A DNA stretch of 64,000 bases, taken from the NCBI RefSeq assembly GCF_026341775.1, contig NZ_JAPEOB010000001.1, positions 4,092,001 to 4,156,000 on the forward strand, read 5' to 3'. The notes under the pieces are model-generated. The model worked only from the letters and a program-made list of their open reading frames with translations. It ran no database searches and was not told the DNA's origin. Shown in pieces: positions 1 to 64,000 of the stretch; positions within the stretch are counted from its first letter, which is position 1; each line of letters starts with the position of its first letter. Source of the DNA: Streptomyces sp. NBC_00654 (GTDB lineage Bacteria > Actinomycetota > Actinomycetes > Streptomycetales > Streptomycetaceae). Made by a program: the position numbers and the translations under genes.

Positions 1-95
1 GAGGGTTCTCCTTGCCGTGCGGGTCGTACTGGTGTGGAGCGGTGGTGCGGTGAAGGGGGCGGTTCGTCCGGACCGGAGTCCGGGCGGCTGGCCGG
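1..95. other. Left-edge intergenic stretch
   Basis: No gene is visible. On the minus strand a GGAGAA sequence lies at about positions 4-9, where a ribosome binding site would sit for a minus-strand gene starting just left of the window. A short inverted repeat (CCGGAC at 68-73, GTCCGG at 78-83, 4-nt loop) lies just past the stop of the transporter gene and could be a weak terminator. Confidence 0.3.
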
Positions 96-1775
96 TCAGG
101 CCTTGAGGATCTGGGCCGAGTCACCGAGCGAACTGCCCGCGATCAGTCCGGCGCCGACCAGGTTCAGTTCCTCGTCGGCGGCGGGACCGCGCAGCCTGCG
201 GTAGCCGACCCGGACCGCGAGGGCGCCGAGGACCAGCCAGCAGGCCTGCGGGGTGAGGATGAGAAGACCGGTGGCGAGCATGACGCCCATCTGCCTGCGC
301 GTGCCGCCCAGCAGTTGGATGGCCGCGCCGGGGACGGCCCAGAGCAGCATGGTGCGCACCGCGTCCGGGTCGCTGAGCCCGCTCCTGATGGTGTCGGCGT
401 ACACCTTGGCGACCGGTGGGATGAGGCCCTGTCCGAAGTAGGAGCGCCAGGCGAGGGCGACGACGACCAGCGCCACGCCGAATCCGATCAGGGCGGCCAG
501 GAACTGCTGGCGGCGTCCTTCGCGTTCGTACGGGTCCCAGGGGCGGTGCTCGCGGCGCAGCAGCCAGCCCGCCTTGAGGTCGTACCCCATGTCGGCGAAG
601 GCAGGTCCGGTCGCGGAGACATATCCCACCAGGAGGGCGAGCGGTACGGACGGGATGCCGATGGCCAGCCCGAGAATGAGGAAGATCAGGGTGACGGCGA
701 AGGACGGGAACCAGCCGGACTGCATCGCGGCGAGACCGACGATCAGCTCGTGCACCAGGGCGGCGAACGCGGCGAACAGCACCCAGCCGACGATGCCGAG
801 CGGGCTCATCTCGCCGATCAGCCCGCCGAGCACGGCGAGGACCACCGCACCCGCGGTGAACAGCGCGTAGCCGCGGATGAGGGAGAGCCGCAGGGCGCGC
901 TCGTCCACGGTGTACGCGACGGTCGGGTCCTGCGCGGGGGCCGGTGCCGGGTCCGGTGCGCTCCGTGCCCTCTCGGCGCCCGACTTCCGTTTGCGCTCGC
1001 GACGGCCGATCAGCAGAACGACGGCCTGGCCCAGGGCCACGATTCCGGCGCCGACCATGACACCGTGCGGAATGAACCCGGCGCCCAGATCGGTGTGGAA
1101 GACATCGGGACTGTACTGGCGCAGCATCAGGCCGATACCGAACATCATCAGCGCCCAGACATTGCCCAGGAAGGCGACGCCGGCTGCGGAGAGCGGCAGG
1201 CTGAGAAGGGTTCCGGCCAGGCCGGCAGCGGTGCCACCGGCGAGGATGAGGGCGCGTCGGCCGCCCCGGTCGCCGGCCTTGATGGTCTCGGCGGCGGCCG
1301 TGCCGGGCGGCCAGGCCGCGTCGGCCGGCAGCAGCCGGGAGCCGAAGGCGCGGTAGAGCACCCAGGCGTCCACGAGCAGGCCGATGAAGGCTCCCGCGAG
1401 CATCGGCCAGACCAGGTCGGTGCGCCCGAAGACGTACGGGACGGCCACCGAGGTCAGCAGCGCGTTCGCGGAGGCGAAGGTGGCGGCGGAGATGGCGCTC
1501 TGGGCGAGGTTCTGCCGGTGCACGGAGCGCATCCGGCGCAGGAAGCCCAGCGGGATGCGGCCGATCAGCATGGCGACGAGGGCGCCGACCACCGAGGTGT
1601 TGGCCGAGATGCCTAGCTTGGAGACCAGATCGATGCCGATGACGGCGCCGACGGCGGCGAGCACCACCAGGATCACCAGCATCACGGGTTCCAGGACGCG
1701 CGGGTGCGCCCGGGTGTCGTCGGTGTCGGGGCCCGGCGGTGGGACAGGGTGCGGGGCGGAGACATGGTGCGCCAT
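96..1775 (-). CDS. OPT-family (oligopeptide transporter-type) membrane protein
   Basis: This is a 559-residue integral membrane protein with about a dozen hydrophobic segments along its length. A charged cytoplasmic-type linker rich in Arg, Lys, Pro and Ala lies near residues 245-275. The spacing of the helices and Gly/Pro-rich stretches such as GNVWALMMFGIGLM and FADMGYDLKAG fit the OPT superfamily, which moves peptides or metal-siderophore complexes across the membrane with a proton gradient. The start ATG at 1773-1775 (MAHH...) was chosen because sequence further upstream in this frame overlaps the IclR gene and has no membrane-protein character. It lies 185 nt downstream of the IclR gene on the same strand, so that regulator may control it. 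The substrate cannot be read from sequence. Confidence 0.75.
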   Translation of the reverse strand: MAHHVSAPHPVPPPGPDTDDTRAHPRVLEPVMLVILVVLAAVGAVIGIDLVSKLGISANTSVVGALVAMLIGRIPLGFLRRMRSVHRQNLAQSAISAATFASANALLTSVAVPYVFGRTDLVWPMLAGAFIGLLVDAWVLYRAFGSRLLPADAAWPPGTAAAETIKAGDRGGRRALILAGGTAAGLAGTLLSLPLSAAGVAFLGNVWALMMFGIGLMLRQYSPDVFHTDLGAGFIPHGVMVGAGIVALGQAVVLLIGRRERKRKSGAERARSAPDPAPAPAQDPTVAYTVDERALRLSLIRGYALFTAGAVVLAVLGGLIGEMSPLGIVGWVLFAAFAALVHELIVGLAAMQSGWFPSFAVTLIFLILGLAIGIPSVPLALLVGYVSATGPAFADMGYDLKAGWLLRREHRPWDPYEREGRRQQFLAALIGFGVALVVVALAWRSYFGQGLIPPVAKVYADTIRSGLSDPDAVRTMLLWAVPGAAIQLLGGTRRQMGVMLATGLLILTPQACWLVLGALAVRVGYRRLRGPAADEELNLVGAGLIAGSSLGDSAQILKA

Positions 1776-1960
1776 GGGGCACCCCCTTCGGTGAGCGTGG
1801 CAGGGGAGATCGTTCGGGGCGGGTCGGTCTCGCCGGTGGGTGCGCGCGGGCAGGGCCGGGCGCACCGTCGACGCGGGGAGGCCGCGCGTGGAGCGGTGAG
1901 GGCGTGCTGCTGGGGTGAGGTGCCGGGGCGGTGGGAGGGCCTGCGCGGATGTCTGCCGTT

Positions 1961-2758
1961 TCAGCCGCCGAGCGCGGCGGTGATCTCCGCCGCTCCGGCG
2001 CGTACCAGCGTCACGAGTGTCCCGGCGGCCCGGTCCACCCGGTGGGAGGGGCCGATGACCGTCAGGGAGGCGGGGACACCGTCGCCCTGGAAGACGGGTG
2101 CGGAGACCGCGGTCACGGCTTCGTCGTACTCGCCGTGGCTGATGCTGTATCCGTCGGCGCGGACCCGTGCGTAGCAGCTGAGCAGGGCGTCCAGGTCGGT
2201 GATGGTGCGGTCGTTGAAGCGGGTCAGCCCGGTGGGGCCGAACATCTGCCGGATCTCGCGCTCGGGGTGGTACGCGAAGATGGTGTGTCCGGAGGCCCCG
2301 GCGTGGCCGGGCATGACAGCGCCGATGATCGCCGTGTAGCGCACCGGTCCGGTACCGTCGACAGCGGCTTCGCAGCGGTAGCTGCCGCCGTGCGGGACAT
2401 TGAGGACGATGCTCTCCCCGGTCTCGCGGAGCAGCCGCGCGAGCACCGGCCGGGCCAGCGAGGAGAGTACTCCGCTGTGCTCGCTCACCCTCGCCAGGCG
2501 GGAGAGCGCGGGCCCCGGGCGGTAGCGCCGCGTGCGGTCGTCGCAGACGAGGAAGGCGCGCGCGGTCAGGGTGGTGAGCAGCCGCTGGACGACCGCCTTG
2601 TCCCAGCCGTGGTGACGGGCCAGCTCGCTGACGCCCCACTCGGGCCGTTGCTCGGTGAAGGTGAGCAGGACGAGCAGGGCCCGGTCCACGGTCTGGAGGA
2701 CCCCGGGGGCCTGGGGCCCCGCTCCGGCCGGGGCGGTGTCCGTGCCGTGCTCCGCCAT
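1961..2758 (-). CDS. IclR-family transcriptional regulator
   Basis: A 265-residue protein with the IclR layout. An N-terminal winged helix-turn-helix occupies roughly residues 18-80 (VDRALLVLLTF, then GVSELARHHGWDKAVVQRLL). A C-terminal GAF-like effector domain follows (SGHTIFAYHP, then ADGYSISHGEYDEAVTAVSAPVF). The start ATG is preceded by GGAGG at good spacing. The gene is upstream of the OPT transporter on the same strand, so local control of transport is plausible. A nearly perfect 11-bp inverted repeat 38-62 nt upstream is a candidate autoregulatory operator. The effector ligand is unknown. Confidence 0.85.
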   Translation of the reverse strand: MAEHGTDTAPAGAGPQAPGVLQTVDRALLVLLTFTEQRPEWGVSELARHHGWDKAVVQRLLTTLTARAFLVCDDRTRRYRPGPALSRLARVSEHSGVLSSLARPVLARLLRETGESIVLNVPHGGSYRCEAAVDGTGPVRYTAIIGAVMPGHAGASGHTIFAYHPEREIRQMFGPTGLTRFNDRTITDLDALLSCYARVRADGYSISHGEYDEAVTAVSAPVFQGDGVPASLTVIGPSHRVDRAAGTLVTLVRAGAAEITAALGG

Positions 2759-2795
2759 GGGCCGGCCTCCTGTTCACATCATCCGTATCGGTGCG

Positions 2796-2820
2796 GAAAA
2801 CGCAACGGCGTTGCGATTTC
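2796..2820. promoter_or_regulatory. Candidate IclR operator (25-bp inverted repeat)
   Basis: The arms GAAAACGCAAC and GTTGCGATTTC are separated by GGC and match at 10 of 11 positions as an inverted repeat; the inner six bases of each arm are perfect. It lies 38-62 nt upstream of the IclR start codon in an otherwise empty 243-bp gap. IclR proteins commonly autoregulate through such palindromes; the assignment to this protein is inference. Confidence 0.5.
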
Positions 2821-3001
2821 TGGCGAAAGGATGCGTGCACGGTCCACGGGTGTCAAGGGTTTGCCGCGAATTCGCCTCCGCTCCGTGAACGGGCAGGTCG
2901 GAGCCGGTGGCGCGGAGGCGGCGGAGCGGCGGCCCGGCAGCCGGAACGGTGCGGTCCGGTGCCGGTGCCGGACCTGGGCGGTACAGCGACGGTGCCGGGC
3001 C

Positions 3002-4363
3002 TCAGCCCTCGCGCACGCCGGGCGACAGCCGTACCGTCACCGTCTTGGGCCGCTGGTACTCCTGGAGCGCCAGCGCGCTCAGGTCCGTGCCGTGGCCGGA
3101 CGCGCCGCGCCCGCCGTGCGGAAGCTCCGCGGTCTGCACCAGATGACAGTTGAGCCAGGCCTCGCCCGCGTCGAGGCGCGCGGCGAGATCGAGCCCCGTA
3201 CCGAGACCGTTCGTCCAGACACTGGCCGCCAGGGCCTGCGGGACGCTGTTGGCCAGGCCGAGGGCCGCCTCCACCGTGTCCGCGTGCTGGACCGTGAGGA
3301 GCGGGCCGAAGACCTCCTCGGTGACCGTCGGGTCGTCGTCCGGGAGATCGGCCAGCACGAGGGCCGGACGCCAGTGGCCCCGCTCCTCGCCCGGCGGCAC
3401 GGCAAGCGCCGCGGGCAGGCGACGCCCCGCGGACGACGAGGCGACGAGGGCGTCGTACCGCGCCACCTGGTCCGGGTTGTTCAGCGGGCCGAAGTCGCGG
3501 CCCGCCAGCCGGGCGCCCATCGCCTCCGCCAGCCCGGCCACCGTCGGCTCGTAGTTCTCCGTCAGCGTGATCACCCGGGCCGGCGCGGCGCAGCTCTGCC
3601 CCGCGTTGTACGTGGCCGCCGCCGCGAGCGAGTCGTAGGTGTCCGCCGGGGCGTCCGGAAGCACGACGGCCGGAGCGTTGCCGCCCAGCTCCAGGCTGAT
3701 CCGGCGCGTCCCCGCCCGTGCCGCCACATCCAGGCCCGCCCGGCCGCTGCCCGTGAACGCGACCATGTCCACCGGGGATTCGACCAGCAGCCGGCCGGTG
3801 CGCCGGTCACCCGGAAGACACTGCACCACGCCCTCGCCCAGCGCCCGCGCGGCATGTTCCGCCAGCAGGCGCAGCGAGTCGGGGGTGCTCTCCGCCGGCT
3901 TCACCACCACCGTGTTGCCCGCGGCGAGTGCCGGGGCGCAGCGCCAGGCGGCCATCAGCAGCGGATAGTTCCACGGGACGATCACCCCGACCACGCCCAT
4001 CGGCTCCCAGCGCACCCAGCTCTCGTGCCCGGCCACCAGCCGCCCCGCCGCGGGGGCCGTCGAGGTCCGGGCCGCCGTCGCGTAGAAGCGGAACAGGTCC
4101 GCCACCTGTTCGACCTCGCCCGCACTCTCCGCGACCGGTTTGCCCGTCCCGGCCCGCTCCAGCGCCGCGTACCGCGCCGCCCCGTCCTCGATCAGCACCG
4201 CCAGCCGCTCCAGGCGCCGCGCCCGGTCCCTGGGTGTCAGGGCGCTCCACGCGCCGAGCGCCGTGCGGGCCGCCGCCACGGCCGCGGCCACCTCGGGCCC
4301 GCGCGAGAGGGGGGCGGTGCCGCGCGGGCGTCCCGTGCGAGGGTCGGTGAGTCCGGTGTTCAT
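3002..4363 (-). CDS. Aldehyde dehydrogenase family protein
   Basis: A 453-residue NAD(P)-dependent aldehyde dehydrogenase, slightly shorter than the usual 480-500. The cofactor-binding segment PWNYPLLMAAWRCAPALAAG and the VVKPAE motif are present. So are the general-base Glu (ISLELGGNAP) and the catalytic Cys (NAGQSCAAP). The C-terminal EVFGPLL motif is also intact. The usual FTGST is FTGSG here. The start ATG at 4361-4363 follows the asparagine-synthase-like gene by 35 nt on the same strand, with a weak GGAG upstream, so the two are probably co-transcribed. A long in-frame extension upstream overlaps that gene and is not real. The pair suggests oxidation of an aldehyde to an acid followed or preceded by amide formation; the substrate is unknown. 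Confidence 0.88.
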   Translation of the reverse strand: MNTGLTDPRTGRPRGTAPLSRGPEVAAAVAAARTALGAWSALTPRDRARRLERLAVLIEDGAARYAALERAGTGKPVAESAGEVEQVADLFRFYATAARTSTAPAAGRLVAGHESWVRWEPMGVVGVIVPWNYPLLMAAWRCAPALAAGNTVVVKPAESTPDSLRLLAEHAARALGEGVVQCLPGDRRTGRLLVESPVDMVAFTGSGRAGLDVAARAGTRRISLELGGNAPAVVLPDAPADTYDSLAAAATYNAGQSCAAPARVITLTENYEPTVAGLAEAMGARLAGRDFGPLNNPDQVARYDALVASSSAGRRLPAALAVPPGEERGHWRPALVLADLPDDDPTVTEEVFGPLLTVQHADTVEAALGLANSVPQALAASVWTNGLGTGLDLAARLDAGEAWLNCHLVQTAELPHGGRGASGHGTDLSALALQEYQRPKTVTVRLSPGVREG

Positions 4364-4398
4364 CGCTGCTCCGCTCGTCGCTTCCTGCCGCTCGTCCT

Positions 4399-6174
4399 TC
4401 ACAACTCGTACGACCGCAGCCACAGTTCCAGCGTGAGCACCAGCCAGAGCTTGCCGCCCTGACGGGGCAGGAGCGTGCCCTCGCCCTTCATCCACGTACG
4501 GATCGTGTCGGGGCGGAACAGTCCGCGGCGGGCGGACTGCCGGCTGAGCAGCAGATCGTTGCCCAGCTCGCGCAGCGGCCCCGTCAGCCACTGCTGCACC
4601 GGCACGCGCATCCCGCTCTTCGGGCGGTCCACGACGGTGTCCGGGAGGAGGTCGCGGACGGCCTCCTTGAGGATCCACTTCTCCGTCGAGCCACGGAGCT
4701 TGTACGCCGGCGGCGTCGCGAAGGCGTGGTCGATCACCCGGCGGTCGAACAGCGGCGCCCGGCCCTCGATGCCCCGGGAGGCCGTCAGGCGCTCCACCTT
4801 GGTCAGGATGTGATGCGCGCCCTTGGTCCGCAGATTGCAGTGCAGCAGCTGGTTGAGCAGATGACCCATCCGGTGCGGGCCGCCCGCCCCCGGGGTCAGA
4901 TACGGCTCGACGAACCGCTGGGGGGCCGGGGCGTCGCGCAACGCGTCCAGTGTCCCCGCGGTCAGCAGCACCGGGAGGTCCGTCCAGCACTTGCGGTACG
5001 AGCGCAGATAGGCCGTCGCCCGGTCCTCGTCCCAGGGGGCCCCGGGTTCGCGGTGCATCTCCTGCACCAGCATCGGGAGGTTCTTCGGACCGCCGAACAC
5101 GGGGTCGCCGCCCTCGCCGTTGAGCACCACCGAGGCGCCGTCGGCCGCCACGGCCTCCGCGAGCAGCAGGTTCGGGACCGTCAGGGGATCGCCCACCGGA
5201 CTGTCCAGGAGCGCGGCCGCCTCCGCGAGCCGTGAGGCGACCGTGTCCCCGGACACGTTCAGCACCCGGTGGCGGGTGTGGCAGTGGGCGGCCACCAGGC
5301 CCGAGTAGCCCAGTTCGTTGGGGAGTTCGTCGCCGAAGCTGATGGAGTACGTATGCACCGGATGGCTGTGGAGCTTCGCCGCCAGCGCGGTTACGAGGGA
5401 GCTGTCGATCCCGCCGGAGAGAAGGACCGCCGCCGGCTCGGCCCGCGGGAGCCTGTCGGCCGTCGCCCGCTCCAGGAGCGACCGCAGGGCCAGGACATGC
5501 CCCGCCGGATCCCGCGGCGCCGGCTCCGCGAGCTCCTCGCGGGGTTCCCAGTACACCGTCTCGACGGCCGTGCCGTCCCGGCCCAGCCGCAGCACCCGGC
5601 CGGGCAGGACCTCCCGGACACCTGTCAGGAGCGTCTCCTCGCCCGGCAGATAGGCGAACGTGAGGAACGAACGCACCGCGGACAGATTCACCGACGTGCC
5701 GAGCGCGGGCCAACGGCGCAGCGCCCGGAGCGAGGTGGAGGCCGCCCAGGCGCCCTCGGCGCGGGCGTAGAAGACCGTCCTCGCGCCCACCTGGTCGCGG
5801 ATCACGATCAGGTCCGTACCGTCCAGCACCGCCAGGACGAACATGCCTTCGGCGAGCGCCAGACCCGCTTCGCCGAGCCGCGCCCAGCAGCGCAGCAGGA
5901 GTTCGCCGTCGGAGCACCGGGCGGGTACGGGAGTCCCCTCCGCGTGCAGCGCGGCCAGGAGGTCCGGGCGGTTGTGGAGGGTGACCTCGCCGGCCGCCGT
6001 CAGACCGTACGCGGTGAACGGGCCCTCCGCACGGCCGGGTTCGCCGGAGATCAGTCCGAGATCGGCCCCCGGTACGTCCACGGGGTCCCGGCCGTCCCCT
6101 GCCGCACCCATCGCCTCGGTGTGCGTCCGGGCCTGCCCGGTCGTCGGGGCCAGACTGACACACAGACGAGCCAT
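4399..6174 (-). CDS. Asparagine-synthase-like amide-forming enzyme lacking Cys2
   Basis: A 591-residue protein of the class B asparagine synthetase superfamily. The N-terminal Ntn/glutaminase-type domain covers about residues 1-210, and the C-terminal ATP-pyrophosphatase domain carries the PP-loop LLSGGIDSSL. The nucleophilic Cys that must follow the initiator Met in true glutamine-dependent enzymes is missing: the protein begins MARLC, with Cys at position 5. Family members that lost it include beta-lactam synthetase, carbapenam synthetase and lasso-peptide cyclases, which adenylate a carboxylate and form an intramolecular amide, or use another nitrogen donor. No lasso precursor or RRE protein was seen nearby. 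It is followed 35 nt later by the aldehyde dehydrogenase. The reaction is unassigned. Confidence 0.8.
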   Translation of the reverse strand: MARLCVSLAPTTGQARTHTEAMGAAGDGRDPVDVPGADLGLISGEPGRAEGPFTAYGLTAAGEVTLHNRPDLLAALHAEGTPVPARCSDGELLLRCWARLGEAGLALAEGMFVLAVLDGTDLIVIRDQVGARTVFYARAEGAWAASTSLRALRRWPALGTSVNLSAVRSFLTFAYLPGEETLLTGVREVLPGRVLRLGRDGTAVETVYWEPREELAEPAPRDPAGHVLALRSLLERATADRLPRAEPAAVLLSGGIDSSLVTALAAKLHSHPVHTYSISFGDELPNELGYSGLVAAHCHTRHRVLNVSGDTVASRLAEAAALLDSPVGDPLTVPNLLLAEAVAADGASVVLNGEGGDPVFGGPKNLPMLVQEMHREPGAPWDEDRATAYLRSYRKCWTDLPVLLTAGTLDALRDAPAPQRFVEPYLTPGAGGPHRMGHLLNQLLHCNLRTKGAHHILTKVERLTASRGIEGRAPLFDRRVIDHAFATPPAYKLRGSTEKWILKEAVRDLLPDTVVDRPKSGMRVPVQQWLTGPLRELGNDLLLSRQSARRGLFRPDTIRTWMKGEGTLLPRQGGKLWLVLTLELWLRSYEL

Positions 6175-6287
6175 GGACGGCTCCTTTCCTCGGTGTTCCT
6201 GTTCCGTAGCGCTGCCCGCTGCCCGCAGCCCGCTGTCCTGCGGCCTCCGGTGTCGCCGCGGCCTCCGGTGTCGCGACGCGTCAAGGC

Positions 6288-6842
6288 TCAGCCGAAGTCG
6301 TCGTCGCTCCAGGCGTCCTCGCCGTCGTTCCAGCCCGCATCCCAGTCGTGGGACCCGCCGTCCCCCAAATCGCCGCTCCCGCCTCCGCCCGCGTCCCCGC
6401 CCGAGTCCCCCGAGGACGACTGGCTCTGCGCCTGCTGCTGGCGGAGCGCTTCCTCCTCCTGCGGGCTCATGCTCAGCGGCGGCAGCTGGGCGGCGGTGAT
6501 GGCGAGCCCCGCCACACCCAGGCCCGCGAGCATGGCGCCCGTCCTCCCGCCGAACGACGTCCGGTTGACCATCACCGTCTCACCGCGCCCCCACAGGGTG
6601 CGGCCGTACCCGATGTCCCTGGCGTACGTCACCGTCCCGTCGGCGAGGGTGCGTTTGATGATGCGGTCGCCGAGCAGTTCGTCGGTGCCCGAGGCGTTCC
6701 GGTTGTCGTGCCAGCGCACGAGGTGACGGTGGGACCGCTCGCGGTGACGCCACTCCTCGCGCCCGTCCTCGTAGCGCCGGTGGACGCTGCCGTCGGCGAG
6801 CAGTTCGTCGGAGTAGCCGATCTCTTGAGGCCGGATCATCAT
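6288..6842 (-). CDS. Hypothetical protein with acidic Gly/Ser-rich tail
   Basis: A 184-residue protein of unknown function. Residues 1-85 are polar and contain repeated short motifs around Asp-Gly (LADGSVHRRYEDGREEW, then LADGTVTYARDIG) that look like a beta-strand repeat. Residues about 100-120 form one hydrophobic stretch (GAMLAGLGVAGLAITA). The C-terminal 50 residues are Gln/Ser then Gly/Asp-rich and strongly acidic, ending SDDDFG. Two adjacent start codons are possible (6842 or 6839). It lies 93 nt downstream of the topoisomerase-like operon on the same strand and may be its last gene, but that is only suggested by position. Confidence 0.6.
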   Translation of the reverse strand: MMIRPQEIGYSDELLADGSVHRRYEDGREEWRHRERSHRHLVRWHDNRNASGTDELLGDRIIKRTLADGTVTYARDIGYGRTLWGRGETVMVNRTSFGGRTGAMLAGLGVAGLAITAAQLPPLSMSPQEEEALRQQQAQSQSSSGDSGGDAGGGGSGDLGDGGSHDWDAGWNDGEDAWSDDDFG

Positions 6843-6935
6843 GTGTTCCTCGGGTCTGCGGGGCGGTCGTGGACGCGGGATTCGGGGCTCGCCGGAACGG
6901 GGCGCCCGCGGTTCACGGGCGGGAGGAGCGGCGGT

Positions 6936-7856
6936 TCATGAGGCGGGCCAGGTCAGAAAGCCCGTGGTACGCAGCCCCCGCAGGTCCGTCCACAGGGAAT
7001 TCCGGGGCGGTCGCGGTCCCCGCGTGAGGCGCAGCACCGTACGCACCAGGCGGGGTGCCGGCACGGCCGCGACCTGCGCGAAGCGGCCCCGTGCCAGCCA
7101 CGCGGCCTCCTGGGGCCGCAGCGCCGGTGGCCAGGGCCCGCACGGCGCAGCCGGTGCCGGTCCGCGCCCGGTGGGAAGCCGCAGGGCGGCCGCGTGCCGG
7201 GGCACGAGGCCGATCGAGGAGACGCGGACGCCGGGGACGGGACCGAGCGCGGCCCTGATCCGTGCCGGAAGGCCGATGCCCCGCGGGCTCGCGTCGTGCA
7301 GGACATGCACCGTCGCGCCCTCGGCCCGCTCCAGAGCCGTGCGCAGATGCGGGGCGAGCGGAAGCGCGTCGGCCGCCGCGAGAACGAGGCACGCCGCCTC
7401 CAGGTGCACGTGGTTGGCCAGCAGCATCCGGGCGATCGAACGGTCCTGGCAGACCAGAACGCGGGGCAACCCGTAGGCGTACAGGTCGGGTTCACCGGTA
7501 CCCGGCGCGGCCGGGGGCCGGGGGAGTACCGGCGGCGCGGCCGGGACCGGCGGGAGCAGGCCCGCGACGGTCTCCCTGCCGCGCGCCTCCAGGGCGCGGG
7601 TGAACGCCGGCAGCCGCAGGGTCGGGGACGTCGTACGCGGGACACGGGTGAGCAGGGCCGCGGCCGGGCTCAGGACGCGGCATGTCTCGTAGTAGAGCTG
7701 CCGTTCCGTGAACCTGATGCCGCCGGGGCCCGCGGCGCGGGCGGCGGCCCCGGTGATGGCGAGATCGAGGAGACGGAGTCCGGGCCGGCGGCCGGTACGG
7801 GGAGCCGGGGCCGCGGAGGCCGCGCCTCCGGGAGCCTGGGGGCGTCGCGGAGTCAT
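6936..7856 (-). CDS. Topo VI A/Spo11-like paralogue C (no zinc ribbon)
   Basis: A 306-residue protein, third of three related genes. Near residues 49-62 it has FTERQLYYETCRVL, which resembles the catalytic-tyrosine motif (R-x-[IL]-Y-Y) of Spo11 and topoisomerase VI subunit A; Tyr55 and Tyr56 are the candidates. A TOPRIM-like core follows: strand VLVCQDRS near 133-140, then VLHDASPRG near 185-193, where the second acidic residue of the D-x-D pair is Ser190. It ends with GFLTWP, a C-terminal motif shared with the two upstream paralogues (GFLSWP, GFMTWP). Unlike them it lacks the zinc ribbon and membrane helices. The ATG overlaps the upstream stop as ATGA, indicating translational coupling. Function unknown; family placement is by motif only. 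Confidence 0.6.
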   Translation of the reverse strand: MTPRRPQAPGGAASAAPAPRTGRRPGLRLLDLAITGAAARAAGPGGIRFTERQLYYETCRVLSPAAALLTRVPRTTSPTLRLPAFTRALEARGRETVAGLLPPVPAAPPVLPRPPAAPGTGEPDLYAYGLPRVLVCQDRSIARMLLANHVHLEAACLVLAAADALPLAPHLRTALERAEGATVHVLHDASPRGIGLPARIRAALGPVPGVRVSSIGLVPRHAAALRLPTGRGPAPAAPCGPWPPALRPQEAAWLARGRFAQVAAVPAPRLVRTVLRLTRGPRPPRNSLWTDLRGLRTTGFLTWPAS

Positions 7857-9040
7857 GCGGAGCTGGGCCTTTCGTTCCTGGATGTGCCGCGGCCGGGCCG
7901 GCCGGTGCCCCGCTCCCGGGAGGGGCGCGGCACCTGGGGCCAGCTGAGGAAGCCGCTGGTGTCCGCGGTCCGGGGACCGGGTGGATCGGCGGCCAGAGCC
8001 CGTTCCACCGCCCGTACGACGACCGATTCGAGAAGGCGCGGCGGCACGGCGGCGACCGGGCTCCAGAACCCGTCGATGAGCCACGCGGTGTCCGCCCCGG
8101 ACAGACCCGCGACCGTGCGGAGCTGTTCCTCGTCGGCGGACCGGCAGGGCCGGGCGAGCCGTACAACACCGGCCCGGCCCCGGGCCGCCGAGACGGGGAG
8201 CCCCGCGTCCACCACGACGCGGCCGGGCTGCGCGGCCCGGAGCAGCGGTGCCAGCAGGACTCCGGACGGGTCGGCGTCGTGCAGGACCACCAGCGGCAGC
8301 GCGGTGCGGTACCCGGCGAGCCGGGCAAGGGCATCGGTCACCAGGGCGCCATGCCCCGTGGTTCCCTCCGGGGCGGTGGTGCGCAGGAGAACGGCACCCA
8401 GCCGGCCCGGAAGGTCATTGGCCGTGAGGAAGAGCGCCGCCACCGGGTCGGTGCACAGGATCACGGACGTGGGCCGGGTCACCGGCGCCGCCGTACGGGC
8501 ACGGCCCTTGCCACGCGGCCGGGGCAGCGGGTGCGCGTCGTCGAAGACGCCCCTCGGCAGGCTGCCGTACGCCGCTGACCAGGCGCCCGTCATCAGCCGG
8601 CGGAAGGTCTCCTCGGACGGGATCACCTGCGAGCGCGGCAGCTGACCGGGGCGATGGCGCATGACCGACGCGGCGACGAGGACCAGGAAGGCCGCGACTC
8701 CGGCGAAGAACGCGAGGTCACCGCCTGCCAGAACCGCGCACACCAGGAGCGCGGCGGCCACCGGCAGCGCCACCAGCCAGCGCAGCCCCGTCGGCACGCC
8801 CTCCGGCTCCCGCGCGCCCCAGGCGTAGTTGCGGGTACGGGACAGGTACCAGAGCTGGGTGAGGGTGACCTCCAGCCGGCCGTGATCGGTGGCGCGCTCG
8901 GCGATGCCCCGGATCCGGATGTCGTGCATGCCCGGACCGTGGACCGCGGGGTCGAGCGCGAAGCGCTTCCGGCAGCGCGGGCACACACGGCCCGCGCGCT
9001 CCTTGCGCTTGAGCGAGACGGCGCACCGCGGGCAGATCAC
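7853..9040 (-). CDS. Membrane-anchored topo VI A/Spo11-like paralogue B with zinc ribbon
   Basis: A 395-residue protein. It starts with a four-Cys zinc ribbon (Cys3, 6, 20, 23), then a QLWY motif with Tyr65. Two hydrophobic segments follow at about residues 86-104 and 109-126. A TOPRIM-like domain contains VVLHDADPSG (Asp255, Asp257, Gly260), the D-x-D-P-x-G pattern of topoisomerase VI A/Spo11. The GTG start at 9040 was chosen because it aligns residue for residue with the upstream paralogue and overlaps its stop codon (GTGA). The longer frame to 9211 reads into the neighbouring gene. The C-terminus has the shared GFLSWP motif followed by a basic tail. Whether it cuts or only binds DNA is not known. 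Confidence 0.62.
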   Translation of the reverse strand: MICPRCAVSLKRKERAGRVCPRCRKRFALDPAVHGPGMHDIRIRGIAERATDHGRLEVTLTQLWYLSRTRNYAWGAREPEGVPTGLRWLVALPVAAALLVCAVLAGGDLAFFAGVAAFLVLVAASVMRHRPGQLPRSQVIPSEETFRRLMTGAWSAAYGSLPRGVFDDAHPLPRPRGKGRARTAAPVTRPTSVILCTDPVAALFLTANDLPGRLGAVLLRTTAPEGTTGHGALVTDALARLAGYRTALPLVVLHDADPSGVLLAPLLRAAQPGRVVVDAGLPVSAARGRAGVVRLARPCRSADEEQLRTVAGLSGADTAWLIDGFWSPVAAVPPRLLESVVVRAVERALAADPPGPRTADTSGFLSWPQVPRPSRERGTGRPGRGTSRNERPSSA

Positions 9041-10092
9041 CGCCCACCCGGCCCGTCCGGGCCCGGCCAGGTCATGAAGCCCACGGACGCGGCGCGGCGC
9101 CGTTCCGGATCGGCGTCGCGGGTGAGCTGTTCGCAGACCCGTGAGACGACGGCCAGCAGCCGGGCCGGGGGCATCCCGATGAGCGGGAACCGCCAGCCCT
9201 TGCCCAGCCACTCCAGATCCCGCGCACTGTGTCCGCCGAGCGCGGCGAGCCGCGCCATGGTCGCCCGGTCGGGCCTGCCGCCCCGGTCGCGGTAGGGCAC
9301 CGCCCGGTCGAGACCGCGGACGGAACGCAGCGGCAGCCCGGCGTCGATCACGGTGCGCCGGTCCAGACTCTCGCGGACACGCCCGGCGAGGAGCTCACCG
9401 TGCGCGTCGGCGTCATGGAGCACGATCACCGGTCCCCGGGTGGGCAGGGCGTGGACCGTGCGGAGGTCCTCGGCGAGCGCGATCCCGTACCGGCCGGGCA
9501 GCCCGTCGGCGGCGAGGAACGCCAGGACGGAGCGGTCGGGACACAGGAGTACGGCCCGGGGCGGGGCACCGGAGAGCGGCCGCGTTCCGCCCGGGGAGGG
9601 AAGGGGCCGGTCGTCGTCGAGCACCCCCGGCGGCAGAGCGCCGTACACGCGCCGCCAGGGTGCGAGCGCCTCCGAGCGGAACGCCGCACGGCTCATGACG
9701 GGGATTCCCCGGCCCGCGCCGGCGGCCCGCGCGGAGGCGATGCCCGCGGAGACGAGCAGCAGGACGCCGCAGAGGACCGCGAGGAACACGGCCTCGACGA
9801 AGACGGCGAGGACACCGGCCACCAGGCCCACGAAGAGCGAGGTGCCCGCGCACCCCGGCGCGTACGTGCCCTCCTTGAGGCGTTTGCGCGAGAGCGCGTA
9901 CCACAGCTGGTCCGGCGCCACCGCGATGCTGCCGTCCCGCGTCACCTTGGCGAGGACCCTGCGTACCCGCAGATCGCTCAGCTGCAGGGAGTTGGTCTTG
10001 GGGTCGAGCGCGTAGGCGCGCTTGCAGCGGGAGCAGGTGTTCCTGGGGCGCTCCTTGCGGAGCAGGTTCTTCTCGCAGTGCGGACAGATCAC
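9037..10092 (-). CDS. Membrane-anchored topo VI A/Spo11-like paralogue A with zinc ribbon
   Basis: A 351-residue protein with the same plan as its downstream neighbour. It has a zinc ribbon (Cys3, 6, 20, 23), QLWY with Tyr65, and a hydrophobic region at about residues 84-120 long enough for one or two membrane helices. A TOPRIM-like core has VLLCPDRS near 181-188 and VIVLHDADAHG near 222-232 (Asp227, Asp229, Gly232). The shared GFMTWP motif is near the end. The GTG start overlaps the stop of the cupin gene (GTGA). The motif order Tyr-motif then D-x-D matches Spo11/TopVIA, but the inserted membrane segment is not part of the classical enzymes. A non-enzymatic or membrane-associated DNA-binding role is an alternative. 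Homology needs a profile search to confirm. Confidence 0.62.
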   Translation of the reverse strand: MICPHCEKNLLRKERPRNTCSRCKRAYALDPKTNSLQLSDLRVRRVLAKVTRDGSIAVAPDQLWYALSRKRLKEGTYAPGCAGTSLFVGLVAGVLAVFVEAVFLAVLCGVLLLVSAGIASARAAGAGRGIPVMSRAAFRSEALAPWRRVYGALPPGVLDDDRPLPSPGGTRPLSGAPPRAVLLCPDRSVLAFLAADGLPGRYGIALAEDLRTVHALPTRGPVIVLHDADAHGELLAGRVRESLDRRTVIDAGLPLRSVRGLDRAVPYRDRGGRPDRATMARLAALGGHSARDLEWLGKGWRFPLIGMPPARLLAVVSRVCEQLTRDADPERRRAASVGFMTWPGPDGPGGR

Positions 10093-10808
10093 CGGTGGGC
10101 CTCCAGAGCGGTCGCCATCCGGCGCAGTCGTGCGGCCAGACGTTCACGGACGGTGGTGGCGGCGATGCCGCGGTCCCGCTGGAGCCGCTCGATGTCGCGC
10201 AGGGCGGCGGCGAGTGCGCGGTAGTCGGTGATGGCGGCCACGGCCGGCCGGCCGGACGGAGGGGTGCCGCCCCCGGCGCGGCGCTCGGCCTCCCCGGCGG
10301 TGATGGCGTAGTCCTCGTGGTCGATCCCGTAGCCGGTGTTGGCCGCGAGGATGGTCAGCGGATCGGTGCCCCTGTTCGCGAAGGAGTGCGGCATCATCTC
10401 CGGGATCCGTATCAGCATCCCGGGAGTCAGCGGGACCTCGGTGACCAGGCCGCGGTCCCGGTCGTGGAGGCCGCAGGACGCGTGGCCGAGGCTGAGGACG
10501 AAGTGCTCGCCGCCGTGGGCGTGCGGGGTGAAGGCGCTGCGCGGTCCCACGACGCCGAGCTTGACGGTGGCGTTCGAGGGGCGCTCCGGCGAGGTCGCCG
10601 CGTCGCCCACCAGATAGCGGGCGAACTGCCCGTCGTCGATGAAGCGGAGGAACTCCCGCTCGGATCCGAGTTCACGCGTGCCGTCGCGGTCCGCCAGCCC
10701 GATGCTTCCGTCCGGCCGCAGGTGGTACAGCTCCACACCGCCGGGGAGCGCGTGCCACGCTCCGTGCGGCACGGCGTCGGATATGCCGTCCTGCGGCCGT
10801 CCGGTCAT
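10089..10808 (-). CDS. Cupin-domain protein, first gene of the topo-like operon
   Basis: A roughly 239-residue protein with one cupin barrel. Cupin motif 1 appears as HAHGGEHFVLSLG and motif 2 as GMLIRIPEMMPHSFAN, so the metal-ligand His/His/Glu/His set is intact. The C-terminal 50 residues are rich in Arg, Leu and Ala and probably helical. The ATG at 10808 was chosen because a G-run ribosome binding site precedes it; GTG 10874 and ATG 10853 are possible upstream starts. Its stop overlaps the GTG of the next gene, so it is the leading gene of a four-gene coupled operon. It might be a small-molecule sensor or an enzyme; the sequence does not decide. Confidence 0.7.
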   Translation of the reverse strand: MTGRPQDGISDAVPHGAWHALPGGVELYHLRPDGSIGLADRDGTRELGSEREFLRFIDDGQFARYLVGDAATSPERPSNATVKLGVVGPRSAFTPHAHGGEHFVLSLGHASCGLHDRDRGLVTEVPLTPGMLIRIPEMMPHSFANRGTDPLTILAANTGYGIDHEDYAITAGEAERRAGGGTPPSGRPAVAAITDYRALAAALRDIERLQRDRGIAATTVRERLAARLRRMATALEAHR

Positions 10809-11009
10809 CGCGGCTGCCCCCCCGTGGTCCCGATTCTCGCTGCGCAAGCGCATCGTATGGCGCCGGTTCACCACGGGGAGAGCCTTTGGGGTGACTGCCC
10901 GGCGAAGCGCGGGGAAACGGTGGGGAGGAGGGGAGGGACGAGGCGCGGCGGGTCGCCGGGCCCGGCCGGTACGGGGTGACCGGCGCGCCCGGGAGCTGTC
11001 CCGCCCTAG

Positions 11010-11651
11010 CGCCCCGCCTCACCGCACCTGCTGTCCGAGCCCGCGATCATCGCCGGCATGGCCCGTGCCGCCCTGCCCGGCAGTGCCACGCCCTGGGAGT
11101 GGTACATCGAGGACTACGACCGCATCCGCGACACGATGGCCCAGGTCCTCGACGGCTTCGAGGACTTCAACCGCCGCGTACGGCTGCCGCTCGGCTTCCG
11201 TATCAAGCAGCCCGCCCGCGAACTGGTCTTCCGCACCCACTCCGGCCGCGCCGAGTTCTCGGCCGCCGCCCTGCCCGACGTCGTCCCGGCGCCGGGGACG
11301 CTGGCCCTGGGCACGATGCGTTCCCACGACCAGTGGAACACCACCATCTACTCCGGCAACGACCGCTACCGGGGCATCAAGAACCTGCGCACCCTGGTCT
11401 TCATGAACCGGGACGACATGCGCGAACGCGGGATCTCGAAGTTCCAGCCCGTCGACATCACCAGTACCGCCAAGGACGGGAGCCATCGCTCCCTCGCGGG
11501 CTGTCTGGCCGTGCCCTACGACATCCCCCGCGGCTGCGCGGCCGGATACATGCCGGAGATGAACGTCCTGTGCGCGCTGTGCGACTACAGCACCCAGAGC
11601 GACCAGCCGCTCATGAAGCACGTCAAGGTCACCATCGCGCCCGCGGCATGA
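11010..11651 (+). pseudogene. C-terminal remnant of a YdeP/FdhF-type molybdopterin oxidoreductase
   Basis: The open frame from ATG 11058 encodes 197 residues that read as the C-terminal molybdopterin-dinucleotide-binding part of the large YdeP/FdhF family. Typical segments are TMRSHDQWNTTIYS, VDITSTAKDG, VPYDIPRGCAAGYMPEMN and STQSDQPLMKHVKVTI. Family members are usually about 700-800 residues. Family-like sequence continues upstream of the ATG without a start (LLSEPAIIAG, 11028-11057) back to an in-frame TAG at 11007-11009. So the first three quarters, including the Mo/Fe-S binding domains, are missing. This is a deletion remnant and should not be active. A short protein could still be made from ATG 11058. 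Confidence 0.8.
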
Positions 11652-12065
11652 GCGGGGGAGCCGACCTGACGGGCGGCGGTCCACGCTCCCGACGGAGTCG
11701 TGACCAGCGGCCCATGACGCCCCGGGTGCCGCAGTCCGCGCTTCCCCGGCTCGCCGGTTCGGTGGTCGTCGGGGTCGTCGGCCTGTCGTCGGTGCGCTGA
11801 CGCGGGGGCCGCTGGGCATTCCGGCCGGATGACGTCCGCGGTCGCCGCCGGCGGCCGGGGCGGGGCCGTACCACCGGGCGCCCGCGGCGCGTCGGGGAAC
11901 CCGTCTCCCGCACCGCGTGCACGGCGCCCCGGGCGACCCGGCGATGCCCCGTCTGCGTCGAATGCGCTCGTCCAGGTGGATTCGCCCCCTCGGGGGGTCC
12001 GCGGGGGCGAATTCCGGCGGGATGATGCCGCGACAGAATGGCCCGACTGTTGGGAGATCCCTGGT
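11652..12065. other. 414-bp intergenic region upstream of the P450
   Basis: No convincing gene. The region holds the end of the molybdopterin-oxidoreductase remnant, GC-rich sequence without protein character, and an inverted repeat at 11980-12012 close to the P450 start. The ribosome binding site GGGAG lies just before the P450 ATG. Confidence 0.5.
11980..12012. repeat. 10-bp perfect inverted repeat upstream of P450
   Basis: ATTCGCCCCC (11980-11989) and GGGGGCGAAT (12003-12012) are perfect reverse complements around a 13-nt loop, 54 nt before the P450 start. It could be an operator or a leader hairpin in the P450 transcript; no T-run follows, as is normal in this GC range. Confidence 0.5.
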
Positions 12066-13331
12066 ATGGCTGTGCACGAACCGGACTCCGGCGACCTCGA
12101 AGACGCACCCCTCGATCTGGCCGGCCAGGAACTGGTGCGGGATCCGTTCACCACCTACGCGCGCATCGGCGAACGCGGGCCGATGGTGCGCGGGTGCGTG
12201 CGCGGTGTCGACCCGATGTGGGTGGCCACCCGATACGACGACATCCGTACGCTCATGAGCGACCCGCGCTTCACGATCGACGCCGCGGCCGTCCCCGGCG
12301 CACCGGTGGCGCACCGCACCGAACAGACCTGGCAGGCCCGCGGTATGCACGCGGACAACGAGAGATATCTGCGCGCCGGGATCTTCGACGCGGACGGCGC
12401 CGACCACCGCCGCCTGCGCGGCCTGGTCACCGCCGCCTTCTCTCCCGGGCGCGTGGCCTCCCTGCGCCCCAGGATCGACACCATCGCCGCCCAGCTGCTG
12501 GACCGTCTGCCCGAGCGGGCCGAGGACGGCGCCGTCGACCTCGTCGAGCACTTCGCCCGGCCACTGCCCATCACCGTCATCTGCGAACTCATCGCCGTCC
12601 CCGAAGCCGACCGCGACCGCTGGCGTGCCCGCAGCACCACCCTGACAGCAGGCGTCTGCGGCGAGGAACTGGGCGACGCGCTCGCCGGCATGGTCGACGA
12701 CGCCCACACCCTCGTCGCGAGCCATACCGAGCACCCCGGGGACGACCTCATCTCCGACCTGCTCAGCCCCCACCACGACGACCGGCTGAGCATCGACGAA
12801 CTGGTCTCGCTCATCGTCAACCTCGTCGTCGCCGGGCACATCACCACCGTCAACCTCATCAGCAACGGTGTCGAAGCGCTTCTCAGCCATCCCGCCCAAC
12901 TCGCCCTGCTGCGCGGGGACCTCACCCTCATGCCGCACGCCGTCGACGAACTCATGCGCTACTGCGGTCCCGTCGTGCGCGCGCTGCCCCGCTACGCCAC
13001 CTGCGACACCACCCTCGGCAACACCCCGGTGCACGCCGGCGACGCCGTCCTGCCGATCGTGTCCGCGGCCAACCGGGACCCGGCCGCCTTCACCGACCCG
13101 TACCGCCTCGACATCACCCGCAACCGCCGCGGCCGCGAACCCCACCTCGGATTCGGCCACGGTGCCCATCGCTGCCTCGGAGCCCACCTCGCGCAGGAAG
13201 AGGCCGCCGGGGCCCTGAGCGCGCTGTTCAGCCGCTTCCCCGGCCTGCGGCTCGCCACCGCTCCCGAGGACCTGGAACGTGGCACCAACCCCGTCAACTG
13301 GCATCTGAAGGCCCTCCCCGTGTACCTGTGA
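12066..13331 (+). CDS. Cytochrome P450 (upstream of the regulator)
   Basis: A 421-residue soluble bacterial P450. The I-helix oxygen-activation motif is AGHITT; the Thr is present and the usual Glu/Asp is replaced by Ile. The K-helix ExxR is ELMR, and the haem-binding loop is FGHGAHRCLG with the cysteine ligand. The ATG at 12066 gives the normal N-terminal length and is preceded by GGGAG; longer forms to 11829 read low-complexity sequence. It faces the SARP regulator convergently and shares a hairpin terminator with it. It may belong to the glutarimide cluster as a second oxidase or be a neighbour; the P450 at 46123 is the better candidate for a core tailoring step. Confidence 0.9.
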   Translation: MAVHEPDSGDLEDAPLDLAGQELVRDPFTTYARIGERGPMVRGCVRGVDPMWVATRYDDIRTLMSDPRFTIDAAAVPGAPVAHRTEQTWQARGMHADNERYLRAGIFDADGADHRRLRGLVTAAFSPGRVASLRPRIDTIAAQLLDRLPERAEDGAVDLVEHFARPLPITVICELIAVPEADRDRWRARSTTLTAGVCGEELGDALAGMVDDAHTLVASHTEHPGDDLISDLLSPHHDDRLSIDELVSLIVNLVVAGHITTVNLISNGVEALLSHPAQLALLRGDLTLMPHAVDELMRYCGPVVRALPRYATCDTTLGNTPVHAGDAVLPIVSAANRDPAAFTDPYRLDITRNRRGREPHLGFGHGAHRCLGAHLAQEEAAGALSALFSRFPGLRLATAPEDLERGTNPVNWHLKALPVYL

Positions 13332-13366
13332 CCTGGCCGGGGGCATGAGGGCCGCCCCGCAGCGAA

Positions 13367-13402
13367 AGGCGCCTGCCGGGTGGAAAACCTGGTCAGGCGC
13401 CT
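13367..13402. terminator. Bidirectional hairpin between P450 and SARP genes
   Basis: AGGCGCCTG (13367-13375) and CAGGCGCCT (13394-13402) form a perfect 9-bp stem that extends partly inward (CGGGT with ACCTG). It sits between two convergent stop codons and needs no T-run to act in high-GC actinobacteria. Confidence 0.65.
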
Positions 13403-13490
13403 CTTCCCGCATGTGCGGAGGCTCTTGGCCTCCGCGCGGCAGATGTGTGTCCCGTGGGGGCGGGCCTCCCTCGCGGCACCGGGGCGCCAC

Positions 13491-16400
13491 TCACTCCCGG
13501 AGCACCGGCTCGGTCGTGTCCTTGCCCAGGAGCTCGTGGAGCAGTTGCGTGGCGGGCAGCGCGGAGTGGAAGTACACGTACTCCCGCCGGTGCTCGACCA
13601 CGGCGACCATCGTGCGCAGGGTGTCCACCGCGTCCTCCCGCTGCCCGGCACGGTGCTGGGCCTGGGCCAGCAGCCCCAGATGGAGGGGCAGACGTATGTG
13701 GGTCCGGGACAGCCGCAGTTCGGCCAGCGCGTTCTTCATCCCGGGGATCCCCTCCCGCCTGCCGCCGTGCGCGAGTGCCCAGCCCAGCGGCAGGTGAAGC
13801 ATCGCCTTCCAGTAGTACAGCCCGTGCTCGACGGCCAGCCGGACCCCTTCGGTGCCCGAGGACCGGGCCGTCTCCACATCGCCCTCCCAGGCGGCCACGA
13901 CCGCGTCGACATAGAGGGCCTGGGCACGGTCCCAGGGCTTGCTGTCGTGCTGGGTCAGCCTCAGCAGGCGCCGGCGCTGTTCGGCCGCCGCCGCACGGTC
14001 CTGCAGCAGCCAGCGGGCGAAGACGTCGTAGCAGCGGAAGTAGACACGGGGATCGGAGCGGTACACGCCGTCCGGCAGCCGGCCCTCACGCGCGAGCCGG
14101 TCGGCCAGCCCGACACCGTGCTCCAGCTCCTTCAGCGCGTCGGGCAACAGGCCGCGGACGAAGAGCGCCGTACTCTCGCCGAACGACGCGCCCAGCCGCG
14201 CCGTCGGGCCGCCGGTGCGCTCGGCGATGTTCCTGAGCAGGGCGGACAGCTGCCGTGACTCGTCGTAGCACCCGCGGACGAGGAGCGATGCCCCCAGCAT
14301 CGACAGGACCGCCGGGTCGTCGGACGTCTGAGGGGTCGGGAGAAGGGCGTGCCCCCGGGCGATCTCCGCCTCGGCCTCGGCATCACCGAATCCCCGGACC
14401 TGGCCCAGCAGACGGCCCAGCTCCAGGTGGAGGCGCTGCTCCAGGTCGCGGGCGTCCGTGTCGCCGCGCAGCGATCCCGCCATCCCGACCGCACGGCGCA
14501 GCCACAGCTCGCGTTCCCCGGAGGCGAGGCGGGACTCCGCGTTCTCGGCGGCGCGCAGCAGCCAGGGGAGCACCCGCTTCGCCGGCATGGCGTCCTTGCC
14601 GTGCCATGCGTGGTGGGCGACGCGGCCGATCTCCTCCGGAGCGCTCTCCGCGTGGACGTGCGAGGACAGCGCGTCGGCGTACCGGGCGTGCATCTGGTGG
14701 CGCTCCTCGTCCGTCAGCTCGGCGGTGAGCACCTCCTGCGCCTGAGGAGGAGCGAGGCGGAGCCGTCCGGTGCGCTGCCGGTCGGGGGCGAGCAGGCCGT
14801 AGCGGATCGCCGACTCCACGACCGCGACGGCCGAATTGCCGCCGGTGGCACGGCAGAGCGGTTCGAGTTCGCTGTCGGGTGCGACGACCGCGCACAGCCT
14901 CAGCAGCCGCAGGACCGGCTCCGGCAGCATGGCGAACTCCTGGCGGAGGACCTTGCGCGCGCACGTCACTATGAGGCCGAGGAGTTCGTCGGTGCCGCGC
15001 GGATCACGCAGGTCCCGGGCGTCACTGAGAAGCGAGAGCATCTGGAGGACGAAGTAGGGACTGCCCGTGCTCTGGCGGTGCAGCGCGTCGATGACCCGCT
15101 CGTCGACACCCGGCCCGGCGTGCGCGTCGACCAGTGTGGCGACATCCTGCCGGGCCAGTCCGGCGAGCCGCAGGATGTCCGCGTTGGGGCCCTTGAGCAC
15201 CTCGGTCATCACCCGGAACCGTGAGGCATCGGGCCAGGCCTCCAGGTCCCAGCCGGTCAGCACGATGCTGAGGGAATGCCCCTGGCGGCGGGTGCTCAGC
15301 AGACGCAGCAGGTCCAGCGATACGGCATCCGCCCAGTGCACGTCCTCCAGGAGCAGGACCAGCGGCCGCTGCGCGGCCAGCGCGAACAGGACTTCGCAGA
15401 GCGCGTCATGGGTGCGGAAGGAGTCGTGGGAGCTGTCCGGATCACGGTCGCCCCCGCCCGGCGGCGCGCCCTGTCCGCCGGGCAGGAGAGGGGCCAGTGA
15501 GGAGCCGAAGGGCGCGGCGGCGGCCCGGAACTCATCGGGCCGGGCCGCCGCCAGCCGGCGCAGCACCTGGGTCCACAGCCAGTACGGCGGGACTCCCTCA
15601 CCGCGGAAACAGCTGCTCCGGATCGTTTCGATGTTCTCGTCCAGGTGCTGGAGACGCTGGACCAGCTCCATCACCAGATGCGTCTTGCCGAGCCCGGAGG
15701 AGCCGAACACACAGGCCAGATGTCCACGGCCGGTCGCCGAACCGGATGTCGCGGCGACCAGACGCCTCAACTCCCTTTCGCGGCCCGTCAGCTGCGGGGG
15801 CATCGCCGGTTCGCCGAAGGTGAGGCCGGGCACCAGGGACAGCGTCTGTGCCGTACGGCCGGGATCCTTCGGCGTCTCCATGGCGCGCACGGCGGGTTCA
15901 CCCGCCGGTGGGGACACCCCGGTCACCGGTGGGGCCCCGGCCGGGAGCGTCGTCCGTTCGGGCAGCGGGAACGCGGTGACCCTGTTCAGCACGTGCTCGC
16001 CCGCCGGGGGGAGCGCCCGGTGGCCGCCGAGTTCCTGCCTGAGCAGAGCGGTGTGGAGCTGCTGGAGTTCGGCGGTCGTGTCCACGCCGTACTCCTCGAC
16101 CAGATAGTTCCGCGTCCACTCGTACACCTCCAGCGCCTCCGCCTGACGGCCCGACCGGAACAGCGCGGTCATGAGATGGCCCACCAGGCGCTCCCGCGTC
16201 GGATGCTGACGCACCTCGCGTTCCAGTTCGGTGACCACCTCGGCGGTCTTCCCCAGGACGAGTCCGGCCTCGGCGGAGGCCTCCAGCGCGGTGAGCCGGA
16301 CCTGCTCCAGGCGGGTGCTCTCGTCGGCTAGCGGCTGGTGGACGGTGAACTCCGCGTACGGGGAGCCGCGCCACAGGGCGAGCGCCCGGGTGAGCCGGTC

Positions 16401-16850
16401 CCGGGCGGCGGCGTGATCCTGGCGGGCGAGGAAACGGCGCCCGGCGGAAAGGAGTTGCTCGAACTGGTGGACATCCACTTGTTCCGGGGTCAGTTCAAGG
16501 ACATATCCGGGGGCCCGGTGGCGCAGTACCGCCGACCTGCCGGGGCCCGCCGCGGGGGCGAGTGCCCGGCGCAGGTGGGAGATATGGCTCTGCAGGGTGG
16601 CGACGGCCCGCTGCGGCGGGTCGTCCCGCCAGAGCTCCTCGATGAGGACCGTGGTGGGTACGACCCGGCCCAGCCTGATCAGCAGAAGGGCCAGAAGCGC
16701 CCGGCGCCGGGGCGGGCCGAGCGGGAGGTCGTGTCCCCCGCACTGGGCCGACATGGGCCCCAGGACCTGCAGCACCGGTCCAAAGGGGGCGGGCGGCGGC
16801 GGAAGCGGCGGTGCGGTCTGAGCCTGGCGTACGGACATATTCGGCCCCAT
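13491..16850 (-). CDS. Large SARP-type regulator with ATPase domain
   Basis: A 1,119-residue transcriptional regulator. An OmpR-type winged helix lies at about residues 30-118 (LLLIRLGRVVPTTVLIEELW, then LRHRAPGYVLEL), followed by a bacterial transcriptional activation domain at about 125-270. A P-loop ATPase follows, with Walker A GSSGLGKT near 383-390 and a Walker B-like LVLLLEDVHWAD. The C-terminal half is helical and TPR-like. This is the AfsR-like large SARP layout used as a pathway activator. It diverges from the acyltransferase gene of the glutarimide PKS across a 301-bp gap that contains heptamer-like direct repeats. A second start, ATG 16838, has a better G-rich sequence upstream. 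It most likely activates the PKS operon. Confidence 0.88.
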   Translation of the reverse strand: MGPNMSVRQAQTAPPLPPPPAPFGPVLQVLGPMSAQCGGHDLPLGPPRRRALLALLLIRLGRVVPTTVLIEELWRDDPPQRAVATLQSHISHLRRALAPAAGPGRSAVLRHRAPGYVLELTPEQVDVHQFEQLLSAGRRFLARQDHAAARDRLTRALALWRGSPYAEFTVHQPLADESTRLEQVRLTALEASAEAGLVLGKTAEVVTELEREVRQHPTRERLVGHLMTALFRSGRQAEALEVYEWTRNYLVEEYGVDTTAELQQLHTALLRQELGGHRALPPAGEHVLNRVTAFPLPERTTLPAGAPPVTGVSPPAGEPAVRAMETPKDPGRTAQTLSLVPGLTFGEPAMPPQLTGRERELRRLVAATSGSATGRGHLACVFGSSGLGKTHLVMELVQRLQHLDENIETIRSSCFRGEGVPPYWLWTQVLRRLAAARPDEFRAAAAPFGSSLAPLLPGGQGAPPGGGDRDPDSSHDSFRTHDALCEVLFALAAQRPLVLLLEDVHWADAVSLDLLRLLSTRRQGHSLSIVLTGWDLEAWPDASRFRVMTEVLKGPNADILRLAGLARQDVATLVDAHAGPGVDERVIDALHRQSTGSPYFVLQMLSLLSDARDLRDPRGTDELLGLIVTCARKVLRQEFAMLPEPVLRLLRLCAVVAPDSELEPLCRATGGNSAVAVVESAIRYGLLAPDRQRTGRLRLAPPQAQEVLTAELTDEERHQMHARYADALSSHVHAESAPEEIGRVAHHAWHGKDAMPAKRVLPWLLRAAENAESRLASGERELWLRRAVGMAGSLRGDTDARDLEQRLHLELGRLLGQVRGFGDAEAEAEIARGHALLPTPQTSDDPAVLSMLGASLLVRGCYDESRQLSALLRNIAERTGGPTARLGASFGESTALFVRGLLPDALKELEHGVGLADRLAREGRLPDGVYRSDPRVYFRCYDVFARWLLQDRAAAAEQRRRLLRLTQHDSKPWDRAQALYVDAVVAAWEGDVETARSSGTEGVRLAVEHGLYYWKAMLHLPLGWALAHGGRREGIPGMKNALAELRLSRTHIRLPLHLGLLAQAQHRAGQREDAVDTLRTMVAVVEHRREYVYFHSALPATQLLHELLGKDTTEPVLRE

Positions 16851-17151
16851 TCGTTCTCACGCTTGAGACTTCTCCGGCCAATTGATCTTAGAGCAGGACA
16901 TGTACTTCCGCGTGAATCGTGGCTGATGAATGGCTAATAAACGATCACAGAATTGGCAATGCGATTCTCGTGTATGCCGATGCGACGGGCAAGCGAACGG
17001 CAATCGGACGGCAAGGATCCGGACAAGGGTTCGCGCCGGGGCATCAGCATTCCAGCCAGTACGCCGCAAGGGCGGTGCCGCAGCATGTTCCGAACCGACA
17101 TCGCCGAGTGGGTGTTGGCCGACCACCGGTGCAGACCCTGGAGGCATCAAC
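16851..17151. other. Divergent intergenic region between SARP and acyltransferase genes
   Basis: This 301-bp gap is more AT-rich than its surroundings and must contain the promoters for both the regulator (leftward) and the PKS operon (rightward). It includes three ACGG(G)CAA repeats at 16985-17014 and the GGAGG ribosome binding site at 17140-17144. Frames open across it have no protein-like features. Confidence 0.55.
16985..17014 (+). promoter_or_regulatory. Candidate SARP box: three ACGG(G)CAA direct repeats
   Basis: ACGGGCAA at 16985-16992, ACGGCAA at 16997-17003 and ACGGCAA at 17008-17014 start 12 and 11 bp apart. SARP proteins typically bind heptamers repeated every 11 bp (one helical turn) near the -35 region. 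The site is 138-167 nt upstream of the acyltransferase start and next to a SARP gene. Assignment is inference from spacing and context. Confidence 0.5.
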
Positions 17152-18027
17152 GTGTTTGCGATTCTCTTCCCTGGGCAAGGGGCGCAGTTTCGGGGCATGG
17201 GTACAGATGTTTTCGGCCGCTATCCAGGCATCGCGAGATACGCCTGCGACGTCCTGGGCTATGACCTCGTCGCGCGGTGCCGCGACAATCGGGACGACGT
17301 GCTCTCGCGAACGGAGTGCACGCAGCCGGCCCTCTTCACCGTCAATGCGCTGCATACATTCGAGCGCGAGCGTCATGAGGAGAGGCCTGCCGACTGCTAT
17401 CTCGGACACAGTCTGGGGGAGTACAACGCGCTCCTGGCGGCCGGAGTCTTCGACTTCGAGACCGGTCTGCGGATCGTCAGGAAGCGCGGCGAACTCATGG
17501 CCGCGGCCTCGGGCGGCGGGATGAGCGCGGTGATGGACACCCCGGGTCCGCAGCTGCTCGACATGCTGAGGGCGGACGGCGTCGAGGGAGTGGACCTGGC
17601 GGCCTACAACACCGACGCCCAGGTCGTGATCGCCGGCAGTGACAGGGCGCTGCGCGCGGCCCACGCCTCGCTCAAGGAGCGGGGGATCCGCTTCGCCCCG
17701 CTGCGGGTCGGCGCGGCCTTCCACTCCCGCCATATGGAACCCGTTCGCACCGAGTTCGAAAAATTTCTCGGAGAATTCACTTTCGCGGAGCCCAGGGCGA
17801 CCGTGATCTCCAATGTGAGCGGACGGCCCTACGAGAAGGGCACGACCGCCCAGATGCTGGGCAGGCAGCTGGTCGAACCGGTGCGCTGGTCCGACAGCAT
17901 CCGTCACCTCCTTTCTCTCGACCCCGGGCTGGAGTACGAGGAGATCGGCGGGAACTCGCTTCTCCGGATGGTGAAGAGTCTCGCGAAGACCGGTGCCCGG
18001 AACAATCTCAGGAAAAGCGGGGTGTGA
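17152..18027 (+). CDS. Discrete trans-acting malonyl-CoA:ACP acyltransferase
   Basis: A 291-residue FabD-like acyltransferase. It has the GQGAQ entry motif, active-site Ser in GHSLGEY, and catalytic His in GAAFHSRHM, whose F-H pairing fits malonyl specificity. The GTG start at 17152 was chosen because it follows GGAGG by 7 nt and begins the fold directly (VFAILFPGQGAQ). The adjacent PKS has no internal AT domain, so this enzyme should load malonyl units onto its five ACPs and onto the discrete ACP encoded 3 nt downstream. It is the first gene of the biosynthetic operon. Equivalent free ATs occur in iso-migrastatin, lactimidomycin and cycloheximide clusters. Confidence 0.93.
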   Translation: MFAILFPGQGAQFRGMGTDVFGRYPGIARYACDVLGYDLVARCRDNRDDVLSRTECTQPALFTVNALHTFERERHEERPADCYLGHSLGEYNALLAAGVFDFETGLRIVRKRGELMAAASGGGMSAVMDTPGPQLLDMLRADGVEGVDLAAYNTDAQVVIAGSDRALRAAHASLKERGIRFAPLRVGAAFHSRHMEPVRTEFEKFLGEFTFAEPRATVISNVSGRPYEKGTTAQMLGRQLVEPVRWSDSIRHLLSLDPGLEYEEIGGNSLLRMVKSLAKTGARNNLRKSGV

Positions 18028-18030
18028 GAC

Positions 18031-18288
18031 ATGGACCGAACGCGGCATATCCAGACTCTTATCGAGGATCAGTTCCTCGTGGAGTTCGACGATGAACTGA
18101 CGGCCGAGAGCGACCTTTTCAAGGCGGGGGTGATGGACTCCTTCGGATACATTCAGCTCCTGAGCTCCCTCGAAAAGGATTTCTCGCTCAAGCTGACGGA
18201 CGAGGAGTTCATCGCGAACATTTTCTCTTCGCTGGCGGCCATCGACGCCTTCATAGCGAAAAAACTCGCCGAGCGCGACGACCACTGA
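18031..18288 (+). CDS. Discrete acyl carrier protein (starter-unit ACP)
   Basis: An 85-residue freestanding ACP. The phosphopantetheine attachment site is the Ser in GVMDSFGYIQLL, and the sequence is helical and acidic as expected. It starts 3 nt after the acyltransferase stop and ends 15 nt before the amidotransferase gene, which has its own AAGGAG site. In glutarimide polyketide pathways a discrete ACP carries the malonyl starter that the AsnB-type enzyme converts to malonamyl-ACP; the gene order here supports the same role. Confidence 0.9.
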   Translation: MDRTRHIQTLIEDQFLVEFDDELTAESDLFKAGVMDSFGYIQLLSSLEKDFSLKLTDEEFIANIFSSLAAIDAFIAKKLAERDDH

Positions 18289-18303
18289 GCAAGGAGACCC
18301 CGC

Positions 18304-20376
18304 ATGTGCGGAATCGCAGGCTTCGTCTCGCCCACGCTCGACGCCGGAGCCATGCCCGAGGTCATGGCCTCGATGCTGTCGCTCATCCACCACCGCGGAC
18401 CGGACGACGCGGGCTACTACCTGGATGACGGCGTCGCCATGGGCACCACCCGGCTGTCGATCGTCGACCTCCCCATGGGCGCACAGCCGATGGCGGACCC
18501 GGCGGAACGCTACTGGATCTGCTTCAACGGCGAGCTGTACAACCATGTCGAACTGCGCGAAGAGCTGCGCGGGCTCGGCCGCCGCTTCCGTACACGTTCG
18601 GACACCGAGGTCTTCGTGCAGGCGTGGGCCCAATGGGGGCTCGGCTGTCTGCCGCGTCTCAACGGGGCGTTCGCGGTCGCGATCCGGGACGTGCTGACGG
18701 GCGATCTGTTCCTGGCACGCGACAGGTTCGGCAAACGCCCGCTCTTCTACGTCGACGGCGCCTCGGGCGACGGCTTCGGCCTCGGCGCGCCGGACGGCCG
18801 GGGCGGGGAATTCCTCTTCGCCTCGGAGATGAAAGCGTTCCAGGCGTTCCCGGGGTTCCGTTTCGAACTCGATCCCCATGAACTCGCCTCGACCTTCGCC
18901 GTATGGACGCCGCTGCCGGACCGGACTCCCTTCCAGCACATCCGTCAAGTCCCCATGGGCGGATACCTGACCGTTCGCGGCGGACGGGCGACGCAGGGCG
19001 ACTACGCCGCGCTGGAACTCGATGTGCCCCCGTTCACCGGTTCCGAACGCGAAGCGGCCGCATTTGTCCGTGAAGCGCTCCGGGAGAGTGTCGAGTTGCG
19101 GCTGCGGAGCGATGTCGAGGTCGGCGTCTACCTGAGCGGCGGCCTCGACTCCTCCATTGTGACCAAGCTGACCACGGACCTCTCCTCGCACGACGTCCGC
19201 ACCTTTTCGGTGGAGTTCGAGGACGCGGCCTTCGACGAGTCGAGCAGCCAGCAGGTCGTCGCCTCGCATCTCGGGACGCTCCACTCGTCCATCGCCGTCT
19301 CGCACGCCGATATCGCGGCGAACTTCCCCTCAGCGGTGTATCACGCCGAAGTGCCCGCATTCCGCGCGGCGTTCGTGCCCATGTATCTTCTGTCCCGCCA
19401 CGCGCGGGACGCCGGAATCAAAGTGATCCTCAGCGGCGAAGGCGCCGACGAGGCCTTCCTCGGCTACTCACTCTTCCGCGAGACGCTGCTGCGCGCCTCC
19501 TGGAACGAACTGTCGGACGACGAGCGGATGGCCAGGCTCGGCAGTCTCCACCCGGAGCTGAGCCACTTCGGTCCCGCGAACCGGGCGCGGCTGAAGGGCC
19601 TCTTCGAGCAGTTCGCCGTCGAGCGGCTGCCCGGACTCTTCTCGCACGAACTCCGCTACCAGAACGGCCGGTTCGCGGCACGGCTGGTCAAGCGGCGTGA
19701 CGAACCGTTCGCGGACCTGCTGGCACTCACGGACGCGACCGCCGGCTACGCCGCCCTGAGCCCGGTCCGCAAGGCGCAGTGGCTCGAATACAAGACGCTC
19801 CTTCCCGGCTACCTCCTCTCGACGCAGGGCGAGCGCATGAGCCTCGCTCACGGCGTCGAGAACCGCTGTCCATTTCTCGACCCCGCGGTCGTCCGCGCGG
19901 CGGCGTCGGTCAACCTGCGGTTCGACGACGGCTTCGAGGAGAAGGCGATCCTGAAGAAGGCGTTCTGGGGCGAGCTGCCGGAATCGAGTCTCACCCGGCG
20001 GAAACAGCCCTACCGCGCGCCCGGCGCGACCGTCTTCAAGGAGCAGCGCCCCGACTATCTGGACCTGCTGCTCTCGGACACCGAACTGCGGAAGATCGAC
20101 GGCATCGACCCGGTGTTCGCGCGGAAACTCGTCACCAAGATCATGGCCACGCCGGAGGGGGAGATCAGCACGAAGGAGGACCAGGCCTTCGTCTATCTCC
20201 TCTCGACCGCGGTCCTCAACCAGCAGTACGTCCTCGGCCGGGGAACGCACCGGTACACCGCCCCGCCGGCCGGTTTCACCGTGCGGACGATCGTGGATCA
20301 CCGCACATCCCGGCGGCCCGAGCCGGCCGGACCGGCACTCACCGAAGCCATGCCCCGGACAGGAGGACTCCGATGA
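18304..20376 (+). CDS. AsnB-type amidotransferase (malonyl-ACP amidation)
   Basis: A 690-residue glutamine-dependent amidotransferase. Residue 2 is the catalytic Cys (MCGIAGF), with the glutaminase motifs HHRGPDD, NGELYNH and TRSDTEV. The synthetase half has the PP-loop YLSGGLDSSI and a GEGADEAF motif. It is longer than E. coli AsnB, partly because of a Gly-rich insertion near residues 155-170. Unlike the asparagine-synthase-like protein at 4399-6174 it keeps the full glutaminase site. In glutarimide clusters this family turns ACP-bound malonate into its amide, supplying the nitrogen of the imide ring. Its TGA overlaps the PKS ATG (ATGA), so the two are translationally coupled. Confidence 0.92.
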   Translation: MCGIAGFVSPTLDAGAMPEVMASMLSLIHHRGPDDAGYYLDDGVAMGTTRLSIVDLPMGAQPMADPAERYWICFNGELYNHVELREELRGLGRRFRTRSDTEVFVQAWAQWGLGCLPRLNGAFAVAIRDVLTGDLFLARDRFGKRPLFYVDGASGDGFGLGAPDGRGGEFLFASEMKAFQAFPGFRFELDPHELASTFAVWTPLPDRTPFQHIRQVPMGGYLTVRGGRATQGDYAALELDVPPFTGSEREAAAFVREALRESVELRLRSDVEVGVYLSGGLDSSIVTKLTTDLSSHDVRTFSVEFEDAAFDESSSQQVVASHLGTLHSSIAVSHADIAANFPSAVYHAEVPAFRAAFVPMYLLSRHARDAGIKVILSGEGADEAFLGYSLFRETLLRASWNELSDDERMARLGSLHPELSHFGPANRARLKGLFEQFAVERLPGLFSHELRYQNGRFAARLVKRRDEPFADLLALTDATAGYAALSPVRKAQWLEYKTLLPGYLLSTQGERMSLAHGVENRCPFLDPAVVRAAASVNLRFDDGFEEKAILKKAFWGELPESSLTRRKQPYRAPGATVFKEQRPDYLDLLLSDTELRKIDGIDPVFARKLVTKIMATPEGEISTKEDQAFVYLLSTAVLNQQYVLGRGTHRYTAPPAGFTVRTIVDHRTSRRPEPAGPALTEAMPRTGGLR

Positions 20377-23300
20377 GTACGGCCGGACCGGCGCCCGCGT
20401 CGGACGATGTCGCGATCATCGGGCTCGCCCTGCGATTCCCCGGTGCCGACACACTGGAAGAACTCAGCCGCCATCTCATCGCGGGCCGCTCGCTCATCTC
20501 GGAGGTCCCGTCCGAGCGCTGGTCCAAGGAGCGGTACTTCGGCGATCCGAAGCGCGGGGCCCAGCGGACGAACAGCATCTGGGGCGGCTTCATCGAGCAC
20601 GCGGACTGCTTCGACGCCGGCTTCTTCAACATCTCGCCGCGCGAGGCCGAGAGCATGGACCCGCAGCAGCGCATGGCGCTCGAACTCGCCTGGCGGGCCC
20701 TGGAGGACGCCGGTTACGCGGCGAGCGGGCTCGCCGGTACGGAAACCGGCGTCTTCATGGGCGTATGCCATGCGGACTACGCGGAGATGATGGAACGCGA
20801 AGGGGCCAGGACGGACGTCTACTTCCCCACCGGCACCGCCTACTCGATCATCGCGAACCGTGTCTCGTACCACTTCGATTTCCAGGGTCCGAGCATCACC
20901 AATGACACGGCGTGTTCCAGCTCGCTCGTCTCCGTGTACGAAGCGGTCCGCGCACTGCGCAACGGCGAGTGCGGCCTCGCCCTCGCGGGCGGAGTCAACC
21001 TGATCTGGTCGCCGAAGCACTTCGTCGCCTTCAGCCAGGCGAGCATGCTCTCCCGCACCGGCCGTGCGAGCGCCTTCGACGAGAGCGCCGACGGCTATGT
21101 GCGCGGTGAGGGCGGAGCCGTCCTTCTGCTGAAACCCCTGGCCCAGGCGGTCGCGGACGGTGACCTCGTCCACGCGGTCATCAAGGGAGTCGCCACGAAC
21201 CACGGTGGCCGCACGAATTCCCTCACGGTCACCAACCCGGCGGCCCAGGCGAATCTGATCGAGAAGCTCTACACCCGCGCCGGAATCCGCCCGGAGACCG
21301 TTTCCTACATCGAGGCGCACGGCCCGGGAACACCGGTCGGCGACCCCATCGAGATCATGGCCCTGAAGCGGGCCTTCCGTAACCTGCACACGGCCCAGGG
21401 CACCGTCGCCGAGCCGTCGAGCTGCGGGATCGGCTCGGTGAAGACCAATATCGGCCATCTGGAAGGGGCCGCAGGAGTAGCCGGAATCGCCAAGGTGATC
21501 GGCTCCCTGGCCCACCGGACGCTGCCCGCGACCGTCAACTTCCGGAACCAGAACAGGCTCATCAAGTTCGAGGACAGCCCCTTCCACGTGGTCCGCGACA
21601 CCCGGCCCTGGGACGCGCCGCCCGCAGGAGCGGACGGAAGGATCCCGCCACGCCGGGCCGGGGTGAGTTCGTTCGGTTTCGGTGGCACGAACGCGCATGT
21701 CGTGCTGGAGGAACACCCCGCCGGGGACGGGGCGGCGGACACGGGCCGCGAAGGCGCGGACGACGCGGTCCACCGGGAGGCTCAGCTCGTGCCGCTCTCG
21801 GCGAAGACACCGGAACGGCTTCGCGCGGTCGCCGGTAACCTGCTCGCCCATCTGCGCGAGCAGCCCTCGCAGGCGCTCGCCGACATCGCGTACACCCTGC
21901 GGACCGGCCGTGATCCGATGCCCGCACGGGTGGCGTTCGTCGTTGCCGGCCGGGACGAACTCACCTTGCTCCTCCAGGAGTTCGCTGACGGTACCCGCGC
22001 CGAGGGCCAGGTCCACCTGGGCGACGGGGCGGCGGGTGCCGGTGGCGGTGCCGACGTCCTGAGGACGACAGGAGCACGCTGGGTCAACGGCGAGGCGGTG
22101 GACTGGGCGGATCAGCACGGCCGGGGCGACCTCCGGGCGCGTCCGCGCCGTGTGCGCCTGCCCGGATACCCCTTCGCCCGTGAGCGCCACTGGTTCAGGA
22201 CACCGCCGAAGGAAACCACGACGGGCACGACGCCCCCGACGAGTGGAAGCGCCGTGTCACACCCGCTCGTTCACACCGACACCTCCGGCCCCACCGGGAA
22301 GCGCTACAGCTCGGCCTTCACCGGAGAGGAGCCGTTCCTCGCCTCGCACATCGTGGGCGGACGGCGGGTACTGCCGGCCGCGGCCCAGGTGGAGATGGCG
22401 CGCGCCGCGGTGGTGCGCGCGGTGGGGCGCGACGCCGAGGAACCCGCGGTCCTCAGACTCCGCAACGTCGCGTGGACGCGCCCGCTCGTCGTGGGGGACT
22501 CACCCGTCGACGCGCACGTGGCGCTCACCCCGCAGGACAGCGGAGCGATGGCCTTCGAGATCTCCACCGGCGCCACCGAACCCGTGGCCCACAGCTCGGG
22601 CATCGTCGTGATCGGCGGGCCCGAGCGGCCGGAACGGCTCGATCTCGACCGGCTGCTGGCCGCCTGCCCCGGGGAGCGCGCACCGGCGGAGGTGTACGCG
22701 GCCTTCCACGCCCGGGGGCTGGAGTACGGGCCCGCCATGCGCGGCCTGGAGCGGATCCGGCTGGGCACACGGGAACTGGTCGCGCGCATCGGGAAGCCCG
22801 CCGCCGGCCGGGCCGGGGACACCGGTTGCGTACTTCCCCCGAGCGTGCTCGACGCGGCCCTCCAGGCCTCGCTCGTTCTCATGGCACAGACATCGGACCA
22901 GCAGGCCGACGGCCCGGCGCTGCCGTTCGCCTTCGAGGAACTCGCGGTGTACGGCCCCTGCGGGTCCGAGACCTGGGCATGGGTGCGGCGCCGTGCGGGA
23001 CACAGCACCCTCGACATGTTCGACATCGACCTCTGCGACGCGCAGGGCGTCGTGAGCGTCGCCCTGCGCGGGCTGGTCCAGCGCACGGACCCGGCGCGGC
23101 CCGCGCACGGCACCCGCACCGGCGTCGTGACCGCCGCCGTCGACTGGGTGCGTACGCCCCTGGACGCGCACGGGGAGGGGGCGGCGCCCCTCCCGTCCGT
23201 GCGCGGGTATCTCGGTGGAGGAGCGGCCGGGCACAGCGCCGCCGTGGAGAACGCCACCGGCTTCACCGTCACCGGCCTCCCCGGGGTCGCGCCCGCCCAC

Positions 23301-26300
23301 GTCGCCGATGGTGCCGGGGCCGTGCTGGATCTGGTCTTCGGACACGTCGCCGAACTGGTGAGGTCGAAGCCCGGGGGAGCGCACCGGTTCGTCACCCTGG
23401 TGGACGACCGGACACCGCGCCACCACCACGCGGCGCTCACCGGCCTGTTCCGGACCCTCGTGCTGGAGAACCCGCGCATCTCGGGCCGTCTCGTACGCGT
23501 CGCCGGGCTCGACACCGCGCCGCCGGAGCGGATCGCGGAGATCCTGCGGGCGGAGGCAGCGGACCGGGGGCCCGACTGCGAGATCCGCTACGGAGCGGAC
23601 GGTACGCGCGAGGCGTCCCGGATCGTGGAACTCGACCTGGGCGAGGGGCCCGGGATCCCGCCGCTGAAGGAGGGCGGGGTCTACTGGATCACGGGCGGCC
23701 TCGGCGGCCTGGGGCTGCATGTCGCGCGGTACTTCGGCCGGTGTGCCGGGGTCACCGTCGTGCTGAGCGGGCGGTCGGCGCCCGGCCCCGCGAGCGAGGC
23801 GGCCCTGCGAACGCTGCGCGAGGAGGGGATCGACGCCCGCTACCTCCCCGTCGACGTGGGGTCGAAGGCGGCCGTGGACGGGGCGGTCGACGCCCTCATC
23901 CGGGACCACGGAACGGTCGACGGCATCGTCCACGCGGCCGGCGTCCTGCGTGACTCGTACCTCTTCACCAAGGACGTCTCCGATCTCCGGGCGGTGCTGG
24001 AGCCGAAGATCGACGGCGTCCTCAACCTCGACGCCGCCTCCCGCGGCCTCGCGCTGGACTTCTTCGTCGCCTTCTCCTCGGTGGCGGGGGTGTTCGGCAA
24101 CCCGGGGCAGTCGGACTACGCGGCGGCCAACACCTTCCTGGACGCCTTCGCCCACCATCGCCGGGCCCTCGTCGGCCTCGGCGAGCGCACCGGGCGGACC
24201 TGCGCCGTCGGCTGGCCGCTCTGGGCCGACGGCGGGATGACCATGGACCCCGTGACGCGGGAGGCGATGCGCCGGGACCGCGGCTGGGAGCCTCTCCCGA
24301 CGGAGGACGGCCTTCGGGTACTGGGCCGCGTACTGCGCGACGGGCCCGAACAGGTCGTGGTGGCGTACGGCGCGGCCGCGACGCTCACGGCCGTCGCCGC
24401 CCCGCCCCCGCGGGCGCCCGCTTCCGTACCCGTGGACACGGTCCCCGCCGTCGCCGGGGAAGATCTGACGGAACGGACGACCGAACTCCTGCGGCGCGTC
24501 GTGGGCGACGTGCTGCACCGCGACCCCGGGACGATCGACGAGACGGTCAACCTCGTCGAGTACGGCATCGACTCGCTGGCCATCCTGGAGACGACCTCGT
24601 CGCTCGAAGAACTCTTCGGCCCGCTGTCCAAGACGATCTTCTTCGAGCACACCAGCATCGAGGGCGTCGCAGGCCACTTCATCGCGGAGCACGGCGACAC
24701 GCTGCGCGCGGTCCTCGGCGCCGGAGACCCGCCGCCGACGGCCGCCGAGGCGGCCGGTGCGCCGGCTCCCGCGGCTCCCTCACACCTCGCACCGGTCACC
24801 GCCACGCCCACGGCGGACGACCGGTACGACACCGCCCCCGCGGCGGACCGCGACGACTACCACGACATCGCGATCATCGGCATCTCGGGGACGTACCCGG
24901 GAGCGGACACGCTCGACGAGCTGTGGTCGGTGCTCGAAGAGGGCCGCCACGAGTTCCGGGAAGTGCCGCGCGAGCGCTGGGACTACGACGCGGTCTACAG
25001 CCGCGACCGCAGCGTCCTGGGCAAGAGCTCCATCCGCACCGGCACCTTCCTCCAGGACATCGACACCTTCGACCCCCGCTACTTCCGTATCTCCAAGCGT
25101 GATGCCGAGAGCATGTCGCCCGAAGTGCGGATGTTCCTCCGGACCGGCGTCGAGGCGCTCGAGGACGCGGGCTATTCGCGCGAGACGATCCACCGGATGT
25201 ACGAGGGTGACGTCGGCGTGCTCGTCGGGTCCATGAGCAACCACTACGGCCTGTACGGATTCCAGAACAGCCTGACGCGCGGGTCGGAGGCCAGCGGCAG
25301 CTACACGGGGACGCTGCCCAACATGCTCTCGTACTTCTACGGACTCACCGGGCCCTCGATCTTCGTGGACACGATGTGCTCGGGATCCTCGACCTGTGTG
25401 CACCAGGCCGTGCAGATGCTCCGGGCGCGCGAGTGCAGGATGGTCGTCGCGGGCGGGGTGAACCTGCTCCTGCACCCGTACAACCTCATCAGCTCCTCGC
25501 AGGAGCACTTCACGACGGCGACCTCGGACGTGATCCGGAGCTTCGGCGTCGGCGCGGACGGGACCATCCTCGGTGAGGGCGTCGGCGCCGTCGTCCTCAA
25601 ACCGCTCGTCGAGGCCGAGCGCGACGGTGACCATGTGTACGCGGTCATCAAGGGAACGGCACTGGCCAACGCGGGTGTGCGCAACGGGTTCACGGTCCCC
25701 AGCCCGCGGATGCAGGCCCGCGCGGTCGAGAAGGCCATCGACGACGCGGGGGTCGACCCCCGGACCATCAGCTATGTGGAAGCCCATGGGTCCGGGACCT
25801 CACTGGGCGACCCGATCGAGGTCAAGGCACTGACCACCGCCTACCAGAAGTACACCCGGGACAGTCAGTTCTGCGCGATCGGCTCGGTCAAGTCCAACAT
25901 GGGACACCTGCTGCACGCCGCCGGAATGATCGGGATCGCGAAGGTGGTCCTGCAGTTCCAGAAGGGGAAGCTGGCCCCCTCGCTGCACAGCTCGGTGACG
26001 AACCCGGACATCGACTTCTCCCGCACCCCCTTCCGGGTCCAGCAGGAACTGGCCACCTGGGAGCCGGCGGTGACGACCGTCGACGGACGCCGGATCACCC
26101 ACCCCCGGCGGGCGGGCATCACCTCGATCGGTGCGGGCGGGATGAACTCGCACATCATCCTGGAGGAATACCCGCGCACCGACGGCGATCCGCGCGGTAC
26201 GGGGGACGGGCCCGAGGAACTCTTCGTCTTCTCCGCGATGAACGAGGCCGCGCTCGCCGCGTACCTCGGCCGCTTCCGCGCGTTCCTCGCCGCCGGAACG

Positions 26301-29300
26301 GAGACCGACACCGCGTCGATCGCCTTCACGCTCCGCGTCGGCAAGAACGAACTCCCGCACCGCTGGGCGTTCCTCGCCAGGACCACCGGCGAGGCCATCG
26401 CCGCCGTCGACCGCTATCTGGCGGGGGACCGGGACCCCGTGGCCGCTCTCGCGAGCGGTGAGGGGCGGACCGAGGACCTGCGGACCCTGGCGACCACATG
26501 GGTGGGCGGCAGGAGCGTCGACTGGAGCGGGGCCGTACGGGGCGCACGCGCACCCCGGCGGGTCTCCCTCCCCGCGTATCCCTTCGAGCGTGTGCGCTGC
26601 TGGGTCGCCCAGGAGGACGGCGCGCCGTCCGTGACCGCACCGCTCGCACTCCGCGAGAAGCTCCACCCCTTCCTCGGCCGGAACGAGTCCGACGTCAGCG
26701 GGCTGCGGTACGTACTGGACGTACACCTGGACGATCTCCTGGACTACGGCTGCACATCGGGGGAGCGCCACGACAGCCGGCGGACCGTGGTCCCCACCTA
26801 CGCCGTCGATCTGGCGATCGCCGCCACGAAGGTCTCCGGATTCTCCGACGGATCGGTCGTGCGCGGGCTGCGCCTGCCGGGCCCGGTGCCCTGGACGACC
26901 GCGGCCCGGCTGACGACGTCCTTCGACCCTGCCGCCGACGGGAAGTCGGCCTCCGCTCTCGTGTTGGCGGAGGACGCGTCGGGGGCACGGGTGGCCGTCG
27001 CGGCGTTCGACGTCACCGCGGGTGATGAGGACCGCACGCCGCCGTCCGGCGGGTTCCGCGCGAAAGCCTTCACGGGGATTCCGGTGGCGGACCTCACGGC
27101 CGGCCCGGTGGAACCGCGCACCCGCGCCGAGTTCCTCGCGGAACTCGCCGAAGGCGGACTCGGATACACACCGGAGCTCAACGGCACCGAGAGCGCACAC
27201 CGGCTGCCGGACGGACGACTGGTGCTCAAGGTCACCACCCCCGAGCTCCAGCGTGACCATGTGAAGCCGAACGTCACCCTCGCGCCGCACGTCCTCGCCG
27301 CCGTCGCGCAGGGCATCCAGTACGAGGCGAAGCGGGCGGGCTTCCCGAACTGGGCGCGGACCGCACCGCACCGGATCGACGAGATCCGGCTCCTCGCCGA
27401 GGGGAGCGCCGCCGGTGAACCGGTGGCCCACGTCGTCCTCGACGTGACCGCGGACAACGAGGGCCTGGGCGGTTCCGTCACCCTGCTGGACCGGAACGGC
27501 GAAGTGACCGCGGTTCTCCGCGACATGTGGTGCGGCGATGACGAAGGACCCCGAAAGGAAGAGGGAGTGAGCGCAGACGCTGTGGACGCGACCGAGGGAA
27601 CGGACAGCCGGACGCCCCAGGAGGACAGCGACGGCATCATCTCCTTCGCGGTGGACGAGCTGCGTGACATGGCGAGCGGCATTCTCAAGTTCGAACTCGC
27701 CGAACTCGACCCCCGTACGGGCTTCGACGCCTTCGGCTTCGACTCGATCTCGCTCGTCTCCCTCTCGAAGCGGGTACGCGAGCGGCTCGGCATAGATCTG
27801 ACCCCCGCGGTCTTCTTCGACCGGAACACGTTCGACTCACTGGGCAGGCATCTCGCCGCGGAATACGAGGGCCCGCTGCGCGTGGCGTACGAGCGGTCGC
27901 TCCCGCCGGCCCCCGCCGGGCACCGCGCCGCCCCCGGTCACTCGGACCCGGTCCACGACGAGAGGGCCGAGGCAGCCGCGACGGCCGAGGCCGCCGAGGC
28001 CGTGCCGGAGACCGCCCCGCTCCGCCCGGCGCCCGCGGACCCGCGCATGCCGATCGCCGTCATCGGAGCCGCGGGCCGCTTCCCCGGCGCACCCGGCCTG
28101 GCGGCGTACTGGGCGAACCTGGCCGCGGGGGCGGACAACGTCACGGCGTTCCCCCTCGACCGGTACGACGAGGCCTACGCGCGGATCGTGGAGGCGTCCG
28201 AGTTCCCGCGCCACGCGGGCGTCCTGGACGATGTGGACGCCTTCGACGCCGCCTTCTTCCGTATCCTGCCGCGCGAGGCCGAGCTGATGGACCCGCAGCA
28301 CCGCCTGGCGCTCCAGACGGTCTGGAACGCGCTGGAGCACAGCGGGTACACCCCCTCCGGCCTGCCGGACAGCACAGGGCTGTTCTTCGGTGTCTCGGGG
28401 ACCGACTACGCGACCCTGCTCGCGGCCCACGGCACCCCGCCGGACGCCTTCACCTCCACGGGCAACGCCCACTCCATGCTCGCCAACCGCATCTCGTACG
28501 TACTTGACATCCACGGTCCCAGCCAGCCGGTCGACACGGCCTGCTCCAGCTCGCTCGTCGCCGTCCACCGGGCCGTCGAGGCCATTCGCTCCGGGGCGTG
28601 CGACGCCGCGATCGCGGGCGGGGTGAACCTGCTCCTCAGCGTCGACACCTTCGTCAGCGCGGCGCGGGCCGGCATGCTGAGCCCGGACGGACGGTGCAAG
28701 ACCTTCGCGAGCGACGCGAACGGATATGTGCGGGGCGAGGGCGTCGGCGCCGTCGTTCTGAAGCCGCTCGCGGACGCGGAGCGCGACGGGGACGCCGTCC
28801 TCGGCGTGATCGTCGGGAACGCCGAGAACCACGGCGGGCGGGCGAACTCCCTCACCGCGCCCAACGGTGCCGCGCAGACCGACCTCGTGGTCCGGGCGCT
28901 GGGCGGCATCGACCCCCGCACGATCGGCTACGTCGAGGCCCACGGCACCGGTACGGCCCTGGGCGATCCCGTCGAGGTGCGCGCGCTCCGGACTGCCTTC
29001 CGGCAGCTGGGCGGCGACGGCACCGCGACCTGCGGACTCGGTTCCGTGAAGACCAACATCGGGCATCTGGAAGCCGCCGCCGGGATCGCCGGGCTGCTCA
29101 AGGTGCTTCTCGCGATGGAACACAGCACGCTGCCGCCGACCCGTAACTGCGACGAGATCAATCCCTACATCCAGCTCGACGGCAGCCCGTTCCGCCTCGT
29201 GCGCGCCAGTGAACCCTGGGAACGCTCCCGCGGCCGTGACGGCGTTCCCGTGCCGCGCCGGGCGGGAGTCAGCAGCTTCGGCTTCGGCGGCGCGAACTGC

Positions 29301-32300
29301 CACGTCGTGATCGAGGACTACGCCGGACCGGGCGCGGACGCGCCTGCGGGGCAGGAAGCGGACGGCCCCGGGAACCGTGTGGCCGTACCCCTGTCGGCCC
29401 GTACGGAACAGCAGCTGCGCGAGCGGGCACGGGACCTGCTCGCCCACATCGAGGACAACGCTCCCCGGCCCGCCCCGCTCGCCTCGATCGCGTGGACGCT
29501 CCAGACCGGGCGCGAGGCCATGGCCGTACGGGTCGGCTGGGTCGTCGCGTCCCGTAGTGAACTCGCGGAGAATCTGCGGGAGTTCATCAACGGGACGACG
29601 GCGCCCGGTCCGCGGCGCGGCACTGATGCGCGGCAGGGCACCGGGCCCGTTCCGGACGGCCTCGACGATGTGATCGCACGCTGGAGCGAAGGCGCCGAGG
29701 TGGACTGGCGCCGGCTTCACGGGGCCACCGGTTCCGCCCCGCCGCGCCGCGCGCATCTGCCCACGTACCCGTTCGCACGCGACAGGTACTGGCTCCCGGA
29801 CGGCGCCGCGGTGACCGGAAGCACGGCCGGGACCGGAAGCGCCGCGGTGACCGGCCATGCCGCCGTACCCGCCGGCGCGGCCGCGACGACGCTGCTCGTA
29901 CCCCGCTGGACCCCGAAGCCCGTGACATCGGGCGGTGCCGGCGGGACGGCGTACACGCGTCATGCCGTGGTCCTCTGCGGAGCGGCGGCGGCAGCGCGGG
30001 ACGCCGTCGGACGACGGCTGCCGGATGCGCGCTGCCACACCGTGACGACCACCAAGCAGCGTCCCGAGAGCCGCTTCACCGACCTCTCGCGGCAGGTCTT
30101 CGAGATCGTCCGCACGCTCGCCGGACAGGCGGGCGGTACCACGCTCGTTCAAGTGGTGACACCGGCGGACGGCGACGAAGCGGTCGGACTGGCGCTGGCG
30201 GGACTCCTGCGCACGACGACGCTCGAACACCCGCACATCACCGGGCAGGTTGTCGGTCTCGAAGGAGAGCACGACGCGGACGGCATCGCGGCCCTCGTCG
30301 TGGAGAACGCACGGCACGCGGACGACGGACTCGTCCTTCACCGGGGCTCCGGACGACGGGTGCGGACCTGGGCCCCGAAGACGGCCGGCGGTACGGGCAC
30401 GCCGTGGCGCTCGGAGGGCGTGTACCTGATCACAGGAGGTGCCGGCGGCATCGGCGCCGTCGTCGCCCGCCGGATCGCCCGGGACTGCGCACGCCCGACG
30501 CTCGTCCTCGTCGGACGGTCGGCACCGGACACCCGAACCGGTCGACTGCTCGACGAGCTGCGGGAGGCCGGGGCGCTCGCCCGGTACGCCGTCGCGGATG
30601 TCTCCCGCTGGGAGGAGGTGCGTCATCTCGTCTCGCGCGTGGGTGAGGAGAGCGGCGCGATCCACGGAATCATCCACGCGGCGGGCGTGATCCACGACGC
30701 GTATCTGACGGACAAGTCCGCGGAGGAATGGGAGAGCGTCCTCGCACCGAAGACCGACGGCCTGGTGCACCTGGACCGGGCCACGGCGCATCTGCCGCTC
30801 GAAGCCTTCCTGCTCTTCTCGTCGGGCGCCGCCATCACCGGAAACCCCGGGCAGTCCGACTACGCGACAGCCAACGCCCATCTCGGCGCGTACGCCGCCC
30901 GCCGCAACGCACGCGTCGCGGCGGGCGAGCGGCCGGGCCGTACGGTCTCGATCGCATGGCCGCTCTGGAAGGACGGGGGAATGACGGTCGACGACGCGAC
31001 CCGCGCCTACCTCCGGCGCCACCGCGGCCTCGTGCCCATGGAGTCGGACGAGGGAATCGACGCCCTGCTGGGCGCCTGGCGGCTCGGCGAGTCGGGCGAG
31101 GACCAGATCTGGGTGCACCACGGCGACGCGGCGAAGGCCGTCCCCGGACGGGCGGTCACCTCCGCCTCCGCTCCCGCTGCCCCCGTCGCCGCTGTCTCCG
31201 CTGTCTCCGCCTCCGCGTCCGTGCCGGGGACGGCCGGCGGGCAGCCCGACCGGGAGACGCTCCGCTCGGTCGTGGAACTCTTCGCCCGCGTCACGAAGCT
31301 TCCGCTTCTCGACATCGACGCCGACCGGCCGCTCGACGACATGGCCCTCGACTCGGTCATGATCGTCCAGCTGAACAGGGAGCTGTCCACCGTGTACGGA
31401 GAGGTCCCGACGACGCTCTTCTACGAATCCCCCACCCTGCGCGCCGTCGCCGGGCACTTCGCCGGGAGGCACGCCCCCCCGGCTCCCGGCACACGGACCG
31501 GCGCACCCTTCGCCGCACCGTCCGGCGTGCCGTCGGGCACCGCGGGGACAACGGCGGCACGGCCCGGTTCCGAGGCATCCGGCGTCCCCGGCACGCCCGG
31601 CCCCGACGAAGCCATCGCGATCATCGGAATGAGCGGGCGCTACCCGCAGGCCGCGAACACCGACGAGTTCTGGGAGAACCTCAAGGCGGGACGGGACTCC
31701 ATCACGGAGATCCCGCCCGGCCGCTGGCCGCTGGACGGCTTCTACGAACCGGACCGCGCCACCGCCATCGCCACGGGGCGCAGTTACAGCAAATGGGGCG
31801 GATTCCTGGACGACTTCGACGCGTTCGATCCGCAGTTCTTCCGGATCGCGCCGCGCGACGCCTACACCATGGATCCGCAGGAGCGCCTCTTCCTCCAGGC
31901 CTCCTGGGAGGTGATCGAGGACGCGGGCTACACCCGCGAGGAACTGGCGCGCCGCCACCGGAGCCGGGTCGGGGTCTTCGCCGGTGTGACCAAGTCCGGC
32001 CACGCACGGCACGGCGAGGCCCGGCTGCCCTCGGGCGAGACGGTCGTGCCCGCGCTGTCCTTCGCCTCGCTCAGCGCTCGGACCTCGTACGTCCTCGACC
32101 TCCATGGGCCCAGCCTGACGATCGACACGATGTGCTCGTCCTCGCTCACCGCGATCCACGAGGCCTGCGAGCACCTTCGCCGGGGCTCCTGCGAGATGGC
32201 CATCGCCGGCGGGGTGAACCTGTATCTGCACCCCTCCGACTACGTCGAGCTGTGCCGCTCCACCATGCTGTCCTCGCAGGCCCGGGTACGGAGCTTCGGC

Positions 32301-35300
32301 AGCGGCGGTGACGGGTTCGTGCCCGGCGAGGGCGTGGGCGCCGTGCTGCTGAAGCCGCTCGGGCGGGCTCTCGCGGACGGCGACCGGGTGCTCGCGGTGG
32401 TCCGCGGGACCGGTATCAACCACGGCGGGCGGTCCCACGGATATACGGTGCCGAGCCCGACCGCCCAGGCGGAACTGATCGGTGAGGTGCTGACCCGGGC
32501 CGGGATTCCGGCGCGCGAGGTGAGCTGTGTCGAGGCGCACGGCACGGGTACGGAGCTGGGCGATCCGATCGAGGTGAAGGGTCTTTCGCTCGCCTTCGAA
32601 GAGTCCACGGACGAGCGGCAGTTCTGCGCGATCGGCTCCGTGAAGTCGGGGATCGGCCATCTGGAGGCCGCCGCGGGCATCGCGGGTGTCACCAAGGCCG
32701 TGCTCCAGCTCCGGCACCGCACGCTCGTGCCGAGCCTGCACGCCGAGGAGCTGAACCCCGGAATCAGGTTCGACGGGACACCGTTCTTCGTCCAGCGGAC
32801 CCTCACGCCGTGGGAGTCCGAACGGCCGAGGATCGCCGCGGTCTCCTCCTTCGGAGCCGGCGGGTCGAACGCACACGTGATCCTTGAGGAGTACGTGGCG
32901 GCCGACGACGGCGACCGGGCGGCCCCCGACGGGGGCGAGCACATCGTCGTCCTCTCCGCGCGGACACCGGAGCGGCTGCGGCACTCCGCCGCGCGTCTGC
33001 TGGCGTTCCTCGAACGGAAGGACGCGGAGGGCGGCGCGGTCGCCCTGGCGGACCTCGCCTTCACGCTGCAGACCGGACGCGAGGCGATGAAGGAGCGTCT
33101 GGCGGTGACCGTGGCCTCCCTGCCCGAACTCCGGCGCGTACTGCGCGGATACACGGAGAACGGGGACGGGGCGGGCACGCCGGGAGTCCACCGGGGCAGC
33201 GCCGGACAGCTGCCGGGACCCGTCGCCGAGATCTCCGCCGACGACGATCTGCGGGAACTGCTGATCGAACGGTGGGCACGGGCGGGCAAGCACGACAAGC
33301 TGGCCGCGCTCTGGGCCGGCGGTGTGGAGCTGGACTGGCGGACGCTGCACGCGACGGCGCCGCCCCGCCGGATCTCCCTGCCGACGTACCCGTTCGCCAC
33401 GGAACGCTTCTGGATCGGGGACCTGGAGCCCGTCCGCCGGGTGACCGGGGGCGGTGCTCCCGCCCCCGCCGAGCCGACGCCGGCCACGCCCGCGATCACG
33501 CGGCCCGTCACGCCCGAGCCCACCGCGCACGTCGCACCCGAGCCCACGGACGAGGTGGACTCCGGCCTCACCCGGGACGAACGGGTGGCGCGCGTCGTGG
33601 CGGAGAAGATCGCGGAAGTCCTGGTCATGTCCCCGGACGAACTCGACGGCGGGCTCGCGTTCGCCGACTACGGCCTCGACTCCATCCTCGCCGTCCGGCT
33701 CGTCCATCTGCTCAACGAGACGCTCCGCATCGACCTCTCGACCGGCGTCGTCTTCGACCACAGCTCCGCCGACCGTCTCGTCGCCCATCTGCTCGCCGAG
33801 TACGGCGACATCGACGCCCCCGCCCCGGCGCGGGCCGGGGCCGCCGACGACCACCCGCGGATCACTCCCGCCGCTCCTCGGTCCGCCGCTCCCGAGGACC
33901 GGCCCGCCGGCCGCTCCACCGGCCGGGCGCCGATCGCCATCGTCGGGATGAGCGGACGGTACGCCGGTTCCGACACACTCGACGACCTCTGGACCCACCT
34001 CGTGAACGGTGACGACCTCGTCACCGAAGCCACCCGCTGGGATCTCACGGACACCGGGGCCGATGGACCGGCGCGCTGCACACGCGGCGGATTCCTCGAC
34101 GGGATCGACCGGTTCGACCCGCTGTTCTTCGGCATCTCGGGCGTCGAGGCCGCAGTGATGGACCCCCAGCAGCGCCTGCTCCTCGAAGAGTCGTACAAGG
34201 CGCTGGAGGACGCCGGGTACGCCGGCCGTCAGCTGAGCGAAACCCGCTGCGGTGTGTACGTGGGCTGCTCCAACGGCGACTACCAGGACATCGTCGGACA
34301 GGACGCGCCGGCCCAGGCGTTCTGGGGGAACATGGCCTCCCTCATCCCGGCCCGCGTCTCCTACTTCCTGAATCTGAAGGGTCCCGCCCTGGCGGTCGAC
34401 ACCTCGTGCTCCAGCTCGCTCGTCGCGATCGACCTGGCGTGCCGGGGGCTCTGGTCCGGCGAGACGGAAATGGCACTGGCGGGCGGTGTGTTCGTCCAGT
34501 CGACGCCACGCCTCTACGAGCGGGCCGGACGCGCCGGAATGCTCTCGGCCACGGGACGCTGCCACACCTTCGACCACCGTGCCGACGGCTTCGTGCCGGG
34601 CGAGGGCGTCGGGGTGCTCGTCCTCAAGCGGCTGGACGACGCCCTCGCCGACGGCGACCACATCCACGGCGTGATCCGCGCCATGGGCAGCAACCACGAC
34701 GGTGCCACCAACGGCATCACCGCGCCCAGCTCCCTCTCGCAGGAGCACCTGCTCCGCCACACCTACGAGGCCTTCGGCATCGACGTCGAATCCATCCAGC
34801 TCCTGGAGGCGCACGGCACCGGGACCCCGCTCGGCGACCCCATCGAATTCACGGCGCTCACCCGTGCGTTCCGGGCAGGCACCGGGAGGACCGGCTACTG
34901 CGCGCTGGGATCGGTCAAGACGAACCTCGGGCACACCCAGTTCGCCGCCGGTGTCGCGGGGGTGTTCAAGATCCTCCTCGCGATGCGGCACGAACAGATC
35001 CCCGCCTCGCTCCACTTCGAGAAGCCGAACCCCGCCATCAGCATCGAGGACAGCCCCTTCTACCCCAGCACACGCAACCACCGCTGGGAGGCCCCGCCCG
35101 GCGGCGGACCCCGCCGGGGAGCCGTCAGCTCCTTCGGCGCGAGCGGCACCAACGCCCATCTCGTCATCGAGGAGGCGCCGCCCGCCTCCCGGGTACGGGC
35201 CCGTGCGCACCGCTCCGCGTACCTCGTCGTTCTCTCGGCGCACTCGCGTGAGCAGCTGGCCCGGCAGCTGACCGCTCTGGCGGCACACAGCCGGCGCGCG

Positions 35301-38300
35301 GACGCCCCGGACCTGGGCGACCTCGCCTACACACTCGCCGTGGGAAGGGACCGGTTCGCCCACCGGTTCGCCTGCGTGGTCGCGGACCGCGCCGAGCTGC
35401 TGCGGATCCTCGACGAAGGGCTCGACGGAACACGGGCGTTCACCGGCCACGCGCTGCCGGCACGCCGGGGAGGAGCGGGCGCGGCGAAGGACGACGGCGC
35501 AGCCGTGCTGCGACGCTGCGCGGACCCGGCGGACACCGGAGCGGACAGCGACGCGTACCGCGCCGACCTCACCGCCCTCGCCCGCCACATCACCCGGGGA
35601 GCCGACCTCGACCTCGCTACGGTGTTCGCGGCGGAAGCCCATCTGCGGGTCCCCCTGCCGACGTACCCCTTCGCCGGGGAGAGCCACTGGGCCGGGCCGC
35701 CGCCCTCCTCCCCCGCACCGTCGGCCCGCCCCGCGGCGGTGCGCACGCCGGTGACGGAACACCCCCTGATCCACCGGTCCGAGGCCGTGCCCGGCGACTC
35801 CGGCGCACTGCGGGCCTCGACGGTGTTCCGGGGCGACGAGCCCGTCCTCCGCGACCACACGGTGCGCGGGCAGCACGTCCTCCCCGGCGTCGCCCAGCTC
35901 GAAATGGCACGGGAGACCGCGGTCCGGGCCTGGGGCGCCGACAGGACGAAGCCCCTGCTGATGCGCGACATCACCTGGGTGCGGCCGGCCGCCCTCGACG
36001 GAGCGCTCCTGAGCGTCGAGGTCCTGGTGAAGCCGGCGAAGGGCGGCGAACTCACCTTCGAGATCGCCGCGAAGAGCGACCCGGCCGGCGAAGCCGTCGT
36101 GGTCTCCACCGGGCGCGTCTCACCCTCCGGCACGGTGCGCCCCGACCGCGTCGACCTCGCCCCGCTGCGCGCGGCCTGCGCGAAGACCGTACCGGCGGAA
36201 CGCATCCATCAGGCGCTCGCCGCGATGGGTATCGTCCACGGTCCCTCGCTGCGCGCCGTCCGCGAGGCACATGTCGGTGACGGCACCGTCCTGGCCCGGC
36301 TCGACCTGCCCGGCGGGGCCGCCCCGGCCGACGCCGCGTACGTCCTGCCCCCGGCCCTGCTGGACTCGGCCATCCAGGCCTCGACCGCCCTGCACCTCAC
36401 CGAGGGCGCAGACTCGCCGGAGACCGTGGTGCCGTTCGCGCTCGACCGGTTCGAACTCCTCGCCCCGTGCCCGGCCCGGGTGTGGGCGGTCGTCCGTGTC
36501 GCGGACGCCACGCGGACGCCGACCGCACTGAGCCGCCTCGACGTGGACCTCGTCGACGACGACGGCGAGATCTGTGTCCGGATGACCGGATACACCTCGC
36601 GCCGGGTGAAGGAACCGGCACCCTCGCTGTTCGCACCGGTCTGGGAACCCCTGCCCGGCCACGCCTCGGACGACGCCGCACCCTCGCGGACGGACGAGGT
36701 CCTCGTCGTGGGAGGAAGCGCCGGACAGCGGTCCGCGCTCGCCCGTCAGTACCCCCGTGCCACGGTATGGGACCTGGCACCGGGCGCGTCGACGGACGAG
36801 ATCGCCTCCCGGCTCCGGGCGTCGGCGGCGATCGGCCATCTCCTCTGGATCGCGCCCGACGCGGGCCGGGAGGACGGGACGGCTCTCCTGCCGACCGACA
36901 CGGCCGGCTTCACCGCCGCCCAGGAGGACGGTGTCATCGCCGCCTTCCGCATGATCAAGGCCCTCGTCCGCACGGGACACGACGCCCGCCCGCTCACCGT
37001 GACCCTGATCACGCGACGCGCCATGGCCACGTACGACAGCGAGCCGGCCGCACCCGCCCACGCCGGACTGCACGGGCTGTTCGGGTCGCTCGGGCAGGAG
37101 TACGCGAACTGGTCGGTCCGCCGGATCGACCTCGACACCACCGACCTGCCCGAGGACCTCGCGGCGCTCCCCGGCCACCTCGGGAACGACGTCCTGGTGC
37201 GCCGCGCGGGTCAGTGGCTGGTACGCCGCTGGGCGCCGAACGACCCCGGGAAGGCGGAGCGGGCCGCGTACCGGGAAGGCGGCGTCTATGTCGTGATCGG
37301 AGGCGCGGGCGGACTCGGCACCGTATGGACCGAGCATGTCGTCCAGCGCTACGGCGCCCATGTGATCTGGATCGGCCGCCGCCCGCTGGACGCCTCGATC
37401 GAGGCGAAGCTGAACACCGGCCGCGGCAGTGTGCGCTACATCTGCGCCGACGCCGCGGACCCCGTTGCGCTGCGCGCCGCCCACGAGGAGATCAGGAGGC
37501 ATCACCCGCGGATCGACGGCGTCATCCAGGCGGCGCTCGTCCTGCGGGACCAGAGCCTGGCGAGGATGGACGAAGCGACACTGCGCGCGAGCCTCGGCGC
37601 GAAGATCGACGTCAGCGTGGCGATGGCCGAGGTATTCGCGGAGGAGACACTGGACTTCGTCCTCTTCTTCTCGTCCGTCCAGTCGTTCACGACGGCCGCG
37701 GGCCAGGCCAACTACGCGGCCGGATGCACCTTCAGCGACGCCTACGCCCACTTCCTCGACCAGCACTGGACATGCCCGGTGAAGGTGATGAACTGGGGAT
37801 GGTGGGGGAGCATCGGCAGCGCCTCGTCCGAACTCCACCGGGAGCACATGGCACGCTGGGGCCTCGTCTCGATCGAACCGCCGGAGGCGATGGCGGCACT
37901 CGACACGCTGCTCGGCGGCCCGCAGCGCCAGGTGAGCTTTGTCAAGCTGAGGAATCCCGACGCCATCGAGGGGATCGACCCGGCGACGCGGCTCACGGTC
38001 CACGCGCGGGCACGGTCCCATGTCGCCCCCGCCGCCGTCGTGGCGGGCACCACCGAACCGGCCGCGTGGGAGGCCATGCGCGCCATCGCCACCTGGCGCA
38101 GGACCGAGCGCGATCCGCTTCTCGGCCGCATGATCCGCGGCAACCTCGAAGCGCTCGGCGGCCTCGGCGGATCCGGTACACCCTCGTCCGCCGCCGATGT
38201 CGCCCGGCTCCGCCGGCGCGCCGGAATCCTGGAGCGGTACGGCCCGTGGCTCGACCACGCCCTCCGTGCCGTACCGGAGTCCGCCCCGCCGCTCGGCGTC

Positions 38301-40559
38301 CTCGACGAGGAGTGGGACCGGTGCCGCGCGCAGTGGTCCCAGGACCCCGACAAGAGCGCCGAACTCGCCCTGCTCGACGCCACCCTGCGGGCCCTGCCCG
38401 ACATCCTCACCGGCCGGACCAGGCCGACCGACATCATGTTCCCGCGCGGCTCCGTCGCGCTCGTCGAAGGCACGTACCGCAACAACCGTGTGGCCGACAT
38501 GTACAACCGCGCCATGTCGGACGCGGCGGCCGCCATCGTCGCCGAACGGCTGCGCCTGGACCCGTCCGCACGCCTTCGCATCCTGGAGATCGGCGCCGGC
38601 ACGGGCGGCACGAGCGTGGGGATGTTCGCGGCACTGCGCCCCTTCCAGGACCACATCGAGACCTACACGTACTCCGATCTCTCCAAGGCGTTCCTGAATC
38701 ACGCCCGGACCGAGTACGGACCGGAGGTCCCCTACCTCACCTACGCCCGCTTCGACGCCGAGAAGCCGCCGACGGGCCAGGGCGTGGACGTCGGCGACTA
38801 CGACCTGGTCATCGCCGCCAACGTGCTGCACGCGACGCGCGACACCCGGAACACCATCCGCAACGCCAAGGCGACCATGCGCGACGGTGGGTGGCTCCTG
38901 ATGAACGAACTCGCGACGTTCGATCTCTCCAGCCACCTCACGTTCGGGCTGCTGGAGGGCTGGTGGCTCTTCGAGGACCACGCGCTGCGCGTGCCGGGTT
39001 CGCCCGCGCTGTCACCCGCGAACTGGCGGGAGGTGCTGGCGGGCGAGGGATTCCCGTCGGTCGTCTCCGTGCTGCCCCGGGCACTTGAGCTCGGGCAGCA
39101 GATCATCGCCGCCGAGAGCGACGGGATCGCGCGCCGGACCGTGGCCCCGACGGCACAGCGGAAACCCGCGACCGGGCGCACATCGGCGAAGACCGTGCCG
39201 GAGACCCCCGCACCACCGAAACCCGCTCCCGCCCGGGCGGCCCCCGCAGCACCGGAAACCCCGGTCGCCCCGGTACTCCCGGCGACTCCGGTACGGATCC
39301 CGGCCCAGTCGGTGGACGGGGCCGGGGCCGCGGCGGTCACCGTCCCCGGCGCCGGTACGCGCAGCCGGTCCGGCACCATGGCCGGATACCTCCGCGACCA
39401 GGCGGCACAGACCCTGGGCGTTCCGGCGGAGAAGATCGATCTCTCGGCGCCGCTCAGCGACTACGGGATGGACTCCATCCTGGTCCTCCAGCTCACGAAC
39501 GCGCTGCGCGAGGATCTCGGCGAGGTGTCGTCCACCCTGCTCTTCGAAGCCGAATCCATCGAGGAGCTCGCCGATCACTTCCTGACGGCCGGCGGCGGCG
39601 ATGTGGAAGCCCTCATCGCACGGCTGGACTCCGCGGCGGAGACGCCCGCCTCCGGTGCCGTTCCCGGTGACGCCTCCCCGCCGTCGCCGGAGCCCCCGGA
39701 CCGGACAGCGCCTCCCGCCCCGTCCACGTCGCACCCCATCGCCGCGCTCTTCCGCACCGCGCTGGAGACCGGCACCCCGCAACAGGCCGCCGACCTGCTG
39801 TCGATCGCCGCCCGGCTCCGGCCGACCTTCGCGGCCGGGGCGGGACCCGAGCCGGAGACCCTGCGGCTCTCGGAGGGCGAGCAGGGGCCGGCGCTGGTCT
39901 GCCTGCCCTCCCTCATCGCCCCCACCGGCCCGTTCCAGTACGTGAAGTTCGCCGCGGCACTCCGCGACCGCCGTCAGGTATGGACGGCCGCCGTCCCCGG
40001 ATACGAGGCCGGGGAGCCGCTGCCCGTGAACCTGGACGCCGCCGCGGACCGGCTCGCGGACAAGCTGCTGCGGCGGTTCGAGGGCCGGCCGTTCGCCATC
40101 GGCGCCTATTCCTCCGGGGGGTGGCTGGCTCACGAGCTCGTACGACGGCTGGAGTCGGCCGGCGCTCCGCCCGCCGCCCTGGTGCTGCTCGATACGCCCC
40201 GGTCGGCCGGGGAGGCCATGGCCCGGGGCATGACGGTGATCACGCGGCGGCTGCTGGACCGGTTCCCGCGGCTTCCGGTCGTCGACGAACAGCTCACGGC
40301 GATGGCGTGGTACGCGCGGTTGCTCGACGGCTGGCGCCCGCTGCCGGTGACCACCCCGACCCTGCTGGTGCGGGCCGCGGAGGACCGGGCCCTGCCCGAA
40401 CTGCTCGGCGACGACACCCGTGTCGGCTGGCCGCTGGAACACCTGGGGACCGAGGTCGCGGGGGACCACTTCTCCATGCTGGAGGAACACGCCGATGCGA
40501 CCGCCCTCGCGGTACATCGGTGGCTGTCCGAACACAGCGACGTCCGGGAGAGGTTCTGA
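20373..40559 (+). CDS. chxE: Five-module trans-AT polyketide synthase of glutarimide (cycloheximide) type
   Basis: A single 6,728-residue AT-less type I PKS starting at ATG 20373 behind AGGAGGA. Approximate domain order by position: module 1 KS (20.40-21.72 kb, Cys181), DH (22.26-23.1, His659/Asp827), KR (23.67-24.26), ACP (Ser1401). Module 2 has KS (24.87-26.18, Cys1669), a DH-fold domain without the catalytic dyad read as a B branching domain (26.64-27.54), and ACP (Ser2458). Module 3 has KS (Cys2724), KR (30.4-31.0) and ACP (Ser3661). Module 4 has KS (Cys3921) and ACP (Ser4437). Module 5 has KS (Cys4679), DH (His5162), KR, C-methyltransferase (EIGAGTGG near residue 6075), ACP (Ser6368) and TE (Ser in GAYSSGG near 6580). 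Starting from malonamyl-ACP, this order predicts a glutarimide carrying the linear precursor of cycloheximide. The symbol follows the published cycloheximide PKS as I remember it and is tentative. Confidence 0.88.
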   Translation: MSTAGPAPASDDVAIIGLALRFPGADTLEELSRHLIAGRSLISEVPSERWSKERYFGDPKRGAQRTNSIWGGFIEHADCFDAGFFNISPREAESMDPQQRMALELAWRALEDAGYAASGLAGTETGVFMGVCHADYAEMMEREGARTDVYFPTGTAYSIIANRVSYHFDFQGPSITNDTACSSSLVSVYEAVRALRNGECGLALAGGVNLIWSPKHFVAFSQASMLSRTGRASAFDESADGYVRGEGGAVLLLKPLAQAVADGDLVHAVIKGVATNHGGRTNSLTVTNPAAQANLIEKLYTRAGIRPETVSYIEAHGPGTPVGDPIEIMALKRAFRNLHTAQGTVAEPSSCGIGSVKTNIGHLEGAAGVAGIAKVIGSLAHRTLPATVNFRNQNRLIKFEDSPFHVVRDTRPWDAPPAGADGRIPPRRAGVSSFGFGGTNAHVVLEEHPAGDGAADTGREGADDAVHREAQLVPLSAKTPERLRAVAGNLLAHLREQPSQALADIAYTLRTGRDPMPARVAFVVAGRDELTLLLQEFADGTRAEGQVHLGDGAAGAGGGADVLRTTGARWVNGEAVDWADQHGRGDLRARPRRVRLPGYPFARERHWFRTPPKETTTGTTPPTSGSAVSHPLVHTDTSGPTGKRYSSAFTGEEPFLASHIVGGRRVLPAAAQVEMARAAVVRAVGRDAEEPAVLRLRNVAWTRPLVVGDSPVDAHVALTPQDSGAMAFEISTGATEPVAHSSGIVVIGGPERPERLDLDRLLAACPGERAPAEVYAAFHARGLEYGPAMRGLERIRLGTRELVARIGKPAAGRAGDTGCVLPPSVLDAALQASLVLMAQTSDQQADGPALPFAFEELAVYGPCGSETWAWVRRRAGHSTLDMFDIDLCDAQGVVSVALRGLVQRTDPARPAHGTRTGVVTAAVDWVRTPLDAHGEGAAPLPSVRGYLGGGAAGHSAAVENATGFTVTGLPGVAPAHVADGAGAVLDLVFGHVAELVRSKPGGAHRFVTLVDDRTPRHHHAALTGLFRTLVLENPRISGRLVRVAGLDTAPPERIAEILRAEAADRGPDCEIRYGADGTREASRIVELDLGEGPGIPPLKEGGVYWITGGLGGLGLHVARYFGRCAGVTVVLSGRSAPGPASEAALRTLREEGIDARYLPVDVGSKAAVDGAVDALIRDHGTVDGIVHAAGVLRDSYLFTKDVSDLRAVLEPKIDGVLNLDAASRGLALDFFVAFSSVAGVFGNPGQSDYAAANTFLDAFAHHRRALVGLGERTGRTCAVGWPLWADGGMTMDPVTREAMRRDRGWEPLPTEDGLRVLGRVLRDGPEQVVVAYGAAATLTAVAAPPPRAPASVPVDTVPAVAGEDLTERTTELLRRVVGDVLHRDPGTIDETVNLVEYGIDSLAILETTSSLEELFGPLSKTIFFEHTSIEGVAGHFIAEHGDTLRAVLGAGDPPPTAAEAAGAPAPAAPSHLAPVTATPTADDRYDTAPAADRDDYHDIAIIGISGTYPGADTLDELWSVLEEGRHEFREVPRERWDYDAVYSRDRSVLGKSSIRTGTFLQDIDTFDPRYFRISKRDAESMSPEVRMFLRTGVEALEDAGYSRETIHRMYEGDVGVLVGSMSNHYGLYGFQNSLTRGSEASGSYTGTLPNMLSYFYGLTGPSIFVDTMCSGSSTCVHQAVQMLRARECRMVVAGGVNLLLHPYNLISSSQEHFTTATSDVIRSFGVGADGTILGEGVGAVVLKPLVEAERDGDHVYAVIKGTALANAGVRNGFTVPSPRMQARAVEKAIDDAGVDPRTISYVEAHGSGTSLGDPIEVKALTTAYQKYTRDSQFCAIGSVKSNMGHLLHAAGMIGIAKVVLQFQKGKLAPSLHSSVTNPDIDFSRTPFRVQQELATWEPAVTTVDGRRITHPRRAGITSIGAGGMNSHIILEEYPRTDGDPRGTGDGPEELFVFSAMNEAALAAYLGRFRAFLAAGTETDTASIAFTLRVGKNELPHRWAFLARTTGEAIAAVDRYLAGDRDPVAALASGEGRTEDLRTLATTWVGGRSVDWSGAVRGARAPRRVSLPAYPFERVRCWVAQEDGAPSVTAPLALREKLHPFLGRNESDVSGLRYVLDVHLDDLLDYGCTSGERHDSRRTVVPTYAVDLAIAATKVSGFSDGSVVRGLRLPGPVPWTTAARLTTSFDPAADGKSASALVLAEDASGARVAVAAFDVTAGDEDRTPPSGGFRAKAFTGIPVADLTAGPVEPRTRAEFLAELAEGGLGYTPELNGTESAHRLPDGRLVLKVTTPELQRDHVKPNVTLAPHVLAAVAQGIQYEAKRAGFPNWARTAPHRIDEIRLLAEGSAAGEPVAHVVLDVTADNEGLGGSVTLLDRNGEVTAVLRDMWCGDDEGPRKEEGVSADAVDATEGTDSRTPQEDSDGIISFAVDELRDMASGILKFELAELDPRTGFDAFGFDSISLVSLSKRVRERLGIDLTPAVFFDRNTFDSLGRHLAAEYEGPLRVAYERSLPPAPAGHRAAPGHSDPVHDERAEAAATAEAAEAVPETAPLRPAPADPRMPIAVIGAAGRFPGAPGLAAYWANLAAGADNVTAFPLDRYDEAYARIVEASEFPRHAGVLDDVDAFDAAFFRILPREAELMDPQHRLALQTVWNALEHSGYTPSGLPDSTGLFFGVSGTDYATLLAAHGTPPDAFTSTGNAHSMLANRISYVLDIHGPSQPVDTACSSSLVAVHRAVEAIRSGACDAAIAGGVNLLLSVDTFVSAARAGMLSPDGRCKTFASDANGYVRGEGVGAVVLKPLADAERDGDAVLGVIVGNAENHGGRANSLTAPNGAAQTDLVVRALGGIDPRTIGYVEAHGTGTALGDPVEVRALRTAFRQLGGDGTATCGLGSVKTNIGHLEAAAGIAGLLKVLLAMEHSTLPPTRNCDEINPYIQLDGSPFRLVRASEPWERSRGRDGVPVPRRAGVSSFGFGGANCHVVIEDYAGPGADAPAGQEADGPGNRVAVPLSARTEQQLRERARDLLAHIEDNAPRPAPLASIAWTLQTGREAMAVRVGWVVASRSELAENLREFINGTTAPGPRRGTDARQGTGPVPDGLDDVIARWSEGAEVDWRRLHGATGSAPPRRAHLPTYPFARDRYWLPDGAAVTGSTAGTGSAAVTGHAAVPAGAAATTLLVPRWTPKPVTSGGAGGTAYTRHAVVLCGAAAAARDAVGRRLPDARCHTVTTTKQRPESRFTDLSRQVFEIVRTLAGQAGGTTLVQVVTPADGDEAVGLALAGLLRTTTLEHPHITGQVVGLEGEHDADGIAALVVENARHADDGLVLHRGSGRRVRTWAPKTAGGTGTPWRSEGVYLITGGAGGIGAVVARRIARDCARPTLVLVGRSAPDTRTGRLLDELREAGALARYAVADVSRWEEVRHLVSRVGEESGAIHGIIHAAGVIHDAYLTDKSAEEWESVLAPKTDGLVHLDRATAHLPLEAFLLFSSGAAITGNPGQSDYATANAHLGAYAARRNARVAAGERPGRTVSIAWPLWKDGGMTVDDATRAYLRRHRGLVPMESDEGIDALLGAWRLGESGEDQIWVHHGDAAKAVPGRAVTSASAPAAPVAAVSAVSASASVPGTAGGQPDRETLRSVVELFARVTKLPLLDIDADRPLDDMALDSVMIVQLNRELSTVYGEVPTTLFYESPTLRAVAGHFAGRHAPPAPGTRTGAPFAAPSGVPSGTAGTTAARPGSEASGVPGTPGPDEAIAIIGMSGRYPQAANTDEFWENLKAGRDSITEIPPGRWPLDGFYEPDRATAIATGRSYSKWGGFLDDFDAFDPQFFRIAPRDAYTMDPQERLFLQASWEVIEDAGYTREELARRHRSRVGVFAGVTKSGHARHGEARLPSGETVVPALSFASLSARTSYVLDLHGPSLTIDTMCSSSLTAIHEACEHLRRGSCEMAIAGGVNLYLHPSDYVELCRSTMLSSQARVRSFGSGGDGFVPGEGVGAVLLKPLGRALADGDRVLAVVRGTGINHGGRSHGYTVPSPTAQAELIGEVLTRAGIPAREVSCVEAHGTGTELGDPIEVKGLSLAFEESTDERQFCAIGSVKSGIGHLEAAAGIAGVTKAVLQLRHRTLVPSLHAEELNPGIRFDGTPFFVQRTLTPWESERPRIAAVSSFGAGGSNAHVILEEYVAADDGDRAAPDGGEHIVVLSARTPERLRHSAARLLAFLERKDAEGGAVALADLAFTLQTGREAMKERLAVTVASLPELRRVLRGYTENGDGAGTPGVHRGSAGQLPGPVAEISADDDLRELLIERWARAGKHDKLAALWAGGVELDWRTLHATAPPRRISLPTYPFATERFWIGDLEPVRRVTGGGAPAPAEPTPATPAITRPVTPEPTAHVAPEPTDEVDSGLTRDERVARVVAEKIAEVLVMSPDELDGGLAFADYGLDSILAVRLVHLLNETLRIDLSTGVVFDHSSADRLVAHLLAEYGDIDAPAPARAGAADDHPRITPAAPRSAAPEDRPAGRSTGRAPIAIVGMSGRYAGSDTLDDLWTHLVNGDDLVTEATRWDLTDTGADGPARCTRGGFLDGIDRFDPLFFGISGVEAAVMDPQQRLLLEESYKALEDAGYAGRQLSETRCGVYVGCSNGDYQDIVGQDAPAQAFWGNMASLIPARVSYFLNLKGPALAVDTSCSSSLVAIDLACRGLWSGETEMALAGGVFVQSTPRLYERAGRAGMLSATGRCHTFDHRADGFVPGEGVGVLVLKRLDDALADGDHIHGVIRAMGSNHDGATNGITAPSSLSQEHLLRHTYEAFGIDVESIQLLEAHGTGTPLGDPIEFTALTRAFRAGTGRTGYCALGSVKTNLGHTQFAAGVAGVFKILLAMRHEQIPASLHFEKPNPAISIEDSPFYPSTRNHRWEAPPGGGPRRGAVSSFGASGTNAHLVIEEAPPASRVRARAHRSAYLVVLSAHSREQLARQLTALAAHSRRADAPDLGDLAYTLAVGRDRFAHRFACVVADRAELLRILDEGLDGTRAFTGHALPARRGGAGAAKDDGAAVLRRCADPADTGADSDAYRADLTALARHITRGADLDLATVFAAEAHLRVPLPTYPFAGESHWAGPPPSSPAPSARPAAVRTPVTEHPLIHRSEAVPGDSGALRASTVFRGDEPVLRDHTVRGQHVLPGVAQLEMARETAVRAWGADRTKPLLMRDITWVRPAALDGALLSVEVLVKPAKGGELTFEIAAKSDPAGEAVVVSTGRVSPSGTVRPDRVDLAPLRAACAKTVPAERIHQALAAMGIVHGPSLRAVREAHVGDGTVLARLDLPGGAAPADAAYVLPPALLDSAIQASTALHLTEGADSPETVVPFALDRFELLAPCPARVWAVVRVADATRTPTALSRLDVDLVDDDGEICVRMTGYTSRRVKEPAPSLFAPVWEPLPGHASDDAAPSRTDEVLVVGGSAGQRSALARQYPRATVWDLAPGASTDEIASRLRASAAIGHLLWIAPDAGREDGTALLPTDTAGFTAAQEDGVIAAFRMIKALVRTGHDARPLTVTLITRRAMATYDSEPAAPAHAGLHGLFGSLGQEYANWSVRRIDLDTTDLPEDLAALPGHLGNDVLVRRAGQWLVRRWAPNDPGKAERAAYREGGVYVVIGGAGGLGTVWTEHVVQRYGAHVIWIGRRPLDASIEAKLNTGRGSVRYICADAADPVALRAAHEEIRRHHPRIDGVIQAALVLRDQSLARMDEATLRASLGAKIDVSVAMAEVFAEETLDFVLFFSSVQSFTTAAGQANYAAGCTFSDAYAHFLDQHWTCPVKVMNWGWWGSIGSASSELHREHMARWGLVSIEPPEAMAALDTLLGGPQRQVSFVKLRNPDAIEGIDPATRLTVHARARSHVAPAAVVAGTTEPAAWEAMRAIATWRRTERDPLLGRMIRGNLEALGGLGGSGTPSSAADVARLRRRAGILERYGPWLDHALRAVPESAPPLGVLDEEWDRCRAQWSQDPDKSAELALLDATLRALPDILTGRTRPTDIMFPRGSVALVEGTYRNNRVADMYNRAMSDAAAAIVAERLRLDPSARLRILEIGAGTGGTSVGMFAALRPFQDHIETYTYSDLSKAFLNHARTEYGPEVPYLTYARFDAEKPPTGQGVDVGDYDLVIAANVLHATRDTRNTIRNAKATMRDGGWLLMNELATFDLSSHLTFGLLEGWWLFEDHALRVPGSPALSPANWREVLAGEGFPSVVSVLPRALELGQQIIAAESDGIARRTVAPTAQRKPATGRTSAKTVPETPAPPKPAPARAAPAAPETPVAPVLPATPVRIPAQSVDGAGAAAVTVPGAGTRSRSGTMAGYLRDQAAQTLGVPAEKIDLSAPLSDYGMDSILVLQLTNALREDLGEVSSTLLFEAESIEELADHFLTAGGGDVEALIARLDSAAETPASGAVPGDASPPSPEPPDRTAPPAPSTSHPIAALFRTALETGTPQQAADLLSIAARLRPTFAAGAGPEPETLRLSEGEQGPALVCLPSLIAPTGPFQYVKFAAALRDRRQVWTAAVPGYEAGEPLPVNLDAAADRLADKLLRRFEGRPFAIGAYSSGGWLAHELVRRLESAGAPPAALVLLDTPRSAGEAMARGMTVITRRLLDRFPRLPVVDEQLTAMAWYARLLDGWRPLPVTTPTLLVRAAEDRALPELLGDDTRVGWPLEHLGTEVAGDHFSMLEEHADATALAVHRWLSEHSDVRERF

Positions 40560-40683
40560 TGGAGCCGTGTGCCACCGGCACAGCACGGACGGAGCCCGGC
40601 CGCCGGCCGGTGCTCCGCTCCGGGGCCGTCCGACAGGAACGCCGACCGGCCGGGCCCCGGGAGAACCTCTCCGGATGTGCGCG

Positions 40684-41613
40684 ATGAACGATCGCCTGGG
40701 CTTCAGCCTCACACAACTGCGGTACTTCGTCGTATCCGCCGAGCTCGGCAACATCTCGGAGGCGGCCGAGAAGCTGTGCGCCTCGCAGTCGACGGTTTCG
40801 TCGGCCGTGATGCGGCTGGAACGTCAGCTCGGTGTGCAGCTGCTCCTTCGCCATCACGCCCGAGGGGTGAGTCTCACCCCGAGCGGACGCCACCTCCTGA
40901 GGGAGGCGCGCGCACTGCTGGGCCAGGCCAGGAACCTCAAGGCTCAGGGCGATGCCCTGGCGGGCGGCACCGCGGGCCGGCTCGATGTCGGATTCCTCCT
41001 CGCCCTCTCCCCGTTTCTGCTGCCCGTGGCCCACCGGGTGGCCGGGGAGCGGTACGGGGCGCTGCGGCTGAACGTCCACGAGGCGTCCGCCGACGGGGTT
41101 CTGAAAGCCCTTCAGGACGGCCGGTGCGAGCTGGCGGTGACGTACGGCTTCCTGTCGGGCGAGTGCCGGTTTCACCCCCTGGCCGATCTGCCCGTCCATG
41201 CCCTGGTGGCCGATGACGACCCGAGGGGCCTGTCCGGCCCCCTCGGCCTGGACGAGCTGGCCGTCCGGCCACTGGTCACCGTGAACGATCCGGCGGTCCT
41301 CCGCCATACCGAGGCGCTGTTCGCCGACGCCGGTGTCCGTATGCCCCGGGTGATGACGGCGACGAGCGCGGAGACCGTGCGCGGGCTGGTGGCGGCCGGT
41401 GCCGGGTTCACGCTGATGTGCCAGCGGGTGCCGAACACGACGACCTTGGACGGAGGGAGGGTCCGGGAGGTCGAGCTGCTCGGGGATCTTCCCTCCGTGT
41501 CGCTGGGGGTGGCCGTGATGCCGGATCTCACCATGAGCAGCCGGGGCGGAGCCTTCCTGGATGTGCTGAGATCGGCGGTTTCGATCAGCTGCGAGGCGAA
41601 CTCCCATGTGTGA
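40684..41613 (+). CDS. LysR-family transcriptional regulator
   Basis: A 309-residue LysR-type regulator. The N-terminal helix-turn-helix is clear (LTQLRYFVVSAELGNISEAAEKL, then SQSTVSSAVMRLERQLG, LTPSGRHLL). A periplasmic-binding-like effector domain follows from about residue 95. ATG 40684 was chosen; ATG 40675 (three codons earlier) is also possible, and neither has a strong ribosome binding site. It begins 124 nt after the PKS stop on the same strand. It could regulate the divergent OYE/SDR promoter region at 44.6-45.1 kb or the PKS; this is not shown by sequence. Confidence 0.87.
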   Translation: MNDRLGFSLTQLRYFVVSAELGNISEAAEKLCASQSTVSSAVMRLERQLGVQLLLRHHARGVSLTPSGRHLLREARALLGQARNLKAQGDALAGGTAGRLDVGFLLALSPFLLPVAHRVAGERYGALRLNVHEASADGVLKALQDGRCELAVTYGFLSGECRFHPLADLPVHALVADDDPRGLSGPLGLDELAVRPLVTVNDPAVLRHTEALFADAGVRMPRVMTATSAETVRGLVAAGAGFTLMCQRVPNTTTLDGGRVREVELLGDLPSVSLGVAVMPDLTMSSRGGAFLDVLRSAVSISCEANSHV

Positions 41614-41666
41614 ACCGGAGTTCCACCGCCCGGTGCGCGTGATCCCGTACCACCGAGGAGTGTGCC

Positions 41667-43394
41667 GTGCGTCCCGCTGACGGTATGTCCGCCACCGCCG
41701 ACCAGGTCGTCGTCCTCTCGGCGCGGACTCCCGCGCAGCTGGCCGCGTCCGTCGGCAGGCTGTCCGGGTTCCTCGACCGCAACCCGGACACCGGCCTCGC
41801 CGATCTGGCGTTCACGCTCCAGGTGGGACAGGAGGCGATGGGCGAGCGGTACGCGGTCGTGGTGTCCTCGACCGAGGAGCTGAGGGCCGCCCTGCGGGCC
41901 GGCCGGGGACACCCGGGCACCGTGGAGGCGGCCCGGGGGCTGGCCGCGGAGATCCGCGACGACAGCGATCTGCGGGACCTGCTGATACGGCGCTGGGCCG
42001 CCACCGGAGAGCTGTCCCGGCTCGCGTCGCTGTGGGTGTCGGGCATCGAGGTGGACTGGTCGGGACTGCACCGGGAGGCACCGGGCCGGGTGCCGCACCT
42101 GGACTCGGTGCTGTCCGGCCCCCCGGGCACGGCGGGCGAACGCTGGAACCTGTCGAGCGGTCAGCTGGCGATGTACCGGGACCACCGGCGCTGGCCGGAG
42201 CCGATCACCTACAACCTCCCGCTCCTCTTCGAGATCCACGGGGACCTGGACACCGCGGCCCTGGAACGGGCGATCCGGGCACAGACAAGGATCCACCCGG
42301 TGCTGAGCGCGGTCTTCGGGGAGCGGGACGGTGTGCCGTACATGGACATCGACCCGGACCGGGTCCCGTCGTTCGACCGGGTCGGCCCGGGGGCCACCAC
42401 GCGCGCCGGACAGATCGCCGAACTGCGGGCATTGGTCGACGTCCCCTTCGACCTGGCGACGGGCCCCCTGGTCAGGGCCCATCTGGTCTCCCTCGCCGGA
42501 GGGCGACGGCTGCTGTTGATCACCGTGCACCACATCCTGCTGGACGGCACGTCCACGGCGCTCCTGATCCGCACACTCAAGGAGGCCTACCGGGGCCAGG
42601 AGAGTGCGGGCCGGGCCACGTACGGCGACTTCGTCGCATGGGAGGAGGCGATGCTCGCCGGCCCGGGGGCGCGTCGCCACCGGGACCACTGGGTCCGTGA
42701 GCTGGCAGGGCCGCGTACGGCGCTCGCGCTGCCCTACGACCGTCCGTACGACCCGGAACGGATGCCCCGCGTGGATGTGGTGACGATGAGGCTGCCGCCC
42801 GCGCTGGTGACCGCGCTGGCCGGCAGGGCCGGGGAACACCGGGTCAGCGTCGCCATCGTGCTGTTCTCGACGTATGTGCGGTTTCTGCACCGGCTGACCG
42901 GACAGGACGACCTGGTCACGGGCCTGACCGCGGTCGCCCGCTACGAGGAGCGGTTCCAGGACGTGGTCGGCCAGTTCGTGAACTGCCTGCCCATCCGCTC
43001 CACCGGTACCGGCGGCTTTCCCGAGCTGCTCAGATCCATGCAGCGCAAGGTGATCGCCGGCATCGACCACGGAGCCCTCCCCCTGCCGGAGATCGCCCGT
43101 GCGCTGGGAGCGGAGGGAAAGCCGCTGGTGCTGGCGAACTTCCTTTTCCAGAATTTCGACGGCGCCGACCTGCTGACCAATAATTCTTCGGCCGGGCCGG
43201 GGGAATTGGACCTGCGACAGTTCGACGACCTGCCGTACGCCGGAGAGTTCGTTCTCTCGGTGGAGTTCTACCGGGAGGGCGACGGGTACAAAGTGTTCCT
43301 CAAGTACGACGCACAGGTATTTGACGAAACCACGGTGCGGCGTATGAGGGACGAATGGTATTCGGTCATGCAGAAGGAAGCGGGCGTGGAATAG
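41667..43394 (+). CDS. KS-flanking linker fused to a freestanding NRPS condensation domain
   Basis: A 575-residue protein starting at GTG 41667 behind GAGGAG. Residues about 8-145 match the subdomain that follows ketosynthases in the PKS of this cluster: VVVLSARTP, LADLAFTLQ, GQEAM and IRDDSDLRDLLIRRWA have close counterparts after KS4 (IVVLSARTP, LADLAFTLQ, GREAM, ISADDDLRELLIERWA). Residues about 150-570 form a condensation domain with HHILLDG at its active site and the later NCLPI segment. No KS, A or carrier domain is present. C domains make amide or ester bonds, so acyl transfer onto the polyketide or a structural/cyclisation role are possible. The linker suggests it descends from, or docks like, a PKS module. 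The reaction is unknown. Confidence 0.8.
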   Translation: MRPADGMSATADQVVVLSARTPAQLAASVGRLSGFLDRNPDTGLADLAFTLQVGQEAMGERYAVVVSSTEELRAALRAGRGHPGTVEAARGLAAEIRDDSDLRDLLIRRWAATGELSRLASLWVSGIEVDWSGLHREAPGRVPHLDSVLSGPPGTAGERWNLSSGQLAMYRDHRRWPEPITYNLPLLFEIHGDLDTAALERAIRAQTRIHPVLSAVFGERDGVPYMDIDPDRVPSFDRVGPGATTRAGQIAELRALVDVPFDLATGPLVRAHLVSLAGGRRLLLITVHHILLDGTSTALLIRTLKEAYRGQESAGRATYGDFVAWEEAMLAGPGARRHRDHWVRELAGPRTALALPYDRPYDPERMPRVDVVTMRLPPALVTALAGRAGEHRVSVAIVLFSTYVRFLHRLTGQDDLVTGLTAVARYEERFQDVVGQFVNCLPIRSTGTGGFPELLRSMQRKVIAGIDHGALPLPEIARALGAEGKPLVLANFLFQNFDGADLLTNNSSAGPGELDLRQFDDLPYAGEFVLSVEFYREGDGYKVFLKYDAQVFDETTVRRMRDEWYSVMQKEAGVE

Positions 43395-43482
43395 GGGGCA
43401 GTCCACAGCCCGCAGCCCGTGTCGCCGGGGCTCGCGGGCGCGGGGGCAGGGGCAGAAGTAGGGACAGGGACCTGGCCGTGGT

Positions 43483-43520
43483 GCCGGCCGCCGCGTCCGG
43501 GATCCGTCGCGGCGGCCGGC
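43483..43520. terminator. Bidirectional 13-bp-stem hairpin
   Basis: GCCGGCCGCCGCG (43483-43495) and CGCGGCGGCCGGC (43508-43520) pair perfectly around a 12-nt loop. It lies between the convergent condensation-domain and ene-reductase genes, 12 nt past the end of the latter. Confidence 0.75.
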
Positions 43521-43531
43521 GGAGACGGCGG

Positions 43532-44620
43532 TCAGGCCAGGGTCTTCAGGACGGCCGGGTCGTAGGGGACGGTCTGGGCCAGTTCGCCGCGCAGTGCCTT
43601 CGCCGCCCAATCGGGGTTGGCCAGCAGTGTCCTGCCCACGGCGACGAGGTCGAACTCGTCGCGCCCCAGCCGGGCCACCAGCTCCTCGATGCCGGTCAGT
43701 CCGGCCGGCCGGGTGAAGCCCTCGGTGAAGAGGCCCTCGCCGTACTGGCGGTCGAGGCCGACCGAACCCACCGTCACCGTGGCCCTGCCGCTCAGTCTGC
43801 GCACCCAGCCGGCCAGGTTGAGGTCACTGCCCTCGAACTCGGGCTGCCAGTAGCGGCGGGTCGAGGCGTGGAACGCGTCCACGCCGGCGTCGACCAACGG
43901 GGCCAGCAGCCGCTCCAGTTCGGCCGGGCTCTCCGCGGTGCGGGCGTCGTACCTGTTGACCTTCCACTGGGAGAGCCGGAAGAAGACCGGGAAGCCCGGG
44001 GCGACGGCCGCGCGGACGGCCTGCACGATCTCGGCGCCGAAGCGGGCACGGGAGGCCGGATCACCGCCGTACCGGTCGGTCCGGCGGTTGGTGCCGCTCC
44101 ACAGGAAATCGTCGATCAGATAGCCGTGCGCGCCGTGCAGTTCGATGCCGTCGAACCCGAGCCGCTCGGCGGCCGCGGCGGCCTCCGCGAAGGTTGCCAC
44201 CGTGTCGTCGATGTCCTGCTGGGTCATCGCCCTTCCGGCCGGTGAGCCGTCCAGCCCGAGCCCGGAAGGGCCCTCGGCGGGCGGCTCGGTCCCCGGACGC
44301 ACGACCCCGGTGTGCCACAGCTGCGGAATGATCCTGCCCCCGGCCCGGTGCACCTGTCGCACCACGTCCGCCCAGCCCGCGAGGGCCCGCTCGCCGTAGA
44401 AGTGGGGCACGTCCTCGTACGCGCCGGCGGCGGCGCGGTCGACGTAGGTTCCCTCGGTGATGATCAGCCCGACCTGGTGGGCCGCCCGGAGGGCGTAGTA
44501 CTCCGCGACGTCCGGGCCCGGCACACCTCCGGGGGACTTCATTCTGGTCATCGGGGCCATCACGATCCGGTTCGGGACCACGAGATCGCCCACGGTGAAC
44601 GGCTCGTCCAGGCTGGCCAT
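43532..44620 (-). CDS. Old Yellow Enzyme-family ene-reductase
   Basis: A 362-residue FMN-dependent NADH:flavin oxidoreductase/OYE protein. Motifs seen are the N-terminal VPNRIVMAPMTR, the QLWHTG segment, the substrate-binding HGAHGYL pair region, and SGTNRRTDRYGGD. A late VAVGRTLLANP phosphate-binding loop is also present. Start ATG 44618-44620 follows GGAGGA. In the cycloheximide cluster an OYE-type enzyme provides enoyl reduction that the PKS lacks; here no ER domain is present in the PKS although module 5 should leave an alkene. It is divergent from the SDR gene across a 504-bp regulatory gap. Confidence 0.9.
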   Translation of the reverse strand: MASLDEPFTVGDLVVPNRIVMAPMTRMKSPGGVPGPDVAEYYALRAAHQVGLIITEGTYVDRAAAGAYEDVPHFYGERALAGWADVVRQVHRAGGRIIPQLWHTGVVRPGTEPPAEGPSGLGLDGSPAGRAMTQQDIDDTVATFAEAAAAAERLGFDGIELHGAHGYLIDDFLWSGTNRRTDRYGGDPASRARFGAEIVQAVRAAVAPGFPVFFRLSQWKVNRYDARTAESPAELERLLAPLVDAGVDAFHASTRRYWQPEFEGSDLNLAGWVRRLSGRATVTVGSVGLDRQYGEGLFTEGFTRPAGLTGIEELVARLGRDEFDLVAVGRTLLANPDWAAKALRGELAQTVPYDPAVLKTLA

Positions 44621-44843
44621 TGTTCCTCCCGAGTTTTCGCCACTGTTGACACAGATGTTCCGTGCGCGCCTGTTCCGCCACCCTGAAGCGTTTGCGGAAC
44701 GGCCGGTGGTGCGGCCGCCATATGGTACCCGGGGGTGATCGAAGGATCGCGAGCCCAAGGAGACCTGACACATCGAAGGGTGGCTGTGGGGGGATGCCAT
44801 TCCAGGCGGTGCGGAAATATTCACGGCCGCACACCGTTGAGCA

Positions 44844-44858
44844 ACAATTATCGATTGT
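44844..44858. promoter_or_regulatory. Candidate operator ACAAT-N5-ATTGT
   Basis: ACAAT and ATTGT are perfect inverted arms around TATCG, with further AGC/GCT bases just outside offset by one. It lies in the divergent promoter region. A LysR-type or other dimeric regulator could bind; no experimental link. Confidence 0.35.
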
Positions 44859-44948
44859 GCTGATCAAGATGTCCAGTCGACCGGGCAGGACTGTTCCGCG
44901 CCGCAGCTGTTCCTGGCTTGTATCGCATGAGGCGATTCAGGGCATCGA

Positions 44949-44972
44949 TATAATCAGTTTGACCGTGTCAAA
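44949..44972 (+). promoter_or_regulatory. Candidate promoter -10 (TATAAT) with overlapping palindrome
   Basis: TATAAT at 44949-44954 matches the housekeeping -10 consensus exactly, rare in DNA this GC-rich. Four nt later is TTTGAC-CGT-GTCAAA (44958-44972), which would cover the transcription start and could block it when bound. No clear -35 is seen at 17-18 bp. It points toward the SDR-P450-carboxylate reductase genes. Confidence 0.4.
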
Positions 44973-45124
44973 GAGATCGTTGATAGTGGTTCTGGTGATT
45001 CCGCGCCACCATGATCGAACGGGATGAATTCCCCATTCTGGACTGCAGATCGGGCGATCTTTTTCTCTCGCCGATCCGTGCCGCGCGGACAGGGCTGTTG
45101 AGCCAAGAAGGGGCGGAACCCAGG

Positions 45125-45934
45125 GTGAGCCAGAGTCGCCTTTCTGCAGAGATACCCCAAGAGCTGGAAGGCAAGCGGGCGGTCGTCACCGGAGGCAGCC
45201 GCGGCATCGGCGCGGCGATCGTGCGGAACCTGCTCGACGCCGGCGCCACCGTGGTCACCTCGGCCCGTAGTGCGACCGAACACACCCCGTCCGCGGCCAA
45301 GTTCGTGAAGGCCGACCTCAGTACGCCCGACGGTGTGCGCGGGTTCGCCGATGCCGCTCTGGAGAGCCTCGGCGGAGTCGATATCGTCATCAACAACGCG
45401 GGTGGATGCCGGACCTTCCAGAGCGCGCTGGACATCGAGCAGGACTGGCAGTACACGATGGACATCAACTTCCTGGCCGCCGTCCGGATCAACTCCGCGC
45501 TCGTGCCCGCCATGCGCGAGAGCGGGGGCGGGGTCATTCTGCATGTTTCGTCCATCGCCACCATTTCGTCCTACCCGATGATCCTGCACTACGCGGCCGC
45601 CAAGTCCGCGCTGGAGACGTACAGCAAGGGGCTCTCCACCGAACTGGCGCCGCAAGGAATCCGCGTGGTCGCCGTCTCCCTGGGGAACGTGGCGACACCG
45701 GGAGCCGACGAAGCGCGCGACAGGATCATCGACTATCTCGGCGGCGACAGCGGTGCGAGCGGCGGCAACGGCGAAAGCGGCGAATCCTCGTCGTGGGCCG
45801 ACGAGATTCCCCTCGGCCGGATCGGCCGGGCGCAGGACGTCGCCGACGCCGTGAGTTTTCTCGTCTCCCGGCGCGCGGCCTGGATCACCGGCAGCAATCT
45901 CGTCATCGACGGCGGGCGCGTCGCCGCCCTGTGA
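45125..45934 (+). CDS. SDR-family ketoreductase
   Basis: A 269-residue short-chain dehydrogenase/reductase. It has the nucleotide-binding TGGSRGIG, the NNAG motif, the catalytic Ser in VSSIATISS, the YAAAK pair, and the C-terminal GSNLVIDGG. GTG 45125 was chosen because SDR homology starts shortly after it; an AAGGGG lies about 12 nt upstream, a loose site. ATG 45011 would add 38 residues without SDR character. A Gly/Ser/Glu-rich insertion occurs near residues 205-220. In cycloheximide-type clusters an accompanying ketoreductase sets or restores the side-chain alcohol. It leads a plus-strand run with the P450 and carboxylate reductase. Confidence 0.85.
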   Translation: MSQSRLSAEIPQELEGKRAVVTGGSRGIGAAIVRNLLDAGATVVTSARSATEHTPSAAKFVKADLSTPDGVRGFADAALESLGGVDIVINNAGGCRTFQSALDIEQDWQYTMDINFLAAVRINSALVPAMRESGGGVILHVSSIATISSYPMILHYAAAKSALETYSKGLSTELAPQGIRVVAVSLGNVATPGADEARDRIIDYLGGDSGASGGNGESGESSSWADEIPLGRIGRAQDVADAVSFLVSRRAAWITGSNLVIDGGRVAAL

Positions 45935-46122
45935 TCCGCGGCGGCGAACCGCTGCCGATATCCGCGGGCCGCGGCTCCGGCCCTTCCTCATCCATCGCCC
46001 GGCGGACCGGGTTTCCCCCGGACCTCCGTACAACGGCGGACCCGCCGGGCCCTCCCGCGCCATGCATTCAGTAACCCCATATCCGTAGGTAACGGCTTGC
46101 CAGGACTGGAAGGACTGACACG

Positions 46123-47319
46123 ATGACCACGACAGGGGAAGAGGTGCGGGCCTATCCCTTCGGCCCGGCCGACCGGCTCAACGTGGACGCGAAGCTGGCC
46201 GAGATCTGCGGCGAACAGCCGGTGCTGCGGGTGAACCTGCCCTACGGCGGCGAGGCCTGGCTGGTCACGCGGCACGCGGATGCCAAGGTCGTGCTGGCCG
46301 ATCCCCGGTTCAGCCGTGCCGCTGCCGTCGGCGAGGACATCCCGCGCACGGTCGCCGCCGGTCTGCCCAGTACCTCCATGATGAGCATGGACCCGCCGGA
46401 GCACAGCCGGCTGCGGCGCCGGGTGGCCAACGCGTTCACCGTGCGCCGCGTCGAGGCGCTGCGCCCGCGTGCCCAGCAGATCATGGACGGCCTGCTCGAC
46501 AACATGATCGCCGCCGGACCGTCCGCCGACCTGACCAAGATGCTGACCTGGCCCCTGCCGATCACGATGATCTGCGAACTGCTCGGCGTGCCCGTCGCCG
46601 ACCGCGACCGGTTCAACATCTGGGTGGACGGTCTGCTGATGCTGACCGATCCGGCCCAGTCCCTGCAGGCCCGCGAACACCTCAACGACTACCTCGCCGG
46701 TCTGATCAGGCTCCGCCGCGCCGACCCCACCGACGACCTCCTCGGCGAACTGGTCACCGACCCCGACGAGGAGGACCGCCTTGAGGAGAAGGAGCTGGTC
46801 AGCCTCGGGGTCAGTCTGCTGTCCGCCGGCCAGGAGGCCACCGCCAACCAGCTCGGCAACTTCGTCTACACGCTGCTGACCAACCCCGGCCTCTGGCAGC
46901 AGCTCGTCGCCGATCCCGCTCTCGTACCCGACGCGGTCGAGGAGCTCTCCCGGATCATCCCGATCAGCGCTTCCGCCGGCTTCACCCGTATCGCCCTCGC
47001 GGACGTGGAACTGAGCGGACAGACCGTCCGCGCCGGGGACGCGGTGGTCGCCGAGCTGGGCATCGCCAACCGGGACCCCCTGGTGTTCGAGCACCCCGGG
47101 GAGATCGACTTCCACCGCGGGAACAACCCGCACCTCACCTTCGGACACGGCGTGCATCACTGCCTCGGCGCACAACTGGCCAGGATGGAGCTGCGCGTAC
47201 TCCTGGACTCCCTGGTCCGCCGCCTGCCCGGACTGCACCTCTCCGTCCCGGTCGACCAGGTGTCCTGGCGGACCGACCGCCTCATCCGCGGGGTGGCCGC
47301 GCTGCCCGTCAGCTGGTGA
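46123..47319 (+). CDS. Cytochrome P450 (CYP105/107-like)
   Basis: A 398-residue bacterial P450 with all signature elements. These are the I-helix AGQEAT, ExxR as ELSR, and the haem loop [10 protein letters not shown]. The ATG is preceded by GGAAGGA. It sits between the SDR and the carboxylate reductase on the same strand (188 nt and 100 nt gaps) inside the tailoring block, so oxidation of the glutarimide product or an intermediate is likely. The cycloheximide cluster also has a P450. The site of oxidation cannot be inferred. Confidence 0.92.
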
Positions 47320-47419
47320 GGTCCGCACCGGCCGGCGCCGCCGCCCGACAGCACCGGCCGCCCATGTGCCCGCGCACGACTCGACGACATTCACCGGGAC
47401 GCCGGGGGAGGGGCTGACC

Positions 47420-50400
47420 ATGGCCGAAGCAGTGGAGGAGGTCACCGCGGCGGTGCGTGACCCGGGCAAAGGACTTGCCGAGGTCATGGCAGCCGTCCTG
47501 GAGGGCTACGGGGACCGGCCGGCCCTCGGTGAACGGGCGAGGGACCCTGCGACGGGGCGGCTGCTCCCGAGGTTCGACACCATCAGCTACCGCGAACTGT
47601 GGGCCCGTGTCCGCGCGGTCGCCGGCGCCTGGCACCACGACCCGCGGTCCGTGCCGGGCGCGGGCGACCGGATCTGCATCCTGGGCTTCACCAGCACCGA
47701 CTACGCGACCATCGACCTCGCCTGCATCCATCTGGGCATCGTGTCCGTGCCCCTGCAGTCCAGTGCGCCGATGTCCCAGCTGAAGCCGATCATCGCGGAG
47801 ACCGAGCCGCGCGTCCTCGCCGCGAGCATCGAGCGCGTGGACGCCGCCGTCGAAGCCGTCATCGGGGCGGCCTCGGTCGAGCGGGTCATCGTGTTCGGGT
47901 ACGACCCACGGATCGCGGAGCAGCGCGAGACCTTCGAGTCCGCCCGGTGCCGCCTGGCCGAAGCCCGCGGCACGGTCGCCGTCGAGTCGCTGGACGAGGT
48001 GATCGAGCGCGGCAGGGATCTGCCGTCCGCCCCGCTGTTCGTCGCCGAGCCGGGCGACGACCCGCTGGCCCTGCTGATCTACACCTCCGGCAGCACCGGG
48101 ACCCCCAAGGGGGCCATGTACACACAGCGGCTGGTCGGCACCGCGTGGTACGGCTTCAGCTACGGGGCCGCGGACGGCCCCCCCATCAGCCTCCTCTACA
48201 TGCCGCAGAGCCATCTCGCCGGCCGCTATTCGCTGATGGGGTCGCTCGTCCGGGGCGGTATCGGCTGCTTCACCGCCAGGAGCGACCTGTCCACCCTGTT
48301 CGAGGACATCGCGCTGATCCGCCCCACCGAGCTGACCATGGTCCCGCGGCTGTGCGACATGCTCTTCCACCAGTACCAGAGCGAACTGGTCCGGCGGGCC
48401 GGCGAGCCGGGCGACGTCGAGACCGCGGTCAGGACGGACCTGCGCGAGAACTACCTGGGCGGACGCGTCGCCAAGGCCTTCTGCGGGACCGCCCCGCTCT
48501 CCGCCGAAGTGGCGGCCTTCGTCGAGTCCTGCCTGAACCTCCACCTGTACACCGGCTACGGATCCACCGAAGCCGGCGGGGTGCTCCTCGACACGGTGGT
48601 GCAGCGCCCGCCGGTGATCGACTACAAGCTGGCCGACGTCCCGGAACTGGGCTACTTCCGCACCGATTCGCCCCATCCGCGCGGCGAACTGCTGCTCAAG
48701 ACGGACTCCATGATCTCCGGGTACTACAAGCGCCCCGAGGTCACCGCCCAGATCTTCGACGAGGACGGTTACTACCGGACCGGCGACGTCATGGCCGAGA
48801 CGGGTCCCGACCGGCTGGTCTACATCGACCGCACCAAGGACACCCTCAAACTCTCGCAGGGCGAATTCGTGGCCGTCTCCCGCCTGGAGACCGTCTTCGG
48901 CGGCAGCCCCCTCGTCCAGCAGATCTTCGTGCACGGCAACAGCGAGCGCGCCTATCTGCTCGCGGTGGTGGTGCCCACGCCGGACGCGCTGGCCAGGGGA
49001 GCGGACGAGCCGGGGAAACTCAAGCGACTGCTCAGCGCGTCGCTCCAGGAGATCGCCAAGGGGGCCGAGCTCAACCCGTACGAGATCCCGCGTGACTTCC
49101 TGATCGAGACCGAACCCTTCAGCGCCGGGAACGGACTGCTCACCGAGAGCCACAAGATGCTGCGCCCCAGACTCAGGGAGCGCTACGGCGAGGTCCTGGA
49201 GCAGTTGTACGCCGACCTCGCGGACGGGCAGGCCGAGCAGTTGCGCGAGCTGCGGCGGGCCGCGCCGGACCGGCCGGTGCTGGACACGGTCAGCCGGGCC
49301 GCCCAGGCCCTGCTCGGCTGTCCGGACACCGACCTGGGCGCGGATGTGCACTTCACCGACCTGGGCGGGGATTCGCTGTCCGCGCTGTCCTTCTCCCAGC
49401 TCATGACGGAGATCTTCCACGTCGAGGTTCCCGTCGGGGTGGTCATCAGCCCGGCCAACGGTCTGGCCCGACTGGCCGCGTACATCGAGGAGGAACGGGA
49501 GTCCGGGGCGAAGCGGCCCACCTTCGCCTCCGTGCACGGCCGGAGCAGCGTTGACGTCCGTGCCGGTGACCTCACCCTGGACAGATTCCTCGACGCGCCG
49601 GCGCTCGCCGCCGCCCCGGGGCTGCCCCGCCCCGACGGCGCCGTACGGACCGTGCTGCTGACCGGGGCCAACGGCTACCTCGGCCGGTTCCTGTGCCTGG
49701 AATGGCTGGAGCGGCTGGCGGCCTCGGGCGGCAGACTGATCTGCGTCGTGCGCGGCAGCGGCGGGGACGTCGCGGCGAAGCGGCTGGAGGACGCCTTCGG
49801 CAGCGGCGAGGCCGAACTCCTCCGCCGGTACCGGGACCTGGCCGCCGGGACCCTGGAAGTGCTCGCGGGTGACATCGGCGATCCGCGCCTGGGCCTCGAC
49901 GAGGACACCTGGAGCAGGCTGGCCGGCACCGTGGACCTGATCGTCCACCCGGCCGCGCTGGTCAATCATGTGCTGCCCTACTCCCAGCTGTTCGGACCCA
50001 ACGTCGTCGGCACGGCCGAGGTGATCCGGCTGGCGCTCACCACCCGGATCAAGCCCGTCCACTACGTGTCCACCGTCGCCCTGGGGACCGGAGCCGGGGC
50101 CGCGGCACTGGACGAGGACGCCGACATCCGCGCCACCTGCCCGGTCCGGCGGATCGGGCAGGACTACGCGGGCGGATACGCGACCAGCAAGTGGGCGGGC
50201 GAGGTCCTGCTCCGGGAGGCGCACGACCTGTGCGGCCTGCCGGTGACCGTCTTCCGCTCGAACATGCTCCTCGCACACAGCAGATACCCGGGCCAGCTGA
50301 ATGTGCCCGACATGTTCACCCGCCTCCTGTTCAGCCTGGTCGCCACCGGCATCGCCCCGCGCTCGTTCTACCGGGCCGGCGCCCGCGCCCACTACGACGG

Positions 50401-50833
50401 TCTGCCGGTCGACTTCACCGCCGAGGCCATCACCGCGCTGGGCGAGCGCGCCACCGAGGGCTACCGGACCTTCAACGTGCTGAACCCGCACGACGACGGC
50501 ATCTCGCTGGACACCTTCGTCGACTGGCTCACCGAGGCCGGACACCCCGTGCGGCGCATCGAGGACTACGACGACTGGCTCATCCGCGTCTCGGCGGCGC
50601 TCCGCGCCCTGCCGGAGAAACAGCGTCAGCACTCGCTGCTGCCCCTGCTGCACGCCTTCGCGCAACCCGATGACGGCGTTCCCGGTGCGGCGATCGCCGC
50701 CGGGCGGTTCCACGCCGCGGTGCGGGCCGCCAAGATCGGCCCCGACAGGGACATCCCGCACCTGTCGGCCGCCCTCATCCGCAAGTACGTCACCGACCTG
50801 CGCCGGCTCGGCCTGCTCCACGCCCGCGGCTGA
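47420..50833 (+). CDS. Carboxylic acid reductase (A-PCP-R)
   Basis: A 1,137-residue three-domain enzyme. The adenylation domain covers about residues 1-570 ([28 protein letters not shown]). The carrier domain has phosphopantetheine Ser652 in LGGDSLSAL. The NADPH-dependent thioester reductase domain starts near residue 735 ([11 protein letters not shown]) and has the Y-x-x-x-K of an extended SDR (YATSKW). Family enzymes take a free carboxylic acid to its aldehyde with ATP and NADPH. ATG 47420 follows a GGGAGGGG site; the upstream GTG 47366 is less likely. Because the PKS ends in a TE, I infer hydrolysis to an acid and then reduction here to the aldehyde that closes the six-membered ring by aldol addition. 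A phosphopantetheinyl transferase must act from elsewhere. Confidence 0.92.
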
Positions 50834-50865
50834 GGGCACACGTACCGGCACCCGGCATTCGACAC

Positions 50866-50909
50866 CCGACACCCACAGCCGGCGGCAGCGCCACGGCTGT
50901 GGGTGTCGG
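50866..50909. terminator. 16-bp perfect-stem terminator hairpin
   Basis: CCGACACCCACAGCCG (50866-50881) and CGGCTGTGGGTGTCGG (50894-50909) are exact reverse complements with a 12-nt loop. The hairpin starts 33 nt after the carboxylate reductase stop and is the strongest stem I found in the window. Confidence 0.85.
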
Positions 50910-51059
50910 CCGTCGCCCCGGCACGTCGCCGCTCCGCCGCCGCGGCCGATCGGCCCGCCCGCGGGGCGATGTGACAAAGGGTCATGGAGCGCGGAGTCGC
51001 GTTCGTCATCGGCGTCAGCGTCATGGTCAGCCCGCTTTCACATCATCGACTCCCATGGA

Positions 51060-51078
51060 TTAGGTTAGCCTTGCCTTG
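51060..51078. promoter_or_regulatory. DmdR/IdeR-type iron box
   Basis: TTAGGTTAGCCTTGCCTTG matches the left half of the actinobacterial iron-box consensus (TTAGGTTAGGCTAACCTAA) well and the right half partly. It lies upstream of the siderophore carrier-protein gene and predicts repression when iron is sufficient. Confidence 0.75.
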
Positions 51079-51106
51079 CCTGGGTGTTGATGGGAGAGGG
51101 GGACCC

Positions 51107-51256
51107 ATGCCTGCCGGCCGAACGACGCTTCGGCGGACACTCCGCCGCGGTGTGTCCGCCGAGCGGCCGGCCACCCCAGCGCTGTGGCGTCGTATCCACC
51201 ACCGCCGACGCGCCGACCGCGCCGCCGGCGTCCATTCCGCAGGAGTCATCCGATGA
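51107..51256 (+). CDS. Possible 49-residue Arg-rich leader ORF
   Basis: An open frame from ATG 51107 with a strong GGGAGAGGGGGA site directly upstream. It ends in a TGA that overlaps the ATG of the carrier-protein gene (ATGA). The product is very basic (about a quarter Arg) and has no family likeness; it is not an MbtH protein. A 10-bp-stem hairpin (51131-51161) lies inside it. It could be a leader peptide coupling translation to the carrier gene, or a chance frame in GC-rich DNA. Confidence 0.3.
   Translation: MPAGRTTLRRTLRRGVSAERPATPALWRRIHHRRRADRAAGVHSAGVIR
51131..51161 (+). repeat. Hairpin inside the possible leader ORF
   Basis: CGGCGGACAC (51131-51140) and GTGTCCGCCG (51152-51161) form a perfect 10-bp stem with an 11-nt loop, between the iron box and the carrier-protein start. 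It could act as an attenuator or simply be GC-rich structure. Confidence 0.4.
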
Positions 51257-51492
51257 GTCAGACCCTGTCGCCCGAACGTGTCCGCGCCGATGTCGCGGAG
51301 CTGCTCGACTGCGACCCCGCCGACATCGCCCCCGAGGAGAATCTGGTCGACCTCGGCCTGGACTCGGTGCGGATCATGATCCTGGTCGAACGCTGGCGTA
51401 CCGCGGGGGCGACCGCTCTGGAGTTTCCCGACCTGGCCGAGCAGCCCGAACTCGGGCACTGGACGGCGCTGCTGACGGGGGGGACCGCATGA
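51253..51492 (+). CDS. Freestanding aryl/peptidyl carrier protein (EntB C-terminal-like)
   Basis: A 79-residue carrier protein. The phosphopantetheine Ser is in LVDLGLDSVRIM. The following LVERWR and the DLAEQPELGHWTALL end closely resemble the aryl carrier domain of EntB/DhbB, which presents an aryl acid to the first condensation domain of catechol siderophore synthetases. ATG 51253 follows AGGAG. It overlaps the next gene by 4 nt (ATGA). No isochorismatase domain is attached. It should feed the EntF-like NRPS encoded at 56233. Confidence 0.87.
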   Translation: MSQTLSPERVRADVAELLDCDPADIAPEENLVDLGLDSVRIMILVERWRTAGATALEFPDLAEQPELGHWTALLTGGTA

Positions 51493-52340
51493 GCCGCGTC
51501 GACCACAGGCACCGCCATCTGGAGCGGATCGCGGAGGTCAGGGAGGGCCGCCACGCCGAGAAGGTGGGCTATCCGATCGGTATCCGGGAGACCGAGGTCG
51601 TACGGGTCGCCATGGTCGGCTCCGGTCTGCTGCGGGTGACCCTCGGCGGTGCGGGCACCGAGGGCTTCGAGGCCCACGCGCCGGACGAGCATGTGAAGCT
51701 GATCTTCCCGGATCCGGACGGCACGCTGCGGCTGCCCGAACGGAACGGCCTGATGCTGCGCTGGCCGCGGCCGGCGCTCGTCTCGCGGGAGTACACCGTG
51801 CGCCGCTACGACCCGGCCGCGGGCGAAATCGACATCGACATCGCCCCGCACGAGGGCGGGCTCGCCTCGGACTGGGCGCGAGAGGCCCGGCCGGGTGCCG
51901 TCATGCACATCGCGGGGCCGCCCGGCGGGATGATCGTCCCGTACGCCTACGACCGCTACCTGCTCGCGGGCGACATCACGGCGCTGCCCGCGATCGCCCG
52001 CCGGCTGGAGGAGCTGCCCAGGGCCGCGAAGGGCTGGGCGTTCATCGAGGTGGCCGACGCCGCGCAGGAGATCGAGCTGTCCGCGCCCGAGGGTGTCGAG
52101 GTGCGCTGGCTGCACCGCGGCGACCACCCCGCGGGGAGCGGGGACGCGCTGGAGCGGGCGGTGACCGCCGTGGCCGTGCCCGAGGGGGAGCGGGTGTACG
52201 TGTGGGCCGCAGGGGAGGCCGGGCAGATCAAGCCGCTGCGCCGCTGGGTCCGCGACGAACTGTGCCTGGACAAGGCCGACTCCGACATCACCGGGTACTG
52301 GAAGCGCGGCGTCGCCGACTTCGACGAGGACGATCACTGA
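51489..52340 (+). CDS. Siderophore-interacting protein (ViuB/SIP-type ferric reductase)
   Basis: A 283-residue cytoplasmic flavoprotein of the siderophore-interacting family. Seen are the FAD-binding segment SREYTVRRYDP, the pyrophosphate loop GPPGGMIVPYAYDRYLLAGD with ALPAIARRLEEL, and the C-terminal VWAAGEAGQIKPLRRWVRDEL motif. These proteins reduce ferric siderophore after uptake to free the iron. It overlaps the carrier-protein gene by 4 nt and precedes the uptake genes. Confidence 0.9.
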   Translation: MSRVDHRHRHLERIAEVREGRHAEKVGYPIGIRETEVVRVAMVGSGLLRVTLGGAGTEGFEAHAPDEHVKLIFPDPDGTLRLPERNGLMLRWPRPALVSREYTVRRYDPAAGEIDIDIAPHEGGLASDWAREARPGAVMHIAGPPGGMIVPYAYDRYLLAGDITALPAIARRLEELPRAAKGWAFIEVADAAQEIELSAPEGVEVRWLHRGDHPAGSGDALERAVTAVAVPEGERVYVWAAGEAGQIKPLRRWVRDELCLDKADSDITGYWKRGVADFDEDDH

Positions 52341-52405
52341 CAAACCGGCCGGACCGGGACGGGTGTGACACCGGTCCGTGGTTGTCCTGCCGAAAGGCCA
52401 TCAAC

Positions 52406-52424
52406 TAAGGTGAGCCTTACCTAA
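52406..52424. promoter_or_regulatory. Second DmdR/IdeR-type iron box
   Basis: TAAGGTGAGCCTTACCTAA is a 19-bp near-palindrome very close to the iron-box consensus. It lies 19 nt before the start codon of the binding-protein gene, just ahead of AAGGAG, so it gives the uptake genes their own iron control. Confidence 0.85.
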
Positions 52425-52442
52425 CTAGCAAGGAGTAATTGC

Positions 52443-53438
52443 ATGTCCATACGCAGATCGTTCGGCCTGGTCGGCGCGGTGTCGCTGGCCCTCGTCCTGG
52501 CCGGATGCGGGTCGTCGGAGGACGGGTCGGGTTCCTCGGACAAGGCCAGGACCCGGGTGTTCGCGGCGGACAACGGCAAGATCACGATCCCGGCCCAGCC
52601 GAAGCGCGTGGTGGCCACCGGCTACGCCGTGCCCGCCATGCTGGAGGCCCACGCGCCGCTCGTCGGGATCTCGTCGTGGAAGCGCGGCGAGCCGATGATG
52701 AGCAAGGAGGACCTGGCCACCTACAAGAAGCTCCCCAAGGTCGCGGGCGAGTCGGCGGCCGAGACCAACTACGAGGCCGTCGCCGAGGCCGAGCCCGACC
52801 TGATCATCATCGGTGTGCCCGCCCCGGTGCTCGGTGACATCGACATCAAGCGGCTGGAGTCCATAGCCCCGGTCGTGGCGATCGGCCCGACCGTGCCGTC
52901 CGCATGGCGCGAACTGTCGCACAAGCAGGCCGACGCAGCGGGCGCGCTCGAGCAGTTCGACGCCGTGAAGAGCACGTACGAGGCCAGGACCGCCGAGTTG
53001 GCCAAGAAGTACAAGGACGTGCTGCCCCAGCTCAAGCTGGGCCATGTCGGCTCGTACGGCGAGGTCGCCAAGGGCACCTTCCAGCGCGAGTTCGGCGGCT
53101 CGTGGGGCACCAACATCGCCGAGGACTTCGGCGCGAAGTACTACGGCAAGGTCAAGGAGTCCGGCCCCGGCTCGCGTTCGGTCAGCGAGTACCCGTCCAT
53201 CGAGGAGCTCCCGGCCGCGTTCGGTGAGGCAGACGTCCTCACGTACTCGGTCAACGCCGACGGCACCGTGCCCGAGCCGGTGAAGTACGTCATGGACTCG
53301 AAGCTGTGGAAGAACCTGCCCGCCGTCAAGGCCGGCAAGACCTTCCCGCTCCGCTACACCGAGGCCGCGACCTACGGATCGGCCATGAAGACCCTGGACG
53401 CGATCGACGAGTCGCTCGCTCCGCTGCTGAACCGGTGA
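52443..53438 (+). CDS. Ferric-siderophore ABC transporter substrate-binding lipoprotein
   Basis: A 331-residue lipoprotein. The signal peptide is followed by the lipobox LVLAGC (lipidated Cys near residue 21) and a Ser/Gly/Asp-rich tether. The mature part is a class III periplasmic-binding fold with the family segments KRVVATGY, YEAVAEAEPDLIII and LESIAPVVAI. It should capture the ferric siderophore at the cell surface. Its TGA overlaps the GTG of the permease gene. AAGGAG precedes the ATG. Confidence 0.92.
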   Translation: MSIRRSFGLVGAVSLALVLAGCGSSEDGSGSSDKARTRVFAADNGKITIPAQPKRVVATGYAVPAMLEAHAPLVGISSWKRGEPMMSKEDLATYKKLPKVAGESAAETNYEAVAEAEPDLIIIGVPAPVLGDIDIKRLESIAPVVAIGPTVPSAWRELSHKQADAAGALEQFDAVKSTYEARTAELAKKYKDVLPQLKLGHVGSYGEVAKGTFQREFGGSWGTNIAEDFGAKYYGKVKESGPGSRSVSEYPSIEELPAAFGEADVLTYSVNADGTVPEPVKYVMDSKLWKNLPAVKAGKTFPLRYTEAATYGSAMKTLDAIDESLAPLLNR

Positions 53439-54457
53439 CCGTCGCGGGCCGCGCGTCCGGTGCGGCGGGAACCCGGCGGGCCGTGCCGCGGATCGGCTGG
53501 CTGATCGGCGGACTGGTACTGCTCGTGGTGATCGCCGTGATCAGCATGGGCGTCGGGGCCCGCCCGGTCCCGCCCGCCGAGGTCGTACGGGCGCTGTTCG
53601 ACTATCACGGCACCGACGACCATGTGATCGTGCGTGATGTCCGGGGACCGCGCGCACTGCTGGCCGTCGCGGTGGGTGCCGCGCTCGCGGTGGCGGGCGC
53701 GCTGATCCAGACGCTGGCCCGCAACCCGCTGGCGGAGCCCGGCATCCTCGGCGTCACCGCGGGCGCCGGGTTCGCCGTCACCGTGGGCTCGGCGCTCGGA
53801 CTGGCCGCCGGACAGGCCGGCGAACTGGGCTTCGCCGTCATCGGCTCCGTGCTCGCGGCGCTGCTGGTCGCCGCGGTCGGGCGGCGCTCGCCGCTGCGTC
53901 TGGTGCTCACCGGAGTGGCCCTCACCGCGGTGCTGAGCGGTGTCGCCCTCGGGCTGCGGCTGATGCTCCCGGACGTCTTCGACATGTACCGCTTCTGGTC
54001 GGTCGGATCGCTGGCGGCCCGCGAACAGGCGCCGCTGGCCCTGCCGCTGACCGCCATCGCGGTGTCGCTGACCGGCGCACTGCTGCTGAGCCGGGCACTC
54101 AACGCCCTGACGCTGGGGGAGAGCGTGGCGCACACACTGGGGGCCGGCGTGGGCCGGGTGAGGGGCGCCGCACTGGTGCTCATCACCGTGCTCAGCGGGG
54201 CGGCGACAGCGGTCGCCGGGCCGATCCTGTTCGTGGGACTGATCGTGCCGCACCTGGTCCGCAGGCCGGCGTCGGGCTCGGTGCCCTGGCTGATCCTCTA
54301 CTCGATGGTGCTGGGGCCGATCCTGCTGCTGGTCGCCGACATCGGCTCGCGGATCCTGCTGCCCACCGGCGAGGTACCGGTGGCCATCGTGACCGCCTTC
54401 CTCGGCGGGCCCATGCTGATCTGGGCCGTCCGCCGCTACGGGGCGGGGTCACTGTGA
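53435..54457 (+). CDS. FecCD-family siderophore permease 1
   Basis: A 340-residue membrane protein with about nine or ten helices. FecCD hallmarks are RGPRALLAVAVGAALAVAGA, QTLARNPLAEPGILGVTAGA, and GPILFVGLIVPHLVR, the last being the cytoplasmic loop that contacts the ATPase. GTG 53435 overlaps the binding-protein stop (GTGA). It pairs with the next gene as a heterodimeric permease. Confidence 0.92.
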   Translation: MTVAGRASGAAGTRRAVPRIGWLIGGLVLLVVIAVISMGVGARPVPPAEVVRALFDYHGTDDHVIVRDVRGPRALLAVAVGAALAVAGALIQTLARNPLAEPGILGVTAGAGFAVTVGSALGLAAGQAGELGFAVIGSVLAALLVAAVGRRSPLRLVLTGVALTAVLSGVALGLRLMLPDVFDMYRFWSVGSLAAREQAPLALPLTAIAVSLTGALLLSRALNALTLGESVAHTLGAGVGRVRGAALVLITVLSGAATAVAGPILFVGLIVPHLVRRPASGSVPWLILYSMVLGPILLLVADIGSRILLPTGEVPVAIVTAFLGGPMLIWAVRRYGAGSL

Positions 54458-55449
54458 ACAGGCTCGGACCGAAGGCCGAACGCCGCACCGCCGTGCTCGT
54501 CGTGGTGCTGGTGGCGATGATGCTGTGCCTGGGGATGCTCGGGCTCTGCTACGGGGCGTCCTGGTCGACGCCCGGCGAGGTGCTCGCCGCGCTGACCGGG
54601 GCGGACCCCTCCGTGGTGATCCTGGACTGGCGGCTGCCGCGGGTCCTGGCCGGGCTCGTCTTCGGCGCCGCGCTCGGCGTGGCGGGGGCGATCTTCCAGA
54701 ACCTCACCCGCAACCCGATGGGCAGCCCCGACGTGATCGGCCTCGACGCCGGCGCCTACACCGGTGCCCTGGTCGCCATCACCGTGCTGTCGGGCACATC
54801 CGCCCAACTGGCCGCCGGCTCGGTGCTCGGCGGACTGCTGGTCGCGGCCGCGATCTACCTGCTCTCGTTCGAACGCGGCTTCTCCGGAATGCGGCTGGTC
54901 GTGATCGGCATCGCGGTCAACGCGATGGTGACCGCGATCAACTCATGGATCGTGCTGCGCGCCGAACTGGAGGTGGCGATCGCCGCCGTCGGCTGGAGCG
55001 CCGGCTCGCTCAACGGTGTGGGCTGGGGGGACCTGGGGATCCCGTTCACGGTGATCGCCGTACTGCTGGCCGTGATGACCGCGCGGGCCCACGCCATGCA
55101 CCAGGCTTCGCTCGGCGACGCGATCGCGGTGACCACCGGGGTCGGGCTCGGCCGGCTGCGACTGCTGATGGTGCTGGTCGGTGTCGGCTGCACCGCCACG
55201 GTGACCGCGGTGGCCGGACCGATCGCCTTCATCGCCCTGGCCGCCCCGCAGATCGGCCGGAGACTCGCCGGCGCCGCCGGGGTGCCGCTGCTCCCGGCCG
55301 CGCTGACCGGGGCGGTTCTGCTCCAAGGCGCCGACCTGCTCGCCCAGATGCTGCTGGCGCCCGTCGCGCTGCCCGTCGGTGTGGTGAGTACCGCGATCGG
55401 CGGTTGCTATCTGATCTGGCTGCTGACCAAGGAGGTGAGGCGCGCGTGA
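54454..55449 (+). CDS. FecCD-family siderophore permease 2
   Basis: A 331-residue polytopic membrane protein, second permease of the pair. It has RLPRVLAGLVFGAALGVAGA, FQNLTRNPMGSPDVIGLDAG and GPIAFIALAAPQIGRRL in the ATPase-coupling loop. GTG 54454 overlaps the upstream stop by 4 nt, and its own TGA overlaps the GTG of the ATPase gene. Confidence 0.92.
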   Translation: MNRLGPKAERRTAVLVVVLVAMMLCLGMLGLCYGASWSTPGEVLAALTGADPSVVILDWRLPRVLAGLVFGAALGVAGAIFQNLTRNPMGSPDVIGLDAGAYTGALVAITVLSGTSAQLAAGSVLGGLLVAAAIYLLSFERGFSGMRLVVIGIAVNAMVTAINSWIVLRAELEVAIAAVGWSAGSLNGVGWGDLGIPFTVIAVLLAVMTARAHAMHQASLGDAIAVTTGVGLGRLRLLMVLVGVGCTATVTAVAGPIAFIALAAPQIGRRLAGAAGVPLLPAALTGAVLLQGADLLAQMLLAPVALPVGVVSTAIGGCYLIWLLTKEVRRA

Positions 55450-56231
55450 CCGCACGCCTGACCGCGCGGGACATCACCCTGCGCTACGGAGACCGCGTCG
55501 TGTCCACACGGCTGAGCCTCGACATCCCCGACGGCGCGTTCACCGCCATCGTGGGCCCCAACGCCTGCGGGAAGTCGACCCTGCTGCGGGCGCTGGTGCG
55601 GCTGCTGCGCCCCGACAGCGGGCAGGTGGAACTCGACGGCCGGGCGGTCGGCGGCTACGCGCCCAAGGCGCTGGCCAAGCAGCTCGGCTTCCTGCCGCAG
55701 GACCCGCTGGCCCCCGAGGACATCAAGGTCCGTCAGCTCGTGGCGCGGGGACGGTTCCCGCACCAGTCGCTGCTGGCGCTGTGGTCGCCGGAGGACGAGG
55801 AGGCCGTCACCGGGGCGATGGACGCCGCCGGTGTCGCTGACCTGGCGGGCCGGCCGGTGCAGGAGCTGTCCGGCGGCCAGCGGCAGCGGGTGTGGATGGC
55901 CATGGTGCTCGCCCAGCGGACGCCCTACCTGCTGCTCGACGAACCGACATCGTTCCTGGACATCACCCACCAGTACCAGTTGCTCGGCCTGCTGGCCAGG
56001 CTGCGCAACGAGGGCCGCACGGTGATCGCCGTCCTGCACGACATCAACCAGGCCTGCCGGTTCGCCGACCACCTGGTCGCCATGAAGGACGGCCGGGTGG
56101 TCGCCGAGGGCGACCCCGGGGACATCGTGGACGCCGCGCTGATCAAGGACGTGTTCGACCTGCCGAGCGTCATCGTCCCCGACCCGGTGACCGACACGCC
56201 CATGGTCGTTCCCACACTTCAAGGAGAGTAA
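55446..56231 (+). CDS. Siderophore ABC transporter ATP-binding protein
   Basis: A 261-residue ABC ATPase of the FecE/FepC type. Walker A is GPNACGKST, the Q-loop is LGFLPQD, the signature is LSGGQRQR, Walker B is [12 protein letters not shown], and the switch His lies in VLHDINQ. GTG 55446 overlaps the permease stop. The TAA ends 1 nt before the TTG of the NRPS gene. Confidence 0.94.
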
Positions 56232-56232
56232 G

Positions 56233-59200
56233 TTGAGCACCGCAAGCGTGCCCTCGGACGGCCTTCTCGCCCTGACCAGCGCCCAGTTGGGCATCTGGAA
56301 CGCACAGCGGCTGGAGCCGGACTCGCCGTACTACGTGGTCGGCGACGTGGTGGAGATATCCGGCGGCGGGAGCGTCGACACTGCCGCTCTGGCCGAGGCG
56401 GTCAGAGCGACCACGCAGGAGGCCGAGACCCTGCGGCTCCGGGTGTACGACACCTCCGAGGGGCCACGCCAGGCGGTCAGCCAGGAACCGGTCGAGCCGC
56501 CCGAGGTGGTGGACGTCAGCGGCGCGGCCGACCCGGTGGCCGCCGCCCACGCCCTCGTCGAAGCCGAGCGGGCGCGGGCGGGGGAGGCCTGCCGGGGCAT
56601 GGTGGACCGGCCGCTGTACGCACGTACCGTCATCCGGCTCTCCGACCGGGAGGTCTGGTACACCCAGCTCGGCCACCACCTGGTCTTCGACGGCTACACC
56701 GCCGCGATGCTCGCCCGCCGCACCGCCGCCCGCTACACCGCCCTGGTCCGGGGGACCGAGCCCGCGAAGTCCACCTTCGGCGGATTCGCCGCGCTCGTCG
56801 CCGCCGACCGCGCCTACCGGGACAGCGACCGGTTCACCGAGGACCGCGCGTACTGGGTCGAGCGGTTCACCCCGCTGCCCGACCTCGGTGACACCGACAC
56901 CGCGGCCGGTCCGCCCGACCGCACCCTGACCGCCCGCGCCGTCGTCACGCCCGAGGAGACGGCCCGGCTGCGCGCGTTCGCCGACACACAGGGTGTCACC
57001 TGGGGCGAGGCACTGATCGCCGGGTACGCGGCCTTCCTGCACCGCATGCTGGGCCGCACCGACATCGTGTTCGCGCTGCCGCTGATGTGCCGGACCGGCT
57101 CGGCCGAGCTGCGTACCCCCGCCATGGCCGTCAATGTTCTCCCGCTGCGGGTGACCGTGCGCGGCGGCGACGGGCTCGGGGAGCTGAGCCTGCGGGTCGC
57201 CTCCGCCATGCGCGAGATGCGCGACCACCAGCGCTACCGGGGCGAGGACCTGCCGCGCGACCTCGGCGCGCCCGGCGCGGGTGCGCTGCTGCACGGACGC
57301 GGGATCAACCTCAAGGCCTTCGACCTGGCGCTCGACTTCGCCGGGGCCGGCGGGGTGATGCGCAACGTCGCGGGCGGTCCCCCCGAGGACATGGGCCTGA
57401 GCGTCCTGCCCACCCGTGACGGCGGGCTGCTGCTCGGCTTCGAGGCCGACGCCCGGTCCACCGGCCAGGCCGCGGTCGACAGCCTGCTGTCCGGGTTCAG
57501 GGCCCTGCTCTCCGGCCTGATGGACGGTCTGCCCGTCGGACGGATCGCCCTGACCGGCGGCACGGACGGGCCGCCGGCGGACTGGTCCCCGTCCGCGCTG
57601 CCCGGCACGCCGGTGGATGTGCCGACCGCGTTCGACGCGATGGCCGCCGCCGGTCCCGGACGCACGGCACTGGTGTGCGCGGGGGTCCGGCTGTCCGCCG
57701 CCGAACTGGCGGAGCGGGTGCACCGGCTGGCCCGTGCGCTGCGCGCCCGCGGCATCGGTCCCGACGACGTCGTGGCGCTGGCGCTGCCGCGCTCCGCCGA
57801 TTCGGTGGTCGCCCTGCTGGCGGTGCTCGACGCGGGCGCCGCGTTCCTGCCCCTGGACGCCGCGTACCCGCCCGAACGGCTGCGCGAGCTGATCGACGAC
57901 ACCCGCCCCGCGCTGGTGCTGACCACCGGAGCGGTCGACGGGCTGCCGTGGGCCACCCTGCTCGGCGAGGCCGCCGGGCTCTCCGGTGAGCCGCTGACGG
58001 CCGGTGAACTGGCCGCGCCCCGGCACCCCGAGCACCTCGCCTACGTGATCCACACCTCCGGATCGACCGGGCGCCCCAAGGGCGTGCTCGGCCGGACCGG
58101 CGGGCTCGCCGTGCTGCTGCACCACCAGCGGTCCACGGTCGTCGCGGAGGCGGAGCGGGCCGCGGGCCGGCGACTGCGCGCCGCTCACACCTACTCCTTC
58201 GCCTTCGACTCCGCCTTCGACCACCTGGTGTGGCTGCTCTGCGGCCACGAACTTCACGTCTACGACAGCGAGACGGCCCGCGACGCCGACGCCCTGCTCG
58301 CCGCCTACGTCCGTGACGGCATCGACATCGTGGACACCACCCCGTCGATGGCCGCGCCGCTGGTCGACGGCGGCCTGCTGGAACTGCGCCCGGCGCTGCT
58401 GGTCCTCGGCGGGGAGGCCACCCCGCCCGCACTGTGGCGCAGGGTCGCCGACTCGGGCATCACGGCACGCAACATGTACGGGCCGACCGAGGCGACCGTG
58501 GACAGCACCACCGCACGGATCGACGGCGACGGGCCGACGATCGGCCACCCGCTCGCGGGCACCCGGATCTACGTCCTGGACAGCGCGCTGCAACCCGTAC
58601 CGCACGGCACGGCCGGCGAACTGTACCTGGCCGGACCGCATCTGGCCCGCGGCTACCTCGGCAGGCCCGGGGCGACCGCCGAGCGCTTCGTCGCCGACCC
58701 GTTCGGCGCACCCGGCGAGCGGATGTACCGTACCGGCGACCTGGCCCGCTGGGTGCCCGGCCGCGGCCTGGACTACCGGGGCCGGGGCGACGGACAGGTC
58801 AAGATCCGCGGCCACCGGGTGGAGACCGGCGAGGTCGAGGCGGCACTCGCCGCCGTACCGGGCGTCACCGCCGCGGCCGTCGGCATCCGGTCCGCGCGGC
58901 TGGTCGGCTACGTCGTGTCCGCCTCGGTCACCGCGGACGAGGCGCGTGCCCACCTCGCCGGGCGGCTGCCCGAGCACATGGTGCCCGCGGCGGTGGTGGT
59001 ACTGGGCGAACTGCCCGTCACACCCAACGGCAAGCTCGACCGCGCCGCCCTGCCCGCACCCGCCCTGCCCGGCGGCGGCCGGGAGCCGGGCACCGAGCGG
59101 GAGCGGCTGCTGTGCGCGGTCCTCGCCGAGGTGCTCGACGTCGAACGGGTCGGTGTGGACGACGACTTCTTCGCCCTCGGCGGGGACAGCATCACCGCGA

Positions 59201-62200
59201 TCACCATCAGCAGCAGACTGCGGGCGGCGGGTCTCGGGCTGCGGCCGCGGGACCTGCTGGCGCGCCGCACCTTCGCCGCGCTGGCCGCCTCCGCCGAACT
59301 GCTGGAGGAGGTGTCCGAACCGGTGGACGACCCGACCGGGCCCGTTCCCGCCCCGCCGATCGTGCGCGGTCTGCTCGACCCGCACCCGGACGTGGACACC
59401 GTCGCCGGCTACGCGCAGTGGACCGCCCTCGGTGTCGGCGAACTCCGCCACCAGGACCTGGCCACGGGCGTACAGGCCGTGCTCGACCACCACGACGCGC
59501 TGCGGCTGCGGGTCGCCGACGGCCTGGAGGTACTGCCCCGCGGCACCGTGCGCGCCGTCGTCACCGAGGTCCGCGGCGAGGAAGTGAACGCCCTCGCGGG
59601 ACGCCTCGCGGGCGAACTCGACCCCCGCTCGGGCGACCTGCTCCGGGCAGCCCTGCTCCGTACCGCCGAGGGCGCCCCCGACCGGCTGGTCATCGTCGTG
59701 CACCACCTCGCCATGGACGGCGTGTCCTGGCGCATCCTGCTGCCCGACCTGCACACGGCCTGCACGGGCGGCACTCTCGACCCGGTCGGGACGTCCTGGC
59801 GGCGGCACGCCACGCTCCTCGCCGAACAGGGGGCATCCGGCGCGCGCCGGGGCGAACTCGACCACTGGCGTACCGTGCTCGCCTCCGCCCCCCGGCTGGG
59901 CGCCCGGCCGCTGGACCCGGCCGAGGACACCGTCTCGACCGCCCACCGGTCGGTCACCGTGGCCTCGCCCGAGGTCACCGAGGCGCTGCTCACCACCCTG
60001 CCCGCGGCCTACCGCGCCGGAGTCGACGAAGTGCTGCTGGCCGCACTCGTCCTCGCCCTGCGCGGCTGGGGCCTGCCGGACGACGCCGTGACCGTGTCGA
60101 TGGAGGGCCACGGCCGTGAACACCTCGACCTGTCCCGCACGATCGGCTGGTTCACCAGCGAATACCCGGTCCGTGTTCCCGCGTCCGACGACGTGGGGCA
60201 GACACTGCGCGCCGCCAAGGAGGCCAGGCGCGGCGTCCCCGACGGCGGCATCGGCTACGGAGTCCTGCGCCACCTCGACCCGGAGGCCGGCGCCGGACTC
60301 GCGGCCACCCCGCCACCGGACGTGACTCTGAACTACCTGGGCCGGTTCGCCCCGCTCCCCGGAACCGGATGGCACCTGCCGGAACACGACGCCTTCTCGG
60401 TGACCGAGCCCGGAGCCAAGGCCCTGGAACAGGTACTCGCCCTCAACTGCTTCGTCCACGAGGAGGGTGCCCCACGGCTCGCCGTCGAGTGGACGGCCGC
60501 GACCCGTGTGCTCGGCACCGATGCCGTGGCCGCCCTGCAGACCGCCTGGGCCGCGGCGCTGGACGCGCTGGCCGAGCACGCGCTGCACACCACCGGCGGA
60601 CTCACCCCCTCGGACCTCCCGCTGGTCGGCCTCGACCAGACCGCGATCGACGCCCTCGAACGCACCGGCCGCATCACGGACGTGCTGCCCGCCACGCCCC
60701 TCCAGGTCGGACTGTCCTTCCACACCCTGCTCCGCGACGACCACGACACCGACGTCTACGTCGTCCAGGCCGTGACCACCCTGGTAGGCGAGCTGCGGCC
60801 GGACCGGATGGCCGAGGCCGCACGCGAACTGCTGCGCCGCCACCCCGCCCTGCGCGTGTACCTGGGCACGGCGGGGGACGAGGTCGTGCAGGTGATCCCC
60901 GCCGAAGTCGCCCTGGACTGGCGGGAGGCCGACACGTTCCCCGAAGCGGCCCGCGCCGATCTGGAGCGGCCGTTCGACCCCGCCCGGCCGCCGCTGATCC
61001 GCTTCCTGCTGTCGCGTGTCGGGCCCGCCGAGCACAAGCTGGCGATCACCAACCACCACGCCCTGCTCGACGGCTGGTCGATGCCGCTGGTCGGCCGTAC
61101 CCTGCTCGCCGTCTACGCCGAGCTGAGCGGCGGCCCCGCCGCCCCCGCCTCCCCGCCGCTGTCGGAGTACTTCCGGTGGCTGGCGGGCCGGGACCGGGAG
61201 GCGTCCCTCGCCGCATGGCGGCACGCGCTGGCCGGAGTCGACGACGCGACCCGGCTGGCACCCGCGAGCACCGGGACCGCGGTGGAGCGGCCCGGCCGCG
61301 AAACCATCGGCCTGGGACGCGAGTTCAGTGACCGGCTGCGGGCGTTCGCCCGTGAGCAGGGCGTCACCCTGACGACCGTGCTCCAGACGGCGTGGGGTCT
61401 GCTGCTCGGCAGGCTCACCGGGCGCCGCGACGTCGTGTTCGGCTGCCCGGTGTCCGGGCGGCCCGCCGAGGTCGACGGTGTGGAGTCGATGATCGGCCAG
61501 CTCGGCACCACCATCCCGGTACGTGTCCGGCACACCCAGGACCGGAGCGTGCGGGACCTGATGGCGCAGGTGCACGCCGAGAGCGTCGCGCTGACCGAGC
61601 ACCACCACGTCGGACTGCCCGGGATCCAGCGGGCGGTGGGCATCGGTGAACTGTTCGACACGATGCTGGTGATGGAGAACTTCCCGCAGTCCAGCCGCAA
61701 GCGCACTCCGCTCGCCCCCGGACTCGACCTGGCCGGCGTGGACATCACCGATGCCACCCACTACGCGCTCACCGTCATCGTGATCCCCGACGACGAGATC
61801 ACGATCGGCCTCGGCTACCAGCCGGGCGCCTTCGCCGGGGACACCGTGCGCGACTACGGCCGCTGGCTGCACAACCTCCTGCGGGAGATCGTCGACGACC
61901 CGGCACGGCCCGCGCTCCGGCTGCCCGCGCTCGGCGCCGACGAGCGGCAGCGGATGCTGCGTACCGGCACCGAGACCGTCGCCGGCAGGAGCCGAGGCCA
62001 CTGGTTGGAGGAGTTCGCGGCCCAGGTGCGCCGCAGGCCCGGCGCCGAGGCACTGGTCTGCCGCGACCGCAGCCTGGACTACGCCGAGCTGGACCGGCGG
62101 GCCAACCGGCTCGCCCACGCGCTGATCGAGCGCGGCGTACGGCCCCAGGACCCGGTCGCCGTCCTGCTCGGACGGGACATCGAGATGACCGTCGCGCTGT

Positions 62201-64000
62201 TCGGTGTGGCCAAGGCCGGCGCGGTCTACGTACCGATGGACACGAGTTACCCGCAGGATCGGCTCGCCTACATGTTCGACGACATCGCCCCGGCCGCGGC
62301 CGTGACGACCGGCGCCGAACTGCCCGTCGACCGCGGCATCCCGGTCCTGCGGCTGGACGACCCGGCCACCCTCGCCTCCGTACCGGACACCGACCCGGCC
62401 GAGGCACGGGCCAGGCTCACCGAGGACGCGCTCGCCTACGTCATCTACACCTCCGGAACCACCGGGCGGCCCAAGGGCGTCGGCGTGACCCACCGGGGCG
62501 TGCCCGACCTGATCGCGCTCCAGGAAGAGGTCGTCGGCGTCACCGAGCACGACCGCTATCTCCACTTCGCCTCGACCGGCTTCGACGTCGCGTTCTGGCA
62601 GACCATGGTGCCGCTGCTCTCCGGCGGTACGTCGGTGATCGCCCCCGAGGAGGTACGCGTCCCCGGCGACGAACTCCTCGACTACATCACCGAGCACCGG
62701 GTGACCGGAGTGAATCTGCTGCCGTCGTTCCTGGCCGCGATGCCCGACGACCGCACCGTCGACCCCGACGTGTTCTTCGTCGTCGGCGCCGAGCGCCTCG
62801 ACCCCGAGCTGGCACGGCGCTGGGGCGAGGGGCGCCGGGCGCTGTTCAACGCCTACGGTCCGACCGAGGTCACGATCAACTCCACGACCTGGCACTACGA
62901 CCCGGACGACACCGGCCCGCTGCCGATCGGCCGTCCCGACCCCAACGTCCGCGCCTACGTCCTCGACGGCGGGCTCCAGCCGGTCGGCGTCGGAGTGACG
63001 GGCGAGCTGTACCTCGCCGGCCCGAGCCTGGCCCGCGGCTACCTGGGCCGCCCCGCCCTGACCGCCGCCGCCTTCGTGGCCGACCCGTTCGGCCCGCCGG
63101 GAGAGCGGATGTACCGCACCGGCGACCTCGTGCGATGGCGGCCCGACGGACAGCTGGTGTTCCTCGGCCGCGCCGACCACCAGGTCAAGATCCGCGGCTT
63201 CCGGGTCGAACTGGGTGAGGTCGAGTCCACGCTGACCGGCCACCCCGACGTACGCGCCTGCGCCGTGATCGTGCGGGAAGGCAGGCTCACCGGCTATGTC
63301 ATCCCCACCGACGGCGCCGACCTGGACACCGCCCGGCTGCGCGCGTACCTGGCACGGGAACTGCCCGACCACATGGTGCCGACGGCGCTCGTACCGATCG
63401 GCCGGCTGCCGCTGAGCCCCAGCGGCAAGCTCGACGCCGCCGCGCTGCCGGCCCCCGAGACCCTGGCCACCGCACGGCGCGAACCCGCCACCGAGGCCGA
63501 GGCGGTGCTGCTCGCCGTGCTCCGGGACGTCATGGGCCGCGACGACATCGGCCCCGACGACGACTTCTTCGCCATCGGCGGAGACAGCATCGTCTCGCTG
63601 CAAGTCGTCTCGCGCGCCCGGCGCCAGGGGATCGGACTGACCGCGCGGGACGTCTTCGAAGGAGAGACGGTCGCCGGAATCGCCGCACGGGCCCGCGCCC
63701 TCGACGGCGGAGAGGCACCCGCCGTCGGGGACGCGCCGCTGACCCCGGTCATGCGGGACCTGCTGCGCCGGGCGGGCACCGCCGCCGACGGCTTCTGCCA
63801 GTGGGTGGAGATCTGCGTCCCGCCGGGCGGCGACGAGGAGGCCTGGCGGACCGTGCTCGACGCGGTCCTGGCCCGGCACGACGTCCTGCGGGCCCATCTC
63901 GCCGACGACGTGCTGCGCATCCCGCCGGCCGGGGCGGTGACCGGAGCCCAGGTACTGACCCGGACAGGGGCAACGGACGACCTGCGCGCCGCGGCCGACG
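56233..64000 (+). CDS. Siderophore non-ribosomal peptide synthetase, 3' end outside window
   Basis: An open frame of at least 2,589 codons reaching the right edge. The TTG at 56233 is taken as start: it follows AAGGAGAG at 6-7 nt and begins an EntF-like condensation domain. Order: C1 (56.25-57.55 kb, [22 protein letters not shown]), A1 (57.6-59.05, [18 protein letters not shown]), T1 (Ser986 in GGDSITAI), E1 (59.35-60.55, [19 protein letters not shown]). Then C2 (60.65-61.9, [10 protein letters not shown]), A2 (62.0-63.45, [11 protein letters not shown]), T2 (Ser2452) and a further domain starting like E1 ([10 protein letters not shown]). Hand-aligned specificity residues are D-S-D-D-V-G-M-V-D-K for A1 and D-V-W-N-F-V-A-I-N-K for A2. 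The acidic residues in A1 suggest a basic amino acid; neither is assigned. E1 should give a D-residue. Confidence 0.88.

Follow-up and report, generated by a model that had tools for sequence, protein, structure and literature searches.

The window, a stretch of 64,000 nucleotides from Streptomyces sp. NBC_00654, carries on its minus strand an operon that begins with a cupin (positions 10089-10808, 239 aa) and continues with the three paralogues D1 (9037-10092, 351 aa), D2 (7853-9040, 395 aa) and D3 (6936-7856, 306 aa), the protein P5 (6288-6842, 184 aa), an asparagine-synthetase-like (AsnB-like) ligase (4399-6174, 591 aa) and an aldehyde dehydrogenase (ALDH; 3002-4363, start inferred), the latter being a variable member of the operon. 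The overlaps between cupin and D1 (10089-10092), D1 and D2 (9037-9040) and D2 and D3 (7853-7856) are exactly 4 nt each, as the original prediction had stated for these three junctions. The operon of four overlapping genes described there stands as far as it goes, but was drawn too short, as the same strand goes on to P5, the AsnB-like ligase and the ALDH.

D1 comprises a zinc ribbon, a QLWY region, a hydrophobic stretch and a TOPRIM-like C-terminal domain. The original prediction of three paralogues was borne out: D2 shows 40% identity to D1 (35% by tblastn), and D3, which lacks the zinc ribbon and contains FTERQLYY and HDAS, matched the D1/D2 profile in hhalign with a probability of 99.7 and an E-value of 3e-26. 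The window sequence also contains the other features that had been read from it, namely Tyr65, Tyr65 and Tyr56 within QLWY, QLWY and QLYY (D1, D2 and D3, respectively), Cys3, 6, 20 and 23 at the same positions in D1 and D2, HDAD in D1 and D2, HDAS in D3, and the endings GFMTWP, GFLSWP and GFLTWP. The four-cysteine zinc-ribbon motif (10024..10086 in D1 and 8972..9034 in D2, both minus strand) is invariant in 14/14 D1 and 13/13 D2 rows and was also found in a cyanobacterial D1-like homologue. Where membrane helices had been proposed for D1 and D2, hydropathy gave one strong hydrophobic stretch in each, and both proteins are probably membrane-anchored. One hydrophobic stretch in D3, which is regarded as soluble, at least equals that of P5 in strength. 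According to a tree of the D proteins (74 of 85 rows taken in, 11 left out, and at least one row, L014, wrongly labelled), D2 is a duplicate of D1 that arose within Streptomyces. No convincing family match was found for D1 in Pfam, NCBIfam, PADLOC or PHROGs.

The gene set is also conserved in other genomes. The AsnB-like ligase was found in 23 of 392 Streptomyces genomes (three candidates scored per genome), exactly those with a convincing D3, and AsnB-like and D proteins likewise occur in the same genomes in 7 of a set of 61 (at most 21 candidates scored). Operon presence is patchy (23-24 of the 392 genomes, about 6%). An extra D3 match in genome G397 (46 residues, E 8.8e-4) and marginal matches in G435 (E 0.004) and G531 (E 3.8e-4) were taken as chance. 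The AsnB-like gene adjoins P5 in all 28 loci having P5, and does so too in the outgroup loci L086 and L087; the locus counts given here are not all independent, because certain genomes are represented by more than one locus (the D rows of L017 and L064 are identical, G028 contributes L068 and L069 as two contigs, and L073 and L106 overlap on a record of equal length and position). On the plasmid of the cyanobacterium Gloeothece verrucosa PCC 7822 no match to P5 was found; two AsnB-like genes of this strain adjoin the D1-like protein, one of them with 41% identity to the Streptomyces AsnB-like protein, the other 11 records (E up to 1e-40) showing 30% or less. Among the seven operon proteins the AsnB-like ligase was the best conserved in 8/8 genomes compared, its lead over the next-best protein being 1-3 points in seven of the 8. 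D1, D3, P5 and the AsnB-like ligase form the core of one operon, to which the cupin and often D2 and the ALDH belong. Since an operon is inherited as a unit, the co-occurrence of its genes shows linkage more than joint action. A literature search, which omitted supplementary files and most subscription papers, yielded no description of the operon.

Catalytic residues were tabulated for 27 D3 and 56 D1/D2 rows (83 in total). The RQLYY motif of D3 (R52-Y56; 7689..7703, minus strand) is RQLYY in 26/27 rows and RQLYF in one, so that the Tyr is replaced once by Phe, and the Tyr of the QLWY motif is kept in 50 of the 54 D1/D2 rows having a residue there. The Glu-equivalent position holds Glu in 4/27 D3 and 0/56 D1/D2 rows. 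Unconserved Asp positions, which the original prediction had named as counting against it, were half borne out: the HDAS motif of D3 (H187-S190; 7287..7298, minus strand) lacks the second TOPRIM Asp throughout (Ser in 26/27 rows, Gly in 1/27), whereas both Asp are present in 30/56 D1/D2 rows; in D1 of the window they lie in HDAD (H226-D229; 9406..9417, minus strand), whose second Asp varies across loci, and the cyanobacterial homologue has HNAN at this position. Regarding loci, D-x-D occurs in some D protein in 20/34 by each of two motif counts, which differ by one locus each (L062, L071), and in 21/34 combined; loss of metal binding is therefore not universal. Tyr together with the full Glu/Asp/Asp set occurs in 0/83 rows, which makes DNA cleavage by D1-D3 unlikely. 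A catalytic Spo11 reading was rejected on the same residue table, and the proposed DNA-processing role is unlikely as well; the constant partner is the AsnB-like ligase.

Since PF21180 (TopVIA) matched none of 98 genomes of the class, which thus gave no topoisomerase VI sequences, the D profiles were compared with JetD, present in 13/98. With the D1 profile that includes the cyanobacterial homologue, the D-x-D strands came into register; the score of 35.2 (P 0.00095) exceeded 300/300 shuffles, the match spanning just 67 columns. Further D profiles gave weaker matches or none (P 0.006 to 0.47), and D3-only profiles did not match JetD (P 0.47 and 0.4). The Pfam scan, with E-values allowed up to 1, gave no JetD_C match; topoisomerase VI and Spo11 were matched neither there nor in PDB sequence searches, and the latter returned no TOPRIM protein with profiles A3, A8 and A5. 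A TOPRIM relation of the D proteins is thus weakly indicated by these alignments; of the Spo11/TopVIA-type relation in the original prediction, the mostly kept Tyr and the weak TOPRIM support via JetD remain, but not D-x-D as a conserved active site.

These residues also bear on a DNA-breaking or DNA-sensing, defence-like machine, in which the Arg/Tyr winged-helix half of D3 and the D-x-D TOPRIM half of D1/D2 would form a membrane-tethered hybrid site. The Arg-x3-Tyr spacing of RQLYY, the D1/D2 rows with both Asp, the patchy distribution and the precedent of topoisomerase VI, for which hybrid Tyr/metal sites between monomers are reported, would suit such a machine, but no D-x-D copy was present in 13/34 loci by either count (at least five of them with incomplete sets), Glu is missing from all D1/D2 rows, and in MksG the exchanges E236A and D279A are reported to have drastically impaired cleavage. 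Scanned with PADLOC 2023 at an E-value limit of 1, five proteins (cupin, D1, D2, D3 and P5) matched 0 families, PHROGs gave no match below E 0.2, D3 and D1 had no match in phages, D3 and P5 no relative in viral contigs, and the flanks of 11 loci, viewed by eye from the first 60 residues of each protein, showed no defence-like genes. With all of these searches empty the defence-system reading was kept as a very unlikely alternative.

The AsnB-like protein matched Pfam Asn_synthase with an E-value of 1.4e-76, and its ATP-pyrophosphatase motif SGGxDSS is kept in 33/33 rows, as is K(S/R)GM. Its N-terminus in the window is MARLC, without the usual Met-Cys-Gly (MCG), so the catalytic N-terminal Cys of glutamine-hydrolysing asparagine synthetase was not found there. 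Among the 20 rows whose MxR start could be recognised, 17 have Cys at position 5 and 3 have Val or Ser, so that a glutaminase freed by propeptide removal is conceivable. The score against TIGR01536 (asparagine synthetase) was 221.6 bits, below the cut-off of 267.1.

The cupin matched Pfam Cupin_2 with an E-value of 4.4e-5, below the curated cut-off, and shows 70-88% identity in orthologous loci. For the ALDH, searched as the stretch 3002-4348, Pfam Aldedh gave an E-value of 1.9e-106, and aminobutyraldehyde dehydrogenase was the top NCBIfam score, below cut-off. It lies beside the AsnB-like gene in at least 17 of 28 loci with that gene, an undercount, as the simple gene caller used for neighbour counts overlooked genes such as the ALDH of L070, which tblastn adds. 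A small-molecule operon is doubtful. In it, cupin, AsnB-like ligase and ALDH (whose place a PLP decarboxylase would take in the cyanobacterium) would make an amide or lactam metabolite, with the D proteins and P5 serving to anchor, sense or export this product. This reading would draw on the amine/aldehyde-type enzymes that adjoin the AsnB-like gene, this ALDH among them, on the cyanobacterial P0007, which resembles DAP/ornithine decarboxylases with scores below cut-offs, on an ALDH conservation of 74-89% (7 genomes) that about equals that of the cupin, and on the record of cupins paired with peptide ligases in predicted operons (PMC2922099). However, L060 yielded no ALDH, gene calling gave none in L062 and L065-L067, the decarboxylase turned up a single time, the clustered neighbours include no constant carrier protein, transporter or NRPS, and the tailoring enzymes are less constant than the D proteins, P5 and the AsnB-like ligase.

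P5 consists of a conserved, repeat-like N-terminal part, a moderately hydrophobic stretch (hydropathy peak 1.62, barely above the threshold of 1.6) and a linker rich in Gln, Ser, Gly and Asp. Its C-terminus, DDDFG (6291..6305, minus strand), was found in 28/28 Streptomyces rows; outgroup proteins end in DDFG or GDFG. From these sequences we infer, tentatively and at less than even confidence, an amide-ligase module of AsnB type in which Spo11/JetD-like proteins serve as non-catalytic scaffolds and P5 is the likeliest substrate. The AsnB-like enzyme, its ATP site kept, would adenylate a carboxylate and join to it an amine that is probably not released from glutamine. P5 would offer its acidic tail with the conserved C-terminus to the ligase, while D1/D2 and D3, as catalytically degenerate proteins of the Spo11/TopVIA/JetD type, may hold substrate and ligase together as a membrane-anchored scaffold or sensor. 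A small partner would be supplied or tailored by the cupin and the dehydrogenase.

A zinc ribbon together with winged-helix and TOPRIM-like domains is typical of proteins that bind nucleic acids, and PP-loop ligases modify nucleotides. Both points would suit a nucleic-acid modification in which DNA or RNA is bound by the Spo11-like proteins and receives, from the AsnB-like enzyme, an amine on a base oxidised by cupin and dehydrogenase, as would the formation of a carboxyl group followed by amidation, which fits an ALDH with a ligase; it is nevertheless highly improbable, as the clustered neighbours hold no constant base-generating or methyltransferase gene, the ALDH is not constant, and D1 and D2 have strong hydrophobic stretches. 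That the amide-ligase module represents a protein- or nucleic-acid-modifying machine of an undescribed kind, with an AsnB-type ligase on a membrane-anchored Spo11/JetD-type scaffold from actinobacteria to a cyanobacterium and P5 as the dedicated substrate in actinobacteria, is considered unlikely. If the module were confirmed, an amide-ligase system would have recruited Spo11/topoisomerase VI/JetD-type proteins whose metal site is broken; the literature search returned no such use of this DNA-cleaving family. The nameless families D1/D2, D3 and P5 would gain a common testable context of one enzyme and one candidate substrate, of which the natural presence and absence across Streptomyces is a part.

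Compared with known systems, D3 resembles Spo11 in the Arg-x3-Tyr spacing (R52/Y56 in D3, R131/Y135 in Spo11, where Arg lies four residues ahead of Tyr; PMC11746154). The Tyr region precedes the TOPRIM-like region as in Spo11/TopVIA, and the Glu-equivalent lies 51 residues from the first Asp in D3, compared with 55 in Spo11 (E233-D288). Unlike Spo11/TopVIA, D1 and D2 have a four-Cys motif and a hydrophobic stretch, and the TOPRIM metal site of Glu plus Asp-x-Asp is not found in full; unlike topoisomerase VI, the operon has no Top6B-like partner recognised among its conserved neighbours. JetD/MksG of Wadjet shares the register of the D1 profile at the D-x-D strand, but Glu and D-x-D are invariant in 10 JetD rows and incomplete in the D proteins, and JetA, JetB and JetC were not recognised among neighbours common to several loci. 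The AsnB-like ligase differs from lasso peptide cyclases (112.4 bits against a cut-off of 525 for NF033535) and from albusnodin/ikarugamycin cyclases (95 against 300 bits), and no peptidase or precursor-recognition gene was recognised by eye among the conserved neighbours. Its top NCBIfam scores, to XrtA/PEP-CTERM amidotransferase (TIGR03108, 235 against 817 bits) and N-acetylglutaminylglutamine amidotransferase (TIGR03104, 243 against 570 bits), lie below both cut-offs. With its Asn_synthase domain, kept SGGxDSS and start other than Met-Cys-Gly, it resembles the glutaminase-less AsnB-type ligases, to which lasso peptide cyclases and the beta-lactam and carbapenam synthetases belong.

The four genes of the original prediction, a cupin followed by the three Spo11-like paralogues D1, D2 and D3, were all found as described on the minus strand of the window (10808-6936). 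The operon continues downstream of D3 on the same strand with the genes for a conserved 184-aa protein (P5, 6288-6842), an asparagine-synthetase-like ligase (AsnB-like protein, 4399-6174; Asn_synthase E-value 1.4e-76) and, downstream of the latter, an aldehyde dehydrogenase (ALDH). For D1, D2 and D3 no Pfam or NCBIfam model passed its curated cut-off, and there was no PADLOC match and no PHROGs match below an E-value of 0.2. The operon is real and conserved, and its parts are a known kind of enzyme together with new families; no description of it was found in the literature searched. Predicted operons of cupins and peptide ligases, some of which add an asparagine-synthetase-like PP-loop ATPase, are reported in PMC2922099.

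A polyketide cluster adjoins the operon (16930-64000). In the translations of frames overlapping 1-20000 it shows genes for a free-standing acyltransferase-like protein (16930-18027), for an ACP-like protein (18031-18288) and for a true AsnB that begins with MCG (18304-20376), together with a PKS frame of very great length, an arrangement which we take to resemble glutarimide trans-AT polyketide clusters. A 197-aa frame (11058-11651) matches the FdhF/YdeP oxidoreductase model, which has 744 positions, over 545-743 only and is probably the leftover of a longer gene.

D1 was present in 7 of 61 genomes (the window's own and its relatives), the same seven that hold the AsnB-like protein (E-value up to 1e-60). 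Regarding the 392 Streptomyces genomes, D3 matched in 24 and the AsnB-like protein (E-value up to 1e-80) in 23, all of them among the D3 genomes; the match in the 24th spans only 46 residues (E-value 8.8e-4). Among the seven operon proteins AsnB was the most conserved in all eight genomes compared (76-90%), with the cupin or ALDH trailing by merely 1-3 points in seven of them. When 31 loci were clustered, P5 adjoined AsnB in all 28 loci holding P5, and a cupin of the same kind occurred in 27. ALDH was called beside AsnB in 17/28 loci, which is an undercount, since no gene was seen past AsnB in L014, L015, L018 and L021; by tblastn ALDH was recovered in L070 and not found in L060. Flanking genes are common to L053-L056, L070 and L071 and mostly differ elsewhere among the clustered loci, so the conserved unit is the operon itself. 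Certain copies are located close to the ends of chromosomes (for example at 8.33 of 8.38 Mb in genome G177 and at 8.37 of 8.42 Mb in G031; the loci noted for this position are L057:9604-13900 and L074:7723-12030), which fits the patchy distribution of the operon.

The usual cupin is replaced in some loci by other proteins. In L086 a different protein with weak cupin matches takes its place, and a family that is cupin-like by eye is found next to the operon in either of two arrangements (L065:11711-12430, L066:8395-9114, L067:8457-9185 and L087:2311-3066). The L065 member had no match in Pfam or NCBIfam; the family is possibly a substitute for the usual cupin. Such replacement by cupin-like proteins suggests that the operon needs a cupin function.

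D3 matched the D1/D2 profile with a probability of 99.7, and in a tree of 74 homologues the branch between it and D1/D2 has 100/100 support. Within Streptomyces, D1 and D2 fall into separate clades (support 99/93 and 99/96). A single D1-like protein is present in the outgroups and in L065-L067. Probably, therefore, D1 with D3 is the earlier set, to which a tandem duplication added D2. In L061 and L062 the order is altered to D1, cupin and a short D2 (called frames of 185 and 144 aa), which may be decaying or clipped by the gene caller.

Within the class, 7 of 394 genomes matched at E-values up to 0.01, three being Streptomyces and one (G435) marginal; the relatives outside Streptomyces are G436 (D1, profile-detected D3, P5 and AsnB), G549 (D1, D3 and P5, then the contig end) and G629 (D3, P5, AsnB and cupin). 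In a further set of 396 genomes four matched, one of them marginally. The relative found there, G1085 of another class, has a contig (L113) with 88% DNA identity over 4,669 bases to that of G549 (L088), and may represent a recent transfer or a misassigned or misplaced contig, adding little to the reach. A plasmid of Gloeothece verrucosa PCC 7822, a cyanobacterium, was found through a tblastn match of D3 (E-value 0.04); its protein P0006 follows the full D1 plan, comprising CxxC-CxxC, QLLY, hydrophobic segments, a VCQS region, HNANSRG, LSPRQV and EEINWLEAG. The reverse search with P0006 returned D3 of the window genome at an E-value of 2.5e-10 and the N-terminal part of D1 at 0.02. Beside P0006 lie one gene resembling a DAP decarboxylase and two encoding AsnB-like proteins; the second, more diverged AsnB-like gene and the DAP/ornithine-decarboxylase-like gene lie directly upstream on the same strand (L105:5306-8266). 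One Gloeothece AsnB shares 41% identity with the Streptomyces AsnB, the other 11 records among the matches listed showing at most 30%. P5 was not found on this plasmid, and this single locus is the whole basis of the cross-phylum link.

The AsnB-like protein retains SGGxDSS and K(S/R)GM in 33/33 aligned homologues and does not start with Met-Cys-Gly. Such a start is likewise missing from ligases that couple carboxylates to amines without the use of glutamine, and the AsnB-like enzyme would join carboxylate and amine in the same glutamine-free manner. Cys5 (MARLC, MARFC, MSRWC) occurs in 17 of the 20 homologues with a recognised start, which keeps a glutaminase with Cys5 exposed after N-terminal processing among the possible readings. 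P5 would be the best candidate substrate, because it adjoins AsnB, ends in DDDFG in 28/28 proteins and has a moderately hydrophobic stretch followed by an acidic linker.

The original prediction described the operon accurately but probably put the stress wrongly on DNA chemistry. The D-x-D motif, expected to be conserved across homologues, is kept in 0/27 D3 proteins, all of which have D-x-S/G at this position; 30 of 56 D1/D2 proteins retain both Asp, and 0/56 the Glu. Tyr, Glu and both Asp were found together in none of these D proteins (27 D3 and 56 D1/D2), whose metal set is broken. A split site combining the Tyr of D3 with the D-x-D of D1/D2 is possible, a copy with D-x-D being available by motif counts in 21 of 34 loci, but the other 13, outgroups included, have none (at least five of the 13 have incomplete sets). 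In the proposed ligase system the D proteins would serve as a scaffold, with D1/D2 putatively membrane-anchored by their strong hydrophobic stretches.

Regarding known systems, RQLYY of D3 compares with R131/Y135 of Spo11 (PMC11746154), the Arg standing four residues before the Tyr in both, and the position of Spo11 E233 holds Glu in 4/27 D3 proteins. PDB sequence searches with the D-protein profiles found nothing. The D1 profile including the cyanobacterial protein aligns with JetD, the Wadjet nuclease subunit, at the D-x-D strand with a score of 35.2, the best of six D profiles; 300 shuffled JetD profiles (made for that profile alone) scored at most 26.1, the reversed JetD profile scored 19.9, and none of three unrelated families exceeded 21.1. 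The other five D profiles gave P values of 0.47, 0.012, 0.0064, 0.4 and 0.059. Judged from these sequence comparisons, the D proteins are rather likely to be related to the Spo11/JetD kind.
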